A stretch of DNA of 64,000 bases from Gordonia sihwensis NBRC 108236 (GTDB taxonomy: Bacteria > Actinomycetota > Actinomycetes > Mycobacteriales > Mycobacteriaceae), in contig NZ_BANU01000007.1 in NCBI RefSeq assembly GCF_000333035.1, forward strand, positions 1 through 64,000. Direction: 5' to 3'. The notes beneath the pieces were generated by a model. The model was not told where the DNA came from and made no database searches. It worked only from the letters and a program-made list of their open reading frames with translations. The position numbers and the translations under genes are program-made. This document shows, piece by piece, positions 1-64,000 of the stretch (the first letter of the stretch is position 1; every line of letters starts with the position of its first letter).

Positions 1-1247
1 GACGGAGCGATTGTGGCGTCCGCATGCGGCGCCGAGGTGGTCGATGTCGGTGGGCCGCCGTCGGCCCAGTCGGGGAAGTGATGGGCTTGGGTGCGGGTGA
101 ACGGGGCGTCGCAGCCGGGGGCGGTGCAGCCGCGGTCGCGGGCGAAGAGCATCAACCGCTGTGCCCGCGACGCGAGCCGGCGTCCTCGTCCGAGGTAGAG
201 GGCTTGTCCGGTGTGGGCGGAGAAGACGGCCAGGTGCGGGGTTGCGGTGGCGGCGACTTCGATCAACTCCGCGACCGGCAGCCGGGTCCCGGTCGCGGTC
301 AACGCGATCCCGGCGCGCTCGGCCAACTCGTGGTCGGTGATGGTGATGACCAGATCACCCGACCGCCGACCACCCCCAGCACCAGTGCGGGAGGCGCGCA
401 GCAGCGCTTGCAGACCGTCATGGGTGCGCTGCCCCGGCGTGCGAGTATCACGCTCCACCGCCGCCGCCAGGGCGGCCGGGTCGGCCGATTCGACGGTCCC
501 GGATGGGGAGTCGGGGTCGTCGGGGTTGTTCATCCCCGGTGCCGCCCACGACGGCAGTGCCGCCTCCATTTCCGCGCGCAACGCCGGGGTGAGGTAGCCG
601 CGGACTTTGCTCATCAGCCGCAGATCCTGGGGCAGGATCGTGAAGCCGCGCAGGCGTTTGCGGTCGCGTTCGTCGGTGACGGTTCCGTCCGGATCCAGGT
701 GCGCGAGCAGTCGGATGCCGGCGGTGCGGACACCGGCCGGACTCAACTCACGGGCGACCCACGCCAACTGCGCCTCAGCCCGTGCCCGGGTCTGCGCGTC
801 GATCGCGGTGGGAATCTTGTCCATGACGGCGTCGATCTCGCGGACGTGGTCGGCACCGATCGCACCCTCGCCCACCGCGACCGCAGTCGCCGGCAGTATC
901 GGTTCGCGGGTCTGTCCTTGCAGTTCGGTGAATCGTCCGATGCCGGCGGCACTGACGCGTCGGCGTCGGGCGGCACCGTCACCGAGCCGCAACCCCTGCG
1001 CCAAATACTGATGCACCGACAGGTATCCGGCTTTGCGGTAGGCGCTGCGGTCGGAGACCTCCACCAGCACTGCGGCGTCGACACCGTCGAGACGACGATG
1101 CGTGCGCTCGAGGGTCTCGACGGTTTCCAACAGGGCGTCTTCGGTCACCGCGGACAGCGGTAGGGACGCGAACTTGGTCGCCGCAGCCTCCAACAGGCGG
1201 GCGAGGGCGGCCGGGTCGTCCGGCAGCAGCACCTCCGACGTGACCAT
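1..1247 (-). pseudogene. DUF222/HNH endonuclease of the 13E12-repeat family, apparent frameshift, cut by window edge
   Basis: Reading leftwards from an ATG at 1247 (upstream GGAGGGGG) is an open frame of at least 415 codons. It has an N-terminal helical DUF222 region and then the HNH zinc-knuckle signature: GCTAPGC, then QAHHFPDWADGG. Directly after DWADGG (bases about 54 to 51) the expected PTDIDHLGAACGRHNR is present only in another frame, as if one base were lost in the short GGG run at 52-54. The reading frame therefore loses the last Cys and His/Asn of the HNH fold. 13E12 genes are repeated, mobile-looking and often DNA-damage inducible in mycobacteria and relatives; their biological role is unsettled. 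A sequencing error in the homopolymer is the main alternative to a real pseudogene. The 3' end lies outside the window. Confidence 0.5.
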
Positions 1248-1630
1248 CGAACCCACCCCCTCCACCTGAACAGTGTCCGAGAACACTCCTGCTGTGCTTC
1301 TATGTTCGAATCATACCGCCGACCTCCGACAAGAACTGTGAGAGAAGCCGCAGACCTGTCGGGCAGCCCATGGACGAGCGCTATCGGGGCGAACAGTGGC
1401 GCCTGTCGCCGGGCCGCGAGACCGACCGCGAAAGTCTCGTGCGACCGTCCGTCCGCGGTCTGATAGCGGTGGCGGCCGAAACCGACCATCGACCCCCACA
1501 TCACCGGCTCGGTACCGGTCACCTCCCGAAACAGTCGGACCACGAGCCGGGCGTCGTCCCGCCGCCGCTGGTCCGTGACAGCAGCGAGATACGCATCCAC
1601 CGAGTCGTCACCGGGGGCCGTCTTCGTCAT
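1145..1630 (-). pseudogene. DUF1801 (YdhG-like) protein with a lost 3' half, running into the 13E12 element
   Basis: The ATG at 1630 begins a typical DUF1801 start: SVDAYLAAV, RRRDDARLVVRLFREVTG, then EPVMWGSMVGFGRHRY and ETFAVGLAARR. DUF1801 proteins are small (about 120-145 residues) and of unknown function, with a fold shared with YdhG. Similarity stops near residue 73 (about base 1410). The usual LTLY..GF..Y..L and GKSCLY blocks are absent in all three frames, and the remaining codons run through the 13E12 promoter and into its coding region out of frame. I read this as a gene truncated when the 13E12 element arrived or when the locus was rearranged. The exact junction cannot be fixed without an intact homologue. 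Confidence 0.5.
1304..1332 (-). promoter_or_regulatory. DNA-damage-type promoter (PafBC/RecA-independent motif) with an adjoining LexA half-site
   Basis: On the minus strand TTGTCGGAG (1332-1324), exactly 8 nt, then TATGAT (1315-1310) fit the published RecA-independent damage promoter tTGTCRgtg-N8-TAnnnT, which PafBC recognises in mycobacteria. The next six bases, TCGAAC (1309-1304), equal one half of the mycobacterial LexA box TCGAAC-N4-GTTCGA; the second half (AAGCAC) does not match. The site lies 57 bp upstream of the DUF222/HNH start. The motif match is seen; the regulation is inferred. Confidence 0.5.
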
Positions 1631-1673
1631 GGGTCGAGCCTAGATGTCCGTACGTTCGGGCATCATCGGTGGA

Positions 1674-2174
1674 ATGACGCCGACCGTGTACGCCTCGACC
1701 GCCTCCGAACTGGACCCGATCACGTTCTACGGTCTGCTGCGACTGCGCGAGGAGGTCTTCGTCGTCGAACAGGACTGCGCCTACCACGAGTTGGACGGCC
1801 GGGATGTGGAGCCCACCACTCTCCACCTCTGGTGCGCGGACCCCGTGGACGGAAGTCCGGTCGCCACTGTGCGCGTGCTGCTGGACCCACTTCCCGACGG
1901 CGAGACCCGGCACCGGATCGGCCGGGCCTGCGTGCGGCCCGAACTCCGAGGCACCGGGTTGATGCGGGCCCTCCTGGATCGGGCCGTCGCCTACATCGCC
2001 GACCGCCCGAGTGTTCTCGACGCTCAGGCCCACCTCGCGGGCCTGTATTCACGGTGGGGATACGTCCCCGACGGACCGGAGTTCGTCGAGGACGGGATTC
2101 CGCACGTGCCGATGCGGCGCGACCCCGCGCGGCGGCCGGGCCCGACGAGAAGGTCGACCGCCGAACGGGCCTGA
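1674..2174 (+). CDS. GNAT family N-acetyltransferase, ElaA-like
   Basis: A 166-residue protein with the ElaA layout: [27 protein letters not shown] near the N-terminus, the strand pair ATVRVLL, then the acetyl-CoA loop [17 protein letters not shown], where the usual Q/RxxGxG is RGTG. It should transfer an acetyl group from acetyl-CoA to an unknown small acceptor in the cytosol. The start at 1674 aligns best with the family; an in-frame ATG at 1644 would add ten residues. It reads away from the broken DUF1801 gene. Family certain, substrate unknown. Confidence 0.5.
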
Positions 2175-2242
2175 ATCGCATGCGGAGTGTTCAGTCGCCT
2201 TCGGCTCCGAGGCCGGTGCGCAAACGGTTTGCATCGACCGCA

Positions 2243-2248
2243 TATCCT
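2243..2248 (+). promoter_or_regulatory. Probable -10 box of the his operon
   Basis: TATCCT at 2243-2248 fits the actinobacterial TANNNT -10 box and would start transcription near 2255. That gives hisD a leader of about 35 nt containing GGAGCGGAGA before the ATG at 2290. No convincing -35 element was found. Confidence 0.5.
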
Positions 2249-2289
2249 GGACAGTGCCCTCAAGTCCTCGAAAGCGGAGCGGAGAACAC

Positions 2290-4730
<2,441 letters not shown>

Positions 4731-4735
4731 CAGCA

Positions 4736-5380
4736 GTGACAACAGCGCAGCACGAACCCCGGATCGCCCGCGTCGAGCGCACCACGCGCGAGTCGTCGAT
4801 CACCGTCGAGATCAACCTCGACGGCACCGGCAGGACCGACATCGACACCTCGGTGCCGTTCTTCGACCACATGCTCACCGCGTTCGGTGCGCATGGCAGC
4901 TTCGACCTCACCGTGCACGCGAAGGGCGACATCGAGATCGAGGCGCACCACACGGTGGAGGACACCTGCATCGTGCTGGGACAGGCCATCGGGCAGGCTC
5001 TCGGCGACAAGAGGGGCATCCGCCGGTTCGGCGACGCCTGGATCCCGATGGATGAGACGCTCGCCCAGGCCATCGTGGACGTCTCGGGCCGACCGTACTG
5101 CGTGCACACCGGCGAACCCGATCACATGCTGACCGCCGTGATCGGCGGCTATTCCGGCGGCGACAAGCCGGTCGTGTCGTACGCGACCGTCCTCAACCGT
5201 CATGCGTTCGAATCGATCGCGCTCAACGCCCGCATTGCCCTGCACGTCCGCGTGCTGTACGGCCGCGACCAGCACCACATCACCGAGGCCGAGTTCAAGG
5301 CCGTCGCGCGAGCACTGCGCGAGGCCGTCGAACCGGATCCGCGGACCTCGGGCATCCCGTCGACGAAGGGCGCCCTGTGA
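4736..5380 (+). CDS. hisB: Imidazoleglycerol-phosphate dehydratase
   Basis: A 214-residue monofunctional IGPD; the phosphatase half found in E. coli HisB is absent, as usual in actinobacteria. It removes water from IGP to give imidazole-acetol phosphate and forms Mn-bound 24-mers. Metal-site motifs are [14 protein letters not shown] and the second repeat [12 protein letters not shown]. The GTG at 4736 is the only start that keeps the conserved [10 protein letters not shown]-terminus without the overlapping hisC reading. The stop overlaps hisH (GTGA). Confidence 0.5.
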
Positions 5381-6018
5381 GTTCACCGCGCGTCGCGCTC
5401 CTCGACTACGGTTCGGGCAACCTGCGCTCGGCGCAGCGAGCGCTGGAGCGAGCCGGAGCGCAGGTCGAGATCACGTCCGACTTCGAGACCGCGATCGGTG
5501 CCGACGGACTGGTGGTGCCCGGCGTCGGTGCGTTCGCGGCCTGCATGGCCGGGTTGAAGGCGGTCCGGGGCGATCGGATCATCGGACGCCGGCTGGCGGG
5601 CGGGCGGCCGGTGCTCGGAATCTGCGTGGGGATGCAGATCCTGTTCAGTCACGGCGTCGAGTTCGGCGTCGACACGCAGGGCTGCGGCGAGTGGCCGGGT
5701 TCGGTGACCAGACTGCCGGCGGAGGTGCTCCCGCACATGGGCTGGAACACCGTCGACGCACCGGACGACTCGGTGCTCTTCGACGGTATCGACGACGACG
5801 CACGCTTCTACTTCGTTCACTCCTACGCCGCGCAGACGTGGGAGATGGATTCGGCGGGTTCGCCGATACAGACGCCGAAACTCACCTGGTCCGAGCACGG
5901 TGGACGGTTCCTGTCCGCGGTCGAGAACGGTCCGCTCTCGGCCACGCAGTTCCATCCCGAGAAGTCCGGTGACGTCGGCGCCGAGCTGCTGCGGAACTGG
6001 ATCGGGGGGATCGCGTAA
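5377..6018 (+). CDS. hisH: Imidazole glycerol phosphate synthase, glutaminase subunit
   Basis: A 213-residue class-I glutamine amidotransferase supplying ammonia to HisF. The catalytic triad is visible: C83 in GICVGMQ, and H193 and E195 in QFHPEKSG. The oxyanion strand is VPGVGAF. Its partner hisF lies 2 kb downstream in the same operon. The GTG start overlaps hisB by 4 nt, and a small membrane-protein gene follows with no gap. Confidence 0.5.
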
Positions 6019-6294
6019 GTGAAAGAGACAAGCGAAGCGGCACAGCAGTTCTCGTTCGCGAGACTGGTGTTCTATTCGCTCGGTGCGGGCGTGCTGGTGC
6101 TCGCGGTGATGCTGCCGATCGTGCTGTCGCTGGCGCGACCGTACCCGACCGCCGCGCTGTGCGTCGCCCTCGCCGCCATCGTGCTGATGGTGGTCGCGAT
6201 CGCCCTCGTCTCGCGCCGGATGCTGGCCGGCGTGCAGCGGGAGATCGATGCCCGCCGGGCGGAATTGGAACGCAGGCGAACACAGGAGAAGTGA
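6019..6294 (+). CDS. Small two-helix membrane protein inside the his operon
   Basis: A 91-residue protein with a short polar N-terminus (KETSEAAQQ), two hydrophobic segments (about 15-37 and 41-64) and a basic coiled C-terminal tail (REIDARRAELERRR). The GTG at 6019 follows the hisH stop directly, so it is co-transcribed. The segment ends look like a hairpin inserted from the cytosol. I do not recognise a family, and nothing in it suggests histidine chemistry. A 144-bp spacer without clear signals precedes hisA. Confidence 0.5.
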   Translation: MKETSEAAQQFSFARLVFYSLGAGVLVLAVMLPIVLSLARPYPTAALCVALAAIVLMVVAIALVSRRMLAGVQREIDARRAELERRRTQEK

Positions 6295-6438
6295 CCGGCT
6301 CCGGCGGCACCGGACGGTGGACGCTCGCGCCCGGACACCCGCGACACGGCGCCTCCACAGCACCCCCACAAACATGTCGACCCCGCGACACGACAACGTG
6401 CGGCCGGCACCGTACACACCGAAAGCGAAACTGAACTG

Positions 6439-7188
6439 ATGGGCATCCTCGAACTCCTCCCGGCCGTCGACGTGGTCGACGGTCAGGCGGTTCGCCTGGT
6501 CAAGGGCGAGGCCGGATCGGAGACCTCCTACGGCTCACCGCGCGACGCTGCGCTGGCCTGGCAGCGGGACGGCGCCCAGTGGCTGCATCTCGTAGATCTC
6601 GACGCGGCGTTCGGCCGCGGCGACAACCGTGAGCTGCTCGCCCAGGTGGCCGCCGCAGTGGACGTGAAGGTGGAGCTGTCCGGCGGCATCCGCGACGACG
6701 CCTCGCTCGCCGCCGCGCTGGCGACCGGGTGCACGCGGGTCAATCTCGGCACCGCCGCCATCGAGAACCCCGCCTGGTGCGCACGCGCGATCGCCGAGTA
6801 CGGAGACAAGATCGCCGTGGGACTCGACGTGACGCGCAACGGCTCCTCGTACACGGTGCGCGGCCGCGGCTGGGTCACCGAGGGCGGCGACCTGTGGGAG
6901 ACCCTGGAGCGCCTGAACAACGACGGTTGTGCGCGGTACGTCGTCACCGACGTCAGCAAGGACGGCACGCTGAGCGGACCCAATCTGGAACTGCTGGAAC
7001 AGGTGGCCCGCGCCACCGACTCGCCCGTCGTGGCCTCGGGCGGCATCTCGCAGATCGACGACCTGCTCGCGATCGCCGAGCTGACCGCGCTGGGCGTGGA
7101 GGGCGCCATCGTTGGCAAGGCCCTGTACGCGGGCCGCTTCACACTGCGCGAGGCGCTCGACGCCGTCGCGGGCGCCGGGAGCCGGTGA
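6439..7188 (+). CDS. priA: Bifunctional HisA/TrpF isomerase (PriA)
   Basis: A 249-residue beta/alpha barrel. D11 (PAVDVVDG) and D175 (VSKDGT) are the two catalytic aspartates, and RGW with W145 matches the tryptophan that mycobacterial PriA uses in binding ProFAR/PRA. PriA serves both histidine (ProFAR to PRFAR) and tryptophan (PRA isomerisation) synthesis, and no trpF occurs among the trp genes here. The ATG at 6439 follows an unusually long 144-bp gap within the operon, which may hold an extra promoter. Confidence 0.5.
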
Positions 7189-7195
7189 ACCGGCC

Positions 7196-8068
7196 GTGAC
7201 CGATGCCGTCGACGCACGCGACTACCCGCAGCTGCTGGCTGCCGGGGAATCGGTGCTCGACGAGGTCACCGGGCTGTTCGTCGACGGGCTGGGCTCGCCG
7301 GGCACGCACGCGAAGGGCCGTGGCGACTTCGCCACCGACGTCGATCTCGCGCTGGAGCGCAGCATCGCCGAGAAGCTCGAGCGACGGACGGGCATCGAGG
7401 TCCACGGCGAGGAGTTCGGCGGCCCGGCCCCCGACGACGGCGCGATGTGGATTCTCGATCCGATCGACGGGACCTTCAACTATTCGGTGGGGATGCCGAT
7501 CGCCGCGATGCTGCTGGCGCTCGCCGTCGACGGTGTGCCGGTGCTCGGGCTCACCCGACTCCCGCTGGTCGGCCAGCGCTTCGCCGGTCATATCGGCGGT
7601 CCGCTGATCATCGACGGGGAGGCGGCCGAGCCCGTGCCCGACAGCCCGCTGGAATCGGCCGTCATCGGCTTCGGGTCGTTCAACGCGCGAGCGCGCGGCG
7701 AGGTCCCGGGCGCCGGGCGCGCTGAGTTGCAGCGCCGCCTCAGCTACCGTGCCGGCCGGCTGCGGATGACCGGCTCCACCGGCACCGACATCGCGTATGC
7801 GGCGGCCGGCGTGTTCGGCGGCGCGGTGTCGTTCAGCGCGAAGGCGTGGGACAACGCGGCCGGCGCGGCGCTGATGCGCGCCGCGGGAGGCGTCGTGACC
7901 GACCTCGCGGGCGACCCGTGGACCGTCCAGTCCACGTCGCTCGTCGCGGGCAATCGCCTGCTTCATGGACAATTGCTCGAGGTGATCGGCGAGGCGATGC
8001 CGGATCAGTTCGCCGACCGGGACCTCGGCAGTCGAGAACGAACCAACAGCAAGGAGACTCACCCGTGA
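7196..8068 (+). CDS. Inositol monophosphatase family phosphatase in the his operon
   Basis: A 290-residue metal-dependent phosphatase of the IMPase/FBPase fold. The signatures are HGEEFGG (metal Glu), [12 protein letters not shown] (DPIDGT metal motif) and [12 protein letters not shown] (second motif WD..A). The mycobacterial orthologue in this place is called impA/suhB-like. In actinobacteria an IMPase-type protein (HisN) is the histidinol-phosphate phosphatase, so a role in that step, otherwise missing here, is plausible but unproven. The GTG at 7196 lies 7 nt after hisA; the stop overlaps hisF (GTGA). Confidence 0.5.
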
Positions 8069-8838
8069 GCGTGGCAGTCCGCGTCATCCCGTGTCTGGAC
8101 GTCGACGACGGGCGAGTGGTGAAGGGCGTCAATTTCGAGAATCTGCGTGATGCCGGGGACCCGGTGGAACTCGCGGAGCGCTACGACGCCGAGGGCGCCG
8201 ACGAGTTGACCTTCCTCGACGTCACGGCGTCCAGTGCGGGCCGCGGCACCATGCTCGACGTGGTGCGGCGCACCGCCGACGCGATCTTCATCCCGCTGAC
8301 CGTCGGCGGCGGCATCCGCACCGTCGACGACGTCGACACCATGCTGCGCGCGGGCGCCGACAAGGTGAGCGTCAACACGGCCGCCATCGCACGGCCCGAC
8401 GTGCTGAGCGAGATGAGCCGGAGGTTCGGTTCTCAGTGCATCGTGCTGTCGGTGGACGCGCGGACGGTGCCCGAGGGCGGCGAGGCGACGCCGTCTGGTT
8501 GGGAGGTCACCACTCACGGCGGTCGCCGGGGCACCGGCATCGACGCCGTCGAATGGGCTCGCCGCGGGCAGGAACTCGGCGTCGGTGAGATCCTGCTGAA
8601 CTCGATGGACGCCGACGGCACCAAGGCCGGATTCGACATCGCGATGATCCGGGCCGTGCGCGACGCGGTCACCATCCCCATCATCGCCAGCGGCGGTGCG
8701 GGCGAGGTCGCCGACTTCGCACCGGCTGTCGAAGCCGGCGCGGACGCCGTTCTGGCCGCTTCGGTGTTCCATTTCGGCGACATGACGATCGGCGAAGTCA
8801 AGGACGCGATGCGCGCCGAGCACATCGTGGTGCGCTGA
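8065..8838 (+). CDS. hisF: Imidazole glycerol phosphate synthase, cyclase subunit
   Basis: A 257-residue barrel that joins PRFAR with HisH-derived ammonia to give IGP and AICAR. Conserved features are [15 protein letters not shown] (catalytic Asp), TFLDVTASS, the phosphate loops GGGIRTVDD and SGGAGEV, and LSVDARTV. An AAGGAG ribosome-binding site sits 8 nt before the GTG, which also overlaps the phosphatase stop. Length is typical. Confidence 0.5.
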
Positions 8839-8878
8839 GACCGTCACCGGCCGCACACGTTCGAGAAGAGGGAGAATC

Positions 8879-9259
8879 ATGGCGCTGCCCGCAGAGCTCG
8901 CAGCCACGTTGAAGCGAAACGACGACGGTCTGTTCGCCGCGATCGCGCAGGAACGGTCCACCGGCATCGTCTTGATGATGGCCTGGATGGACGACGAAGC
9001 CCTGGAGCGGACGCTCGCGACCCGCAAGGCCACCTACTACTCGCGGTCCCGCGGGGAGTACTGGGTCAAGGGCGAGACCAGCGGGCACACCCAGTACGTC
9101 CACGACATCCGGATCGACTGCGACGGCGACACCCTGCTGCTGACCGTCGACCAGACGGGTGCGGCCTGCCATACCGGCAATCACAGTTGCTTCGACACCG
9201 AGCCGCTGGAGTTCGGGGTGCCTGCCGAACCCGCGCGAACCGACGACCAGGAACGGTGA
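8879..9259 (+). CDS. hisI: Phosphoribosyl-AMP cyclohydrolase
   Basis: A 126-residue monofunctional HisI; the PR-ATP pyrophosphatase (HisE) is separate and not in this window. It opens the adenine ring of PR-AMP. Signatures are [23 protein letters not shown], the Mg/Zn-binding IDCDGDT and the closing [10 protein letters not shown]. The ATG has GAGGGAG 6 nt upstream. It is followed after 4 nt by the tautomerase gene, so the his and trp genes are joined here. Confidence 0.5.
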
Positions 9260-9263
9260 CGCG

Positions 9264-9443
9264 ATGCCGCTGATTCAGATATCCCAGACGCCGGGTCTCT
9301 CCGACCGCGTGAAGCGCGAGACGATCGCCGCGGTCACCGAGGCGTACGCCAAAGCGACGGGCAAGAATCCCGACTCGGTGTGGGTGACGATCACCGAAGT
9401 GCCGCGCCAGCACTGGGGCGTCGGCGGAGAGCCGCTGGGGTGA
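9264..9443 (+). CDS. 4-oxalocrotonate tautomerase family protein
   Basis: A 59-residue protein starting MPLIQI, so the catalytic Pro1 of the family is in place after removal of Met. It also has the [16 protein letters not shown] helix and [11 protein letters not shown] strand, followed by a WGVGGEP C-terminus. 4-OT proteins are 58-65-residue hexameric keto-enol tautomerases. It sits between hisI and trpE and overlaps trpE by 4 nt, which is an odd place; no reaction in His or Trp synthesis needs it. Its substrate is unknown, and it lies 35 kb from the oxalocrotonate-forming cluster. Confidence 0.5.
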
Positions 9444-11014
9444 CGGGCACGATGAGCACCGCAGACAACTCCGCGAGCACGACCCCGCTCGCCACCTTCC
9501 TCGATCTGGCGCGCGACCACCGAGTGGTCCCGGTGACCCGCAAGGTCCTCGCCGACTCCGAGACACCGCTGTCGGCGTTCCGGAAGCTGGCAGCCGAGCC
9601 GGGGGCCGGCGGCGGTCTCCGCGAAGGCACCTTCCTGCTCGAATCCGCGCCGAACGGCGCCTCGTGGTCGCGCTGGTCGTTCATCGGCGCGGGCACCCGT
9701 TCGGCCCTGACCGTCGCCGACGGGCAGGCGCACTGGTGGGGCGACGTCCCCGCGGGAGCTCCGGTGGGCGGCGATCCGGTTGCGGCGCTCGACGAGTCGT
9801 TGCGGCTGCTGCAGACCGATCCGCTCGACGGGATGCCGCCGCTGACCGGCGGCTTCGTCGGCTTCATGGCCTACGACTTCGTGCGCCGCCTGGAGCGGCT
9901 TCCGGAACAGACGGTCGACGACCTGCGGCTCCCCGACATGTTCTGGCTGCTGGTGGCCGATCTCGCCGCCTTCGACCACCACGAGGGCACGATCACCCTG
10001 ATCGCGAACGCCGTGAACTGGGACGGCAGCGACGAGCGCGCCGAAGAGGCCTACCACGACGCCGTCGCGCGGCTGGATGCGATGACCCGGGCGCTGGCCG
10101 CCCCGGCTCCCTCCACCGTCTCGACCTTCGACAGGCCCGCGCCCGACTACCGCTCGCAGCGCACGCTGGACGACTACCGCGAGATCGTCGAGGGTCTGGT
10201 CGGACAGATCGAGGCGGGTGAGGCGTTCCAGGTGGTGCCGTCGATGCGCTTCGAGATCGACACCGACGCCGATCCGCTCGACGTGTACCGCGTCCTGCGC
10301 GCGTCGAATCCGAGCCCGTACATGTACCTGCTTCGGATGCCGGGCGTCGACCGGGAGCCGTTCACGATCGTCGGATCCTCGCCCGAGGCACTGGTCACCG
10401 TCACCGATCGGGTGGCCACCACACACCCGATCGCGGGCACGCGCTGGCGCGGTGCCACCGAGGCGGAGGACCAGTTGCTCGCGAAGGGCCTGCTCGAGGA
10501 CGAGAAGGAGAACTCCGAGCATCTGATGCTGGTCGACCTGGGCCGCAACGATCTGGGCCGGGTATGCGAGCCGGGCACTGTCCGCGTCACGGACTACCGC
10601 CGAGTGGAGCGCTACAGCCACGTGATGCACCTGGTGTCCACGGTCTCCGGAACTCTTCGCGACGACAAGCAGGCGCTCGATGCGGTGACCGCCTGCTTCC
10701 CGGCGGGAACCCTCACCGGGGCACCGAAGGTCCGGGCGATGGAATTGATCGAGGCCAACGAGATCACCCGCCGCGGACTGTACGGGGGCGTCGTCGGATA
10801 TCTCGATTTCGCAGGCAACGCCGACACCGCGATCGCGATCCGGACGGCACTGATGTCCGGCCGCACTGCCTACGTCCAGGCCGGCGGCGGAGTCGTCGCC
10901 GACAGCGACGCCAAGTACGAGTTCAACGAGGCGCGCAACAAGGCGTCGGCGGTGCTCGCCGCAGTAGCCGCCGCCGGCACCATGCGCCCGGTGGCGGGGG
11001 AGGAGACCCCATGA
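9440..11014 (+). CDS. trpE: Anthranilate synthase component I
   Basis: About 524 residues; it converts chorismate to anthranilate with ammonia from a TrpG subunit not encoded here. The N-terminal domain carries the Trp-binding LLES..NG..SRWSF region. The chorismate-binding domain shows [32 protein letters not shown], and [17 protein letters not shown]. The GTG at 9440 overlaps the tautomerase stop (GTGA); an ATG four codons later (9452) is the alternative start. The stop overlaps the next gene (ATGA). Confidence 0.5.
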
Positions 11015-11742
11015 GCAATCCGCAGACCCCCGAGCAGCAGACCCCCGAGGAGCCGGCCACGGCTGCGCGGCCCGTCAACCGGCGGTGGCAGGCGATCGCC
11101 TCGGTGCTGATCCTGCTGGCCGCACTCGGCCTCTGGGCTGCGTCCCGGATGCAGTGGGCCACGATCCTCGTGGCACCGGATCTGGGACCGGCCCGCGAGT
11201 TCACGGTGCACGGCTCGGACTGGAGTCCGTGGCTCACACCGGTGGCGATCGCGATGGCCGCCGCCGTCATCGCGCAGTTCGCGTTGCGCGGCTGGGCCCT
11301 GCGCATCGTCGCGATCCTGGTGGCGATCGGCGGCGGCGTCGCCGTCATTCCGGCCATCTCCCTGCTCACCGAGGGCGAGGACAATCTCTACATCGTGCAG
11401 ATGGTCGACGTCCCGGCGCGAGCCGTGGTGGACGGCATTCCCACCGAGTCCACCCCCGGGTACCTGGTGATCGCCTCGGCGATCTGTGCGGTGCTCGGCG
11501 CGGTTGCGATGGCCCGAACGGCCAACCAGGGCGGCATGTCGTCGAAGTACTCGGCGCCCGCCGCCCGCCGCGACGAACTCGAACGGCAGATCTTCACCGA
11601 GCGCGAGCGGGCCGCGGCAGCGGGCGAACCAGCCGCTCCCGCGCCCAACGAGCGATTGCTGTGGGACTCGCTCGACGAGGGGATCGACCCCACCGACGAC
11701 CCGGCGGATCACTCCGCCGACGACGCCGGTCCCACCCGCTGA
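11011..11742 (+). CDS. Trp biosynthesis-associated membrane protein
   Basis: A 243-residue protein of the actinobacterial family always found between trpE and trpC. It has a Pro/Gln/Glu-rich N-terminal tail, four hydrophobic helices (about 28-45, 71-90, 95-115, 150-166), an extracytoplasmic loop carrying WATI and [12 protein letters not shown], and an acidic cytoplasmic tail ([15 protein letters not shown]). The function is not established; a role in Trp export, uptake or enzyme anchoring has been suggested only from context. It starts by ATGA overlap with trpE. Confidence 0.5.
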
Positions 11743-11858
11743 GGACCGGCGGTCGCGGGCCTGTTCGCGACGTGGATCACGGGTGAAGCGACCCCAGCCT
11801 CCCGGTCTCCCGCGGTGGTGCTTACTCTTGATGCACGCAGTGAAAGGGGCCGATAGTC

Positions 11859-12677
11859 GTGAGCAACCAGTCAGTGCTCGATTCGATCATCGAGGGAGTC
11901 AAGGCTGACGTCGCCGCGCGCGAATCGGTCCTCGATCTCGCCGCAGTCAAGAAGGCCGCGGCAGCGGCGCCGGCGCCGCGAGATGCGATGGCGGCGCTGA
12001 GTCAGACCGATATCGCGGTCATCGCCGAAGTGAAGCGGTCGAGTCCCTCCAAGGGCCGGCTCGCGAACATCCCCGACCCGGCCGATCTGGCGAAGGCGTA
12101 CGAGGACGGCGGCGCTCGCATCGTCAGCGTCCTCACCGAGGAACGCCGCTTCGGCGGGTCGCTCGCCGACCTCGACGCGGTGCGTGCGGCGATCGACATC
12201 CCGATCCTCCGCAAGGACTTCATCGTCGGGCCGTATCAGATCCACGAGGCGCGCGCACACGGAGCGGACGTCATCCTGCTGATCGTCGCCGCCTTGGAGC
12301 AGCAGGTCCTCGCCTCGCTCCTCGACCGCACGGAGTCGCTGGGCATGACGGCCCTCGTCGAGGTGCACACCGAGGAGGAGGCCGACCGCGCGCTGGAGGC
12401 CGGGGCCAAGGTCGTCGGCGTCAACGCCCGCAACCTGAAGACTCTGGAAGTGGACCGCGACTGCTTCGCGCGCATCGCCCCCGGGCTCCCGTCGAGCACC
12501 ATCAAGGTGGCCGAGTCCGGCGTGCGCGGGCCCGCGGACCTGCTGGCTTACGCAGGGGCCGGCGCTGACGCGATCCTGGTCGGCGAAGGCGTCGTGACCA
12601 GTGGCGATCCGCGGCTCGCGGTGGCCGACCTGGTGACGGCGGGCTCGCACCCGTCGTGCCCCAAACCGTCGCGCTGA
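11859..12677 (+). CDS. trpC: Indole-3-glycerol phosphate synthase
   Basis: A 272-residue barrel closing CdRP to indole-3-glycerol phosphate. The catalytic set is present: [10 protein letters not shown] (acid Lys), [35 protein letters not shown] and AESGVRGP. The GTG at 11859 is preceded by a weak GGGGCCGATAGTC. The 116-bp gap after the membrane-protein gene holds TTACTCTTGATG and may carry its own promoter. Confidence 0.5.
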
Positions 12678-12685
12678 CGGCCGGC

Positions 12686-12726
12686 GAACAGCACTGACGA
12701 CCCCGCCCCCGCTGTTCTCGGCGGGG
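12686..12726 (+). terminator. Two interleaved inverted repeats between trpC and trpB
   Basis: GAACAGC (12686-12692) pairs with GCTGTTC (12711-12717), and CCCCGCC (12701-12707) pairs with GGCGGGG (12720-12726). The two stems overlap, so they are mutually exclusive or would form a pseudoknot. No T-run follows. It could terminate trpC transcripts or act as an attenuator; this is inference from symmetry alone. Confidence 0.5.
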
Positions 12727-12749
12727 CTCGGGGCGAGCGGTAAATCCAG

Positions 12750-12779
12750 TTGCCGCCGGGATCGAACGATGAGGATACT
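12750..12779 (+). promoter_or_regulatory. trpB promoter, leaderless transcript
   Basis: TTGCCG (12750-12755), an 18-nt spacer and GATACT (12774-12779) form a good -35/-10 pair. The GTG of trpB follows 6 nt after the -10 box, so transcription would begin on or next to the start codon. Confidence 0.5.
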
Positions 12780-12785
12780 GAAGAC

Positions 12786-14119
<1,334 letters not shown>

Positions 14120-14123
<4 letters not shown>

Positions 14124-14923
14124 GCAAGCCCGCCCCCGACTCCCGGCTGGGAGCCACGTTCGCGGCGTGCAAGGCGGACAACCGTCCGGCGCTGATCGGC
14201 TACACGCCGGTCGGCTACCCGACCGTGGCCGACTCGTTGACGACGTTGCGGACCATGGTCGAGGCCGGATGCGACATCGTGGAGATCGGCATCCCGTACT
14301 CCGACCCGGTCATGGACGGCCCGACCGTCGCGCAGGCGGCACAGAAGGCACTGGAGAACGGCTGCCGTGTCCGCGACGTCTTCGCCGCCGCCGAGACCGT
14401 CGCCTCGGCCGGCGCACAGCCCGTGGTCATGACCTACTGGAACCTGGTCCTCAAGTACGGCGTCGACGCCTTCGCCCGCGATCTCGCCGCTGCGGGCGGC
14501 GTCGGACTGATCACGCCGAACCTCATCCCCGACGAGGGGGCCGAATGGCACGCGGCGTCGGACGCACACGATCTCGACCGGATCTACCTGGTGGCGCCGT
14601 CGTCCACTCCCGAGCGTCTGGCGATGACGCTCGACAACTGCCGCGGCTTCGTCTACGCGGCCTCGACCATGGGCGTCACCGGCGCACGCGACACGGTCTC
14701 CAATGCGGCGCCCGAACTGTGCGCGCGGGTCCGCGAGTACTCCGACATCCCGATCGGTGTCGGACTCGGCGTCCGCGACGGCGATCAGGCAGCGGAGATC
14801 GGGGCCTACGCCGACGGCGTGATCGTCGGCTCGGCCATCGTCGCGGCCGTGGAGAAGGGCCAGGACGCCGTCGCCGCAGTGGTGTCGGATCTGGCCGCGG
14901 GCGTCCGCCGCGCCCGAAGCTGA
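14120..14923 (+). CDS. trpA: Tryptophan synthase alpha chain
   Basis: A 267-residue barrel that cleaves indole-3-glycerol phosphate to indole and glyceraldehyde 3-phosphate. The catalytic pair E55 and D66 is in [15 protein letters not shown], spaced eleven residues apart as in the Salmonella enzyme. YWN, the APSSTPER loop and GLGVRDG follow. It overlaps trpB by 4 nt. The following gene, lgt, has its own promoter. Confidence 0.5.
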
Positions 14924-14988
14924 CCGACTCGGAGCGCGTCCACGGGCGTCGAGCCCAGGCGGTCACAGACGGTGAGACGGTTGCACGA

Positions 14989-14994
14989 TACTGT
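14989..14994 (+). promoter_or_regulatory. -10 box of lgt, leaderless
   Basis: TACTGT (14989-14994) is a TANNNT box seven bases before the GTG of lgt, with no ribosome-binding site between them. Confidence 0.5.
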
Positions 14995-15001
14995 GGCACC
15001 C

Positions 15002-16621
15002 GTGACTGACGGAACCGTCCTCGCTTACATTCCGAGCCCGCCGCAGGGGGTGTGGTACCTCGGCCCCGTGCCGATCCGCGCTTACGCCCTGTTCATCATC
15101 GTCGGCATCGTCGTCGCGGTCTGGTGGGGCAGTCGCCGCTGGCGGGCCCGCGGCGGTCAGCCCGGTGAGGTGGTCGACGTCGCACTGTGGGCGGTGCCCT
15201 TCGGGCTGATCGGCGGCCGGCTGTATCACGTGCTCACCGACTGGAGCACGTATTTCGGCGCCGGAGGAAAAGGCCTCGGTGCGGTCTTCCGCATCTGGGA
15301 CGGCGGCCTCGGCATCTGGGGCGCGGTCGCGCTCGGCGCTGTCGGTGCATGGCTCGGAGCCCGGACCATGGGTATCAGGCTTCCGCCGTTCGGGGACGCG
15401 ATCGCGCCGGCGATCCTGCTCGCGCAGGCCATCGGCCGGCTCGGCAACTACTTCAACCAGGAACTGTTCGGTCGGCCCACCACCGTGCCGTGGGGCCTGG
15501 AGATCTACGACCGCTCCGACTCCAGCGGAGTGATCTCGTACAAGCTGATCGACGGCGTCTCCACCGGGAACGTGTACGCGGTGGTGCACCCGACCTTCCT
15601 GTACGAACTCCTGTGGAATGTCTTCTTCGTGGTCGTGCTGGTGCTCGTCGACCGGCGGTTCCGCATCGGGCACGGCCGGCTCTTCGCGCTGTACGTCGCG
15701 GGCTACTGCGTCGGCCGGTTCGTCGTCGAGCTGATGCGCGACGACTACGCCACGCACATCTTCGGCGTCCGCGTGAACGTCTTCACCGCGGCGATCGTGT
15801 TCCTGTGCGCGGCCCTCTACTTCGTCATGGCGCCCAAGGGCCGCGAGCAGGGTCTGTCGATGTACTGGCCGCGCAAGGCGGAGGAACTCGCGGCCGAGGG
15901 CGCCGTCGGATACGTGCCGCCCGAGATGGACGACGAGGCGGCCGACGAGGATCGGGCGGTCTACGACGACGAGACGCTCCATGACGAGGCCGTCGACGAC
16001 GAGACGCTCTATGACGATCAGGCGGTCTACGAGGACGAGGTGGTCGACGAGGGCCCGGCGGACTATGACGCCGAGGCCGGGACTCACGACGAGGCCGCAT
16101 CGGAGGTTCCGGAGGCCGCTGAACCGGAGTTCGAGGTGGCGGCCACCTCCGACGCTCTCTTCGCTCCGGAGGCGGACTCCGCGGAGGCTGCTGTCGGCGC
16201 GGACGAGACCGATGAGACCGAGACCGATGCCGCCGAGACCGGTGCCGCCGAGACCGATGAGACCGATGCCGCCGGGTCCCAGCCGGAGGGCACGGTGGTC
16301 CCGGGCGTCGAACCGTCGATCGCCGAATCGACTGTGGAGCAGGGGTACACGATCGTTCCCGCGGACGACGAGGAGCTCTCGCGCATCACGATCATCGAGC
16401 AGAATCCGGGCGGTTCGGCGGGGTCCATCGAGATCCGCCGCAGTGACGACGCACCCGAGCCCGACGCACCCGAGGCCCGCGGGGTCACTGAGGCCCCCGA
16501 GGCGCCCGAAGAGGTCGATCAGACCGCCGATGACACAGCCGACGAGACCGTCGAGACCGACGGGGAACGACCGGCCGAAGGCGACGAACGGAGCGGTCCC
16601 GACACCTCGAAGGACAAGTGA
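15002..16621 (+). CDS. lgt: Prolipoprotein diacylglyceryl transferase with a long acidic tail
   Basis: A 539-residue inner-membrane enzyme that moves diacylglycerol from phosphatidylglycerol to the lipobox cysteine of preprolipoproteins. Residues 1 to about 290 are the seven-helix catalytic part, with [11 protein letters not shown] and [17 protein letters not shown] (R146, N149). From about 300 to the end is a very acidic, low-complexity, presumably disordered tail of DDE, TDET and AAET repeats; mycobacterial Lgt also has a C-terminal extension, but this one is long. The GTG start follows a leaderless-type promoter. The tail's function is unknown. Confidence 0.5.
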
Positions 16622-16677
16622 GTCGGTCGTCACCGGTGTCCGGCTGAGACCGAGGCGACACGCTGTGGCGCGACCGC

Positions 16678-16683
16678 TAGCCT
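16678..16683 (+). promoter_or_regulatory. -10 box of pyk, leaderless
   Basis: TAGCCT (16678-16683) is a TANNNT box six bases before the GTG of pyk. Confidence 0.5.
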
Positions 16684-16689
16684 TAAGGG

Positions 16690-18123
16690 GTGACTCGTCG
16701 AACAAAAATCGTCTGTACCCTCGGCCCCGCCACCAATACCCTCGAACGCATCACCGAACTCCTCGAGTGCGGCATGGATGTCGCCCGACTGAACTTCAGC
16801 CACGGCGCGCACGCCGACCACCGCAGCGTCTACGACAACGTTCGCGGAGCGAGCCTCGCCACCGGTAAGCCCGTCGGCATCCTGGCGGATCTGCAGGGCC
16901 CCAAGATCCGGCTCGGCAAGTTCGCCGACAACGGCCGGCCCAACGGCGCCGTGGACTGGAACGACGGCGAGCAGGTGCGGATCACCGTCGACGACGTGAT
17001 CGGCGACCACGATCGGGTGTCGACCACGTACTCCCAGCTCGCCCAGGACGCCGAGCCGGGAGACCGTCTGCTGGTGGACGACGGGAAGGTCGGCCTGGTG
17101 GTCGACCGGGTCGACGGGAACGACGTCGTGTGCACCGTCACCGAGGGCGGCACCGTCAGTAACAACAAGGGCCTGTCGATGCCGGGCATGAAGATCTCGG
17201 TGCCCGCCCTGTCGGAGAAGGACATCGCCGATCTGGAGTTCGCCCTGGAACTCGGCGTCGACCTGATCGCCCTGTCCTTCGTGCGCAGCCCCGCTGACAT
17301 CGAGTTGGTGCGCGAGGTCATGGACCGCGTCGGCCGTCGCGTTCCAGTGGTCGCCAAGCTGGAGAAGCCCGAAGCCATCGAGAACCTCGAGGCCGTGGTG
17401 CTGGCGTTCGACGCGATCATGGTCGCCCGCGGCGACCTGGGCGTCGAGATGCCGCTGGAGGAGGTGCCTCTGGTGCAGAAGCGGGCCATCCAGATGGCGC
17501 GTGAGAACGCGAAGCCGGTGATCGTCGCGACGCAGATGCTCGACTCGATGATCGAGAACTCCCGGCCCACGCGTGCCGAGGCCTCGGATGTGGCCAATGC
17601 CGTGCTGGACGGCGCGGACGCCGTGATGCTTTCCGGCGAGACCTCGGTCGGCAAGTACCCCTTCGAGACGGTGCGCACCATGAGCCGCATCGTGTCGGCG
17701 GTCGAGGGCGGCACGCGCGACGTCCCGCCGCTCAAGCACGTCCCGCGCACCCGCCGCGGCATCGTCACCTACGCGGCTCGCGACATCGCGGAGCGACTCA
17801 ACGCCACCGCCATCATCGCTTTCACCGAGTCGGGTGACACCGTTCGCCGGGTGGCGCGACTGCACTCGCGAGTTCCGCTGATCGCGTTCACCGCGACCGA
17901 GGCCACGCACAATCAGATGGCGGTCAGCTGGGGCGTCGACTCGTACCTCGTGCCGCGGATGCAGCACACCGACGACATGATCGACCAGGTCGACGACGTC
18001 CTCACCGAGAACGGGCGGCTCAAGAAGGGCGACACGGTCGTCATCATCGCCGGAGCTCCGGCTTCGGTGATCGGGTCGACCAACTTCGTCCACGTTCATC
18101 GCATCGGCGAGCAGGACCACTGA
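16690..18123 (+). CDS. pyk: Pyruvate kinase
   Basis: A 477-residue glycolytic enzyme making pyruvate and ATP from phosphoenolpyruvate. Seen are TRRTKIVCTLGPA, the active site MDVARLNFSHG, KLEKPEAIENL (catalytic Lys), MVARGDLGVE (metal Glu/Asp), and the ANAVLDGADAVMLSGETSVG helix before the C-terminal allosteric domain. The start is the first residue of the family alignment. Monocistronic, with its own promoter and terminator. Confidence 0.5.
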   Translation: MTRRTKIVCTLGPATNTLERITELLECGMDVARLNFSHGAHADHRSVYDNVRGASLATGKPVGILADLQGPKIRLGKFADNGRPNGAVDWNDGEQVRITVDDVIGDHDRVSTTYSQLAQDAEPGDRLLVDDGKVGLVVDRVDGNDVVCTVTEGGTVSNNKGLSMPGMKISVPALSEKDIADLEFALELGVDLIALSFVRSPADIELVREVMDRVGRRVPVVAKLEKPEAIENLEAVVLAFDAIMVARGDLGVEMPLEEVPLVQKRAIQMARENAKPVIVATQMLDSMIENSRPTRAEASDVANAVLDGADAVMLSGETSVGKYPFETVRTMSRIVSAVEGGTRDVPPLKHVPRTRRGIVTYAARDIAERLNATAIIAFTESGDTVRRVARLHSRVPLIAFTATEATHNQMAVSWGVDSYLVPRMQHTDDMIDQVDDVLTENGRLKKGDTVVIIAGAPASVIGSTNFVHVHRIGEQDH

Positions 18124-18142
18124 TCCGCGACCAGCGGTGCGG

Positions 18143-18170
18143 CGCCGCCCGTCGAGTCGACGGGGCGGCG
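18143..18170 (+). terminator. Terminator hairpin after pyk
   Basis: CGCCGCCCGTCGA (18143-18155), one base, then TCGACG, a bulged G and GGCGGCG (to 18170) make a 13-bp stem 20 nt after the pyk stop. No T-tract, as usual in high-GC actinobacteria. Confidence 0.5.
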
Positions 18171-18190
18171 GGCGGCCCGCATCGCTGGCA

Positions 18191-18196
18191 TAGGGT
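18191..18196 (+). promoter_or_regulatory. -10 box of tesB, leaderless
   Basis: TAGGGT (18191-18196) lies six bases before the ATG of tesB. Confidence 0.5.
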
Positions 18197-18202
18197 TGTG
18201 GC

Positions 18203-19102
18203 ATGACCAACCCGAACACCGACGCTGCGGCGACGACGTCCGCCGATCTGGCCGAGCTGCTCGAACTCCTCGATCTGGAGCGCGTCGACGACGACCTGTT
18301 CATCGGGCAGCACGGCGATCAAGTGATGGCCCGCACCTTCGGCGGGCAGTTGCTCGGGCAGGGCGTGGTGGCGGCCGGCCGGACCCTGGTGAAGGGTGCG
18401 CCGCCGGTCCACGCACTGCATGCGCACTTCATCCGCGGTGGCGACGTCACCGAGCCGATCGAGTATCACGTCGACCGTTACCGCGACGGACGGGCCTTCG
18501 CGAACCGGCAGGTGACTGCCAAGCAGGGTGACGAGGTGGTCTTCACGATGCTGGTGGCCTTCCAGGACAACTCCGCGGGCCTCGCGCACGCCGTGGAGAT
18601 CCCCGAAGTGCCGTATCCGGAGGAGTTGCCGCCGCTCGACGAGCATTTCAAGGGGTACGAAGAGACCATCGAGGCGTTCGTGAACGCACTGCACCCGGTG
18701 GACATCCGGTTCGCCAACGATCCGGCCTGGGTGATGAAGGGGACCGGCGAGAAGCTGACCCACAACCGCGCCTGGATGAAGGCCGACGGTGTGCTGCCGG
18801 ACGATCCGCTCATGCATGTCGCGACGATGGCGTACTCGTCGGACACCACGGTCCTCGACTCGATCATCACCACCCACGGACTGTCGTGGGGACACGACCG
18901 GCTGTTCGCGGCGACCGTCAACCATTCGATGTGGTTCCATCACGACTTCCGGTTCGACGAGTGGATGCTGTACGCGACGGAGTCCCCGGTCGCGGCCGGC
19001 TCGCGCGGGCTGGGCTCGGGCCGATTCTTCAAGCGCGACGGCACGCTCGCGACCTCTGTGGTGCAGGAGGCGCTCATCAAGTACTTCCCGCCGCGCGACT
19101 GA
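18203..19102 (+). CDS. tesB: Acyl-CoA thioesterase II
   Basis: A 299-residue double-hotdog thioesterase that hydrolyses acyl-CoA to fatty acid and CoA. The N-terminal hotdog shows RTFGGQLLGQGVVAAG and LHAHFIRGGD; the C-terminal one shows MATMAYSSDTTVLD and the end motif HDFRFDEWMLYATESP, followed by GSGRFF. The same gene follows pyk in mycobacteria. Leaderless-type promoter; a membrane-protein gene follows 9 nt later. Confidence 0.5.
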   Translation: MTNPNTDAAATTSADLAELLELLDLERVDDDLFIGQHGDQVMARTFGGQLLGQGVVAAGRTLVKGAPPVHALHAHFIRGGDVTEPIEYHVDRYRDGRAFANRQVTAKQGDEVVFTMLVAFQDNSAGLAHAVEIPEVPYPEELPPLDEHFKGYEETIEAFVNALHPVDIRFANDPAWVMKGTGEKLTHNRAWMKADGVLPDDPLMHVATMAYSSDTTVLDSIITTHGLSWGHDRLFAATVNHSMWFHHDFRFDEWMLYATESPVAAGSRGLGSGRFFKRDGTLATSVVQEALIKYFPPRD

Positions 19103-19111
19103 GGCCCGAGA

Positions 19112-19615
19112 ATGACTGAGAGCATCCCGAATCCGGAGCCCGCCCTTCCGTCCGGCGGGCAGGCTCCGTCCGAATTGCGCTTCTTCCTGCCTCCGGGCCC
19201 GCCGCTGTCGCCCAAACGGTGGCAGCGCCGATGGAAGATCGGCATCCGCGTGGGCAGCGCCGTCGCCGCAGTGGTGCTGATCGCTTTCGCCGCACTCGCC
19301 ATCGGCTCGGGCGTGGTGTCGAGTTCGCGCTACACCGCCACCGGTGGCGTCGAGGTGGACTGCACCACGCGGAACATGCCGCGGCTCCCCGCCGTGGGCT
19401 TCGGCTCCCTCGTGCAGATCTTCGATGCTCAGTCGGGCGAACGCTACGGCCAGTCGACGCTTGACCGATTCCGCGCCCTCCCGAGCGGTATCTGCCTTGC
19501 CGGATTCGAGATCCGCGACGTCCGGGTCGCCTCGCTCTACACGGTCGAGATCGGGAGGCTGTACCGCACTCTCGTGTCGGAGGAGGCACTCAAGGACGGT
19601 GCGCTGCTCTCGTAG
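19112..19615 (+). CDS. Hypothetical single-pass membrane protein
   Basis: A 167-residue protein: Pro-rich cytoplasmic N-terminus (to about 38), basic KRWQRRWK, one transmembrane helix (about 43-66), and a 100-residue exported domain with two cysteines (VDCTTRN and GICLAGF) that could form a disulfide. I do not recognise a family. It is 9 nt after tesB and its last 26 bases overlap the convergent cutC gene. Confidence 0.5.
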   Translation: MTESIPNPEPALPSGGQAPSELRFFLPPGPPLSPKRWQRRWKIGIRVGSAVAAVVLIAFAALAIGSGVVSSSRYTATGGVEVDCTTRNMPRLPAVGFGSLVQIFDAQSGERYGQSTLDRFRALPSGICLAGFEIRDVRVASLYTVEIGRLYRTLVSEEALKDGALLS

Positions 19616-20330
19616 CCGCTCGCACCAGACCGGCGTCGGTCATCTCCAGATCCGACGCGGCACCTCCACCCGGGCCGGCGACGCCCCGATCCCGCACCGA
19701 GCGTTTCGCGGACAGGTGCACCGCGTGCACGCCGGTGCCCCGGATGGCAGGGATGGCCTCCGCCGTGACGCCCCCGCCCGCCATCACTTCGACACCGGTG
19801 TCGGCGGCCACGAGCGCACGCAGCACATCGAGTCCGTCGCCGGCGCGAGCAGCACCTCCCGAGGTGAGGACGCGATCGACGCCGAGACCGGCGAGCACGG
19901 TGAGGGCCGCGATCGGATCGGCGGCGGCGTCGATGGCGCGGTGGAAAGTCACGTCGATGCGCCGGCCGGCCCGCTGCTCGGCGTCACGCGCCGCCGCGAG
20001 GAGTCGTCCGGTCGCGCCGGCGTCGACCGTCCCGTCGGCGTGCAGCGCGCCGATCACGACGCCTCGCGCACCGAGCCGGACGGCTGCGGCCACGTCGGCC
20101 GCGAGGACATCGACTTCGGCGTCCGAGTAGACGAATCCTCCCGGCCGGGTGCGGATCAGGGCGTGCACGTCGATCCCGACCGCACACACCGCGTCGAGAA
20201 GTCCCGCGGACGGCGTCAGTCCGCCGGTGACTCCAAGCGCCGCGCACAGTTCGACGCGATCGGCGCCGTTCGCCCGTGCCGTCGCGGCGCCCTCGGCATC
20301 CTGCACCGCGATCTCCACTGCCGGCCGCAC
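19590..20330 (-). CDS. cutC: CutC family protein
   Basis: A 246-residue TIM barrel with the CutC hallmarks: GADRVELCAALGVTGGLTPSAG, IRTRPGGFVYSD, GVVIGALHADGTVD, VTFHRAIDAA and VLTSGGAARAGDG. It was named for copper homeostasis in E. coli, but the biochemical activity is uncertain. The GTG at 20330 is 7 nt after the CocE-type hydrolase stop, so the two are probably co-transcribed. The 3' end overlaps the preceding convergent gene. Confidence 0.5.
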   Translation of the reverse strand: MRPAVEIAVQDAEGAATARANGADRVELCAALGVTGGLTPSAGLLDAVCAVGIDVHALIRTRPGGFVYSDAEVDVLAADVAAAVRLGARGVVIGALHADGTVDAGATGRLLAAARDAEQRAGRRIDVTFHRAIDAAADPIAALTVLAGLGVDRVLTSGGAARAGDGLDVLRALVAADTGVEVMAGGGVTAEAIPAIRGTGVHAVHLSAKRSVRDRGVAGPGGGAASDLEMTDAGLVRAATRAAHRP

Positions 20331-20337
20331 GGCGAGC

Positions 20338-22386
20338 TCAGCCGAGGGGACGCGAGAGCGGGACGTTGACCCAGCTGGGCTTCGCCGGATCGATCTCGAT
20401 GTACTGCGGCCGCAGCTGCGACGACCACAGACCCGGACCGAGCGGCAGCGACTTCGGGAAGTTGAGCGAGTAGAGGTCCACCCGCAGTCGATCTCCGGGC
20501 TTCAGCGCGGCCTGCGTCGCCGACATCGGGATGTCGACGTCGAGGATCTGGCCCGGCCGGACCTTGGCGTAGTGGTCGAGCGAGAGGTACAGGACCGGGT
20601 CGGTGAGGTCTCCGTTCGGTGCGTATCCGCTTCGGCTCGGGTCCACCGCGCGCAACGACACCATCAGCTGTCCCATGGACACCACGCGTGACCGGCCGTC
20701 GGGGGAGACGACGTTGAGCGTCGCGTGCCAGTAGCCGTCGGGCGCGTTCAGCCGTTGCCGCAGATGGACGACGGGGGTGCCGCTGATCCGGGTCAGAGCG
20801 GTCGCGGGCCGGCCGGTGAAGGTCTGCGCCGCCGTCTCCGAGAGCCGGGTGTCGTTGCCGCAGAAGTCGAACAGTGCGGTCACGCCGGCGGTCGACTGAG
20901 CGGAGTCGCGGTCGCAGAGTGTCGAGAGTCCGGGCTTGACCTCGCGCGTGGCGCGCTTCGCGGGCCTGCTCGCACTGAGTGACCCGTCGCCTGCGACCGG
21001 TGTGTTCACCGAATGCGACGGTGTGCCGCGCAGGTATTGGCGCTGGTACGTGTGTCCGGGCAGCGGGAACGACGGGCCCTGCAGGAACCCGCCGTTCGGT
21101 TCCGACGCCAAGGTGGCCTGGGGGTACCGGTCGATGCCGTTGTCGATGCCCTTGAGCCACTTGTCGTACCAGGCTCGCGCGAGGACGTCGAGGCGCGGTG
21201 GGTATCCGGGCCGGCCGAAGTTCGAACTCGACGTCACGTGGTAGCCGTCGTCCATGATGAGCTTCTTCTTCGCATCCGGCAGTTGCGAGAGGCCCCGGAG
21301 CATCCGGGATTCGGAGTTGGTGAACAGGTCGTTCCACCCGCCGATCGTGAAGGAGGGCGTCGTGATCGCGCCGACATCCGTGTACAGCGAGTCGCGCCGA
21401 GCTGTACCGGCCGTCATCATGCTGCGCGTCTGGGGGCTGAAGCCGTTGACGTCACGCGTCACGAGCGCGTCGATCAGCAGGTCGAAGTACGTCAGCGGGT
21501 CCTTGACGCGGTCGGCGAGCCACTTCCAGTCGAAGGTTCCGTTCAGCATCGAGGCGATGTTGGGAATCATCTTGGTCCCGTTCACGATCGCCAGCCAGAA
21601 GCTCAGGAATCCGACGCCCAGACCGCCGCCGGGCGCGATGATGTCACGCACCAGATCCGCACCGGGGACGACGGGGAAGATCGCGCCCAGCTTGCCCGGC
21701 GCGTCGGCGGCGGCCTGCAACTGGTTGATCCCCGAGTACGAGACCCCGGCCATGCCGGTCTTCCCGTTCGACCATCGCTGCTTGGACGCCCAGTCCAGCA
21801 CCTCGACGGTGTCGCGGCGCTCGCGATCGCCGAAGACCTGCCAGGTGCCCTGCGAGAAGCCGGTGCCGCGCACGTCTACGACGAGCATGTTGTAGCCGCT
21901 CTTGATGAGCTTGGGATCGTACGAGAAGGTCTGGATCAGGCCGCCGCGCAGCGCGCCGACCAGTTCGTTGTATCCCGACAGCACCGTGCCCTGGAGATTG
22001 ATCCCGTTCAGCAGGTCGATCAGCTGCGGGGCCAGGACCGGATAGTTCGTCACCTCGCTCGCGAGCGCCGACACCATCTTGGTGTAGGGCGTCATGTTGA
22101 CGATGGTCGGCAGCTTCTCTCGCACCGGCGCGCCGGACCGGTCCGTGGGACGGATCAGGTTGCCCCGCAGCACCGTCCCGTCCGACATGCGGATCGGCAC
22201 GTCCGGGGTCACCCGGTACCCCGAGTACTTCTGGGGGCCGTCCTGCGTGCGTGTCCATCGGGCGCCGAGCGTCCCGAAGACCGCGGCGTCCGACGGGCCG
22301 GTGCCTGTCGGCAGCGCCACCAGCGGCAGGGCGATGAGCAGTGCGAGGGCAGCGGTCACGATCCGGCCGCGTAGCGATGACTTCAC
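20338..22386 (-). CDS. Secreted CocE/NonD (X-Pro peptidase S15-like) hydrolase
   Basis: A 682-residue protein with a signal peptide (MKSSLRGR, hydrophobic to about 27, cleavage near SDA-A). The alpha/beta-hydrolase part shows the nucleophile S216 in GMAGVSYSGI, VVDVRGTGFSQG, and the C-terminal jelly-roll seen in cocaine esterase and X-Pro dipeptidyl peptidase. Probable role: extracytoplasmic ester or acyl-peptide hydrolysis; the substrate is unknown. A helical insertion (about residues 105-165 and 240-330) is typical of mycobacterial secreted members. Confidence 0.5.
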   Translation of the reverse strand: MKSSLRGRIVTAALALLIALPLVALPTGTGPSDAAVFGTLGARWTRTQDGPQKYSGYRVTPDVPIRMSDGTVLRGNLIRPTDRSGAPVREKLPTIVNMTPYTKMVSALASEVTNYPVLAPQLIDLLNGINLQGTVLSGYNELVGALRGGLIQTFSYDPKLIKSGYNMLVVDVRGTGFSQGTWQVFGDRERRDTVEVLDWASKQRWSNGKTGMAGVSYSGINQLQAAADAPGKLGAIFPVVPGADLVRDIIAPGGGLGVGFLSFWLAIVNGTKMIPNIASMLNGTFDWKWLADRVKDPLTYFDLLIDALVTRDVNGFSPQTRSMMTAGTARRDSLYTDVGAITTPSFTIGGWNDLFTNSESRMLRGLSQLPDAKKKLIMDDGYHVTSSSNFGRPGYPPRLDVLARAWYDKWLKGIDNGIDRYPQATLASEPNGGFLQGPSFPLPGHTYQRQYLRGTPSHSVNTPVAGDGSLSASRPAKRATREVKPGLSTLCDRDSAQSTAGVTALFDFCGNDTRLSETAAQTFTGRPATALTRISGTPVVHLRQRLNAPDGYWHATLNVVSPDGRSRVVSMGQLMVSLRAVDPSRSGYAPNGDLTDPVLYLSLDHYAKVRPGQILDVDIPMSATQAALKPGDRLRVDLYSLNFPKSLPLGPGLWSSQLRPQYIEIDPAKPSWVNVPLSRPLG

Positions 22387-22444
22387 CTGGTGTTTCCTCC
22401 CCGAGCAAGCAGAGTCGAACCGGACACGCCTTCATCGTTCTGTG

Positions 22445-22459
22445 ACCTGACTCTCAGGT
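22445..22459 (-). promoter_or_regulatory. Palindrome upstream of the CocE-type hydrolase
   Basis: ACCTGA-CTC-TCAGGT, six-base arms with a 3-nt centre, lies 59-73 bp before the hydrolase ATG. It could be a repressor site; there is no adjacent regulator gene to name. Confidence 0.5.
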
Positions 22460-22563
22460 AACAATAAGTCGGAGGTGAAGGAAAGGGAAGAGTCGTGTGG
22501 GGCGCGTCGCCCGCCACCGCGCCGCGGCATGGGGCGGATGCGCGATCCGGACCAGAGCATGAG

Positions 22564-22569
22564 TACACT
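22564..22569 (+). promoter_or_regulatory. -10 box of the tRNA-Leu gene
   Basis: TACACT (22564-22569) is a TANNNT box 20 nt before the mature tRNA 5' end. Confidence 0.5.
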
Positions 22570-22589
22570 TGCATCTCGCACCACCACCG

Positions 22590-22671
22590 GCCCCGGTGGC
22601 GAAATTGGCAGACGCGCCGCACTCAAAATGCGGTCTCTAACGAGGTGCCGGTTCGAGTCCGGCCCGGGGCA
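22590..22671 (+). tRNA. tRNA-Leu (anticodon CAA)
   Basis: An 82-nt class-II tRNA ending at the discriminator A (22671); CCA is not encoded. Acceptor GCCCCGG pairs with CCGGGGC, the D-loop has AATTGGCAGA, the anticodon stem is CCGCA/TGCGG with loop CTCAAAA (anticodon CAA, reads UUG), a long variable arm TCTCTAACGAGGT follows, and the T-arm is GCCGG-TTCGAGT-CCGGC. Confidence 0.5.
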
Positions 22672-22730
22672 CGTATGGATTCTGCGTTCGGCGCAGATGC
22701 GTGACCGCCGTCAGCGATCGGAGCGAAGCG

Positions 22731-23342
22731 ATGAACGACCCCGACAAGCCGGCGAGCAGAGTCGTTGTCGCCGAGGATGATTCGCTGATCCGCATGGATC
22801 TGATCGAGATGCTGCGCGACGAGGGATACGACGTCGTCGGGGAGGCCCCGAACGGTCAGGTCGCCGTCGATCTGGCCGAGCAGCTCCGTCCCGACGTCGT
22901 CATCATGGATGTGAAGATGCCGGTCCGCGACGGCATCGACGCGGCCAGCGAGATCGCGCGCAAGAGGATCGCACCCGTCGTCATGCTGACGGCGTTCAGC
23001 CAGCGTGAGTTCGTCGAACGTGCCCGCGACGCCGGCGCGATGGCGTACCTGGTCAAGCCGTTCAACCAGGCCGACCTCGTCCCCGCGATCGAGGTGGCGC
23101 TCAGCCGGTATCGTGAGCTCAAGGTGCTCGAGGCTGAGATCGCCGACATGTCAGGCCGTTTCGAGGCCCGGAAACTCATCGAGCGGGCGAAGGGTCTGCT
23201 CATGGACAAGCAGGGAATGACCGAGCCGGAGGCCTTCCGCTGGATTCAGCGGAACGCGATGGACAAGCGCGCCACGATGAAGGCGGTCGCCGAGATCGTG
23301 GTCGACACGCTCGGCGACGGGACCGACCAGCCGCGGTCGTAG
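22731..23342 (+). CDS. pdtaR: ANTAR-domain response regulator PdtaR
   Basis: A 203-residue two-component regulator. Receiver domain (about 9-125): acidic pocket AEDD, phospho-acceptor D60 in VVIMDVKMP, then LTAF and YLVKPF. ANTAR domain (about 135-195): an RNA-binding three-helix bundle with RAKGLLMDKQGMTEPEAFRWIQRNAM. Mycobacterial PdtaR binds RNA hairpins and controls termination after phosphorylation by PdtaS, which is not here. The ATG at 22731 has GGAG 9 nt upstream; the GTG at 22701 would add ten non-conserved residues. Confidence 0.5.
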   Translation: MNDPDKPASRVVVAEDDSLIRMDLIEMLRDEGYDVVGEAPNGQVAVDLAEQLRPDVVIMDVKMPVRDGIDAASEIARKRIAPVVMLTAFSQREFVERARDAGAMAYLVKPFNQADLVPAIEVALSRYRELKVLEAEIADMSGRFEARKLIERAKGLLMDKQGMTEPEAFRWIQRNAMDKRATMKAVAEIVVDTLGDGTDQPRS

Positions 23343-23372
23343 CGGGCTGCCGCGACTGTCCGACCCACGCCC

Positions 23373-23378
23373 TAGACT
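23373..23378 (+). promoter_or_regulatory. -10 box of polA, leaderless
   Basis: TAGACT lies seven bases before the polA GTG. A TGTC (23357-23360) stands at the same distance from it as TGTC does in the PafBC damage motif, but the bases after TGTC do not match the consensus. Confidence 0.5.
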
Positions 23379-23385
23379 CGTCTGC

Positions 23386-26157
23386 GTGAGTGCAGCGCAG
23401 ACAACGAACAAGTCGGGTGCGGGGACCAGAGCCGCGGGCAAGGCGGGCGGCAGGCCGACGCTGATGCTTCTGGACGGTCACTCGCTGGCCTACCGGGCGT
23501 TCTTCGCGTTGCCCGCCGAGAACTTCAAGACGAACACCGGCCAGAGCACCAACGCGGTCTACGGCTTCACGTCGATGCTGATCAATCTGCTGCGCGACGA
23601 GGAGCCGAGCCACATCGCCGCCGCGTTCGACGTCTCCCGGCAGACCTTCCGGTCGGAGATGTTCCCCGAGTACAAGGCGCAGCGGAGTTCGTCGCCCGAC
23701 GAATTCCGGGGCCAGGTCGACCTCACCAAGGACGTCCTCGACGCGATGGGCATCCCGGTGATGGCGATCGAGGGGTACGAGGCCGACGACATCATCGCCA
23801 CGCTCGCGACGGCCGCCGACCGCCAGGGGTACCGGGTCCTCGTCGTCACCGGCGACCGCGACTCACTGCAGCTGGTCAACGAGAACATCACCGTGCTGTA
23901 TCCGAAGCGCGGGGTGTCGGAGCTCACCCGTTTCACCCCCGAAGAGGTGGAGAAGAAGTACGGCCTCACGCCGTCGCAGTATCCGGACTTCGCCGCGCTC
24001 CGAGGCGACCCCAGCGACAACCTCCCGGGCATCCCGGGGGTCGGGGAGAAGACGGCGGCCAAATGGATCCGCGAATACGGCTCGTTCGAGGAACTGGTGA
24101 ACCGGGCCGATGAGGTGCGGGGCAAGGTGGGTGATTCACTGCGCGCCAATCTGGCCGGCGTCATCATGAACCGCAGGCTGACCGAACTGGTCCGCGACAT
24201 GGAGTTGCCCGCCGGCCCCGACGACCTGGCCCTGCACGGTTGGGACAGGGACCGGATCCACCGGCTCTTCGACGATCTCGAGTTCAAGGTCTTGCGCGAC
24301 CGGCTGTTCTCCACCCTGACCTCGGTGGAGCCCGAGGCGGAGTCGGGCTTCGACCTGCGCGGGAAGCGACTGGGCTCGGGTGAGGTGGCCGGGTGGCTGG
24401 TCGAGCACACCGCGTCGGGGCGCAGCGGACTCGCGGTGACCGGTCGGCGCGCGGTGGTCGGCAGCGACGTCGAGTCGCTCGCTATCGCCGGGTCCGACGG
24501 AGAGGCCGCGTTCATCGATCCCACCTCGCTGAGTGTGGACGACGATGCGGCGCTGGCGGATTGGCTGGCCGACGAGACCCGGCCCAAGGCCGTGCACGAG
24601 GTGAAGTGGGCCCTGCACGCGCTCCGCGGACGCGGGTGGACGCTGGCCGGAGTCACCTCCGACACCGCTCTCGCCGCGTATCTGGTGCGGCCGGGACAGC
24701 GGACCTTCAACCTCGACGACCTCGTGCTCCGGTACCTGCGACGGGAGCTCAAGGCGGACGACGCCCAGACCGACGACGGTCAGCTCTCGCTGCTCGACGA
24801 CGACGCCGACGCGCAGCGCGCGGCAGATCAACTGATGCTGTCGGCCCAGGCTGTCGCCGAACTCGCCGACACGCTGGACACGGAACTGGAGCGGATCGAG
24901 GGCTCGGCGCTGCTGCGAGAGATGGAACTTCCGCTCGCGTTCGTTCTCGCCGAACTGGAGTGCGCGGGCATCGCCGTCGACGTCGAACACCTGGACGCGC
25001 TCGAGCGCGGGTTCGCGCAGCGGGTGCGCGACGCGGCCGAGGCGGCGTACGAGGTGATCGGCGAGCAGGTGAACCTCGGGTCGCCCAAACAGCTGCAGGC
25101 GATCCTCTTCGACAAGCTCGACATGCCGAAGACGAAGAAGACCAAGACCGGCTACACCACCGACGCGGACGCTCTCACGTCGTTGTACGAGAAGACCGAG
25201 CATCCGTTCCTGAAGCATCTGCTCGAGCATCGCGACGCCACCCGGCTGCGGGTGACGGTGGAGGGCCTCCAGAAGACCGTCGCGGACGATCAGCGCATCC
25301 ACACCACGTTCAATCAGACCGTGGCGGCGACGGGTCGGCTGTCCTCGACGGACCCGAACCTGCAGAACATCCCGGTGCGCACCGATGCGGGCCGCCAGAT
25401 CCGGCACGCCTTCGTGGTGGCGCCGGGCCCGGTGCCGATCGGGGCCGCGCCCGTGGAGTTCGAGAGCCTGATGACGGCCGATTACTCGCAGATCGAGATG
25501 CGGATCATGGCGCACCTCTCGGAGGACGAGGGACTGATCGAGGCCTTCAACACCGGTGAGGACCTGCACAACTTCGTCGGTTCGCGTGCCTTCGGGGTTC
25601 CGGTGGACCAGGTGGACCCGCAGATGCGTTCACGGGTCAAGGCGATGTCGTACGGCCTGGCCTACGGGTTGTCGGCATACGGTCTGGCCGCTCAGCTCGG
25701 GATCAGCCGCGAAGAGGCGAAGCAGCAGATGGAGCAGTACTTCGATCGCTTCGGCGGCGTCCGCGACTATCTTCACCGCGTCGTCGAGGAGGCGCGCCGG
25801 AACGAGTACACGGCCACCCTGTTCGGCCGGCGCCGGTATCTGCCCGACCTCAACTCCGACAACTTCCAGCGTCGTCAGGCCGCCGAGCGGATGGCGCTCA
25901 ACGCCCCCATTCAGGGCACCGCCGCCGACATCATCAAGGTGGCGATGATCAACGTGCAGAACCGGTTGCGGGCCGAGAAGCTGTCGTCGCGGATGCTGCT
26001 GCAGGTGCACGACGAACTGGTGATCGAGGTCGCCCGCGGCGAGCGGGAGACGGTGGAGGCGGTGGTCCGCGCCGAGATGGGCGGAGCGATCGAGCTCTCG
26101 GTTCCACTGGAGGTCTCGGTCGGCTACGGCCGGAGTTGGGACGACGCCGCGCACTGA
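23386..26157 (+). CDS. polA: DNA polymerase I
   Basis: A 923-residue repair and Okazaki-fragment polymerase. Domains: 5' nuclease (about 20-310, LLDGHSLAYRAFFALP, EADDIIATLA, VTGDRDSLQLV, GVGEKTAAKW); a degenerate 3'-5' exonuclease region (about 340-500) lacking the acidic metal ligands, as in other actinobacteria, so proofreading is not expected; polymerase (about 530-923) with motif A DYSQIEMRIMAHLS, motif B RSRVKAMSYGLAYG and motif C QVHDELVIE. GTG start seven bases after a TAGACT box. Monocistronic. Confidence 0.5.
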   Translation: MSAAQTTNKSGAGTRAAGKAGGRPTLMLLDGHSLAYRAFFALPAENFKTNTGQSTNAVYGFTSMLINLLRDEEPSHIAAAFDVSRQTFRSEMFPEYKAQRSSSPDEFRGQVDLTKDVLDAMGIPVMAIEGYEADDIIATLATAADRQGYRVLVVTGDRDSLQLVNENITVLYPKRGVSELTRFTPEEVEKKYGLTPSQYPDFAALRGDPSDNLPGIPGVGEKTAAKWIREYGSFEELVNRADEVRGKVGDSLRANLAGVIMNRRLTELVRDMELPAGPDDLALHGWDRDRIHRLFDDLEFKVLRDRLFSTLTSVEPEAESGFDLRGKRLGSGEVAGWLVEHTASGRSGLAVTGRRAVVGSDVESLAIAGSDGEAAFIDPTSLSVDDDAALADWLADETRPKAVHEVKWALHALRGRGWTLAGVTSDTALAAYLVRPGQRTFNLDDLVLRYLRRELKADDAQTDDGQLSLLDDDADAQRAADQLMLSAQAVAELADTLDTELERIEGSALLREMELPLAFVLAELECAGIAVDVEHLDALERGFAQRVRDAAEAAYEVIGEQVNLGSPKQLQAILFDKLDMPKTKKTKTGYTTDADALTSLYEKTEHPFLKHLLEHRDATRLRVTVEGLQKTVADDQRIHTTFNQTVAATGRLSSTDPNLQNIPVRTDAGRQIRHAFVVAPGPVPIGAAPVEFESLMTADYSQIEMRIMAHLSEDEGLIEAFNTGEDLHNFVGSRAFGVPVDQVDPQMRSRVKAMSYGLAYGLSAYGLAAQLGISREEAKQQMEQYFDRFGGVRDYLHRVVEEARRNEYTATLFGRRRYLPDLNSDNFQRRQAAERMALNAPIQGTAADIIKVAMINVQNRLRAEKLSSRMLLQVHDELVIEVARGERETVEAVVRAEMGGAIELSVPLEVSVGYGRSWDDAAH

Positions 26158-26168
26158 CCCGAACAGGG

Positions 26169-26219
26169 TTGTCGAGTAAGCGCAGGAGCGAAGCGACGGA
26201 GCGCATCGAGACGAACACC
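26169..26219. repeat. REP-like extragenic element
   Basis: The spacer after polA holds GCAGGAGCGAAGCGACGGAG and CATCGAGACGAACACC. Read on the minus strand it resembles the GGT-TTCGA-CTCGCTCC-GCTCGCTC-AACC type element at 32390, suggesting a dispersed extragenic repeat family. Similarity is partial. Confidence 0.5.
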
Positions 26220-26311
26220 AGCCGCGGTGACTCCGCGACAACGTGGCGACGGTCAGCCGAAGTATGGGACCTTCTCTTACAGAGACAGTCCCGATGAACA
26301 GGAACCCGCGA

Positions 26312-27376
26312 ATGACAGACACGCTCCGCCTCGCAGTCCTCGAGGGCGACGGAATCGGACCCGAGGTGGTGCCGGTTGCCGTGGACGTCGCGACCCGGGC
26401 CCTCGCGGCACAGGGGCTGACGGTGGAGACCACCGCGCTGCCGTTCGGTGCCGCCGCCGTCGAGTCCGACGGCGCGCCCGTGCCCGCGAGCACGCTCGAC
26501 GCGCTGGAGAAGTTCGATCTCTGGGTGGTCGGACCGCATGACAGCGCCTCGTACCCGGCCGAAGTGCGGTATCCGCCGCCGGGCGCGGTGTTGCGCAAGC
26601 AGTTCGGTCTGTACGCGAACCTGCGGCCCGCCCGGGCTGTCTCCGGTGTGACGGCGACCGCGCCCGACATCGATGTCCTGGTGGTCCGGGAGAACAGCGA
26701 GGGACTGTACGCGGACCGGAACATGACGATCGGCAGCGGCGAGTTCATGCCGACGCCGGACGTCGCGCTCGCGGTGGGCGTGGTCACCCGCGCGGCGTCC
26801 GAACGCATCGCGGTCGAGGCGTTCGAAGCGGCACGCCGGCGGCGCGGGCACGTCACCGTGGTGCACAAGGCCAACGTGCTGCGACTGACGACGGGACTGT
26901 TCCGGGACGAATGCCTCGCGGTCGCCGAGCGTTACCCGGACGTCCGGGTGGACGAGCAGCACGTCGACGCGATGGCGGCGCTGCTGGTGCGTCGCCCGGC
27001 TGACTTCGATGTGATCGTCACCGAGAACCTGTTCGGCGACATCCTGTCGGACCTGGCGGCTGAACTGTCCGGTTCCCTCGGCCTGGCCCCGTCGATCAAC
27101 GCCTCGGACACGCGCGCCATGGCGCAGGCGGTGCACGGCGCCGCACCGGACATCGCCGGCCGCGGCATCGCCGATCCGGTCGCCATGATCGGTTCGGGCG
27201 CCATGCTGCTGCGCTGGCATGCTGCGCGTTCGGGCGACAGCCGAGTGTCGGCGGCGGCCGATGCGATCGACGGCGCGGTGGCCCATGTGCTCGGTGAGGG
27301 GATCGCCACGGCCGACCTGGGCGGCGGTGCGTCGACCTCGGAGTTCGGGGCGGCGGTCGCGGCGCAGGTCGGCTGA
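26312..27376 (+). CDS. Isocitrate/isopropylmalate dehydrogenase family protein
   Basis: A 354-residue NAD(P)-dependent beta-decarboxylating dehydrogenase. Motifs: LEGDGIGPEV, ANLRPARAV (substrate Arg), VVRENSEGLY, VVHKANVLRLTTGLF (catalytic Lys), and TENLFGDILSDLAAEL (Mg Asp). It could act on isopropylmalate, isocitrate, tartrate or a homologue; leuB cannot be claimed because no leu genes are near. The start is uncertain: ATG 26312 has AGGA 8 nt upstream; 26294 and 26243 are in-frame alternatives. Isolated between polA and an ABC transporter. Confidence 0.5.
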   Translation: MTDTLRLAVLEGDGIGPEVVPVAVDVATRALAAQGLTVETTALPFGAAAVESDGAPVPASTLDALEKFDLWVVGPHDSASYPAEVRYPPPGAVLRKQFGLYANLRPARAVSGVTATAPDIDVLVVRENSEGLYADRNMTIGSGEFMPTPDVALAVGVVTRAASERIAVEAFEAARRRRGHVTVVHKANVLRLTTGLFRDECLAVAERYPDVRVDEQHVDAMAALLVRRPADFDVIVTENLFGDILSDLAAELSGSLGLAPSINASDTRAMAQAVHGAAPDIAGRGIADPVAMIGSGAMLLRWHAARSGDSRVSAAADAIDGAVAHVLGEGIATADLGGGASTSEFGAAVAAQVG

Positions 27377-27422
27377 ATCTCGCCCCGGTCGGCCGCGGCG
27401 GCCGGCGAACCCGTCATACTCA

Positions 27423-27450
27423 TAGACTCCGGGGGATCACACCGATCCCC
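27423..27450 (+). promoter_or_regulatory. Promoter and hairpin/operator of the amino acid ABC transporter
   Basis: TAGACT (27423-27428) is a good -10 box. It is followed by GGGGATC (27432-27438), ACACC, GATCCCC (27444-27450), a perfect 7-bp inverted repeat over the expected transcription start. It could be an operator or a 5' stem in the mRNA. Confidence 0.5.
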
Positions 27451-27471
27451 GGTCACGACGGAGAGGTGCCG

Positions 27472-28374
27472 ATGCGAGTGCGATCGCTGCGCGTGCGGGT
27501 GCTGGCCGGTGTGGCGGCCGCGGCGCTCGCAGTTCCCGTGCTGTCGGGCTGCGTGGTCGACGAGTCGGCGCTCGACACCAAGCCGATCACGGTGAAGGTG
27601 GAGAAGCAGCCCGAGATCGCCGCGATGCTGCCCGCGAGCATTCGAGAATCCGGAGTGCTGCGTGTGGGTACCAACCCGCCGTACCAGCCGAACGAGTTCA
27701 AGGACCGAGAAGGTCACATCATCGGATTCGACGTCGACCTGATGAACGCCGTGGCCGGCGTCCTCGGGCTGCGGGCCGAGTACAGCGAGTCCGACTTCGA
27801 CAAGATCATCCCCGCGATGCAGGGCGGCACTTTCGATCTGGGGATGTCGTCGTTCACCGACTCGCTGGAGAGGCAGAAGGAGGTCGACTTCGTCGACTAC
27901 TTCAGCGCCGGAATCAAATGGGCGCAGAAGGTGGGCAGGGGGATCGACCCGGACAACGCCTGCGGCCTCCGCGTCGGAGTGCAGAGCACCACGGTCGAAG
28001 ACACCGATGAGATCCCCGCCAAGAGCGCCGCATGCGAGAAGGCGGGCAAGGACCCGATCATCAAAGTCAAGTTCGAGACCCAGGATCAGGTGGTGAACGC
28101 CTTGCTCCTGGGCCAGATCGACGCGTTCTCGGCCGATTCTCCGGTGACCGCGTACGCGATCAAGAAGACCGACGGTCAGCTCGAGGAAGTGGGGCCGCTG
28201 TACGACGCGGCGCCGTACGGGTGGCCGATCGTCAAGGGCTCTGCGCTCGGACCCGCTCTGCAGGCAGCCCTGCAGTACCTCATCGACAACGGTCAGTACG
28301 AGAAGATCGCCACACATTGGGGAGTGGAAGCAGGAATGATTCAGCGATCCGAGATCAACGGAGCGAAGGGCTGA
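27472..28374 (+). CDS. Amino acid ABC transporter, substrate-binding lipoprotein
   Basis: A 300-residue family-3 solute-binding protein. Lipobox VLSGC places the lipid-modified Cys at position 27, so it is anchored outside the membrane after Lgt processing. The PBP2 fold follows: GVLRVGTNPPYQP, IGFDVDLMNAVAG, DLGMSSFTDSLERQKEVDFVDY, and VGVQSTTVE. The ligand is probably a polar or acidic amino acid. ATG 27472 is preferred because GGAGAGG stands 5 nt upstream; a GTG lies two codons earlier. First gene of a three-gene operon. Confidence 0.5.
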   Translation: MRVRSLRVRVLAGVAAAALAVPVLSGCVVDESALDTKPITVKVEKQPEIAAMLPASIRESGVLRVGTNPPYQPNEFKDREGHIIGFDVDLMNAVAGVLGLRAEYSESDFDKIIPAMQGGTFDLGMSSFTDSLERQKEVDFVDYFSAGIKWAQKVGRGIDPDNACGLRVGVQSTTVEDTDEIPAKSAACEKAGKDPIIKVKFETQDQVVNALLLGQIDAFSADSPVTAYAIKKTDGQLEEVGPLYDAAPYGWPIVKGSALGPALQAALQYLIDNGQYEKIATHWGVEAGMIQRSEINGAKG

Positions 28375-28378
28375 ACCG

Positions 28379-29323
28379 ATGACGGCAAGTGACATCCGGG
28401 CCGGCGACACGGCGGAGACCCCCGCACCGATCAAGGCCGTCCCCCTCCGGCATCCCGGACAGTGGATCGCCGCTGTGATCATTCTCGGGCTGGTCGGGCT
28501 CTTCGTGTACGGCGCGGCCACCAATCCCGCGTACCACTGGTCCACCTACGGCAAGTACCTGTTCGAAGAACGCATCCTGTCGGGTGTCGGATACACGCTG
28601 GCGCTGACCGTCCTCGCGATGATCATCGGGGTGATCCTCGGCGTGATCCTGGCGGTGATGCGGATGTCACAGAACAAGGTGCTCAGTTCCGCGGCCTGGG
28701 TGTACCTGTGGGTATTCCGTGGCACTCCGATCTTCGTTCAGCTGGTCCTGTGGGGGCTCGTCGGTTCGCTCTACAAGACCGTCCGGGTCGGCATACCCTT
28801 CGGCCCGACCGCGTTCGAAATCGACATCCAGGCCTTCAGCCTCAAGTACGTCTTCCTGATCGCCGTGATCGGGCTCGCCCTCAATGAGGCCGCGTATATG
28901 GCGGAGATCGTCCGCGCCGGCATCTCCTCCGTGGGCGAAGGACAGATGGAGGCGTCGGTGGCGCTGGGCATGTCGTGGTGGCAGACGATGCGGCGAATCG
29001 TGCTGCCACAGGCGATGCGGGTGATCATCCCGCCCACCGGCAACGAGGTCATCAGCATGCTCAAGACCACCAGCCTCGTGGCCGCGGTGCCTTTCAGCCT
29101 CGAACTGTACGGCCGCCAACGGGATATCTCGGGCGTCAACTTCCAGCCGATCCCGATGCTGCTCGTGGCGTCGACGTGGTATCTGGTCGTCACCTCGGTG
29201 CTGATGATCGGGCAGCACTTCGTCGAGAAGCACTACGAGAAGGGTGCCTCGCGCGAGCTGTCGGAGGGCCAGCTGCAGGCGCTCGCCGCCGCCAACAAGA
29301 CGGTCGTGGAGGAGGGCAAGTGA
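28379..29323 (+). CDS. Amino acid ABC transporter permease
   Basis: A 314-residue HisM/GlnP-type permease with five or six membrane helices (about 28-48, 68-95, 103-122, 155-185, 255-280). The EAA loop is [20 protein letters not shown] followed by [22 protein letters not shown], which contacts the ATPase. The N-terminal 25 residues are hydrophilic. It starts 4 nt after the binding protein, and its stop overlaps the ATPase gene (GTGA). One permease gene suggests a homodimer. Confidence 0.5.
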
Positions 29324-30111
29324 CGGACACCGGTGTTTCGTCCGACGGCGGCCGGCCGATGGTGCTGGCCGACCGCGTATGCAAGAACTTCGGCGCCCTT
29401 CAGGTGCTGAAGGGTGTGTCCATCGAGGTGCAACCCGGCGAGGTCGCATGTCTGATCGGCCCCTCGGGCTCGGGGAAGTCCACCTTTCTGCGGTGCGTCA
29501 ATCACCTCGAGAAGGTCAACGCCGGACGTCTGGAGGTGGACGGCGAGCTGATCGGTTATCGAGAGCGCGGCGGCCGACTCTACGAGCTCAGCCCGCGCGA
29601 GGCGGCCAGGCAGCGCCGCGACATCGGGATGGTGTTTCAGCATTTCAACTTGTTTCCGCACCGGACCGCGCTGGAGAACATCATCGAGGCTCCGGTCCTG
29701 GTCGGCGGGAAGTCCAAGAGCGAGGCCACCGAGCGCGCTCTGGACCTGCTGAGCCAGGTGGGCCTGCGGGCCAAAGCCGACGCCTACCCGGCCCAGCTCT
29801 CGGGCGGACAGCAGCAGCGCGTCGCCATCGCCCGCGCGCTCGCCATGGATCCGAAGCTGATGCTCTTCGACGAGCCGACTTCGGCTCTCGACCCGGAACT
29901 CGTCGGCGACGTGCTGGCGGTCATGCGGACCCTCGCCGCGGAGGGGATGACGATGGTGGTGGTCACCCACGAAATGGGCTTCGCCCGCGAGGTGGCCGAC
30001 CAGTTGGTCTTCATGGACGGTGGAGTGGTGGTCGAACGCGGGGATCCCCGTGAGCTGCTGTCGAACCCGCAGCAGGCGCGAACCCAGGAGTTCCTCTCCA
30101 AGCTGCTGTAG
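29320..30111 (+). CDS. Amino acid ABC transporter ATP-binding protein
   Basis: A 263-residue PAAT-type ATPase. Walker [10 protein letters not shown] (47-55), Q-loop [10 protein letters not shown], signature LSGGQQQR, Walker [15 protein letters not shown] and switch His in VVVTHEMGF are intact. The GTG at 29320 overlaps the permease stop. An insertion between Walker A and the Q-loop ([18 protein letters not shown]) is usual in this subfamily. It converges on the dioxygenase gene with a 12-bp perfect palindrome, AGCGGGCCCGCT, between the stops. Confidence 0.5.
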
Positions 30112-30120
30112 CGGGCCCGC

Positions 30121-31029
30121 TCACACGGTGGCGATCGGCGTGAGGATCCCGGGCGGATCGGTCCGGGCCGCCTCGGTGAAGCGGTGGCCCCAGAAGCTCG
30201 GCTTGCGGTAGGTGCGGGCGATCCAGCTCAGGTCGTCGACCACCAGACCCCCGTAGCCGAGCTCCAGCTGAAACCCCGACGGCGTCCCGACATAGGTCGA
30301 CGTCATGAGGTCGTTCGAGTGCCGGCCGAGCGTCTGCATCACCGGGACGCGATGCTTCTCGACCAGGTCGATCGCGCGGCCGAGATCGTCCATGTGCTGG
30401 TATTCCAGCATCAGGTGGTTCACGCCGATGTGGCCGGGCGCCTCCGCGAGCGCCAGCGAGTGGTGGCGGCCGTTGACGTGGTAGAACCGCACGTCGAAGT
30501 GATCCGACACGATTCGGTCGGAGAGCCGGAATCCGAGTACCCCGGAATAGAACTCGTCGGCTTCCGCGAGGTCCGGTACCTGGTAGACGATGTGTCCCAG
30601 CCCCTGATCGCCCGTCACGAACCCGCCGCGCATGGTCCGTCCCGCGCGGAACGAGTTGGGGGTGGCGCCCTTGCCCCAGGACAGTTCGTGGCGAAGTCCC
30701 CACGGGTCGGTGAACCAGGCCAGTTCGGCGACGCCGCGGTCGCGCAGGACCGGTGCGTCGGCCCACTCCAGGCTCAATCCGCGGCGCGCGAGATGCTCGG
30801 CGAACGCGTGCAGATCGGTCTCGTTGGCCAAGCCCCAGCCGGTGTATCGGAGTTCGTCGGTAGCGCCGGGGTGGATGCAGATGCGGAAGTCGACGTCGTC
30901 GACAGCGAGCCGGACCGTACCGTCGGGCGTTCGGCTGTGAATCATCGCGCCGACGATCTCGGGTCCGTAGGTCGACCAGTCCGACGAGCGCGGTGAGCCG
31001 AAGCCGACGTACGAGAGTTCTTGAATCAT
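30121..31029 (-). CDS. Type I extradiol (catechol) ring-cleavage dioxygenase, VOC family
   Basis: A 302-residue two-domain VOC protein. The C-terminal domain holds the Fe(II) ligands H146 (GLGHIVYQ), H205 (GVNHLMLEY) and E256 ([10 protein letters not shown]), and the GRHSND loop (H237) typical of BphC enzymes; the N-terminal domain is the usual non-metal duplicate. It should cleave a 2,3-dihydroxylated aromatic next to the hydroxyls. The ATG at 31029 fits the family [10 protein letters not shown] start. No other catabolic genes adjoin; a divergent MarR gene shares the upstream region. Confidence 0.5.
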
Positions 31030-31104
31030 TCGAGAGTCCTTCGCTTGGGGAACGTGTTCTCGCGTCTGAAGGTAGACCGCAATAATGAATGGGTCAACCA
31101 ACAA

Positions 31105-31117
31105 TTATGGTCCATAA
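31105..31117. promoter_or_regulatory. Operator-like palindrome between dioxygenase and marR
   Basis: TTATGG-T-CCATAA is a perfect 13-bp palindrome in the AT-rich 128-bp divergent spacer, 76 bp before the dioxygenase and 41 bp before marR. It is the natural candidate for the MarR binding site; binding is inferred. Confidence 0.5.
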
Positions 31118-31145
31118 CGAAATCGGTGAGAGTTGCCGCACTCGA

Positions 31146-31151
31146 TAGGCT
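31146..31151 (+). promoter_or_regulatory. -10 box of marR, leaderless
   Basis: TAGGCT lies six bases before the ATG of the MarR gene, with no ribosome-binding site. Confidence 0.5.
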
Positions 31152-31157
31152 GACGGG

Positions 31158-31610
31158 ATGACAGGTAAGGCGCCGCCAGAAGACCTTCTCGGCGATTCGC
31201 TGAGCGCACGGCTCGGCTTCCAGTTGGTGAAGGCGGCGATCGGGGTGCGCCGGGCGTATGCGGCGGAGCTGAGACGGCACGGGCTCCTGCCGCATCAACA
31301 CGCGATCCTCGCGGTGCTCGTCGACGGCGAGGGGCTCTATCAGCGGCAGCTCGCCGAGGCGGTGCGCGTCGATCCGCCCGATCTCGTTCCGTACATCGAC
31401 GGCTTGGTGAAGGAGGGGCTGGCCGCGCGTTCCCCGGACCCGAAGGATCGGCGTCGGCAGATCGTCACGATCACCCCTGCCGGCACCGAGCGGCTCGGTG
31501 AGGCCGACAGGGGCCTGGACGTGGTCGAGTCGGCGTTGTTCCGTCGGCTCTCGTCCTCCGATCGGAGTCGATTGCGCAAGGTATTGGCGGAGATCGATCA
31601 GGAGGACTGA
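31158..31610 (+). CDS. MarR family transcriptional regulator
   Basis: A 150-residue winged-helix regulator. Features: N-terminal dimer helix (LGFQLVKAAIGVRRAYAAEL), LLPHQHAILAVL, the recognition helix region LYQRQLAEAVRVDPPDLVPYIDGL, and the wing SPDPKDRRRQIVTITPAG. Such proteins usually repress a divergent catabolic or efflux gene and release DNA on binding a phenolic ligand, so control of the adjoining dioxygenase is likely. Its 3' end overlaps the convergent DUF2277 gene by 13 bp. Confidence 0.5.
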   Translation: MTGKAPPEDLLGDSLSARLGFQLVKAAIGVRRAYAAELRRHGLLPHQHAILAVLVDGEGLYQRQLAEAVRVDPPDLVPYIDGLVKEGLAARSPDPKDRRRQIVTITPAGTERLGEADRGLDVVESALFRRLSSSDRSRLRKVLAEIDQED

Positions 31611-31891
31611 ATCGGTCGGCGCGCCTCGCGCGCCGCGATTCGTGCTCGTACTTCGGGACGCCGCAGCGGCGGGACGGTTCGCGGAGGCTGCCTGCGGGCC
31701 GGAAGTGCGTCGAGGAGTTCAACGGTCGCCGCGGTCACGGCGTCTACCGCCGTCTCGATCGCGTCGTGGTTGGCGTCGGTGACCTTGCGGATTCCGGAGA
31801 CCTTCCGCACGTACTGCAGCGCGGCTGCCCGGATCTCTTCGTCAGTCGCTGCCGGCTCAAGGCCGCGCAGTTCGGTGATGTTGCGGCACAT
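31598..31891 (-). CDS. DUF2277 family protein
   Basis: A 97-residue protein with the DUF2277 start MCRNITELRGLEP and the helix ATDEEIRAAALQYVRKVSG, known from actinobacteria and without a known role. An Arg/Pro-rich tail follows residue 65. It lies 9 nt after the DUF1992 gene and is probably co-transcribed. Family assignment is by motif only. Confidence 0.5.
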   Translation of the reverse strand: MCRNITELRGLEPAATDEEIRAAALQYVRKVSGIRKVTDANHDAIETAVDAVTAATVELLDALPARRQPPRTVPPLRRPEVRARIAAREARRPIQSS

Positions 31892-31900
31892 GAGCCCAGG

Positions 31901-32362
31901 CTACGCCGCGCCGCCACGTCTCGTGCCCGGAGCGGAGTCGGTCGCGATCTCAGCGTGCGTGCGAGCCTGCTCGGCTCGAGCCGCCCGGCGGGCGGCCCAC
32001 GCGCCGAGGGTCGCCTCGACGTCGCGCGGCATCGTGATCAGTGGCGGCCCTTCCGGGGTCTGATACCGGGCGTTGACCGCCCGGGTGTTGAAATCCTCCA
32101 CCTCGCGGCGCGCGGCCCGCTCGCTGGACATCGCATCGAGTTCGGCGTCGAGTTCGGCGTCGTCCTTCCGCAATTGGAGGGACGGCGGCAGTGAGACGAG
32201 CCGCTCTCGCTTCAAGTAGCGCTTGATCCACCAATCCGGGTCGTCGTGGTCTGACAGATCGAGAGGTTCGCCGGCTCCGGGCAGATCGTCGAAGTCGCCG
32301 CGTCGAGCTTGACGCTGGGTGACCGTCAGCGGGTTGCGTGCGCGCAGTGAGTCGAAATCCAT
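31901..32362 (-). CDS. DUF1992 (DnaJC28-like) protein
   Basis: A 153-residue protein with the DUF1992 core RRGDFDDLPGAGEPLDL, then DWWIKRYLKRERL and PPSLQLRKDD, and a coiled, charged tail. The function is unknown. The usual W.DR.IR sequence before GEFDNLPG is replaced by LTVTQRQARRGDF, so the N-terminus is atypical; the REP-like repeats at 32390 begin just upstream and may have altered it. The ATG at 32362 is the only suitable start. Confidence 0.5.
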   Translation of the reverse strand: MDFDSLRARNPLTVTQRQARRGDFDDLPGAGEPLDLSDHDDPDWWIKRYLKRERLVSLPPSLQLRKDDAELDAELDAMSSERAARREVEDFNTRAVNARYQTPEGPPLITMPRDVEATLGAWAARRAARAEQARTHAEIATDSAPGTRRGGAA

Positions 32363-32389
32363 TGGTGCACGCGGGAGGGTGGTCTGGGT

Positions 32390-32478
32390 GGTTTCGACTC
32401 GCTCCGCTCGCTCAACCAGCGGGAGGGCCGGGTTCGCTCGTCGGCGGGAGGGTTGGGTTCGCTCGGTCGGCGGGAGAC
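32390..32478. repeat. REP-like element followed by short tandem repeats
   Basis: GTTTCGACTCGCTCC-GCTCGCTCAACC (32391-32417) is a REP-type unit. Next come two near-identical units of about 24 nt built on GGCGGGAGGGTTGGGTTCGCTCG (32418-32466) and a third partial GGCGGGAG. It is the only tandem array in the window. Confidence 0.5.
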
Positions 32479-32498
32479 CCGAGACGGCGGACGGTCGC

Positions 32499-32517
32499 GC
32501 CGTCGAGACTCGACGGC
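32499..32517 (-). terminator. Hairpin after the methyltransferase gene
   Basis: GCCGTCGA-GAC-TCGACGGC, 8-bp arms with a 3-nt loop, stands 10 nt beyond the methyltransferase stop (minus strand). Confidence 0.5.
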
Positions 32518-32527
32518 TCTGCGCGCC

Positions 32528-33343
32528 TCATTCGGGCTTGCGGCAGACGAAGATGGCGGTGCCCGGGAAGTAGGAGCCCCGCAGCGGCGACCACTGGCCC
32601 CACTCGTCCTCGAGGTCGTCGGGCCACTCCGGCTCGACGATGTCCTCCAGCAGTAAACCCGCGGCGACGATCTCGCGAACGCGATCACCGATCGTCCGGT
32701 GGTGTTCGACGTACGTGACTTCGCCGTCGTCGCCGGTCTCCGAGTATGGGGTTCGCGAGAAGTACGACATACGAACCACGAGACCTTCGGGTCCGGGGTC
32801 GTCGAGGAACATCCAGCGAATCGGATGGTTGGTGGCGAACACCCATCGGCCGCCGGGGCGCAGCACCCGCGCGACCTCGCGCATCATGCGGGCCGAGTCG
32901 GCGACGAACGGGACGGCGCCGAACGACGAGCAGGCTTTGTCGAACGACTCGTCGGCGAAGGGGAGGTGCTCGGCGCCGGCCTGGACGAGGGGAACCGGTG
33001 CGTCGTCGCGCTGCATCGACTCCAGGCCGTGCCGCAGCATGCCGATCGACACGTCGAGACCGATCACGTTGGCGCCCTGGGTTTTCAGCCATCTCGCGCA
33101 CGGCGCCGAGCCGCATCCGACCTCGAGCACGTCGCGGCCGGCGACGTCGCCGAGAAGCCGGGCCTCCGACTCCCGGTAGCGCTCGGGGCCCCAGACGAAC
33201 TCGCCTCCCGGTGTGTCGCCGCCGATGAAGTGGCCGTGCTCCTCGTGGTACTCGTCGGCTTCGCCGTCCCACCATGTCCGGTTCGCTCGTTCGCTGACGG
33301 CCGAGTCGATCTCACCGAGGACGCGAGGCGGTCGGGAAGTCAT
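32528..33343 (-). CDS. Class I SAM-dependent methyltransferase
   Basis: A 271-residue methyltransferase: motif I DVLEVGCGSAPCARWL, acidic loop VIGLDVSIGML, motif II ADESFDKACSSFGAVPFV and motif III LRPGGRWVFATNHP. An N-terminal segment ERANRTWWDGEADEYHEEHG and a long C-terminal SYFSRTPYSETG region match actinobacterial small-molecule methyltransferases. The ATG at 33343 has GAGAGGA upstream. The substrate is not deducible. Divergent spacing to its neighbours suggests a single-gene unit. Confidence 0.5.
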   Translation of the reverse strand: MTSRPPRVLGEIDSAVSERANRTWWDGEADEYHEEHGHFIGGDTPGGEFVWGPERYRESEARLLGDVAGRDVLEVGCGSAPCARWLKTQGANVIGLDVSIGMLRHGLESMQRDDAPVPLVQAGAEHLPFADESFDKACSSFGAVPFVADSARMMREVARVLRPGGRWVFATNHPIRWMFLDDPGPEGLVVRMSYFSRTPYSETGDDGEVTYVEHHRTIGDRVREIVAAGLLLEDIVEPEWPDDLEDEWGQWSPLRGSYFPGTAIFVCRKPE

Positions 33344-33426
33344 GGAGATGGTCCTCTCGTGGCATGGCGTTGGCTCCGAGCCTAGTGACCGCATGCCGGT
33401 CACTGAACGCGGAGCACACGTCGACC

Positions 33427-33957
33427 TCAGCAGCCTCGGCCGGGAATCACCACGTCGACCTTCGCGTCGCCGTCCCACCTGCGGATGGCCGACGCCCGTC
33501 CTACGACGGTCGGCCACGACAGCAGTTGCAGCGCGGCCGCGAGCTCGTCGGCAGTCAGTCGCAGCCCGAGCGTCACGTGCGGCGTCCACTGTCCGGGCAG
33601 GCTGTGCTGCGCGAGCTCGGTGACCCGTTCGCGGGTGAGCCGGACGATCGTCGCATGGACGGTGAGCAGTTCCGACGACGGCACCACCGCGCGGGCCAGT
33701 GTGTACTTGCGGCCGGCGGCGAACACGACCGCGCCGCCGACTCGGAACTCGAAGGGCAGTCGCTGGGCCGTGGAGGCCAGGGCGGAATCGGCGGCGGGCG
33801 AGATCGCAGTGCCGGCGAGCAGGGTGCAGTGCGGCCGATTGGTCCGGGCCCGCACCCGGCCCGCGCTCGGCAATCCGGCGGCTTCGAGCGCGTCCCACTG
33901 CGCACGAACGGCGGCCTCGGTCTCGGGATCGGGCAGGATCTCGATCGAATGTGCCAT
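33427..33957 (-). CDS. 2'-5' RNA ligase family (2H phosphoesterase) protein
   Basis: A 176-residue 2H-fold protein. The two catalytic HxT/S motifs are H43-C-T45 (RPHCTLLAG) and H127-V-T129 (TPHVTLGL). Such proteins hydrolyse or ligate 2'-5' phosphodiester bonds or cyclic phosphates in RNA or nucleotides. The ATG at 33957 has AGGAG 6 nt upstream; the frame stays open far upstream, antisense to rpsA, but that part is non-coding. Confidence 0.5.
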   Translation of the reverse strand: MAHSIEILPDPETEAAVRAQWDALEAAGLPSAGRVRARTNRPHCTLLAGTAISPAADSALASTAQRLPFEFRVGGAVVFAAGRKYTLARAVVPSSELLTVHATIVRLTRERVTELAQHSLPGQWTPHVTLGLRLTADELAAALQLLSWPTVVGRASAIRRWDGDAKVDVVIPGRGC

Positions 33958-34173
33958 CCTCGGCTCCTTCTGTGCGCGCGTCCCGGAGACAGTATTTGTG
34001 CAGGTAGGCCCGCAGTAGTACGCTTGCACACGTGTATGCGCGAAGCATGCACTCTGCGCCGACCGGAACGTCACGTCGAGGCGGTGCGCACAATCGAAGG
34101 AAACCGGGCGCAGCCTGCGAAGACTGTCCCGTTTACCGTACCTACTAGATACCTGTCCGGAGCAACTCAACAT

Positions 34174-35643
34174 ATGTCGTCCCCCACGATTTCCTCGCCG
34201 CAAGTAGCCGTCAACGACATCGGCTCGGCCGAGGACTTCCTCGCCGCTGTCGACTCGACGATCAAGTACTTCAATGACGGCGACATCGTCGAAGGCACCA
34301 TTGTCAAGGTCGATCGCGACGAGGTCCTGCTCGACATCGGCTACAAGACCGAGGGCGTCATTCCCTCGCGCGAGCTGTCGATCAAGCACGACGTCGACCC
34401 CAACGAAGTCGTCACCGTCGGCGACGAGGTCGAGGCCCTCGTTCTCACCAAGGAGGACAAGGAAGGCCGCCTGATCCTGTCGAAGAAGCGTGCGCAGTAC
34501 GAGCGCGCTTGGGGCACGATCGAGGAGCTCAAGGAGAAGGACGAGGCCGTCAAGGGCACCGTCATCGAGGTCGTCAAGGGCGGCCTGATCCTCGACATCG
34601 GCCTGCGCGGCTTCCTCCCGGCTTCGCTGGTGGAGATGCGTCGCGTCCGCGACCTGCAGCCGTACATCGGCAAGGAGGTCGAGGCCAAGATCATCGAGCT
34701 CGACAAGAACCGCAACAACGTCGTTCTGTCGCGCCGCGCTTGGCTGGAGCAGACCCAGTCGGAGGTCCGCAGCGAGTTCCTCAACCAGCTGCAGAAGGGC
34801 CAGGTCCGCAAGGGCGTCGTGTCCTCGATCGTCAACTTCGGTGCGTTCGTCGACCTCGGCGGCGTCGACGGTCTGGTTCACGTCTCCGAACTGTCGTGGA
34901 AGCACATCGATCACCCGTCCGAGGTCGTCACCGTCGGCGACGAGGTCACCGTCGAGGTCCTCGACGTCGACATGGACCGCGAGCGCGTGTCGCTGTCGCT
35001 GAAGGCCACCCAGGAAGACCCGTGGCGCCAGTTCGCCCGTACCCACGCGATCGGTCAGATCGTTCCGGGCAAGGTCACCAAGCTCGTGCCGTTCGGCGCC
35101 TTCGTGCGCGTCGAAGAGGGCATCGAGGGTCTGGTCCACATCTCCGAGCTGGCGGAGCGCCACGTCGAGGTTCCGGACCAGGTCGTCTCCGTCGGCGACG
35201 ACGCGATGGTCAAGGTCATCGACATCGACCTGGATCGCCGCCGCATCTCGCTGTCGCTGAAGCAGGCCAACGAGGACTACACCGAGGAGTTCGACCCCTC
35301 GAAGTACGGTATGGCCGACAGCTACGACGACCAGGGGAACTACATCTTCCCCGAGGGCTTCGACGCCGAGACCAACGAGTGGCTCGAGGGCTACGACAAG
35401 CAGCGTGAGGAGTGGGAGGCCCGCTACGCGGAGGCCGAGCGCCGTCACAAGCTGCACACCGCTCAGATCGAGAAGTTCGCCGCGGCTGCCGCCGAGGCGG
35501 AGAACGCTCCGAGCGACTACTCGTCGTCGAGCTCGGCTTCGCAGTCGACCTCGTCGAGCAGCGGCCCGGCCCAGACCGGCGGATCGCTCGCCAGCGACGA
35601 GCAGCTCGCCGCACTGCGCGAGAAGCTGTCGGGCAACGCCTGA
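34174..35643 (+). CDS. rpsA: 30S ribosomal protein S1
   Basis: A 489-residue protein with four S1/OB domains (about 35-104, 122-187, 208-277, 293-363). Each shows the G.V..I..FGAFV.L..G..GLVHISE pattern; the first two are degenerate. It binds mRNA at the ribosome. The C-terminal 110 residues are charged and then Ser-rich (YSSSSSASQSTSSSS), ending in a short helix. The ATG at 34174 has GGAG (34159) 11 nt upstream, and the 216-bp upstream region carries TACTAGATA as a likely -10. Codon use is strongly biased, as for ribosomal genes. Confidence 0.5.
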   Translation: MSSPTISSPQVAVNDIGSAEDFLAAVDSTIKYFNDGDIVEGTIVKVDRDEVLLDIGYKTEGVIPSRELSIKHDVDPNEVVTVGDEVEALVLTKEDKEGRLILSKKRAQYERAWGTIEELKEKDEAVKGTVIEVVKGGLILDIGLRGFLPASLVEMRRVRDLQPYIGKEVEAKIIELDKNRNNVVLSRRAWLEQTQSEVRSEFLNQLQKGQVRKGVVSSIVNFGAFVDLGGVDGLVHVSELSWKHIDHPSEVVTVGDEVTVEVLDVDMDRERVSLSLKATQEDPWRQFARTHAIGQIVPGKVTKLVPFGAFVRVEEGIEGLVHISELAERHVEVPDQVVSVGDDAMVKVIDIDLDRRRISLSLKQANEDYTEEFDPSKYGMADSYDDQGNYIFPEGFDAETNEWLEGYDKQREEWEARYAEAERRHKLHTAQIEKFAAAAAEAENAPSDYSSSSSASQSTSSSSGPAQTGGSLASDEQLAALREKLSGNA

Positions 35644-35675
35644 TTCACGCGCGGTCGGTCGGAGTGACTGACTGA

Positions 35676-35709
35676 ACAACACCCCGGAACCTCGGTTCCG
35701 GGGTGTTGT
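35676..35709 (+). terminator. Strong hairpin terminator after rpsA
   Basis: ACAACACCCCGGAAC (35676-35690), loop CTCG, GTTCCGGGGTGTTGT (35695-35709): a perfect 15-bp stem with a stable tetraloop, 32 nt after the stop. Confidence 0.5.
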
Positions 35710-35755
35710 CGTCTGTCCGGACGAGTCGGGGCGAGCTCGGGCTCGGCCGCTCGCG

Positions 35756-35761
35756 TACCGT
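35756..35761 (+). promoter_or_regulatory. -10 box of the DUF1361 gene, leaderless
   Basis: TACCGT lies six bases before the ATG at 35768. Confidence 0.5.
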
Positions 35762-35767
35762 GTGGCC

Positions 35768-36442
35768 ATGCGAGAAGAGCCGACTTCGGACACGATGTCT
35801 TTCACCTGGCGCCGGCTCGCCCTGATCGGCGCCCTGGCCGCGACGACGGCGTTGACGATCGTCGTCGGTGTGACCGATCCCCATGCGCCGCTGGTGTATC
35901 CGACCCGTTTCCTGATCTGGAACCTATTCCTCGCCTGGCTTCCGCTGCTGATCGCGTGCGCCTTCGTCATCGTGCGAAACAAGCTTGCGCTGATTCCGCT
36001 CGGACTCGCGTGGCTGGCCTTCCTGCCCAACGTGCCCTACCTGATCACCGACCTCGTGCATCTGGGCGAAGGCTACGAACTCTGGCGGCACATTCTCCAG
36101 TACGGATTCGCGGCATGGACCGGCGTGATGCTCGGCGTGGTCTCGATGCGGCTGGTGCACCGACGCATCGAAGCGGACTGGGGACGGGCCGCGGGCTGGG
36201 CCGCCGTCGCCGCATCGGTGATCCTCTGCGCCGTAGGAGTGGTCATCGGCCGATTCCAGCGCTGGAACTCCTGGGATCTCGTGGCCCGGCCGGACGCCGT
36301 CGTCGCCCAGACGATGGGATGGGTGAGATCACCCTTCGCGCACGTGCAGTCGTCCGGCGTCGCCGTCGCGGTCGCTGTCTTCCTGGCCGCCGCATACCTG
36401 ACGATGTGGGCCTACGAGTCGATCGGCGCCGCCGGCCACTGA
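35768..36442 (+). CDS. DUF1361 membrane protein
   Basis: A 224-residue protein with about six hydrophobic helices (17-37, 47-66, 70-90, 104-125, 140-160, 194-214). The DUF1361 core is FLIWNLFLAWLPL, LAWLAFLPNVPYLITDLVHL and RFQRWNSWDL. It is a widespread integral membrane family without known activity. The ATG at 35768 is chosen over GTG 35762 because a TANNNT box stands six bases before it. It converges on the LysR gene. Confidence 0.5.
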   Translation: MREEPTSDTMSFTWRRLALIGALAATTALTIVVGVTDPHAPLVYPTRFLIWNLFLAWLPLLIACAFVIVRNKLALIPLGLAWLAFLPNVPYLITDLVHLGEGYELWRHILQYGFAAWTGVMLGVVSMRLVHRRIEADWGRAAGWAAVAASVILCAVGVVIGRFQRWNSWDLVARPDAVVAQTMGWVRSPFAHVQSSGVAVAVAVFLAAAYLTMWAYESIGAAGH

Positions 36443-36477
36443 CGGCGGCGCCGCCGACCTGTCCGTCTCCTGCAGTC

Positions 36478-37425
36478 TCAACCGAGCCGTACTTCGGCGA
36501 CCGTCCGCAGGTGCGCGACGAGAGCCTGGCCCGACGGGCTGAGCGGACGGTCGGCGGCGACGGTGAGTCCGACGCTGTGCCCGATGGATCCGAGGTCCAC
36601 GTCGAGCGGGGTGAGGCGGGCGTCGCCGCGTCCGATGAGGCTGGGCAGCACAGCGAGCGTCTCCGTATGGTGCAGCAGCTCCCGTACCGTGAGGAAGCTC
36701 GTCGCTTCCACACGGTTCTCCGGCAACGCGGTTCCGCTGCGGGCGAACACCGCTTCGAGTTCCCCGCGCAGGGCGGTCTCGACGCCGGGGAGTACCCACG
36801 GGTAACCGCGGGTGTCGGCGAGAGAGAAGGGTCCGGCCCCCGCGAGGGGGTGGGTGGAGCCGGCGAAGACCTCCACCGACTCCTCGTACAACGGGAGACG
36901 CGTGATGGTCGATGTGCTCGGCGATGTCAGACGACCGACGATCATGTCGATGCGACCCGCCTCGAGCTCGGCGAGCAGCGCTTCCGGCGAGCCCTCTCGT
37001 ACCACGACGGTGAGTCGCGGATGCTTCGCTTTCAACTGCACAATCGCCTGCGGCAGAAGCACATTCGATCCCGCGAGATGCGTCCCGACGATCACGGTTC
37101 CGCGATCGGCGTCCGCCAGCTCCACCACATGGCGACCCGCCTGGTTCAGTTGTGCGAGGATCGCCCGCGCGTGCTCGGTGAACGCCGCCCCGAAGATCGT
37201 GGGCGTGATTCCCCGCGGGCCGCGCTCATACAGCTCCACTCCCACGATCGCCTCGATGTCGCGCAGGCTTCGCGTGGCGACCGGCTGAGTGACGTGGAGT
37301 TCCGCGGCTGCGCCGATCACGCTGCCCTGCCGCGACAGCGCGTCGATCAAGACCAGGTGCCGGATCTTCAGCCGGCCGTCGAGCAGTTTCGGCAGATCGA
37401 TCGACGGCCGGTCCGCCGCACTCAT
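36478..37425 (-). CDS. LysR family transcriptional regulator (GbpR/PcaQ-like)
   Basis: A 315-residue regulator: winged HTH at about 20-80 (LIDALSRQGSVIGAAAELHV, then TQPVATRSLRDIE) and a periplasmic-binding-type effector domain (about 105-305). The start ELYERGPRGITPT is like PcaQ/GbpR regulators of aromatic and sugar acid metabolism. Its ATG overlaps the pyruvate carboxylase stop (ATGA), so it is translated from the same mRNA. It may regulate that operon or the divergent 3-hydroxyanthranilate genes 4.5 kb away; this is inference. Confidence 0.5.
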   Translation of the reverse strand: MSAADRPSIDLPKLLDGRLKIRHLVLIDALSRQGSVIGAAAELHVTQPVATRSLRDIEAIVGVELYERGPRGITPTIFGAAFTEHARAILAQLNQAGRHVVELADADRGTVIVGTHLAGSNVLLPQAIVQLKAKHPRLTVVVREGSPEALLAELEAGRIDMIVGRLTSPSTSTITRLPLYEESVEVFAGSTHPLAGAGPFSLADTRGYPWVLPGVETALRGELEAVFARSGTALPENRVEATSFLTVRELLHHTETLAVLPSLIGRGDARLTPLDVDLGSIGHSVGLTVAADRPLSPSGQALVAHLRTVAEVRLG

Positions 37426-40400
37426 ACCCCGGAGGTGATCGTGATCAGCAGGTCGCCGTTCTCCACCTGCGCCACCCCCGGCACCGCGATCCTGCCGACC
37501 ACGCCGCCCACCGGCGTGGTGATCGCCGCCTCCATCTTCATCGCCTCGATATGGGCGATCGTGTCGCCCGCGGCCACCTCGTCGCCTTCGGACACCTCCA
37601 GGGTGACCACGCCGGCGAACGGGGCGGGCACCTGACCGGGAACCGACGGATCGGCCTTCTCGGCCCGCGGCCGTGCGTCTTCGATCGAGCGGTCGCGCAC
37701 CTGGACCGGCCGCAGCTGGCCGTTGATCCAGCACATCACCGTGCGCATCCCGCGTTCGTCGGCTTCGGAGATCGACTCGAGGCCGAGAAGGAGCGTGACA
37801 CCGGGTCCGAGTTCCACGACGTGTTCGGTGCCGGGAACCAGACCGTAGAAGAACTCGCGGGTGCCGATCACCGAGGTGTCGCCGAAGGTCTCGCGGTGCT
37901 CGATGAATTCCCTGGACGGACCGGGGAACAGCAGCCGTGACAGTGTGGTCCGGCGCGTCTGCGAGTCGGCTGCGAGCCCGGCGCGGTCGTCGTCGGTCAG
38001 TTCGGCGAGCGGCGGTGCCACGGCCGGCGTGTTGCCGAGCGCCCGGGTGCGGAGCGGTTCGGGCCAACCCGCGGCCGGAGTGCCCAGCTCGCCGCGGAAG
38101 AACCCGGTGACCGACTCGGGGAGGTCGACCACCGTCGGATCGGCGGCGAACTGTTCGGCACTGACGCCCGAACCGACGAGAGCGAGGGCGAGGTCGCCGA
38201 CGACCTTCGACGACGGCGTCACCTTGATGAGGCGGCCGAAGGCCCGGTCGACACCGGCGTAGGCGCGTTCGATCTCCTCGAACCGGTCCGCGAGCCCCAG
38301 AGCGGTGGCCTGCGCACGCAGATTCGACAGCTGACCGCCCGGGATCTCATGGGTGTACACACGGCCGGTCGGAGCGGGGATGCCGGCCTCGAACGGGTGG
38401 TAGAGCCCGCGCATCGACTCCCAGTAGGGCTCGAGCTCGCAGACCGCGTCGAGGTCGATGCCGGTGTCGCGGTCGGTGTGGGCGGTCGCCGCGACCACCG
38501 CCGACATCGACGGTTGGCTGGTACCGCCCGACATCGGGGCCGCGGCCACATCGACCGCGTCCGCGCCGGCGTTCCACGCCGCGAGGTACGTCGCCAGCTG
38601 GCCGCCCGCGGTGTCGTGCGTGTGGACGTGAACGGGAAGGTCGAAACGCGACCGGAGGGCCGTCACGAGCGTGGTGGCGGCCGGGGCGCGCAGCAGCCCG
38701 GCCATGTCCTTGACGGCGATGATGTGCGCGCCGGCGTCGACGACGCGCTCGGCCAGCCGGAGATAGTAGTCGAGAGTGTAGAGATCCTCCGCCGGGTCCG
38801 TCAGGTCACCGGTGTAACAGAGGGCCACCTCCGCGACCGCAGTGCCGGTCGCGCGCACGGCGTCGATCGCCGGACGCATCTGGTCGACGTCGTTCAGCGC
38901 GTCGAAGATGCGGAAGATGTCGACGCCGGTGGCGGCGGCCTCGGCCACGAAGGCATCGGTCACCTCGGTGGGATAAGGGGTGTAGCCGACGGTGTTGCGT
39001 CCCCGCAACAGCATCTGCAGGCAGATGTTCGGCACCGCCTCGCGCAGTCGTGCCAGGCGGTCCCACGGATCCTCGTGCAGGAAACGCAGGGCGACGTCGT
39101 AGGTCGCACCGCCCCAGGCCTCGATCGACAGCAGTTCCGGGATACTCGAGGAGACGTGGCCGGCGACCGCGGTCAGGTCCTTGGTGCGGACGCGTGTGGC
39201 GAGCAGCGACTGGTGCGCGTCGCGGAAGGTGGTGTCGGTGATCGCCAGCGCCTTCTGCGCACGGAGATCGGCGGCGAAGCGTTCGGGGCCGAGGGTGGCG
39301 AGCCGCTGGCGGGAGCCCTCCGGCACGGATCGCTCGGATGCCGGCCGCGGCAGCTTGGAGGCCGGGTCCACGCCCGCCGGAGCCTTGCCGTTGGGGGAGT
39401 TGACCGTGATGTCGGCCAGGTAGTTCAGCATGCGTGTGCCGCGGTCGGCCGGAGCGTTGCCGTGCAGCAGCTCCGGATGCGCGGCGATGAAGCCGGTGTC
39501 GACGGCGCCGGACTGGAACGTCGGATCGTCGAGCACTGCGCGGAGGAACGGGATGTTCGTCGTCACCCCTCGGATCCGGAACTCCATCAGCGCGCGGCGG
39601 GCGCGGGCGAGCGCGATGTCGCGAGTGGACCCGCGGCAGGTGAGCTTGACCAGCATGGAGTCGAAGTAGGCGCCGACCTCCGCGCCGACCGTGGTCCCGC
39701 CGTCCAGGCGGACGCCGGCGCCGCCGGGCGACCGGTACGCCGTGATGCGTCCGGTGTCGGGCCGGAATTCGTTCGCGGGGTCCTCGGTGGTGATCCGGTA
39801 CTGCATGGCGGCACCGTGCAGCGCGATCGTGTCCTGCGACAGTCCGAGACCGGCGAGGGTGGCTCCGGCGGCGAGCTGCAACTGGGTCTGGACGAGATCG
39901 ACGTCGGTCACCTCTTCGGTGACGGTGTGCTCCACCTGGATGCGGGGATTCATCTCGATGAACACGTAGTCGCCGCTGGTGTCCAGGAGGAACTCGACCG
40001 TCCCGGCACAGGTGTAGCCGATGTGGCGTGCGTAGCGCACGGCGTCGGCGCACATGCGCTCGCGCAGGTCCGCGGGCAGGTCCGGAGCGGGTGCCTGCTC
40101 GATGACCTTCTGATGGCGACGCTGGACGGAGCAGTCGCGCTCATAGAGATGGACGACATCGCCGGTGGCGTCGCCGAGGACCTGGACCTCGATGTGCCGC
40201 GGCCCGCTCACCGCCTGCTCGATGTACACCGCACCGTCGCCGAACGCCGACTCCGCTTCGCGGGAGGCCTCTTCGAGCGCCGCGCGCAGGAGCGCGGGAT
40301 CGTCGACGAGGCGCATGCCGCGACCACCGCCGCCCGAGACGGCCTTGACGAAGACCGGGAAGGTCATCGACTCGCCGGCGTCCAGCAGCGTCTGCACATC

Positions 40401-40817
40401 GGTGGAGGGTTCGGTCGACGCCAGGACCGGGAGCCCGGCGGCGCGGGCTTCGGCGATCGCTCGAGACTTGTTGCCCGTCAGCTGAAGGACTTCGGCAGTC
40501 GGACCCACGAAGGTGATCCCGGCCGCGGCGCACGCCCGTGCGAGTTCGGGGTTCTCGGAGAGGAATCCGTATCCGGGGTAGACGGCGTCGGCACCGGATT
40601 CCTTCGCGACACGGATGATCTCGTCCACATCGAGGTAGGCCCGAACGGGATGCCCGGGCTCGCCGATCCGGTACGCCTCGTCTGCCTTGAACCGGTGGGG
40701 AGAGTTCCGGTCCTCGTGCGGGTACACCGCGACGGTGGTGATGCCCAGCTCGACGGCCGCGCGGAGGGCGCGGATCGCGATCTCGCCTCGGTTGGCGACA
40801 AGGATCTTGCGGAACAT
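37422..40817 (-). CDS. pyc: Pyruvate carboxylase
   Basis: A 1131-residue single-chain biotin enzyme converting pyruvate and bicarbonate to oxaloacetate. Order: biotin carboxylase (1 to about 450, KILVANRGEIAIRA, GGGGRGMR, EMNPRIQVEHTVTEEVTD), carboxyltransferase (about 520-820, DTTFRDAHQSLLATRVRT, HVHTHDTAGG), allosteric linker, and a C-terminal biotinyl domain with K1094 in EAMKMEA. The ATG at 40817 has AGGA 8 nt upstream; one five codons earlier overlaps the hydrolase stop (ATGA). Placement inside a catabolic locus is unusual. Confidence 0.5.
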   Translation of the reverse strand: MFRKILVANRGEIAIRALRAAVELGITTVAVYPHEDRNSPHRFKADEAYRIGEPGHPVRAYLDVDEIIRVAKESGADAVYPGYGFLSENPELARACAAAGITFVGPTAEVLQLTGNKSRAIAEARAAGLPVLASTEPSTDVQTLLDAGESMTFPVFVKAVSGGGGRGMRLVDDPALLRAALEEASREAESAFGDGAVYIEQAVSGPRHIEVQVLGDATGDVVHLYERDCSVQRRHQKVIEQAPAPDLPADLRERMCADAVRYARHIGYTCAGTVEFLLDTSGDYVFIEMNPRIQVEHTVTEEVTDVDLVQTQLQLAAGATLAGLGLSQDTIALHGAAMQYRITTEDPANEFRPDTGRITAYRSPGGAGVRLDGGTTVGAEVGAYFDSMLVKLTCRGSTRDIALARARRALMEFRIRGVTTNIPFLRAVLDDPTFQSGAVDTGFIAAHPELLHGNAPADRGTRMLNYLADITVNSPNGKAPAGVDPASKLPRPASERSVPEGSRQRLATLGPERFAADLRAQKALAITDTTFRDAHQSLLATRVRTKDLTAVAGHVSSSIPELLSIEAWGGATYDVALRFLHEDPWDRLARLREAVPNICLQMLLRGRNTVGYTPYPTEVTDAFVAEAAATGVDIFRIFDALNDVDQMRPAIDAVRATGTAVAEVALCYTGDLTDPAEDLYTLDYYLRLAERVVDAGAHIIAVKDMAGLLRAPAATTLVTALRSRFDLPVHVHTHDTAGGQLATYLAAWNAGADAVDVAAAPMSGGTSQPSMSAVVAATAHTDRDTGIDLDAVCELEPYWESMRGLYHPFEAGIPAPTGRVYTHEIPGGQLSNLRAQATALGLADRFEEIERAYAGVDRAFGRLIKVTPSSKVVGDLALALVGSGVSAEQFAADPTVVDLPESVTGFFRGELGTPAAGWPEPLRTRALGNTPAVAPPLAELTDDDRAGLAADSQTRRTTLSRLLFPGPSREFIEHRETFGDTSVIGTREFFYGLVPGTEHVVELGPGVTLLLGLESISEADERGMRTVMCWINGQLRPVQVRDRSIEDARPRAEKADPSVPGQVPAPFAGVVTLEVSEGDEVAAGDTIAHIEAMKMEAAITTPVGGVVGRIAVPGVAQVENGDLLITITSGV

Positions 40818-40828
40818 GACGGGGGTCC

Positions 40829-41752
40829 TCATTTCGGGGTGTGGGTCGGTGCGGTCAGGGCGAAGAGACGATGCACGGCCGACGACAGTTCGGTGTCGCG
40901 ATCGGCCAGGTCGACGAAGACGTCGAAGTGGTTCCGTCCGGGAACGGTCAGGAGCGGGCCGGCACTTCCGCGGGCCCAGTGCCGGTGGAAGTCCCGACTC
41001 TGCCGGCGGAAGCCGTCGGCCTCGTGCTCGGCCATGGCGATCACCGCCGGAGCGGGATCGTCGGGCAGCGGTGCGAGGGCCGGGCTGAGGTCGGCAGCGG
41101 ACTGCTCGGTCAGGAAGAGCCACTCGTTCGCCTCGGCGTGGATCAGCGGCCGCAGATCATAGAGTCCGCTGATCAGCAGGCCGGCGTGCACTGCGCGATC
41201 GGGCAGCCCGAGGTCAGCCTGCCAACCGCCGATCATGGTGGTCGCGGCGAGGTGAGCACCCGCCGAACTGCCGCAGACCACGATCCTGTTGCGATCGAGG
41301 CCGTGCGCGGGTCCGTCGCGATGCACCCATGCGACGGCCGCCCTGACTTGACGGACCATTTCGGGCAGGGAGGTCGCCGGAGCCAGTCCGTAGTCGACAG
41401 CGACAGTGGCGATACCGTGGTCGGCCAGCGTGCGCGCCATGAACGCGGTGTCCAGGCGTGACAGCGAGCGCCAGTATCCGCCGTGGATCACCAGGAATAC
41501 CGGACGGGGAGCGTCGGCGATCCCCCACACGTCGAGCACCTCGTCGCTGTGCTCGTCGTAGGCGACGCCGCGGGCGCCGGGCAGATCCCGGACTGCGCGC
41601 TCGGACCGCGTTCGGTAATCGTCCATCACCCTGGCGAAGGTTTCCGGGGACACGGTTCCGCGGGCGCTGTATGCGGCGGCGATCTCGGGGTCGAACAACG
41701 GGGCTCCTTCGAACGGCAACGAATCGTCTTCAGGGTCTGGCACGCAACTCAT
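40829..41752 (-). CDS. Alpha/beta hydrolase, kynurenine formamidase-like
   Basis: A 307-residue hydrolase with the esterase/lipase layout: oxyanion motif VIHGGYWRSLSR, nucleophile in VVCGSSAGAHLA, and catalytic His in PGRNHFDVF. HGGYW and GSSAG are characteristic of arylformamidase, which frees kynurenine from N-formylkynurenine upstream of 3-hydroxyanthranilate. That fits the divergent gene cluster, but the substrate could be another amide or ester. Its stop lies next to pyc. No kynureninase or tryptophan dioxygenase gene is present here. Confidence 0.5.
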   Translation of the reverse strand: MSCVPDPEDDSLPFEGAPLFDPEIAAAYSARGTVSPETFARVMDDYRTRSERAVRDLPGARGVAYDEHSDEVLDVWGIADAPRPVFLVIHGGYWRSLSRLDTAFMARTLADHGIATVAVDYGLAPATSLPEMVRQVRAAVAWVHRDGPAHGLDRNRIVVCGSSAGAHLAATTMIGGWQADLGLPDRAVHAGLLISGLYDLRPLIHAEANEWLFLTEQSAADLSPALAPLPDDPAPAVIAMAEHEADGFRRQSRDFHRHWARGSAGPLLTVPGRNHFDVFVDLADRDTELSSAVHRLFALTAPTHTPK

Positions 41753-41800
41753 ACCCGTCTAATACCGAACACGTACCCGACTATGCCATTTTTGCTATGA

Positions 41801-41818
41801 CGACCGGCACTCCGGTCG
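41801..41818. promoter_or_regulatory. Inverted repeat in the hydrolase/dehydrogenase divergent promoter
   Basis: CGACCGG-CACT-CCGGTCG, perfect 7-bp arms, lies centrally in the 159-bp AT-richer divergent spacer. Nearby AATACCGAA (41761) and TTTCGGTAT form a second, wide inverted pair. Possible LysR or IclR target. Confidence 0.5.
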
Positions 41819-41911
41819 GCGGTTGTGACCATCTCCGTTATGACTATTTCGGTATGTGAGTGATTCCGCTAGGTATTTGAACCACATGGCGATGCGGATC
41901 ACAGTGGATTC

Positions 41912-43387
41912 ATGACCGCACCCCACCCCGAATGGATTCGCAACTACGTCGACGGCGCATTCCTCGACCCCGATCCGGCGTCGGCGTTCGACGCGGTCGA
42001 CCCCGCCACCGGCACCGCGTACGCCAGGGTTCACGAGGCCGGAGCCGAGATCGTCGACCGTGCCGTCGGTTCGGCGCGACGTGCGCTGGCCGCCGGCTGG
42101 GCCGACCGGCCGGTCGCAGATCGGGCCCGGATCCTCCGTCGTGCCGCCGACCTGATCGAACAGCGCTTCGACGACTTCGTCGCCGCAGAGCTCGCCGACA
42201 CCGGCAAGCCGGTGACACAGGCGCGTGCCCTCGACGTCGCCCGCGCTCCGATGAACTTCCGCGCGTACGCCGACCTGGTGTCGAGCGCCGGCGAGCAGTC
42301 GTACCTGACCGACACCGCCGACGGTCGCCGAGCCCTGAACTACACGGTCCGCAAACCGCTCGGCGTGATCGCGATCATCGTCCCCTGGAACCTCCCGCTC
42401 CTGCTCCTCACCTGGAAAGTCGCACCGGCGCTCGCCTGCGGGAACGCGGTGGTGGTGAAGCCGAGCGAGGACACTCCCGCCACCGCCTCGCTGCTGGCCG
42501 AAGTGCTCGCGGAAGCCGGTCTGCCGCGCGGTGTGTACAACGTGGTCCACGGTTTCGGCGCCGATTCGGCCGGGGCGTTCCTGACCGAGCATCCCGGAAT
42601 CGACGGTGTCACCTTCACCGGATCGTCGGCCACCGGCAGTCACGTCATGCGGACGGTGGCGCCGCGGGTGCGGCCGGTCTCGCTGGAGCTCGGCGGCAAG
42701 AACGCGGCGATCGTCTTCGATGACGCGGACGTCGACGAGGCGGTCAAGGGACTGAGCCGGTCGATCTTCACCAACACCGGCCAGGTGTGTCTGTGCACCG
42801 AGCGCGTATACGTTCAGCGGCGGATCTTCGACGAGGTGGTCGCCGGCCTGGCGACCGAGGCCGCCTCGCTGCGGCTGGGAGATCCGTTCGACGAGGCGAC
42901 GACGACCGGCCCGCTCATCTCAGAGAAGCACCGGAGGAAGGTCCTGAGCTACTTCGACCTCGCCCGCGCGGAAGGCGCCGATGTGGTGTGCGGGGGCCGG
43001 GTCCCGGACGTGGGAGAGCACCTCGACGGGGGTTCGTGGATCGCGCCGACGCTGTGGACGGGCGTCGACAACAGCAGTCGCGTGATGCGCGAGGAGATCT
43101 TCGGCCCGGTGGCCGGTCTGGTCCCGTTCGACACCGAGGAGGAGGCGATCGCACTCGCCAACGACACCGAGTACGGGCTCGCGTCGGTTGTCTGGACCGA
43201 CGATCTGCGTCGCGGTCACCGCGTCGCCGCGCGGATGAACGTCGGGCTCTCGTGGGTCAACACCTGGTACCTGCGTGATCTGCGAGCCCCGTTCGGCGGC
43301 GTCGGGCTCTCCGGCATCGGCCGCGAGGGCGGAGAATCCTCGCTGCACTTCTACACCGAACCGACCAACGTCTGCCTGCAACTGTGA
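41912..43387 (+). CDS. nbaE: 2-aminomuconate/2-hydroxymuconate 6-semialdehyde dehydrogenase
   Basis: A 491-residue NAD-dependent aldehyde dehydrogenase. The family core is VPWNLPLLLLTWK, FTGSSATG, E259 in LELGGK and nucleophile C293 in NTGQVCLCTERVYV; the GQVCLCTERVYV and LSWVNTWYLRDLRAPFGG stretches are diagnostic for muconic semialdehyde dehydrogenases. With the decarboxylase NbaD and deaminase NbaF alongside, aminomuconate semialdehyde is the likely substrate. First gene of the plus-strand catabolic operon; the next gene begins in its stop region. Confidence 0.5.
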   Translation: MTAPHPEWIRNYVDGAFLDPDPASAFDAVDPATGTAYARVHEAGAEIVDRAVGSARRALAAGWADRPVADRARILRRAADLIEQRFDDFVAAELADTGKPVTQARALDVARAPMNFRAYADLVSSAGEQSYLTDTADGRRALNYTVRKPLGVIAIIVPWNLPLLLLTWKVAPALACGNAVVVKPSEDTPATASLLAEVLAEAGLPRGVYNVVHGFGADSAGAFLTEHPGIDGVTFTGSSATGSHVMRTVAPRVRPVSLELGGKNAAIVFDDADVDEAVKGLSRSIFTNTGQVCLCTERVYVQRRIFDEVVAGLATEAASLRLGDPFDEATTTGPLISEKHRRKVLSYFDLARAEGADVVCGGRVPDVGEHLDGGSWIAPTLWTGVDNSSRVMREEIFGPVAGLVPFDTEEEAIALANDTEYGLASVVWTDDLRRGHRVAARMNVGLSWVNTWYLRDLRAPFGGVGLSGIGREGGESSLHFYTEPTNVCLQL

Positions 43388-43422
43388 CCACCACACCTCC
43401 GTCCGAAGCGAAAGGACCGCAT

Positions 43423-44235
43423 ATGCACACCACCGACGACGAGGCGGCCGCGCTGGCCGGCCGTCTCGACCACGCCCAGACCAGATGTCGAGAGACCCCG
43501 AGCATCGAACGTGATCCCGCGATCGGTATCGCCTTCGACGTCGACCTCGCATATCGGGTGCAGGAAGAACTGATCGGGCTGCGAACGGCGCGCGGCGAGA
43601 GCGTGGTCGGAGTGAAACTCGGGTTCACCAGCAAGGCCAAGATGGCGCAGATGGGCGTCTCCGACGTCATCGTGGGCCGGCTCACCGACGCGATGACCGT
43701 CGCGAACGGCGGCACGGTGGACCTCGGGAAGTTCATCCACCCGAAGGCGGAGCCGGAGGTGGCGTATCTGCTCTCGCGCGATGTGCGCCTCGACGACCCG
43801 AACGAGGACATCCTCGACGCGGTCTCGGCGATCGCTCCGGCGGTGGAGGTCATCGACTCGCGTTATCTGGACTTCGCCTTCACCTACGCCGACGTGGTGG
43901 CCGACAACACCTCGGCGGCCGGATATGCGATCGGGGAGTGGTCGCCGCTGTGCGACGCGGCGGACCTCGACGTGACCCTGCGCGTCGGCGCCGACTCGGT
44001 GCACGGTTCCACCGCCGCGATCCTCGGCGATCCGGCTCAGGCCCTGCTCGCGCTCCTCGACATGTGCCGGCGGCGGCGCATTCCGCTCGAGGCCGGCCAC
44101 GTGATACTCGCCGGCGCGGCGACCGCCGCGCTGCCGCTCACCGCCTCCACGCCCGACGGCACGGACGTGCAGTGCACCGTCGAAGGACTCGGAACGGTCT
44201 CCTTCACGGCAGTCGGAGAGGCGGCCCGCCGATGA
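43423..44235 (+). CDS. nbaG: 2-oxo-3-hexenedioate (4-oxalocrotonate) decarboxylase
   Basis: A 270-residue member of the MhpD/DmpH superfamily. It shares the fold of the hydratase at 48685, with [43 protein letters not shown] and [12 protein letters not shown]. It should remove CO2 from oxalocrotonate to give 2-oxopent-4-enoate. ATG 43423 is preferred for its AAAGGA 8 nt upstream and DmpH-like length; a GTG at 43384 overlapping the dehydrogenase stop would add 13 residues. It overlaps nbaF by 4 nt. Confidence 0.5.
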
Positions 44236-44660
44236 GCGCCGCCGGCGCCGAGGCGCTCGTCGTCAGCGGAAAAGCCACCCCTCGAGGACGATTCCCGCAC
44301 GTGAAGACGGTCGGCGATCTGATCTTCGTCTCCGGCACCAGCTCGCGCCGTCCGGACAACACGTTCGTCGGCGTCGAGGTCGACGAGATGGGCACCGCCT
44401 CCCTCGACATCGAGGCGCAGACGCGAGCGGTGATCGAGAACATCCGCGACATCCTCGCCGAGGTCGGCGCCGGACTCGACGACCTCTGTCAGGTCACGGC
44501 CTACCTCGTGTCGATGAACGATTTCGGCGCCTACAACCGCGTCTACGGCGAGTACTTCGACGAGAACGGTCCCACGCGGACCACCGTCGCGGTGCACCAG
44601 CTCCCGCATCCGCACCTGCTCATCGAGATCCAGGCGATCGCACATCGCCGGCGGCCGTGA
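44232..44660 (+). CDS. nbaF: 2-aminomuconate deaminase (RidA family)
   Basis: A 142-residue YjgF/RidA-fold protein: [64 protein letters not shown], and [14 protein letters not shown]. Aminomuconate deaminases belong to this family and convert 2-aminomuconate to 4-oxalocrotonate with release of ammonia; the position between nbaG and nbaC supports that over a general RidA role. ATGA overlap with nbaG. Confidence 0.5.
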
Positions 44661-44693
44661 CTCGGCCACCCACTCACAACCCCAGGAGTTCCC

Positions 44694-45215
44694 ATGACGA
44701 CCATTCCGCCCGTCATCGATTTCCAGCGCTGGATCGACGACAACCGCCATCTGCTCAAGCCGCCGGTGAACAACCAGATGATGGCGCTCGGAGACGACTT
44801 CATCATTCAGGTGGTCGGCGGCCCCAACGAGCGCTACGACTACCACTACGAGCCGTACGAGGAGTGGTTCTACCAGCTCCGCGGCGACATCCACGTCAAC
44901 CTGATGACCGAGGACGGGCCGCGACGGGTCGATGTCCGGGAAGGGGAGACGTGGCTGATGCCTGCGAACATTCCGCATTCGCCGCAGCGGCCCGACCCCG
45001 ATTCGATCGGTCTGGTGATCGAGCGGGTCCGCAAGGAGGGCACGCTGGAGAAGTTCCAGTGGTATTGCCTGGAATGCCACACCAAGCTGCACGAGGTGGA
45101 GTTGCAGGTGCGCGACCTCGTCGAGGACATGCCTCCGGTCTTCGACTCCTTCGGTTCCGATGAGCAGGCCAGGACCTGCCGTGAATGCGGCGCCCTCCAT
45201 CCGGGGAAGGGCTGA
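44694..45215 (+). CDS. nbaC: 3-hydroxyanthranilate 3,4-dioxygenase
   Basis: A 173-residue cupin that opens 3-hydroxyanthranilate to 2-amino-3-carboxymuconate semialdehyde. The catalytic and Fe(II) residues fall at the positions known for the Cupriavidus enzyme: R47, H51, E57, H95 and R99. The second, rubredoxin-like iron site of bacterial members is also complete, with C125 and C128 in YCLECH and C162 and C165 in TCRECG. It starts 33 nt after nbaF with AGGAG upstream. This gene fixes the identity of the pathway. Confidence 0.5.
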   Translation: MTTIPPVIDFQRWIDDNRHLLKPPVNNQMMALGDDFIIQVVGGPNERYDYHYEPYEEWFYQLRGDIHVNLMTEDGPRRVDVREGETWLMPANIPHSPQRPDPDSIGLVIERVRKEGTLEKFQWYCLECHTKLHEVELQVRDLVEDMPPVFDSFGSDEQARTCRECGALHPGKG

Positions 45216-45216
45216 A

Positions 45217-46209
45217 GTGAGCGACATCATCGACGTCCACACCCACTATGTGCCGAAGGGATGGCCCGACCTGCGCGACGTCGCCGGTCCCGAAGCGCCG
45301 TGGCTGCGTGTGGAGTCCGAACGCGAGGCGATGATGATGACCGGCGACGTCGAGTTCCGCCGGATCCAGTCCGACGCGTGGGATCCGGAGGTGCGCCTGC
45401 GCGATATGGACGCGGACGGGGTGGCGACCCAGGTGGTCTCGCCGACGCCGGTGTTCTTCAATTACGCGAGGACCGGTGAACAGGCCGCGCGGATCTCCGC
45501 GGTGTTCAACGATCTCGCACTCGAGATCGTCGACGCGGCCGGCGAACGGATGATCCCGTTCTGTCAGGTGCCGCTGCAGGATCCCGATCTCGCATGCGAG
45601 GAACTCGACCGGTGCCTCGCCAACGGGCACCGCGGCGTCGAGATCGGCAACCACGTCGGCGATCGTGATCTGGACGACGAAGGCGTCGTCACCTTTCTGC
45701 AGCACTGCGCCGACCGCGACGTCCCCGTCTTCGTTCACCCCTGGGACATGGCGGGATCGCCGCGACTGGACCGCTGGATGGCGCGATGGCTGGTGGGGAT
45801 GCCCGCCGAGTCGCATCTGTCGATTCTGGCGATGATCCTCGGCGGCACCTTCGACCGAGTGGACGAGCGGCTCAAGATCGCCTTCGCGCACGGCGGCGGC
45901 TCGTTCGCCTTCTGGCTCGGTCGGATGGAGAACGCCTGGCATCGGCGCCACGATGTCATCGGCACCTCCGAATATCCACCGTCGCACTATCTCGGACGGT
46001 TCTACGTCGATTCGGTGGTCTTCGACGAACGCGCGTTGCGGCTGCTGGTCGACACGATCGGGCGCGACCGGGTGCTGGTGGGCAGCGACTACCCCTATCC
46101 GCTCGGAGAGCGGCCGGTCGGCGAAGTGGTGCGAAAGAGCGAATTCCTGGATTCGACCACCCGATCGCTGATCACACACGGGAACGCCGAGCGCTTCCTG
46201 GGACTCTGA
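45217..46209 (+). CDS. nbaD: 2-amino-3-carboxymuconate-6-semialdehyde decarboxylase (ACMSD)
   Basis: A 330-residue amidohydrolase-fold zinc decarboxylase. The metal site is H8 and H10 in IDVHTHYVPKG, a His in PVFVHPWDM, HGGGSF, and the Asp of VLVGSDYPYPLGE. It removes CO2 from the NbaC product before it can cyclise to quinolinate. The GTG at 45217 lies one base after the nbaC stop, with GGGGAAGGG upstream. Last gene of the first block; a 201-bp spacer follows. Confidence 0.5.
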   Translation: MSDIIDVHTHYVPKGWPDLRDVAGPEAPWLRVESEREAMMMTGDVEFRRIQSDAWDPEVRLRDMDADGVATQVVSPTPVFFNYARTGEQAARISAVFNDLALEIVDAAGERMIPFCQVPLQDPDLACEELDRCLANGHRGVEIGNHVGDRDLDDEGVVTFLQHCADRDVPVFVHPWDMAGSPRLDRWMARWLVGMPAESHLSILAMILGGTFDRVDERLKIAFAHGGGSFAFWLGRMENAWHRRHDVIGTSEYPPSHYLGRFYVDSVVFDERALRLLVDTIGRDRVLVGSDYPYPLGERPVGEVVRKSEFLDSTTRSLITHGNAERFLGL

Positions 46210-46410
46210 GTCTCCCCGCACCGGAGCCGGGCGGTGTCCGGCCGCCGGGTGGTGCGCCGACGGCCCGCTCCATCCCTATGCCCGCCGGGGCATCGGTACC
46301 GCGGCGAAAGGCATTTCTCACGCGCCGCCGTATGCCGTCTTCTGAATGTGACCCCGATTACTCAGCGTTCGTCGGCGTCGCCACCTCACCCCCATGAAAG
46401 GCCGATATCG

Positions 46411-47745
46411 ATGTTCACCAGATCCTCCGACAAGGCGCTGAGCGATCAGCAGGCGCGACGCCGGGTCGCCTCGGCGATGCTCGTCGGCACCACTCTCGAG
46501 TGGTACGACTTCTTCCTCTACGGCACAGCCGCCGCATTGATCTTCAACAAACAGTTCTTCCCGTCGTTGAGTCCCGCCGCAGGCACGCTCGCGGCCTTCA
46601 GCACGTTCGCCGTCGGCTTCGTCGCGCGTCCGCTCGGTGGCCTCGTCTTCGGTCACTTCGGCGACCGGGTCGGACGGCGGAACACGCTCATCGTCTCGCT
46701 CCTGATGATGGGTGCGGCCTCGACGCTGATCGGCGTGGTGCCCAACTACGGGTCCATCGGAGTGTGGGCGCCGGTCCTGCTGGTGCTGCTTCGCGTGGTC
46801 CAGGGGCTCGGTCTCGGCGGCGAGGGTGCCGGCGCCACGCTGATGTCGATGGAGCACGCGCCCGCAGGCAAGCGGAACCTCTACGCGGGTTTCCCGCAGA
46901 TGGGCACTCCCGCCGGACTGGTCCTGGCGAACGTCGTCTTCCTGACCACCAATGCGGTGATGCCGTCCGGAGCCTTCGACGCGTGGGGCTGGCGGATCCC
47001 GTTCCTGCTCAGCGCGGTGCTTGTGGTGATCGGTCTGGTGATCCGCCTGCACGTCGAGGAGTCGCCCTCGTTCAGCCGGGTCGTCAGTCACCGGGCCGTC
47101 GAGCGGTTCCCGCTGCGAGAGGCGATGCGCGTGGGTGTCGGGCGGATGGCACTGACGCTCGGCGTGATGATCGCGAACTCGGCGGTGGCCTACGTGTTCA
47201 TGGTCTTCACCCTCTCGTACGGCACCGAGCACCTCGATTACAGCCGTTCCTTCCTCATCGTCTGCGTCTCGGTCGCGGCCGTGATCTGGTTCGCGACCAT
47301 CCCGTTCTGGACTCGGATCGCCGACCGCAGCGGCCGGCGCTCCATGTTCGTCGGAGGGTCGGTCGCGCTGCTGATCTGGTGTCTGGTCTTCCTGCCGATG
47401 CTCGGCACGGGCAGTGCGGTGATCACCGCCGCGGCGTTCCTCGGGATGGGCGTCATCGTGCCGATCACGCACAGCGTCCAGGGCGCGATCATCGCCGACA
47501 CCTTCCCGGCCGCCGTCCGCTACTCGGGAACTTCGCTGATCCTGCAGGTCGGCGCGATTCTGGGCGGGGGACTGGCACCGATCATCTCTTCGGCGCTGGT
47601 CGGGGAGTCCGGTGGCGCCGCCGGCGTCACCGCGTATCTCGCCGTTGTCTGCCTGCTCAGCCTGGTGTGCGCGGTGGTTCTGTTCGCTCGGGTGCCGGAG
47701 CCGGAACCCGCTGCGGCGGCCGCCGCCGAAGGTGCGACCGTGTGA
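46411..47745 (+). CDS. MFS transporter, metabolite:H+ symporter (MHS) family
   Basis: A 444-residue carrier with about 12 helices. The MHS start RRVASAMLVGTTLEWYDFFLYGTAAAL is clear, then the loop 2-3 motif GHFGDRVGRRNTLI, RVVQGLGLGGEGAGA, and the second-half WTRIADRSGRRSMF. MHS relatives carry shikimate, proline, citrate and aromatic acids; from context it probably imports anthranilate-type or 3-hydroxyanthranilate-related acids. ATG 46411 has AAAGG upstream. A strong bidirectional hairpin follows. Confidence 0.5.
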   Translation: MFTRSSDKALSDQQARRRVASAMLVGTTLEWYDFFLYGTAAALIFNKQFFPSLSPAAGTLAAFSTFAVGFVARPLGGLVFGHFGDRVGRRNTLIVSLLMMGAASTLIGVVPNYGSIGVWAPVLLVLLRVVQGLGLGGEGAGATLMSMEHAPAGKRNLYAGFPQMGTPAGLVLANVVFLTTNAVMPSGAFDAWGWRIPFLLSAVLVVIGLVIRLHVEESPSFSRVVSHRAVERFPLREAMRVGVGRMALTLGVMIANSAVAYVFMVFTLSYGTEHLDYSRSFLIVCVSVAAVIWFATIPFWTRIADRSGRRSMFVGGSVALLIWCLVFLPMLGTGSAVITAAAFLGMGVIVPITHSVQGAIIADTFPAAVRYSGTSLILQVGAILGGGLAPIISSALVGESGGAAGVTAYLAVVCLLSLVCAVVLFARVPEPEPAAAAAAEGATV

Positions 47746-47764
47746 CGACTCGCGACACTCCGGC

Positions 47765-47807
47765 GACGAGGCGGGGCGGCCGATTCGATCGGCCGCCCCG
47801 CCTCGTC
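47765..47807. terminator. Bidirectional 20-bp hairpin between the MFS and iclR genes
   Basis: Arms 47765-47784 (GACGAGGCGGGGCGGCCGAT) and 47788-47807 are perfectly complementary around loop TCG. The right arm includes the first bases of the IclR stop region (TGA at 47808-47806). It can serve both convergent genes. Confidence 0.5.
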
Positions 47808-48612
47808 AACGCAGCGTGCGTCGACGGTCGAGGGTGGACGCGATCCCGGTCGCTGCGGCGCGGACCGCGTCGGTGTGCGCCTCGGGCCGGTACCGCGTGA
47901 GCGGGCCGGTCACGCTGACCGCGGCCACCACGGTGTTGTTCGCGACGTCCAGGATCGGCGCCGCAACGCACGCAATTCCGGGAGCCGACTCCTCGTACTC
48001 GAAGGCCGCTCCGGATTCGCGGATGGCATCGAGTTGGCGCGCCAGGATGCCCGGCGCGACGATCGTTCGCGGGGTGCGGCGGGGGAGCGGTCCGGCGAGG
48101 ACGCTCTGCTGCAGAGCGGGATCCGAGTGCGCCAAGAGTGCCTTGCCGATCCCCGTGCAGTGCAACGGCATCCGGCCGCCTGTGCGCGAGGGCGCGCTGG
48201 CCTGACGGTGACCGCCGATCTTCGCCACGTAGACCACCTCGTGGCCGTCGAGGACACCCAGGTGCACGGTCTCCCGGGTTCGCCCGTAGAGGTCCTGGAG
48301 GAAGGGCATCGCGATCTCCAGCAGACTGCGTTCCACCGACGCGAGCATCCCGAGTTCGAATAGGCCGCCGGACAGTCGGTACCCGTCGTCGGTTCGGTCG
48401 AGGAGCCGGACCCCGACGAGTTCACCGGCCAGCCGATGCACCGTCGCCTTGTGCAGACCGGTGCGGCGCACCAGTTCGGCGAGGCTCAGTTCGTTGTCGT
48501 CGACAGTGAAGGCCCGGAGGATGGTCACCACTTTGCCGACGACGGTGGCGCGGTCCACGGCGTGCTCGCCGTCGCCCGGATCCGACGGTTTCGAGGGCGT
48601 CGTTCTGGCCAT
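47806..48612 (-). CDS. IclR family transcriptional regulator
   Basis: A 268-residue regulator: winged HTH (about 20-85; VVTILRAFTVDDNELSLAEL, VRRTGLHKATVHRLAGEL) and IclR effector domain (about 100-260; GGRMPLHCTGIGKALLA, EYEESAPGIACVAAPI, AAVSVTGP). IclR proteins often control aromatic pathways. It is divergent from nbaH, and the 72-bp spacer holds a perfect 19-bp palindrome, so it very likely regulates nbaHJI and its own gene. Confidence 0.5.
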   Translation of the reverse strand: MARTTPSKPSDPGDGEHAVDRATVVGKVVTILRAFTVDDNELSLAELVRRTGLHKATVHRLAGELVGVRLLDRTDDGYRLSGGLFELGMLASVERSLLEIAMPFLQDLYGRTRETVHLGVLDGHEVVYVAKIGGHRQASAPSRTGGRMPLHCTGIGKALLAHSDPALQQSVLAGPLPRRTPRTIVAPGILARQLDAIRESGAAFEYEESAPGIACVAAPILDVANNTVVAAVSVTGPLTRYRPEAHTDAVRAAATGIASTLDRRRTLR

Positions 48613-48632
48613 GCGGACGACACTACCGCCTC

Positions 48633-48651
48633 CGTCTCGCTCAGCGAGACG
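48633..48651. promoter_or_regulatory. 19-bp perfect palindrome, IclR operator candidate
   Basis: CGTCTCGCT-C-AGCGAGACG, nine-base arms around one base, sits 21 bp before the iclR ATG and 34 bp before nbaH. The size and symmetry fit IclR-type operators. I did not see a second copy before nbaE or the MFS gene. Confidence 0.5.
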
Positions 48652-48684
48652 ACGCTCTTCTCTTCGGGCGGCGCAGCGGTGAGC

Positions 48685-49524
48685 ATGGTCACCATGACCG
48701 AGACCACCGAACGCGAACCGGCGCAGAATCCGGTCGCCGAAGACCAGGCCGCGCAGCGGCTGCTCACCGCCCTCCAGACCAGACAGGCGTGCACTCCGGT
48801 GCGCGACCTGATCGGACCCACGGATCTGGCCGCGGCCTACCGCGTCCAGGAACGGCTGACCGCGGGCCGGGTGTCCGGCGGCGCGACGATCGTCGGCCGC
48901 AAGATCGGCCTCACCTCTGCGGCCGTTCAAGACCAGATGGGCGTCGACCAGCCCGACTTCGGCGTCCTCTTCGACGACATGGCGTACGGCGACGGCGAGG
49001 TGGTTCCGATCGACCGGCTGCTGCAGCCCAAGGCCGAGGCGGAGGTCGCCTTCGTCTTGAAGAAGGATCTCGCCGACGGTCCGCTCGACATCGAACAGAT
49101 CCGCGATGCGATCGACTACGGCGTCGCCGCACTGGAGGTCTGCGACAGCCGCATCGACGGCTGGGACATCGCATTCGCCGACACGGTCGCCGACAACGCC
49201 TCCTCGGGGGTCTACGTCCTCGGCACCGACCGCAGGACGCTCGACGAGTTCCGTCCCGTCGACGTCGGCATGTCGATGCTCATCAACGGCGAGGAGGTCT
49301 CGACCGGTGAGGGCGCGGCCTGCCTCGGAGACCCGCTCAACGCCGTCGCCTGGTTGGCCCGGGCCGCCCGCGACTTCGGCGAACCCCTGCGCGCGGGTCA
49401 GGTGATCCTGTCCGGAGCGCTCGGCCCCATGCGCCCGATTCAACCCGGAGACGAGGTGACCGTCGTGATCGACGGCCTCGGATCGGTGAAAGCCCGTTTC
49501 AGTGAAGGGAACTCCCATGAGTAA
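48685..49524 (+). CDS. nbaH: 2-oxopent-4-enoate hydratase
   Basis: A 279-residue MhpD/DmpE-type hydratase adding water to 2-oxopent-4-enoate to give 4-hydroxy-2-oxovalerate. Signatures: [77 protein letters not shown] and [14 protein letters not shown]. It is paralogous to NbaG, from which it differs by the DFGVLFDDM loop. Start uncertain between GTG 48679, ATG 48685 and ATG 48694. Its last 8 nt overlap nbaJ. Confidence 0.5.
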
Positions 49525-50482
49525 GACGTCAGGCGGCAAGACGAAGGTCGCCATCATCGGCTCCGGCAACATCGGGACCGATCTGATGATCAAGGTGCTG
49601 CGGACCGCCAAGCACCTCGAGATGGGTGCGATGGTCGGCATCGATCCCGACTCCGACGGCCTGGCCCGCGCCCAGCGCCTCGGCGTGCCCACCACGCACG
49701 AAGGCGTCGAGGGTCTCGTCGCGATGCCGAACTTCGACGAGATCGAGATCGTCTTCGACGCCACCTCGGCCAAAGCCCACGAGCACAATGCGTCGATCCT
49801 GCAGCCGCTGGGCAAGCGGTTGATCGACCTGACGCCGGCGGCCATCGGACCGTACGTGGTGCCGGCGGTGAACATCGGCGACCATCTCGATGCGCAGAAC
49901 GTCAACATGGTGACCTGCGGCGGGCAGGCGACCATCCCGATCGTCGCCGCGGTGTCCCGCGTGGCGCCGGTCGCCTACGCCGAGATCGTCGCGTCCATCG
50001 CGTCCAAGTCGGCCGGACCCGGCACCCGCGCCAACATCGACGAGTTCACCGAGACCACGTCGGCGGCCATCGAGCAGGTCGGCGGGGCCCGCAACGGCAA
50101 GGCCATCATCATCCTGAACCCGGCCGAGCCGCCGCTGATCATGCGCGACACCGTGTATGCGCTGGTCGATGCGCCGGACCTGGACACTCAGGAGCGGATC
50201 CGCAATTCGGTCGAGAAGATGGTCGCGGACGTCTCCGCATACGTCCCGGGGTACCGACTGAAGCAGAAGGTACAGATCAACCCGATCGCCGAGGGGTCGC
50301 CGGTTCAGACGCTGATGACCCAGGAGCCGGAGTCGGCTCCCACCCACCAGGTGTCGGTCTTCCTCGAAGTCGAGGGTGCCGCGCACTATCTGCCGGCCTA
50401 TGCCGGGAACCTCGACATCATGACGTCCGCGGGCCTGCAGTACGCGGAGCGGATCGCAGCGCTGAAGGAGTCCAACGCATGA
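49517..50482 (+). CDS. nbaJ: Acetaldehyde dehydrogenase (acylating)
   Basis: A 321-residue enzyme oxidising acetaldehyde to acetyl-CoA with NAD and CoA. Rossmann motif [13 protein letters not shown], nucleophile C134 in [13 protein letters not shown], and the partner-contact region [10 protein letters not shown] match DmpF/BphJ. It works as a complex with the aldolase NbaI, which channels acetaldehyde to it. The ATG overlaps nbaH by 8 nt, and the stop overlaps nbaI (ATGA). Confidence 0.5.
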
Positions 50483-51504
50483 GCACCCCCATCTTCGTCC
50501 AGGACGTCACGCTGCGTGACGGCATGCATGCCATCCGCCATCAGATCAGCACCGACGACGTCAAGCGCATCGTCTCTGCGCTCGACGAGGCCGGCGTCGA
50601 CGCCATCGAGGTTGCGCACGGCGACGGTCTGGCGGGCGGCTCGGTGAACTACGGGCCCGGTTCCAACACCGACTGGGAGTGGATCGAGGCCGCGGCGAGT
50701 GTTCTGAAGAACGCACGGCTCACCACTCTGCTGCTGCCGGGCGTGGGCACTGTCGAGGAACTGAAGCACGCATGGGATCTCGGCGTCCGGTCGGTCCGCA
50801 TCGCGACGCACTGCACCGAGGCCGACGTCTCCGCACAGCACATCGCCGCGGCGCGGGAGATCGGCATGGACGTCTCGGGCTTCCTGATGCTCTCGCACAT
50901 GTCGACCCCCGAGAAGCTGGCGGAGCAGGCCAAGCTGATGGAGAGCTACGGCGCGCACTGCGTGTACATCACCGATTCGGGCGGACGCCTGACGATGAAC
51001 GACGTGGTCGCGCGAGTGAAGGCCTACCGGGCCGTGCTGAATCCGGAGACCGAGATCGGCATCCACGCTCACGAGAACCTCTCGCTGTCGGTCGCCAACT
51101 CGGTGGTCGCGGTCGAGAACGGCGTCTACCGCGTCGACGCCTCGCTGGCCGGCCACGGTGCCGGAGCGGGCAACTGCCCGATCGAGCCCTTCGTCGCCGT
51201 CGCGAATCTGTCGGGCTTCGAGCACCGCTGCGACCTGAACAAGCTGGAGGACGCGGCCGACGACATCGTCCGGCCACTGCAGGACCGCCCGGTCCGCGTC
51301 GACCGCGAGACGCTCACGCTCGGATACGCCGGCGTGTACTCGTCGTTCCTGCGTCACGCCGAGGCCGCGGCCAAACGGTACGACCTCGACGTGCGCGACA
51401 TCCTCACCGTGTGCGGTGAACGGCGTCTGGTCGGTGGCCAGGAGGACATGATCGTCGACATCGCCCTCACTCTGGTGGCGGAGCGCGACGGCGAGGTCGC
51501 CTAG
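50479..51504 (+). CDS. nbaI: 4-hydroxy-2-oxovalerate aldolase
   Basis: A 341-residue DRE-TIM metallo-aldolase, DmpG/BphI type, splitting 4-hydroxy-2-oxovalerate into pyruvate and acetaldehyde. [12 protein letters not shown] carries R13, D14 and H17; the Mn ligands are in GIHAHENL. The C-terminal communication domain [21 protein letters not shown] contacts NbaJ. Last gene of the catabolic operon, followed by a strong hairpin. Confidence 0.5.
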
Positions 51505-51518
51505 CATCTCGCTCAATT

Positions 51519-51559
51519 CGACGAAGCCCGCGCGGTCACCGACTGCGCGGGCTTCGTCG
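51519..51559. terminator. Hairpin terminator after the aldolase gene
   Basis: CGACGAAGCCCGCGC (51519-51533), 11-nt loop, GCGCGGGCTTCGTCG (51545-51559): perfect 15-bp stem. It can also serve the convergent coaE gene. Confidence 0.5.
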
Positions 51560-51643
51560 TGCCGAGCGGATACCGGACCCTGTCTGGCGTCGTCGGCGCT
51601 GATTCGACGGGCGACCGGAGTCTGACGCCCGCCACGCGAACCG

Positions 51644-52591
51644 CTACGCCGACGGCGCTACCGGACGCACGTGCACGCGGACCGGACGCGCCGGATCGGC
51701 GCTGGCGTGCAGGCGTTCGTCCTCGGACGACGACAGCCGCGGGAACCCGCCGTCGGCGAGTGCGTCCGCGAGCGAATCCGCGGAGCCGAGGTCGGCGACC
51801 GCCACCCGGATATCGATCACCGGTGGCGCCGACTGCCCGACGACGGCGGTCGGGCCGACGTGCTCGACCGCCGTCGCTCCGGCCCCGACCAGCGCCCATA
51901 CGCGGTTCACGACGCGGCGTCCCAATACGGCCCACCAAGGGTCGTACTCCTGTGGCCGTGTCGGCAGCTCGGCACAGACGCGGCCGGCAACGTTGTCGCG
52001 CAACGGAATCAATCGCTCGTTCCAGACGCGCAGAGCCTGAGCCGCGAGCTCGTCCGGGGTCCCCGAGTTGTCGAGCCAGATGTCGGCGACGTCTCGACGC
52101 TGGTCGTCCGTCGCCTGCGCCGCGATTCGGGACCGCGCGTCTTCGGGATCCATGCCGCGCAGATTCACCAGGCGGTCCAGCCGGACGTCCGCATCCGCGT
52201 GCACCACGGCGACCACGTGATAGAACGGCGCCATGTTCCCTTCGACGAGGAGCGGGACGTCGTGAAGGATGATCGCGTCGGCGGGCGCCGCGTCGGTGAG
52301 CTCCTGGGTCCGCGCGCCGATCAATGGATGCGTGATCGAGTTCAGGAGCTTGCGACTGTCGTCGTCGACGAATGCACGCGCCGCGAGGGCCGGACGGTCG
52401 AGAGCGCCGTCGGCGTCGAGGATCTCCGGTCCGAAGGCGTCGACGAGCTGAGCCAGACCCGGCGTGCCCGGCTCCACCACCTCGCGGGCGATGCGGTCGG
52501 CGTCGACGTGATACGCGCCGTGTTCGATGAAGGTCTTGGCAACCGTCGATTTGCCGGCGCCGATGCCGCCGGTGAGTCCCACTCTGATCAC
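51644..52591 (-). CDS. coaE: Dephospho-CoA kinase fused to a shortened GrpB-like domain
   Basis: A 315-residue protein. The kinase half (1 to about 200) phosphorylates dephospho-CoA in the last step of CoA synthesis: P-loop GGIGAGKST (8-16), DADRIAREVV, HPLIGART, LLVEG and LDNSG. The second half is a UPF0157/GrpB domain, as in mycobacterial CoaE: YDPWWAVLGRRVV, EHVGPTAVVGQSAPPVIDIRV, and VRVHVRP. It stops there, so roughly the last 60 residues of GrpB are missing. The GTG at 52591 aligns with the family start. Gene order rpsA-coaE is interrupted here by 16 kb. Confidence 0.5.
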   Translation of the reverse strand: MIRVGLTGGIGAGKSTVAKTFIEHGAYHVDADRIAREVVEPGTPGLAQLVDAFGPEILDADGALDRPALAARAFVDDDSRKLLNSITHPLIGARTQELTDAAPADAIILHDVPLLVEGNMAPFYHVVAVVHADADVRLDRLVNLRGMDPEDARSRIAAQATDDQRRDVADIWLDNSGTPDELAAQALRVWNERLIPLRDNVAGRVCAELPTRPQEYDPWWAVLGRRVVNRVWALVGAGATAVEHVGPTAVVGQSAPPVIDIRVAVADLGSADSLADALADGGFPRLSSSEDERLHASADPARPVRVHVRPVAPSA

Positions 52592-52653
52592 GAGTCCCAG
52601 TGTGTCAGACCATCGGTCACCGCAACGTACGGCGTGATGGTTGAATCGGCGAT

Positions 52654-54162
52654 ATGCCGCCACTGTCGCATCGGAGTGTTCTGCCCGTCGTCGTGGTTCT
52701 CCTGATGATCGTCGAGGTGGTCGTGGTCGGCGTCGTGTTGTGGCCGCGCGGAGACGACGATCTCGAGTACGGGCCGGGACCGATTGCGCTGCAGTCCATG
52801 CCGTCGGCGCCGGGTGAACGGTGGAAGCTGACTGCGGAAGACGTCCTGGGAGCTGACGAACCGGCCGACGAACGTGCGTCGATCTCGATCAAGGCGCAGT
52901 CGGATGATGTGGTGGTGGTCGTCGGCGCTGCCGAGCCGTACGCGCGTACGTTGGCGGCGGTCGACGTGCAGTCGGGGAAGGTGCTGTGGAGTCGACGCGA
53001 GGCGGGTCACTGGGCCGACTGCGCCGTCGGAGACGGCCCGACGCTGGCATGTACGAAGAACGTCCGAGTGAGCGGCGACGTCGTGGCTCGTGTCTCCTTC
53101 TTCGACCTGAGCTCGGGTGCCGAGCGCGTCGTGCAGACCGTCCGCGTCCACGGGACGCCCAGCATCGTGTCGGTCGATGACGGATTCGTCGTTGCGGTGC
53201 CCAGGGATTCAGGCGTCGGACTCCGCGAGGAGGGCCCGGTCCCCGACAGGGGTGCTGCCACCGTGGACCGGAGACCGTTGATCACGCGATTCGAGCCGAC
53301 GGGGCAGCGTTCGTGGTCGGTCAACGGGTCGACCGGAGAGCGCACCGTGCGGTCGGTGATCGGCTCCAGGGTGATCGTGATGGAGTCCGACGACGGTGCC
53401 GTCTCCTTCTACCGGGCCGACACCGGCACCCTGGTCCACCGTGAACCGACGTCGATGGCCCCGAGCTGTGGCGCGCCGGACGAGGTCACCGGAATGATGG
53501 TGTGCACGTCGATCGTCGGGCAGCCGTCGAGACCGAACTACTTGCTCTATGAAGGTGGATTCGCGGTCAACCCGGCGGGCGGGAGTCCGGTGACCGTGAC
53601 GTACGACGAGACCGGGCGGCAGACCGGTCGGCTGGTCGGGTGGTGGCTCGCCGATGATGACGATGTCGTGCGCGACGGCCAGCTCGTCGAACCCGAGTCG
53701 ATCCCCGTCGTCTCCGGGCGCAAGGTCGGCGTCGTCACCGCTGACACGGGCGCGCTGCGCTGGACCCGAGCGGTCACGGGCGACGGCATCGCAAAGGTCC
53801 GCGCCCTCGACGAACGACACGTGGCGGTCGGAACGAGCGAGTTCGGGCCCGGCGATGCGTACTCGGAGACCTGGCGGCTCATCGATGCCGCCACCGGCGA
53901 GTCCGGTGGAACCGTCACGTCGAACTTCGGGGCATGGCTGTTCGGGTTCGACGGTCGGCGACTGCTGTTCGCCGGCGACCCGGCTGAGCACCAGCGGCCC
54001 AATGCTCCACGACTGACGGCGTTCGACGGCGAGAACGGAAGCAGGCGGTGGACCATCGACCCGGCAGACCGGGATGCCGGTTGGCAGCAAGTCGGGCGCG
54101 TTCTCTACTCGGTCGGCTCGACCGGCTACGGACCCGGCTGGATCGCCCGCTACGCCTCCTGA
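52654..54162 (+). CDS. Membrane-anchored PQQ-like beta-propeller protein
   Basis: A 502-residue protein with one N-terminal anchor helix (about 9-30, VLPVVVVLLMIVEVVVVGVVLW) and an exported eight-blade-type propeller built of repeats such as LAAVDVQSGKVLWSR, VGVVTADTGALRWTRAV and LTAFDGENGSRRWTI. No dehydrogenase residues are evident. The function is unknown; similar actinobacterial proteins may bind or scaffold at the cell surface. Divergent from coaE with a 62-bp spacer. Confidence 0.5.
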   Translation: MPPLSHRSVLPVVVVLLMIVEVVVVGVVLWPRGDDDLEYGPGPIALQSMPSAPGERWKLTAEDVLGADEPADERASISIKAQSDDVVVVVGAAEPYARTLAAVDVQSGKVLWSRREAGHWADCAVGDGPTLACTKNVRVSGDVVARVSFFDLSSGAERVVQTVRVHGTPSIVSVDDGFVVAVPRDSGVGLREEGPVPDRGAATVDRRPLITRFEPTGQRSWSVNGSTGERTVRSVIGSRVIVMESDDGAVSFYRADTGTLVHREPTSMAPSCGAPDEVTGMMVCTSIVGQPSRPNYLLYEGGFAVNPAGGSPVTVTYDETGRQTGRLVGWWLADDDDVVRDGQLVEPESIPVVSGRKVGVVTADTGALRWTRAVTGDGIAKVRALDERHVAVGTSEFGPGDAYSETWRLIDAATGESGGTVTSNFGAWLFGFDGRRLLFAGDPAEHQRPNAPRLTAFDGENGSRRWTIDPADRDAGWQQVGRVLYSVGSTGYGPGWIARYAS

Positions 54163-54215
54163 CCGGTGTCGCGCAATCGTGAACCGATCCGCCACGCGAC
54201 CGGCGGGGCCGCGCC

Positions 54216-54761
54216 TCACCCGTAGAACGTCGCCGGATCCAGTGCGGACAGCGGCGTCCACGGGCCGATGCGGTCGTCCGCAGGCACCTCGCCGTCGAGA
54301 GCGTCGCCGAAGCCTCGTAGCGACAACGCCAGCCGGGGATCCTCGTCGACCAGGCGAATCGTCTCGTAGAGCAGCGCGAGGACGTGCACGCAGCGCGGTG
54401 ACCGCGCGCGACACGAGCAGTCGACCACTGCGAGTTCCGGCGGTCGCGGGCCGAGTGCGGCGTGGACCTCGTCGGTCAACGCGGATGGGCCGGGTGTGGC
54501 ACCGACCAGGTCAGCGACCGCACGCGCCGCGTCCCGTCCCATCGGAGCGAACTCGAGATACGCGACGGACGCCGCATCGCCTGCGACGACGGTGCCGCGG
54601 ATCAGACGTCCCTCCACGTGCACGTCGTTCATCGCATTGCGCGCCATGCGCCTCGCTCTCGGCAGGGCGGGCTCCGGCCTGGTGACGTGGGTCGGCTCCG
54701 CGATCCGGAGGAAGTCCCGGCCCCAGACGGTGAATCCGAACTCTGTGCTACTGGTACTCAT
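54216..54761 (-). CDS. SWIM zinc-finger protein
   Basis: A 181-residue protein with a SWIM motif, CSCRARSPRCVHVLALLY (C-x-C then C-x-H), near residue 118. It belongs to the small SWIM family encoded next to SNF2-type helicases in actinobacteria; SWIM fingers bind DNA or protein. The upstream part (FTVWGRDFLRIAEP to RARRMARNAM) matches that family. The ATG overlaps the helicase stop (ATGA), so the two are a unit. The function is unknown; DNA repair or transcription is a guess. Confidence 0.5.
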   Translation of the reverse strand: MSTSSTEFGFTVWGRDFLRIAEPTHVTRPEPALPRARRMARNAMNDVHVEGRLIRGTVVAGDAASVAYLEFAPMGRDAARAVADLVGATPGPSALTDEVHAALGPRPPELAVVDCSCRARSPRCVHVLALLYETIRLVDEDPRLALSLRGFGDALDGEVPADDRIGPWTPLSALDPATFYG

Positions 54762-56524
54762 GCGGTCTCCTCTCGGTTCCGGCGCAGGACTTCGATCAGC
54801 CGTTCGTCGGAGAGCTCGGTGAGAACCGCGAGCGCGCCGGCGTCGGCGTCGAGGTCCAGCGCGGCCTTCTTCCGGTGCATCGTGGCGATGTGCTCCTCCA
54901 GCGTTCCCGCCGTGGTCAGCGTGGTGACGGTGACGATGCGATCCTGGCCGATCCGGTGCACCCGGTCGGTCGCCTGAGCTTCGACCGCGGGGTTCCACCA
55001 TCGATCGAAGTGAACGACGTCGGCCGCGCGGGTGAGGGTGAGACCGGTGCCGGCGGCCTTGAGGCTCGCGACGAGAACGCCGCAACCCGCGCCCGACTGA
55101 TACTCGTCGACGATCCGGTCGCGTTCAGTCCGCGTGAGCCCGCCGTGCAGGAAGGGAACCCGCGTTCCGAGGAGGTCGCCGAAATGAGCGGCGAGCAGTT
55201 CACCGGTCTGGCGGTACTGCGTGAACACGACGGTGGGCGAACCGTTCTCGACGTTGGTACCGACGATCTCCGCGGCGACGTCGAGCTTTCCCGAACGACC
55301 CTCCACACGACCGGTGACCGGTCCGGAAGCGATCAGACCCGGATGATTGCAGACCTGCTTGAGCCGGGTCAGGGCCGCCAGGATCGCGCCGCGTCGCGCC
55401 ATCCCGGCTCCGAATCCCTCTGCCTCGGCGCGGTCGAGGATCGCGTCGTAGATCCTGCCCTGTTCCTCGGTGAGGTCGCACTGCACGTCCGTCTCGATCT
55501 TGGGTCCGAGGTTAGCGGCGACCTCGCTCTTGGTGCGTCGCAGAATGTGTCCCGAGATCGCATCGTGCAGACGGTGCTTGGCCGTGGCCGAGGCGTTCTG
55601 GATCGGCAGCGTGTAGCGGCGGCGGAAGAGCGCGCGGTTGCCGAAGGCGCTGGGCGCGACGAGGTTCAGCACCGACCAGAGTTCGTCGAGATTGTTCTCG
55701 ATCGGCGTCCCGGTGAGCGCGATCCGTGCGTCGGCGGTGATCGCCCGCGCGGCGCGCGAGACCTGGGTCCGGCTGTTCTTGAGCGCCTGCGCTTCGTCGA
55801 ATACGGCGGTGGCCCATCTCACTGCGGCGAGTGCGCCGGTGTGACGGCGAAGGGTGGGATACCCGGTCACGACAACGGTGCGGTCGCCGGGCGGTGGCAG
55901 TTCGCCACCGCGGAAGTCGGTGGCCTCCAGACCGGGAGTCCAGCGGCGTATCTCGCGAATCCAGTTCGTCACGAGGCCGGTGGGACACACCACCAGCGCC
56001 GGCCCGTGGCCGGCGCGGGCCAGGTGAGCGATGGTCTGCAACGTCTTGCCCAGCCCCATCTCGTCGGCGAGGATGCCGCCGCCCTCCGCGCATACCTCGG
56101 CGAGCCAGGTGACGCCCCGCAGCTGGTAGGCGCGCAGGTCCGCGGTGAGCAGGGGCCGGAGCGACTCGGCCGCGGCGAGGGTGTCGACGAAGACCGCACG
56201 AGCGTAGGCGGCCGAGGTCGCGGCGTCACCGGTCGCGTTCAGGACCGCGTGCGCGGCGGGAGGCAACTCGACGTCCGCGTCCGGGTCGGCAGCGATGCGC
56301 GACCAGGCCTGCGCCGACGGGGTCTGGCAGGCGGGCAGGTGGTCGGCGTCGACGATCCGGCAGGCGACGTTCGAGGGGACGAGGCCTGCCGTGGGCCCGT
56401 GCCCGGAGGGCAGCGGAATGCGAAGGGTATGCGTTCGCCCTGCGGACACCGAAGGCGCCCACAGGGCGAACGCATGCCGGTCGGTCAGATAGGTGGCGTG
56501 CAGGGGTACGTTCTGCCTGGTCAG
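54758..56524 (-). CDS. SNF2-family DEAD-like helicase/ATPase with non-canonical start
   Basis: About 588 residues. Helicase motifs: DEMGLGKTLQT (I), VVCPTGLVTNWIREI (Ia), VFDEAQALKN (II), LTGTPIENNLDELWS (III), VVFTQYR (IV), HGGLTRTERD, SLKAAGTGLTLTRA (V) and ATDRVHRIGQ (VI). It is a short bacterial SNF2 ATPase, translocating on dsDNA. A GGAGGAG site stands before ATT-CTG (56527-56522) with no ATG, GTG or TTG in place, so CTG 56524 or ATT 56527 is the likely start; the first clear GTG is about 22 codons later and would cut conserved residues. Confidence 0.5.
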   Translation of the reverse strand: MTRQNVPLHATYLTDRHAFALWAPSVSAGRTHTLRIPLPSGHGPTAGLVPSNVACRIVDADHLPACQTPSAQAWSRIAADPDADVELPPAAHAVLNATGDAATSAAYARAVFVDTLAAAESLRPLLTADLRAYQLRGVTWLAEVCAEGGGILADEMGLGKTLQTIAHLARAGHGPALVVCPTGLVTNWIREIRRWTPGLEATDFRGGELPPPGDRTVVVTGYPTLRRHTGALAAVRWATAVFDEAQALKNSRTQVSRAARAITADARIALTGTPIENNLDELWSVLNLVAPSAFGNRALFRRRYTLPIQNASATAKHRLHDAISGHILRRTKSEVAANLGPKIETDVQCDLTEEQGRIYDAILDRAEAEGFGAGMARRGAILAALTRLKQVCNHPGLIASGPVTGRVEGRSGKLDVAAEIVGTNVENGSPTVVFTQYRQTGELLAAHFGDLLGTRVPFLHGGLTRTERDRIVDEYQSGAGCGVLVASLKAAGTGLTLTRAADVVHFDRWWNPAVEAQATDRVHRIGQDRIVTVTTLTTAGTLEEHIATMHRKKAALDLDADAGALAVLTELSDERLIEVLRRNREETA

Positions 56525-56562
56525 AATGTCTCCTCCGAGAAACTGTGGGGATGACGTACGAT

Positions 56563-56582
56563 GTACGGAACTGATACCGTAC
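56563..56582. promoter_or_regulatory. TetR operator candidate between the helicase and tetR genes
   Basis: GTACGG-8 nt-CCGTAC is an inverted repeat, flanked by further TACG steps (CGTACG at 56555 and TTACGG at 56586). It lies in the 82-bp divergent region, 24 bp before the tetR ATG. Confidence 0.5.
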
Positions 56583-56606
56583 GCCTTACGGAGAGGATTG
56601 TCGAGG

Positions 56607-57365
56607 ATGGCGGACGAGACCGAGAACGTGCGGCGCACCGTCGAACTGCTGTGGCGGGCACCGAGTGATGTTCAGGTCCGGCCGGGACCGCGGCAGCGCA
56701 CCACCGTCGAGGCGGTGGTGCGGGCGGCGGTGGCGATCGCCGATGCGAACGGGCTGGCGCAGCTGTCGATGCGGGTGCTCGCCGCGGACGTCGGACTCAA
56801 GCCGATGGGGCTCTACACGTATGTGCCGAACCGGGAGATTCTGCTGGCTCTGATGATCGACGCGGTGGCGGTCGAAGACACCGCGATCGACACGAGCGCG
56901 ACTATCGACGCAGTGCTGCGGGCGGTTGCCGATCAGTACCGTGACGAGATCCTCCGGCATCCGTGGCTGCTCGACGTCCCTGCGTGGCGCCCGGTCCCGG
57001 GACCGGGCTCCTCGCATAGATACGAGGTCCAGCTTTCCGCCGTCGCGGCGGCCGGGGCCAGGTCGGGGAAGCACTTCGGCGATGTGGAGCTGGACGCGGT
57101 GATCGCTTCGCTGCGAGCCTTCGCCATCGGCAATGCCCGCTCGCGGATCGACCAGATGGTGACGTACGCGAACTCGGGAATGACCGACGAACAGTGGTGG
57201 GAGACGGCCGGGCCATTGCTCGCCGATGCGATGCCCGAGGGGCGGTATCCGATCTCGTCCCAGGTCGGCACCGCCGTGGGCGAGGAGTTCGCCGGCCCGG
57301 GAAACGCCGACCACGCGTACGAGTTCGGCCTCACCCGACTGATCGCCGGCATCATCCGCGGATGA
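56607..57365 (+). CDS. TetR family transcriptional regulator
   Basis: A 252-residue regulator. HTH at about 35-85: TVEAVVRAAVAIADANGLAQ, LSMRVLAADVGLKPMGLYTYV. A long ligand domain follows, with the TetR_C type LWRAP start and DVELDAVIASLRAFAIG. ATG 56607 has GGAGAGGA upstream. It is divergent from the SNF2/SWIM pair with a palindrome between them, so it probably represses that pair and itself. The ligand is unknown. Confidence 0.5.
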   Translation: MADETENVRRTVELLWRAPSDVQVRPGPRQRTTVEAVVRAAVAIADANGLAQLSMRVLAADVGLKPMGLYTYVPNREILLALMIDAVAVEDTAIDTSATIDAVLRAVADQYRDEILRHPWLLDVPAWRPVPGPGSSHRYEVQLSAVAAAGARSGKHFGDVELDAVIASLRAFAIGNARSRIDQMVTYANSGMTDEQWWETAGPLLADAMPEGRYPISSQVGTAVGEEFAGPGNADHAYEFGLTRLIAGIIRG

Positions 57366-57409
57366 GTGCGGGTGCGCGATCGGTCGGATGAGGCCGGTGC
57401 CGGGACGGG

Positions 57410-58168
57410 CTACTTCCAGCCGTACCCGTCGCCCTGAATCTCGGCGCAGAAGCCGATCCGGCGCGCCGGATCGGTCTGCACCTCGTAGGTGAACGCCTTC
57501 TGCTTCTCGGAATCGGTGCAGTTCGGCACGTTCGCGGACTCGGCGCGCTCGGTGATCTTGTATCGGGCGGTCAGGCTCGACGAGGGCGTCGAACAGGCGA
57601 CGGTCTTGAGGTCGGCGCCGATCGAGATGGTCGATTCCTCGTAGCACGTGCCCACCCGGTAGTTCGGGATCAGGCACATCACCTTGTCTGCTGCGCCGGT
57701 GCCGTATTCGTACACGTAGTAGTTGTAGTGGCCGGCTTCGCATGCCGCCTGGGAGTCCAGTTTGGCGCCGACGATGTACGAGACCGAGCTCGTGTCGGCG
57801 CAGTCGATGGCGGCGGTCGTCACATCGGTGGTCGATCCGTCCACGGTGATGCACGAACCGATGGGGCTCGAGTCGACGCTCGTCCCGCTGTCCTTGTCCT
57901 TCAGGATCGTCGCAGCTACGGCTCCGGCGATCACCACTGCGAGGAGGATGACGGCGACGATGACGACGCGTCGGATCCCGTTCTTCTTCGGCGGCGGCGG
58001 ATAGCCCGGCGTGCCGGGGACGGGAGCGAACCCGCCGACGGGCGCTTGCGGCTGCGGGTAAGGCTGTCCGTACTGAGGATACGGTTGAGGCTGGGGTCCG
58101 GGCTGCGGATACGGCGCAGGTTGTCGGCCGGCCGGCTCGGGCTGGTGGGGCGGGGTCGGAGGCGTCAT
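57410..58168 (-). CDS. LppU/SCO3897-like membrane protein with a Cys-rich exported domain
   Basis: A 252-residue protein: Pro/Gln/Tyr-rich N-terminus (PYPQPGPQPQPYPQYGQ, about 1-62), basic PPPPKKNGIRR, one transmembrane helix (about 66-88), and an exported domain starting SSPIGSCITVDGS. That domain carries seven cysteines, enough for three disulfides. The domain resembles the LppU/SCO3897 family of unknown role. The ATG at 58168 follows AGGAAG; an earlier ATG would add 17 unrelated residues. Confidence 0.5.
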   Translation of the reverse strand: MTPPTPPHQPEPAGRQPAPYPQPGPQPQPYPQYGQPYPQPQAPVGGFAPVPGTPGYPPPPKKNGIRRVVIVAVILLAVVIAGAVAATILKDKDSGTSVDSSPIGSCITVDGSTTDVTTAAIDCADTSSVSYIVGAKLDSQAACEAGHYNYYVYEYGTGAADKVMCLIPNYRVGTCYEESTISIGADLKTVACSTPSSSLTARYKITERAESANVPNCTDSEKQKAFTYEVQTDPARRIGFCAEIQGDGYGWK

Positions 58169-58240
58169 CGACGGCGGACTTCCTGTGAGGCAGATGAGAA
58201 CCGTAGGGGAGTCTGTCACACGTTCGTCCGATACCGGCGA

Positions 58241-58762
58241 TCAGGCTCGATCGAGCCATTCGAGTGGTGTACCCGCCTGCGCGTCGAGCCACGACTGCAC
58301 ATCTCCCGAGGTCGTCGCGCCGATCAGCGCCGTCGTCGCGATCCGCACGGCGTCTTCGGCCTGTGCGGTGGTCAGGAACCCGGCGGCATGCGCGTCGAAC
58401 AATTCGTCCACGTCGATCAGCGCGAGCGGTTCGCCCGGAACGTCTACGAGATCCAGATACCAGTCGACCGCGTGCCAGCGGCCCGCCTCGTCGGGACCGG
58501 AGAACTCGCCGATATCGAGATACAGGCGTTGTCCCGGGCGGTGGCCGGCCACGAAGTGGAAGATGTTGGCGCGCAGTCCGAGAGACGGCAGCAGCCAGCT
58601 CTCCAGATGAGTGAAGCGCGGATGGTCGGCGGTGCGCGACATGTACAGCCCGAAGTCGGTGACGCGGTAGTCGAGCACCTCGCGCACGACGCCCTTGTTA
58701 TCGGTGTTCGTCATCGCGGGGACGTCGAAGACCTCGCGCTTGGGCGGATGCAGATCGGCCAT
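58241..58762 (-). CDS. DUF402 (FomD-like) protein
   Basis: A 173-residue protein with a DUF402 core: VDWYLDLVDVPGEPLALIDVDELFDAHAAG. Family relatives include FomD and nucleoside di/triphosphate hydrolases that act through metal-bound Asp residues; D-L-D-V spacing is kept here (DWYLDL, DVDELFDA). It could be a nucleotide or phosphonate hydrolase. Separate from its neighbours by 47-72 bp. Confidence 0.5.
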   Translation of the reverse strand: MADLHPPKREVFDVPAMTNTDNKGVVREVLDYRVTDFGLYMSRTADHPRFTHLESWLLPSLGLRANIFHFVAGHRPGQRLYLDIGEFSGPDEAGRWHAVDWYLDLVDVPGEPLALIDVDELFDAHAAGFLTTAQAEDAVRIATTALIGATTSGDVQSWLDAQAGTPLEWLDRA

Positions 58763-58809
58763 GCGCCCAGCTTGTCACAGCGACGGACGGCCGGCGGTGC
58801 GGAACGGCG

Positions 58810-60054
58810 TCATCGTGCGATGAGCACCATCGGGCCGAGGAACTCGCACGCGGTCAGCGCCAACCCCACGTCTAGCCGGTCGTGGTCCGGCCCGACGGTC
58901 GCCAGCGCCTTGTCGATGCGGTACTTGACGCTGTTCCGGTGGAGGCTGAGCCGTTCGGCGGTCCGCACGTGACTGTCGCCCGTCGCGAGAAAGACGGCCG
59001 GGGTTTCCCGCAGCGACGCGGCCGACGGGCTGTCTTCCGCGAGGTCGCCGAGGACTTCGCGGACCCACGGCCGGGTGTGCTCGATGTCGCGTTCCAGCAT
59101 CGCCGCCAGCGCGATCCCGCGATCCCCGAAGCCGGTCACCTGGCCGGTCGGGCTGTCCGGCAGATGCGCGACGGTGAATGCGGCGCGCGACTGCTCGTGA
59201 CTCCGGCAGAATCCGGCGGTCCCCGGCGCAGCGTCGCCGAACGCCATCCGCACACCCTCCGGCAGTGAGGCGGTCCGCAGGGCGGCGACGGCGTCCGCGC
59301 CGCGCGCACGGTCCGCCAGGGGCACCCACGCCCAGAGGGTGGAGGCGTCGACCGGAGCGATGAGCGCCGGTCCCGCCGACCCGATTCCGGCGAAGACTCG
59401 GCGCGCCACCCGATCGAGGTCCGCCAGTTCCAGGGACGCGCGTTCGGTGAGCCACAGGATGATCGCGCGATGCACCCGATCGAGGCGGTAGCCGGTCTCG
59501 CGTTCGAATGTGGCCGCGCCGGCTTCGGGAGCCGCGAGGAGATTGTGCACCGTCGAGGACAGAACGGTGCCCTGCGTCCCGATCCACCTGCGCCGTTCGT
59601 CCTCGTACACTTCGAACACCGCGGCGGTGATCCAGTCGATGTAGCGATACAGCACGGTCGAGACGTACTCGGTGAGCTCGACGGTCTCGGCCGCACCCAG
59701 GTGCTGGTCGGCGATGAGTCGGTAGCAGCGCTGCTGAACCAGGTTCTGGCCCATGTGGTAGGCCCGGACCAGCGCGTTCGACGGAATGTCGCGCTGAGCC
59801 AGACGCAGCGCGTATTCGACGGCCGCGGTCGGCGGCTGCAGATGAGCCAGCGGAATGTCGTTGGTCAGGATGTGAACGATGTTGGTCACGTTGGCGTGGA
59901 CACTGGCCTCGAGCATCTCGACCAGCACCGGATCGGTGTCGAGCGGTTCGATCCCGCGCGCCAGTGCCTCGGCGACGACGTCCGAGAGTGCCAGGTGTCC
60001 GGCGCCGAGCGCTCGGCCGACCTCCGCGGCCCGGGCACGGACGATCTCGGTCAC
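58810..60054 (-). CDS. PucR/CdaR-type transcriptional regulator
   Basis: A 414-residue regulator: N-terminal helical sensor-like domain (about 1-170, HILTNDIPLAHLQPPTAAVE), a GGDEF-like central region, and a C-terminal HTH_30 (about 355-410, TAERLSLHRNSVKYRIDKAL). Such regulators often activate a neighbouring lipid, purine or sugar acid operon. The GTG overlaps the flavoprotein stop (GTGA), so it is encoded at the end of the cluster it may control. Confidence 0.5.
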   Translation of the reverse strand: MTEIVRARAAEVGRALGAGHLALSDVVAEALARGIEPLDTDPVLVEMLEASVHANVTNIVHILTNDIPLAHLQPPTAAVEYALRLAQRDIPSNALVRAYHMGQNLVQQRCYRLIADQHLGAAETVELTEYVSTVLYRYIDWITAAVFEVYEDERRRWIGTQGTVLSSTVHNLLAAPEAGAATFERETGYRLDRVHRAIILWLTERASLELADLDRVARRVFAGIGSAGPALIAPVDASTLWAWVPLADRARGADAVAALRTASLPEGVRMAFGDAAPGTAGFCRSHEQSRAAFTVAHLPDSPTGQVTGFGDRGIALAAMLERDIEHTRPWVREVLGDLAEDSPSAASLRETPAVFLATGDSHVRTAERLSLHRNSVKYRIDKALATVGPDHDRLDVGLALTACEFLGPMVLIAR

Positions 60055-61487
60055 CGTCGTCGCCCGTCGCCCGCCCGTCGCAGATGCCGCAACGCCGACT
60101 CGGCCGCGTGATAGCCGCACAGACCGTGGACGCCGGGGCCGGGCGGTGTGGACTGCGAGCACAGGAACACCCCGTCCACTCCGGTCGAGTACGGATCCAA
60201 CGCTGCCCTGGGACGAAACAGGAGCTGCAGGCCGTCATTGGCCCCGCCCATGATGTCGCCTTCGGCGTAATTCCGGTTGTACGCGGCCATCTGGGGGACC
60301 GTCGTGGTCTTCATGTCCACAATGGTGTCGCGGAATCCGGGCGCGAACCGCTCGATCTGCGAGATCACTTGCTGCGTCGCGTCGCCGGAGTAACCGGCCG
60401 GAACGTGCGCGTACGACCAGATCGGATTGATCCCCGCCGAACTGCGCGTCGGATCGGCGATGTATTGCTGTCCGACCAGGACGAACGGCCGGTCGGGCAG
60501 GACTCCCCGGTCACGGAGCTTCTCGGCGCGCCTGATCTCCTCGAAGGTCCCGCCCAGATGGACCGTGCCCGCACGTCCGCAGTCCTTATCGCGCCACGGG
60601 ATGTCGCCGCGAATCGCGAAATCGACCTTGAACGCGGCGGCACCGACCCGGTGCCTGCGGTAAGCGCGCCGGATACGCGGCGGCATCCGATCGCCGTAGA
60701 GCCGTTCGGCCTGTGCGGGAGAGAGGTCGAGCAGCACGACATCGGCGGCGGGGATCTGATCGCGGGACGTGATGGTGACACCGGTCTCGATCGTGCCGCC
60801 GTGATCGGCCAGGGCGGCCGTGACCGCGGCAATGATGGAGCCGGAGCCGCCTTCGGCCACCGGCCAGCCGTATCGGTGCCCGCTCGCAGCGATCATCAAG
60901 CCCAGCGAGGCGGTCAGCGGTCGGTCGAAGTCGGTGTACACGTGGGCGGCGATGCCGCCGTAGAGTGCACGCCCGGCGGGGGTGCGAAACAGCCTGGCCA
61001 TCACTGACACCGGGAGCAGCGCCCGCGGGCCGAAGGCCGCGAGTTCGAACGGGTGGACGGGTGCATGGGCGATCGGCCGCAGCAGATCGTGTCCGAGATC
61101 GTCGAAGTTCCTGGCGAGATCCCCGAGGACGGCGCGCCAACGGCGCCCGTCGGCGCCCAGCCCGTCCGCGGTCTCGGTGATCGACCGGAACAGCAGCGCG
61201 GTCTCACCGGAGTCGAGGGGATGGGCGCAGTCGATCTCGGGCCGGCGCCATCGTAAGCCGTAGCGGCCGAGATCGATCTCCCTCCAGAACGGCGAACCCA
61301 CCCCCATCGGATGAAACGCCGAGCACAGGTCGTGGATCACACCCGGCACCAGCGACTCCGCCGAGCGAGCACCCCCGCCGACGGTGTCCGCGGCTTCGAG
61401 CACCTGGACCTTCACGCCGTTGCGTGCGAGCTGCAGCCCGGCGGCGAGCCCGTTGGGCCCGCCGCCGACGATGACCGCGGTGGACAT
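60051..61487 (-). CDS. FAD-dependent oxidoreductase, phytoene desaturase-like
   Basis: A 478-residue flavoprotein: dinucleotide fold AVIVGGGPNGLAAGLQLARN with ...VLEAADTVGGGARS, FAD-contact region VAEGGSGSIIAAVTAALADH, and a C-terminal LCSQSTPPGPGVHGLCGYHAA that closes the FAD site. Amine oxidase/carotenoid desaturase superfamily. No carotenoid gene is near, and the neighbours suggest a lipid substrate. Overlaps the DUF3556 stop by one base (TGATG). Confidence 0.5.
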   Translation of the reverse strand: MSTAVIVGGGPNGLAAGLQLARNGVKVQVLEAADTVGGGARSAESLVPGVIHDLCSAFHPMGVGSPFWREIDLGRYGLRWRRPEIDCAHPLDSGETALLFRSITETADGLGADGRRWRAVLGDLARNFDDLGHDLLRPIAHAPVHPFELAAFGPRALLPVSVMARLFRTPAGRALYGGIAAHVYTDFDRPLTASLGLMIAASGHRYGWPVAEGGSGSIIAAVTAALADHGGTIETGVTITSRDQIPAADVVLLDLSPAQAERLYGDRMPPRIRRAYRRHRVGAAAFKVDFAIRGDIPWRDKDCGRAGTVHLGGTFEEIRRAEKLRDRGVLPDRPFVLVGQQYIADPTRSSAGINPIWSYAHVPAGYSGDATQQVISQIERFAPGFRDTIVDMKTTTVPQMAAYNRNYAEGDIMGGANDGLQLLFRPRAALDPYSTGVDGVFLCSQSTPPGPGVHGLCGYHAAESALRHLRRAGDGRRR

Positions 61488-62908
61488 CAGACGGTCTCCG
61501 CCGCAGGCGTATCCGTCTCCGCCAGCGTGTCCGTCTTCGCGACTGTCTCCGTCTCCGTCGAAGTGCGGGGTCCGGCTTGATGATTCACGGTCTCAGCCTG
61601 GTCGACGCTGGTATAGGCGTCAATGCCCGGATGCGGGCTCGCGAACTCGCGACGCCAGGTCACCTCCACCGGGATCGGGCCGTGCGGCAGCCACGGCTGT
61701 TCGTTCACCGCGTCGCGGACCCGCCACCGGCCGCGCTCCACGACACCGAGTGCGGCGTCGATGATCAGATAGTCCTGGGTTCCACGGTGGATGGGCTGGG
61801 ACTCGGCCCACACCACGGTGAACTCGCCCGGTGCGAATCCACAGCGACGTTGCAGGGCGGCGATCATCTTGGTGTCGTGGAGATGGCCGTCACCGAAGTT
61901 GAACGCGACCAGCGAGTTGCAGGAGAACTCGGCTTCGCGCAGGTCGTAGGTGTTCATCCGGTCGTCGCCGAGATGCCGCTGCATCAGCGACAGCAGGCCG
62001 CGGCCCTGGCTGTGCATCGATCGCCAGGCGAGCATCTGGTGCATCACCACGTCGGCGACCTCGTCCGGGAACGTCGCCGTGAGCTGCGTCTTCGTGTTGA
62101 GCGAGGAGCGCACCACGTGGCGGTTGAGCTTCTCCTCGGCGCCGGGCGCGAAGGCCCAGGTGGCCTTCGAGACGCCGGCACCGACCCACACCACCACGAT
62201 GAGCAGTTTGAGCGCGAGGATCATGTCGACGAAGGGCAGGAAGGCGAAGAAGGCCACCGCAGGCAGATACTGCTCTGATCGCGCCGCGATGAACGGCACC
62301 TTGTCCCGCAGCCCCAGGATCACCATCATCGCGAGGTAGGGATAGAGCACGGCCGGATCCACGAGACCGTGATTGCCCGGCACCAGAGCGTCGAGCCGGC
62401 TCCCGTGCACGGTGGGCAGGAACAGTGCCACGACGAGGTTCACGACGATCGCCGCGTAGAGCGCGACGTCGAAGAGGGTTCGGGAGTCACCCTTGGTGAA
62501 GGGAACTCTGTCCGGCCACGGTGGCAGCCGGATGGTCCGGGGCCGGAGCCAGAACAGCGCGCCGCCGGTCATCGGCTTGAAGTGCCCGGCCAGCGGTCCC
62601 CACGAGCCGCCGACGCCCAGCGTCTCGACGAGGAGTGTCCAGAGGACCAGCTTCTGATACACCACCGGCTGGTTCCACCACTCCGAGACGGCCAGCGGCG
62701 AGTGGCCCGAGCTCAGCGTGGCGATCGTGACGCCGACACCGATGTAAAGGATGAGGACTTTGGCGAGGTAGATGAGGTGAACCGCCTTCTGCGTACCGAA
62801 GCCGTACTCGGCCCAGTGCGTGCTGAGCACGCGCAGGCGGTCCAGCAGCGGTCGCCGGCGGAAGGTCGCCGGATCGACCGGCGGGAAGTCGGGTTGCGTG
62901 AGACCCAT
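61487..62908 (-). CDS. DUF3556 integral membrane protein
   Basis: A 473-residue protein. Residues about 40-290 hold six or so helices (VHLIYLAKVLILYIGVG, LVLWTLLVETLGVGG, VALYAAIVVNLVVALF, LPAVAFFAFLPFVDMIL, LKLLIVVVWVGAGVSKATW). A soluble C-terminal domain of about 180 residues follows, ending in a Thr/Glu repeat (TETETVAKTDTLAETDT). The conserved cluster HWAEYGFG near the N-terminus and GAGVSK suggest an enzymatic membrane site. The family is actinobacterial and uncharacterised. ATG 62908. Confidence 0.5.
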   Translation of the reverse strand: MGLTQPDFPPVDPATFRRRPLLDRLRVLSTHWAEYGFGTQKAVHLIYLAKVLILYIGVGVTIATLSSGHSPLAVSEWWNQPVVYQKLVLWTLLVETLGVGGSWGPLAGHFKPMTGGALFWLRPRTIRLPPWPDRVPFTKGDSRTLFDVALYAAIVVNLVVALFLPTVHGSRLDALVPGNHGLVDPAVLYPYLAMMVILGLRDKVPFIAARSEQYLPAVAFFAFLPFVDMILALKLLIVVVWVGAGVSKATWAFAPGAEEKLNRHVVRSSLNTKTQLTATFPDEVADVVMHQMLAWRSMHSQGRGLLSLMQRHLGDDRMNTYDLREAEFSCNSLVAFNFGDGHLHDTKMIAALQRRCGFAPGEFTVVWAESQPIHRGTQDYLIIDAALGVVERGRWRVRDAVNEQPWLPHGPIPVEVTWRREFASPHPGIDAYTSVDQAETVNHQAGPRTSTETETVAKTDTLAETDTPAAETV

Positions 62909-63017
62909 GGTTGGTCACTCCAATCGTGTAGGGAGAGAGCGGAGAGCAAGTGTTCGCCGGACAGGGGGTATCGCGCCGCGGCGTGCGCGGCGTGCGGGAA
63001 GTCGGGGTGCGAGAGCG

Positions 63018-64000
63018 TCAGCTGGAGACGAGCCCGCGACGGAGGGCGGGCTTGTCGATCTTGCCGACCGGGTTGCGGGGGAGTTCGGTGACGATGTGGA
63101 CGGCGTCGGGGAGTTTGACCCGCGCCAGCCGCCCGGCGAGGTGCGCGGTGATCTCATGGGAGTCCACGGTGGCGCCGGGATGGCGGACGACGTAGGCGAC
63201 GGGCACTTCTCCGTACAGGCTGTCCGGTGCGCCGACGACGGCGCACTCGAGGACGTCCGGGTGCGTCGCGAGCGCCGCCTCGATCTCCTTCGGATACAGG
63301 TTCTCGCCGCCGCGGATGATCATGTCCTTGATGCGGTCGACCACGGTGAGGTAGCCGTCGGCGTCGAGGCGTCCGACGTCACCGGTGTGCAGCCGCCCGT
63401 CGACGAGGACGTCAGCGGTCGCGCCGGGCCGGCCGAGGTAGCCGAGCATCACCGCCGGACCGCTGATCACGATCTCGCCCGTCTCGCCTGCGGGCAGCGC
63501 GCGGCCCTCGGCGTCCACGACGGCGATCGTCTGGCCGGGCAGGGCGGGTCCCACCGTGCCGAGCCGGCGTTCGCCGCGCAGCGGATTGCAGGCGCTGGCG
63601 CATGTGGCTTCGGTGAGTCCGTAGCCCTCGAGGATCGGGAACGCGAACCGCGACTGGACCAGCGTGAGGAGCTCTCGCGAGATCGGAGCCGCACCGCAGA
63701 TCGCGACTCGGATCGAGGACATGTCGGCGTCGGCGGAGTCGGAGGAGGACGCGAGGAGCGCGTAGACGGTGGGGACACCGGAGAAGTACGTGGGCCGCAG
63801 GCGACGCACGTCGTCGAAGAACCTGCTCACGGAGAACCGTCCGGTGATGCTGACCTGAGCGCCTGCGAGGAACGGTGAGAGGACGGACACGCAGATCGCG
63901 TTCACGTGGAAGAGCGGCAGAATGAGGAGGGCGTGATCGGCGGCCGTCAGTTCCAGCAACCGCACCATCGACGTCGCCATGAAGTGCAGGTTGGCGTGGG
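63018..64000 (-). CDS. Class I adenylate-forming acyl-CoA ligase, 5' end outside the window
   Basis: The C-terminal 327 codons of an AMP-binding enzyme; the frame is open to the right edge (HANLHFMATSM), so the start lies beyond 64000. Seen are LPLFHVNAI, GAAPISRELL, ILEGYGLTEATC (A5-like), GDVGRLDADGYLTVVDRIKDMIIRGGENLYPKEIE (A7/A8, split here by residues) and NPVGKIDKPALR with the adenylation Lys. It activates a carboxylic acid to acyl-CoA, probably a fatty or polyketide-type acid. It lies 109 bp upstream of the DUF3556 gene in the same orientation. Confidence 0.5.
   Translation of the reverse strand, partial: HANLHFMATSMVRLLELTAADHALLILPLFHVNAICVSVLSPFLAGAQVSITGRFSVSRFFDDVRRLRPTYFSGVPTVYALLASSSDSADADMSSIRVAICGAAPISRELLTLVQSRFAFPILEGYGLTEATCASACNPLRGERRLGTVGPALPGQTIAVVDAEGRALPAGETGEIVISGPAVMLGYLGRPGATADVLVDGRLHTGDVGRLDADGYLTVVDRIKDMIIRGGENLYPKEIEAALATHPDVLECAVVGAPDSLYGEVPVAYVVRHPGATVDSHEITAHLAGRLARVKLPDAVHIVTELPRNPVGKIDKPALRRGLVSS

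Follow-up and report, generated by a model that had tools for sequence, protein, structure and literature searches.

The window analysed here, a stretch of 64,000 nucleotides from Gordonia sihwensis NBRC 108236, encodes the eight enzymes of the aminomuconate (nba) pathway that an earlier note had recognised, all on the plus strand at 41912-51504 and in the order E, G, F, C, D, then H, J, I. The first block is formed by nbaE (2-aminomuconate 6-semialdehyde dehydrogenase, 41912-43387), nbaG (4-oxalocrotonate, or 2-oxo-3-hexenedioate, decarboxylase, 43423-44235), nbaF (2-aminomuconate deaminase of the RidA family, 44232-44660), nbaC (3-hydroxyanthranilate 3,4-dioxygenase, 44694-45215) and nbaD (2-amino-3-carboxymuconate 6-semialdehyde decarboxylase, 45217-46209, with a likely GTG start); the second by nbaH (2-oxopent-4-enoate hydratase, 48685-49524), nbaJ (acylating acetaldehyde dehydrogenase, 49517-50482) and nbaI (4-hydroxy-2-oxovalerate aldolase, 50479-51504). 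The blocks are split, as had been noted, by the gene of an MHS-type (metabolite:H+ symporter) transporter (46411-47745, plus strand) and by the divergent gene of an IclR-family regulator, the partner of nbaHJI (47806-48618, minus strand), which is nearest to the PcaR/PcaU/PobR subfamily and below its cut-off. Across a divergent promoter region from nbaE (41753-41911) lies the gene of an alpha/beta hydrolase (40829-41752, minus strand; S163, E244, H275; HGGYW at 90-94), a proposed N-acyl-(3-hydroxy)anthranilate amidase. Two genes outside the earlier note continue this minus-strand row: pyc for pyruvate carboxylase (37422-40817; over the cut-offs of both NCBIfam PRK12999 and TIGR01235), which begins 11 nt after the hydrolase stop, and an nba-type LysR regulator gene (36478-37425), nearest to PcaQ and below its cut-off, whose start overlaps the pyc stop (ATGA).

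The diagnostic residues of NbaC, namely R47, H51, E57, H95, R99 and the cysteines C125, C128, C162 and C165, were found at the positions claimed for them, and all nine were invariant in 17 aligned sequences, that of the window included. We take the His/Glu/His set to be the Fe ligands and the two arginines to bind the substrate; the cysteines form the C-terminal site of the bacterial type. Moreover, NbaC scored 165 bits against PF06052 (cut-off 25), and its best solved relative was the 3-hydroxyanthranilate 3,4-dioxygenase 1yfu (E 9.9e-57). NbaD matched best the ACMS decarboxylase 6mgt (E 7.1e-102), and in an alignment with 6mgs/6mgt, read by eye, a His/His/His/Asp set, which are presumably the metal ligands of the Pseudomonas enzyme, and a His and two Arg, presumably its active site, were all identical. 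The best match of NbaE was 2-aminomuconate 6-semialdehyde dehydrogenase 4i1w (E 1.8e-183), with a score also over the profile cut-off of 2-hydroxymuconic semialdehyde dehydrogenase; that of NbaF was 2-aminomuconate deaminase 6izh (E 7e-55), the next being a RidA protein (1.8e-19); that of NbaG was 4-oxalocrotonate decarboxylase 8ih6_F (E 2.3e-59). NbaJ and NbaI exceeded the NCBIfam cut-offs of acetaldehyde dehydrogenase and 4-hydroxy-2-oxovalerate aldolase, respectively, and the nbaI product was the sole such aldolase over cut-off in the genome. NbaG and NbaH fell below the equivalog cut-offs of their own families, so their names rest on best match and context. The transporter, at 401.6 bits against an MHS subfamily cut-off of 443.45, is likely to serve aromatic-acid uptake. 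With these qualifications for G and H the set from C to J is complete, and residues, profiles and best solved matches together make it well supported that the eight enzymes constitute the known aminomuconate route, leading from 3-hydroxyanthranilate to pyruvate and acetyl-CoA as the earlier note had read it. The route alone is ordinary, since near full-length NbaC occurs in 42 of the 401 genomes of the window's family.

Gene content across Gordonia indicates that the eight nba genes are not one unit. The IclR-nbaHJI group, a Gordonia module, occurs also in Gordonia genomes without nbaC, and the hydrolase gene, nbaEGFCD and the transporter gene form a block of about 7 kb adjoining it. In a close relative (G405), 6.97 kb corresponding to 40835-47805 is missing between matching flanks, the hydrolase along with the cassette; this assembly consists of 280 contigs and is 94% complete, and the absence of nbaC refers to this locus. 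We propose that the nbaHJI module is older than the cassette docked beside it, although the gap in G405 could be a loss instead of the arrangement before insertion. A palindrome with 9-base arms, CGTCTCGCT-C-AGCGAGACG (48633-48651), is a candidate IclR operator: it is the single mismatch-free site in the window, and it was kept in all 10 Gordonia IclR-nbaH gaps examined. The hydrolase-nbaE gap lacks this palindrome even at three mismatches, which speaks against control of the entire gene set by IclR; this is weak evidence, as IclR sites vary. No shared palindrome emerged in the hydrolase-nbaE gap either: a perfect 12-base inverted repeat was present in locus L151 only, that of the window differs and is imperfect, and no consensus resulted. 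A promoter and terminator scan of 40700-52000 found nothing, and the single-strand fold of the palindrome region was unremarkable (z -1.10). The LysR protein, of the type commonly found with nba genes (a homolog with at least 45% identity is present in 61 of 80 actinobacterial nba loci), is probably the cassette's own regulator. Since the LysR, hydrolase and pyruvate carboxylase genes stand in one row, synthesis of pyruvate carboxylase may increase together with that of the pathway enzymes, whose pyruvate it would convert to oxaloacetate.

The nearest plasmid homolog of the hydrolase, 52% identical over 93%, directly follows meqE on plasmid pAL1 and has Ser/Glu/His at 155/235/266, which we take to be the numbering of the N-acetylanthranilate amidase Amq; from its position after meqE and this numbering, the pAL1 hydrolase is a candidate for Amq. 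The residues S163, E244 and H275 of the window hydrolase align with S155, E235 and H266 of pAL1. Position 244 is Glu in six and Asp in four of the ten rows of the hydrolase alignment (A2), and the triad cannot tell the Amq type from the kynU-linked type, because one kynU-linked row (L143) shares all three residues. In the tree, the window hydrolase belongs to a branch of 22 rows with 100/100 support, which holds the pAL1 hydrolase and all 11 nba-linked hydrolases included; the seven kynU-linked rows all lie outside. These seven are six rows labelled so and L141, labelled 3HAO in the tree, in which a tryptophan dioxygenase gene and kynU lie downstream of the hydrolase. Nba-linked near-copies or rows from the same genomes (L032, L037, L043, L044, L046, L071, L073, L079) were omitted, as were L089 and L080, and 10 further rows were taken from the best 120 homologs listed, including P0170, which represents the hydrolase of Saccharopolyspora elongata (L053). 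We propose from these relationships that the hydrolase acts on N-acyl (or ester) conjugates, from which it would release (3-hydroxy)anthranilate. It might also be a formamidase or a plain esterase, because the family includes kynU-linked members, 36-39% identical, and because the best solved relatives are 'Lipase 1' (E 2.1e-21) and, second, a kynurenine formamidase (E 1.9e-16). AqdA, considered as a possible relative, is called a carboxylesterase type B in one paper (PMC5332414), by name a different family.

The earlier note had taken the formamidase-like hydrolase to suggest that the compound comes from kynurenine. The hydrolase shares the fold family and the HGGYW and GxSxG-type motifs with the kynurenine formamidases (arylformamidases) among the alpha/beta hydrolases, it aligns with a solved kynurenine formamidase through the HGGYW and SAGAHL stretches, and several sources label its relatives arylformamidase. 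The genome, however, which is rated 100% complete, contradicts a feed from kynurenine or tryptophan unless kynureninase is non-homologous: when the search for kynU and tdo was extended beyond the window, as the earlier note had proposed, the best kynureninase match scored 32.9 bits, far below the cut-off of 246.4, and a search for tryptophan dioxygenase gave zero matches (2 of 14 control genomes match). Neither enzyme was found over cut-off in any of the eight NbaC-bearing Gordonia genomes, the window's and seven others. The hydrolase branch excludes the seven kynU-linked hydrolases of the tree, and the linkage of genes agrees: kynU occurs in 15 of the 80 nba loci, in none of the 14 with a hydrolase at least 50% identical to that of the window and in all seven with one 36-39% identical (counts from tblastn; ORF-caller clustering caught only 9 of the 15 kynU loci). 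Among the 14 NbaC-bearing genomes that could be tied to such a hydrolase, however, two, Rhodococcus oryzae (G021) and R. maanshanensis (G064), do encode elsewhere a tryptophan dioxygenase and a kynureninase that comes close to the cut-off (231 and 233 of 246 bits). Judged by the known enzyme families, tryptophan via kynurenine is not the source in G. sihwensis, and we regard the reading in which kynurenine or tryptophan feeds the pathway and the hydrolase is a kynurenine formamidase as very improbable. A purpose of NbaC in NAD synthesis, checked by a NadA search only, is unlikely as well, because the genome has NadA and the precursor of quinolinate would be lost to NbaD.

Of 59 Gordonia genomes, six have the hydrolase (E <= 1e-40); each of the six also bears NbaC, with the hydrolase gene about 3 kb from nbaC. 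At the same threshold, 2 of the 8 NbaC-bearing Gordonia genomes have no such hydrolase, and in 66 of the 80 nba loci none at least 50% identical is within reach, so it is a non-obligate part. On two alphaproteobacterial plasmids, 4-6 kb separate a 43-49% identical hydrolase from the gene of a 3-hydroxyanthranilate dioxygenase; the cluster there is a different one, and kynU is absent from the stretch examined on both. Among open-licence papers, titles and abstract openings gave no earlier report of the hydrolase-nba link. Free 3-hydroxyanthranilate released by other organisms might instead enter through the MHS transporter, the hydrolase having a side activity or acting on unrelated esters. The 66 loci would fit this, as would the transporter gene following nbaD, the lack of recognised upstream enzymes beside the cassette, and the genome-wide result for kynU, tryptophan dioxygenase and HpaB-type hydroxylase, all below cut-off or absent. 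We consider it unlikely, however, given that the hydrolase in Gordonia is found only in NbaC-bearing genomes and adjoining nbaC, groups with the amidase candidate of pAL1 in the tree, and is missing with the cassette in G405.

The S. elongata locus carries a row of a MeqE-like gene (47% identity over 230 aa), the hydrolase, a LysR gene, a flavin-dependent-monooxygenase-like frame, a flavin reductase and nbaEHJIGFCD. The frame and the reductase, between the LysR gene and nbaE, speak for anthranilate as the source. It would stem from N-acylanthranilates, quinolones or further precursors; the hydrolase would release it, and a monooxygenase with its gene at another place in the genome would hydroxylate it to 3-hydroxyanthranilate. 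A Geobacillus pathway via anthranilate hydroxylation has been described (PMC4539516). Against such a source, which we consider unlikely, no hydroxylase of this kind was recognised near the cassette, and an HpaB_N search of the genome gave two weak matches (L123 and L124), neither over cut-off, which by eye resemble acyl-CoA dehydrogenases. Against the amidase proposal, no enzyme making N-acyl-3-hydroxyanthranilate was recognised near the cassette. In Pseudomonas fluorescens KU-7 the nba genes reportedly serve 2-nitrobenzoate degradation, and the lower pathway gene set is the same; among the proteins scanned beside the cassette, however, no nitroreductase or mutase was recognised, and 2-nitrobenzoate as the substrate appears hardly credible.

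We therefore favour, as the probable explanation, a catabolic cassette for 3-hydroxyanthranilate that is headed by an amidase and has docked next to a lower pathway of greater age. The transporter would import the substrate, a conjugate that is either N-acylated (with acetyl, formyl or a similar group) or an ester; the hydrolase would cleave it to release 3-hydroxyanthranilate or, alternatively, anthranilate, to be hydroxylated by some unlinked enzyme. By homology, NbaC would open the ring, NbaD decarboxylate, NbaE oxidise, NbaF remove ammonia and NbaG decarboxylate again, and the product would pass to NbaH, NbaI and NbaJ of the IclR-linked module, giving pyruvate and acetyl-CoA; LysR probably controls the cassette, and pyruvate carboxylase may turn the pathway pyruvate into oxaloacetate. 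More tentatively, the locus could represent an undescribed unit for N-acylated 3-hydroxyanthranilates, in which amidase, nbaEGFCD, transporter and LysR were plugged in beside the resident IclR-nbaHJI and pyruvate carboxylase was captured between amidase and regulator, so that its anaplerotic step would be induced along with the pathway. The analysis removes the tryptophan reading for this widespread gene set as far as Gordonia is concerned and puts in its place a proposed class of substrates, conjugates in which 3-hydroxyanthranilate or anthranilate is N-acylated or esterified, possibly originating from quinolones or microbial metabolites; the locus also exemplifies a catabolic cassette adjoining a ready-made lower pathway, of which a cassette-free arrangement exists in a close relative.

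Actinobacterial nba clusters (Rhodococcus, Streptomyces, Nocardia, Prescottella, Saccharopolyspora and others) share with the window the nba-type LysR (61 of 80 loci) and the order nbaE, nbaF, nbaC (80 of 80 loci, with nbaD next in 79); many of them, however, have nbaHJI inside the operon or beyond the examined flank, whereas in the window it is a separate IclR module by coaE. In the quinaldine (meq) pathway of Arthrobacter Rue61a, the pAL1 hydrolase has the same active-site residues and its gene lies directly after the quinolone dioxygenase gene, as does the related one in S. elongata. In that pathway anthranilate is channelled through CoA esters, and 3-hydroxyanthranilate does not support growth of the strain (PMC3534580). 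By contrast, 3-hydroxyanthranilate is the hub in G. sihwensis, and no quinolone dioxygenase gene is linked to its cassette; a search of the G. sihwensis genome, run without a positive control, found no MeqE-like gene. The nba pathway for 2-nitrobenzoate, 3-hydroxyanthranilate and aminomuconate is known from Pseudomonas and Burkholderia, where the same enzymes perform every step from ring cleavage onwards, ending in pyruvate and acetyl-CoA, and NbaC, D, E and F match its solved enzymes best. Compared with that system, no kynU or nitrobenzoate genes were recognised beside the Gordonia cassette, and the Gordonia locus adds the linked hydrolase, LysR and pyruvate carboxylase, with its lower genes forming a separate IclR-linked module.

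The eight enzymes of a complete 3-hydroxyanthranilate pathway, for which the earlier note had claimed the order NbaE, G, F, C, D and then H, J, I, are encoded in exactly that order at 41912–51504, and the active-site residues first named for NbaC, the 3-hydroxyanthranilate 3,4-dioxygenase (3-HAO), proved correct by alignment and a check of the sequence. The best solved relative was the matching pathway enzyme for NbaC, NbaD, NbaE, NbaF and NbaG, and acetaldehyde dehydrogenases for NbaJ; NbaI and NbaJ passed the curated cut-offs, NbaG and NbaH scored under their equivalog cut-offs, and NbaI is the sole aldolase of its type over the cut-off in the whole genome (4.14 Mb, 64 contigs, completeness rating 100%). 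The nbaG/nbaF and nbaJ/nbaI junctions share an ATGA, nbaH and nbaJ overlap by a few codons, and one base separates nbaC from nbaD, taking the GTG start.

By itself this pathway is ordinary, because NbaC relatives and the nbaE-F-C(-D) order are widespread. At least 8000 candidate relatives of NbaC were scored, every one at E ≤ 1e-10, and a species-level genome collection held 486 loci coding one. Loci were compared in the best 80 of these 486, which are non-independent samples, some of them shortened by contig ends. In these best 80, nbaE-nbaF-nbaC was kept in all, nbaD directly followed nbaC in 79 (with a two-base overlap in two), and the closest named locus to that of the window, by NbaC, was from G. 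hydrophobica (85% identity). A 3-HAO search of 401 genomes in the family of the window matched 58 at E ≤ 0.001: in 42 the match ran over almost the whole length, in one (G193) it was split in two, and in 15 it was weak or short.

The nba genes are divergent to a 307-aa α/β hydrolase (40829–41752, minus strand), a proposed N-acyl-(3-hydroxy)anthranilate amidase, which was present in 6/59 Gordonia genomes, about 3 kb from nbaC in those six; two NbaC-bearing Gordonia (G129, G211) were without it. The IclR-nbaHJI module occurs also without nbaC. NbaI at ≥86% identity within 4 kb of coaE was found in 8/31 Gordonia genomes, of which three (G000, G182, G352) had NbaC; in the family search of 401 genomes G008 and G057 were listed without NbaC and G315 was absent from the NbaC matches, and G405 and G406, which lay outside that search, showed no nbaC in the stretch examined and no hydrolase at E ≤ 1e-40. 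In G405, neighbouring DNA matched window positions 37442–40834 at 80% and 47806–51560 at 83%, with 923 bp in place of 40835–47805, and lysR was missing from the stretch examined. Given this gap between matching flanks, hydrolase, nbaEGFCD and the MHS transporter gene are here present or absent together, by gain or loss. In one Gordonia nba locus without the hydrolase (L049, 11580–17264), the genes that follow code for a globin-domain protein, a luciferase-like monooxygenase, a flavin reductase and a riboflavin-synthesis protein, possibly another upstream route.

Next on the minus strand, 11 nt past the hydrolase stop, comes the pyruvate carboxylase gene (pyc), which lies between the hydrolase and an nba-type lysR (pyc and lysR together, 36478–40817, minus strand); the lysR start (36478–37425, minus strand) overlaps the pyc stop in an ATGA. 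This LysR shares 78% identity with the nba-adjacent LysR protein of G. malaquae and 70% with that of R. erythropolis. Among the best 80 of the 486 loci, a LysR homolog at ≥45% occurred in 61, and pyc near the nba genes in only one, G. hydrophobica, where the order is hydrolase, lysR, pyc, with pyc and lysR swapped relative to the window. Between iclR and nbaH we found a palindrome with 9-base arms, CGTCTCGCTCAGCGAGACG (48633–48651), which recurred with at most one mismatch, on the better strand, in 10/10 IclR-nbaH gaps examined in Gordonia, whether or not nbaC was present; the pattern was drawn from the same ten gaps, thus the count shows conservation and is no independent test. In the hydrolase-nbaE gap nothing matched it at up to three mismatches, and the only further weak site of the window, at 59787 with three mismatches, is within chance expectation. 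The simplest reading would be two separate controls, LysR acting on the cassette and IclR on nbaHJI.

The IclR-nbaHJI module could also serve a BphC/HsaC-like extradiol dioxygenase (30121–31104, minus strand; best match TIGR03213 with 251 bits, under the cut-off), encoded some 17 kb away from it and next to a divergent gene for a MarR-type regulator (31158–31610, plus strand). Upstream on the contig, window positions 2000–20000 hold genes resembling histidine and tryptophan biosynthesis, judged by their protein starts.

The earlier note had taken the formamidase-like hydrolase as a hint of a kynurenine source. Among solved relatives, 'Lipase 1' was best and kynurenine formamidase second. The nearest plasmid relative (52% over 93% of the length) lies directly after the quinolone dioxygenase gene meqE on pAL1 of Arthrobacter Rue61a; its Ser, Glu and His stand at 155, 235 and 266, which we take to be the matching positions in the numbering of the N-acetylanthranilate amidase Amq. 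Arthrobacter Rue61a is known for an N-acetylanthranilate amidase, described in the title of a paper by Kolkenbrock et al. that PMC3534580 cites. In a maximum likelihood tree of 35 sequences, where the long branches L143, L141 and L140 make exact positions unsure, one branch of 22 (100/100), its inner order only partly resolved, took in 11 nba-linked sequences and that of pAL1. Outside it fell five kynU-linked Streptomyces sequences, a Deinococcus sequence linked to kynU-kynA, and L141 from Ensifer, which groups with the Streptomyces ones (97/93) and has a tryptophan dioxygenase gene and kynU directly after the hydrolase, so that seven kynU-linked sequences lie outside, in two places. The grouping with pAL1 and the nba-linked sequences thus speaks against the proposed link to kynurenine.

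The closest neighbours outside the branch (97/90) were two alphaproteobacterial plasmid hydrolases, 4–6 kb from a 3-hydroxyanthranilate dioxygenase gene and with no kynU in the stretches examined around them. The alphaproteobacterial plasmid clusters L139 (8947–18800) and L138 (1897–9831) hold the dioxygenase, a dihydrodipicolinate-synthase-family gene, an ABC transporter and the hydrolase, with a molybdenum hydroxylase additionally in L139 and an aspartate dehydrogenase in L138: a different route with the same two enzyme types, dioxygenase and hydrolase.

The distribution of the kynurenine genes was followed in loci and genomes. Among the best 80 of the 486 loci, the hydrolase was present at ≥50% identity in 14 and at 36–39% in seven; kynU, found in 15 of the 80, accompanied 0/14 of the former and 7/7 of the latter. 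The genome of the window has no kynureninase over the cut-off (best 32.9 bits against 246.4) and no tryptophan dioxygenase match, and the hint was not borne out there either. As NadA is present, NAD could be made without NbaC. Over the 43 NbaC-bearing family genomes checked (G193 included), kynureninase exceeded the cut-off in 10 and fell just short of it in two more, and tryptophan dioxygenase matched in 11, the NbaC-bearing Gordonia giving 0/8 for each. Fourteen NbaC-bearing genomes were tied to a ≥50% identical hydrolase (six Gordonia; G009, G039, G058, G075, G091; G022; G021, G064), and 12 had neither enzyme; G021 and G064 had tryptophan dioxygenase and a near-cut-off kynureninase, both away from the nba genes. 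For the hydrolase as an amidase, we infer an acyl group, a donor compound and a transport step.

A locus of Saccharopolyspora elongata (L053, 1–4600 and the nba operon) carries, in order, a MeqE-like gene, the hydrolase (58% to that of the window), an nba-type LysR, a flavin-dependent-monooxygenase-like region (Pfam Acyl-CoA_dh_2, 130 bits; frame break near the start), a flavin reductase and nbaE, H, J, I, G, F, C, D. The MeqE-like gene, cut by the locus end, shows 47% over 230 aa; for comparison, the named quinolone dioxygenase AqdC1 shares 46% identity with MeqE. This order would be expected if a quinolone-type ring gave N-acylanthranilate, followed by deacylation and ring hydroxylation to 3-hydroxyanthranilate. 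A MeqE-like gene was found in none of the other 79 of the best 80 loci, nor in the genome of the window, in a search run without a positive control. Whereas the ring-opening and hydroxylating enzymes were not recognised beside the Gordonia cassette, the hydrolase is common to it and to the Saccharopolyspora locus.
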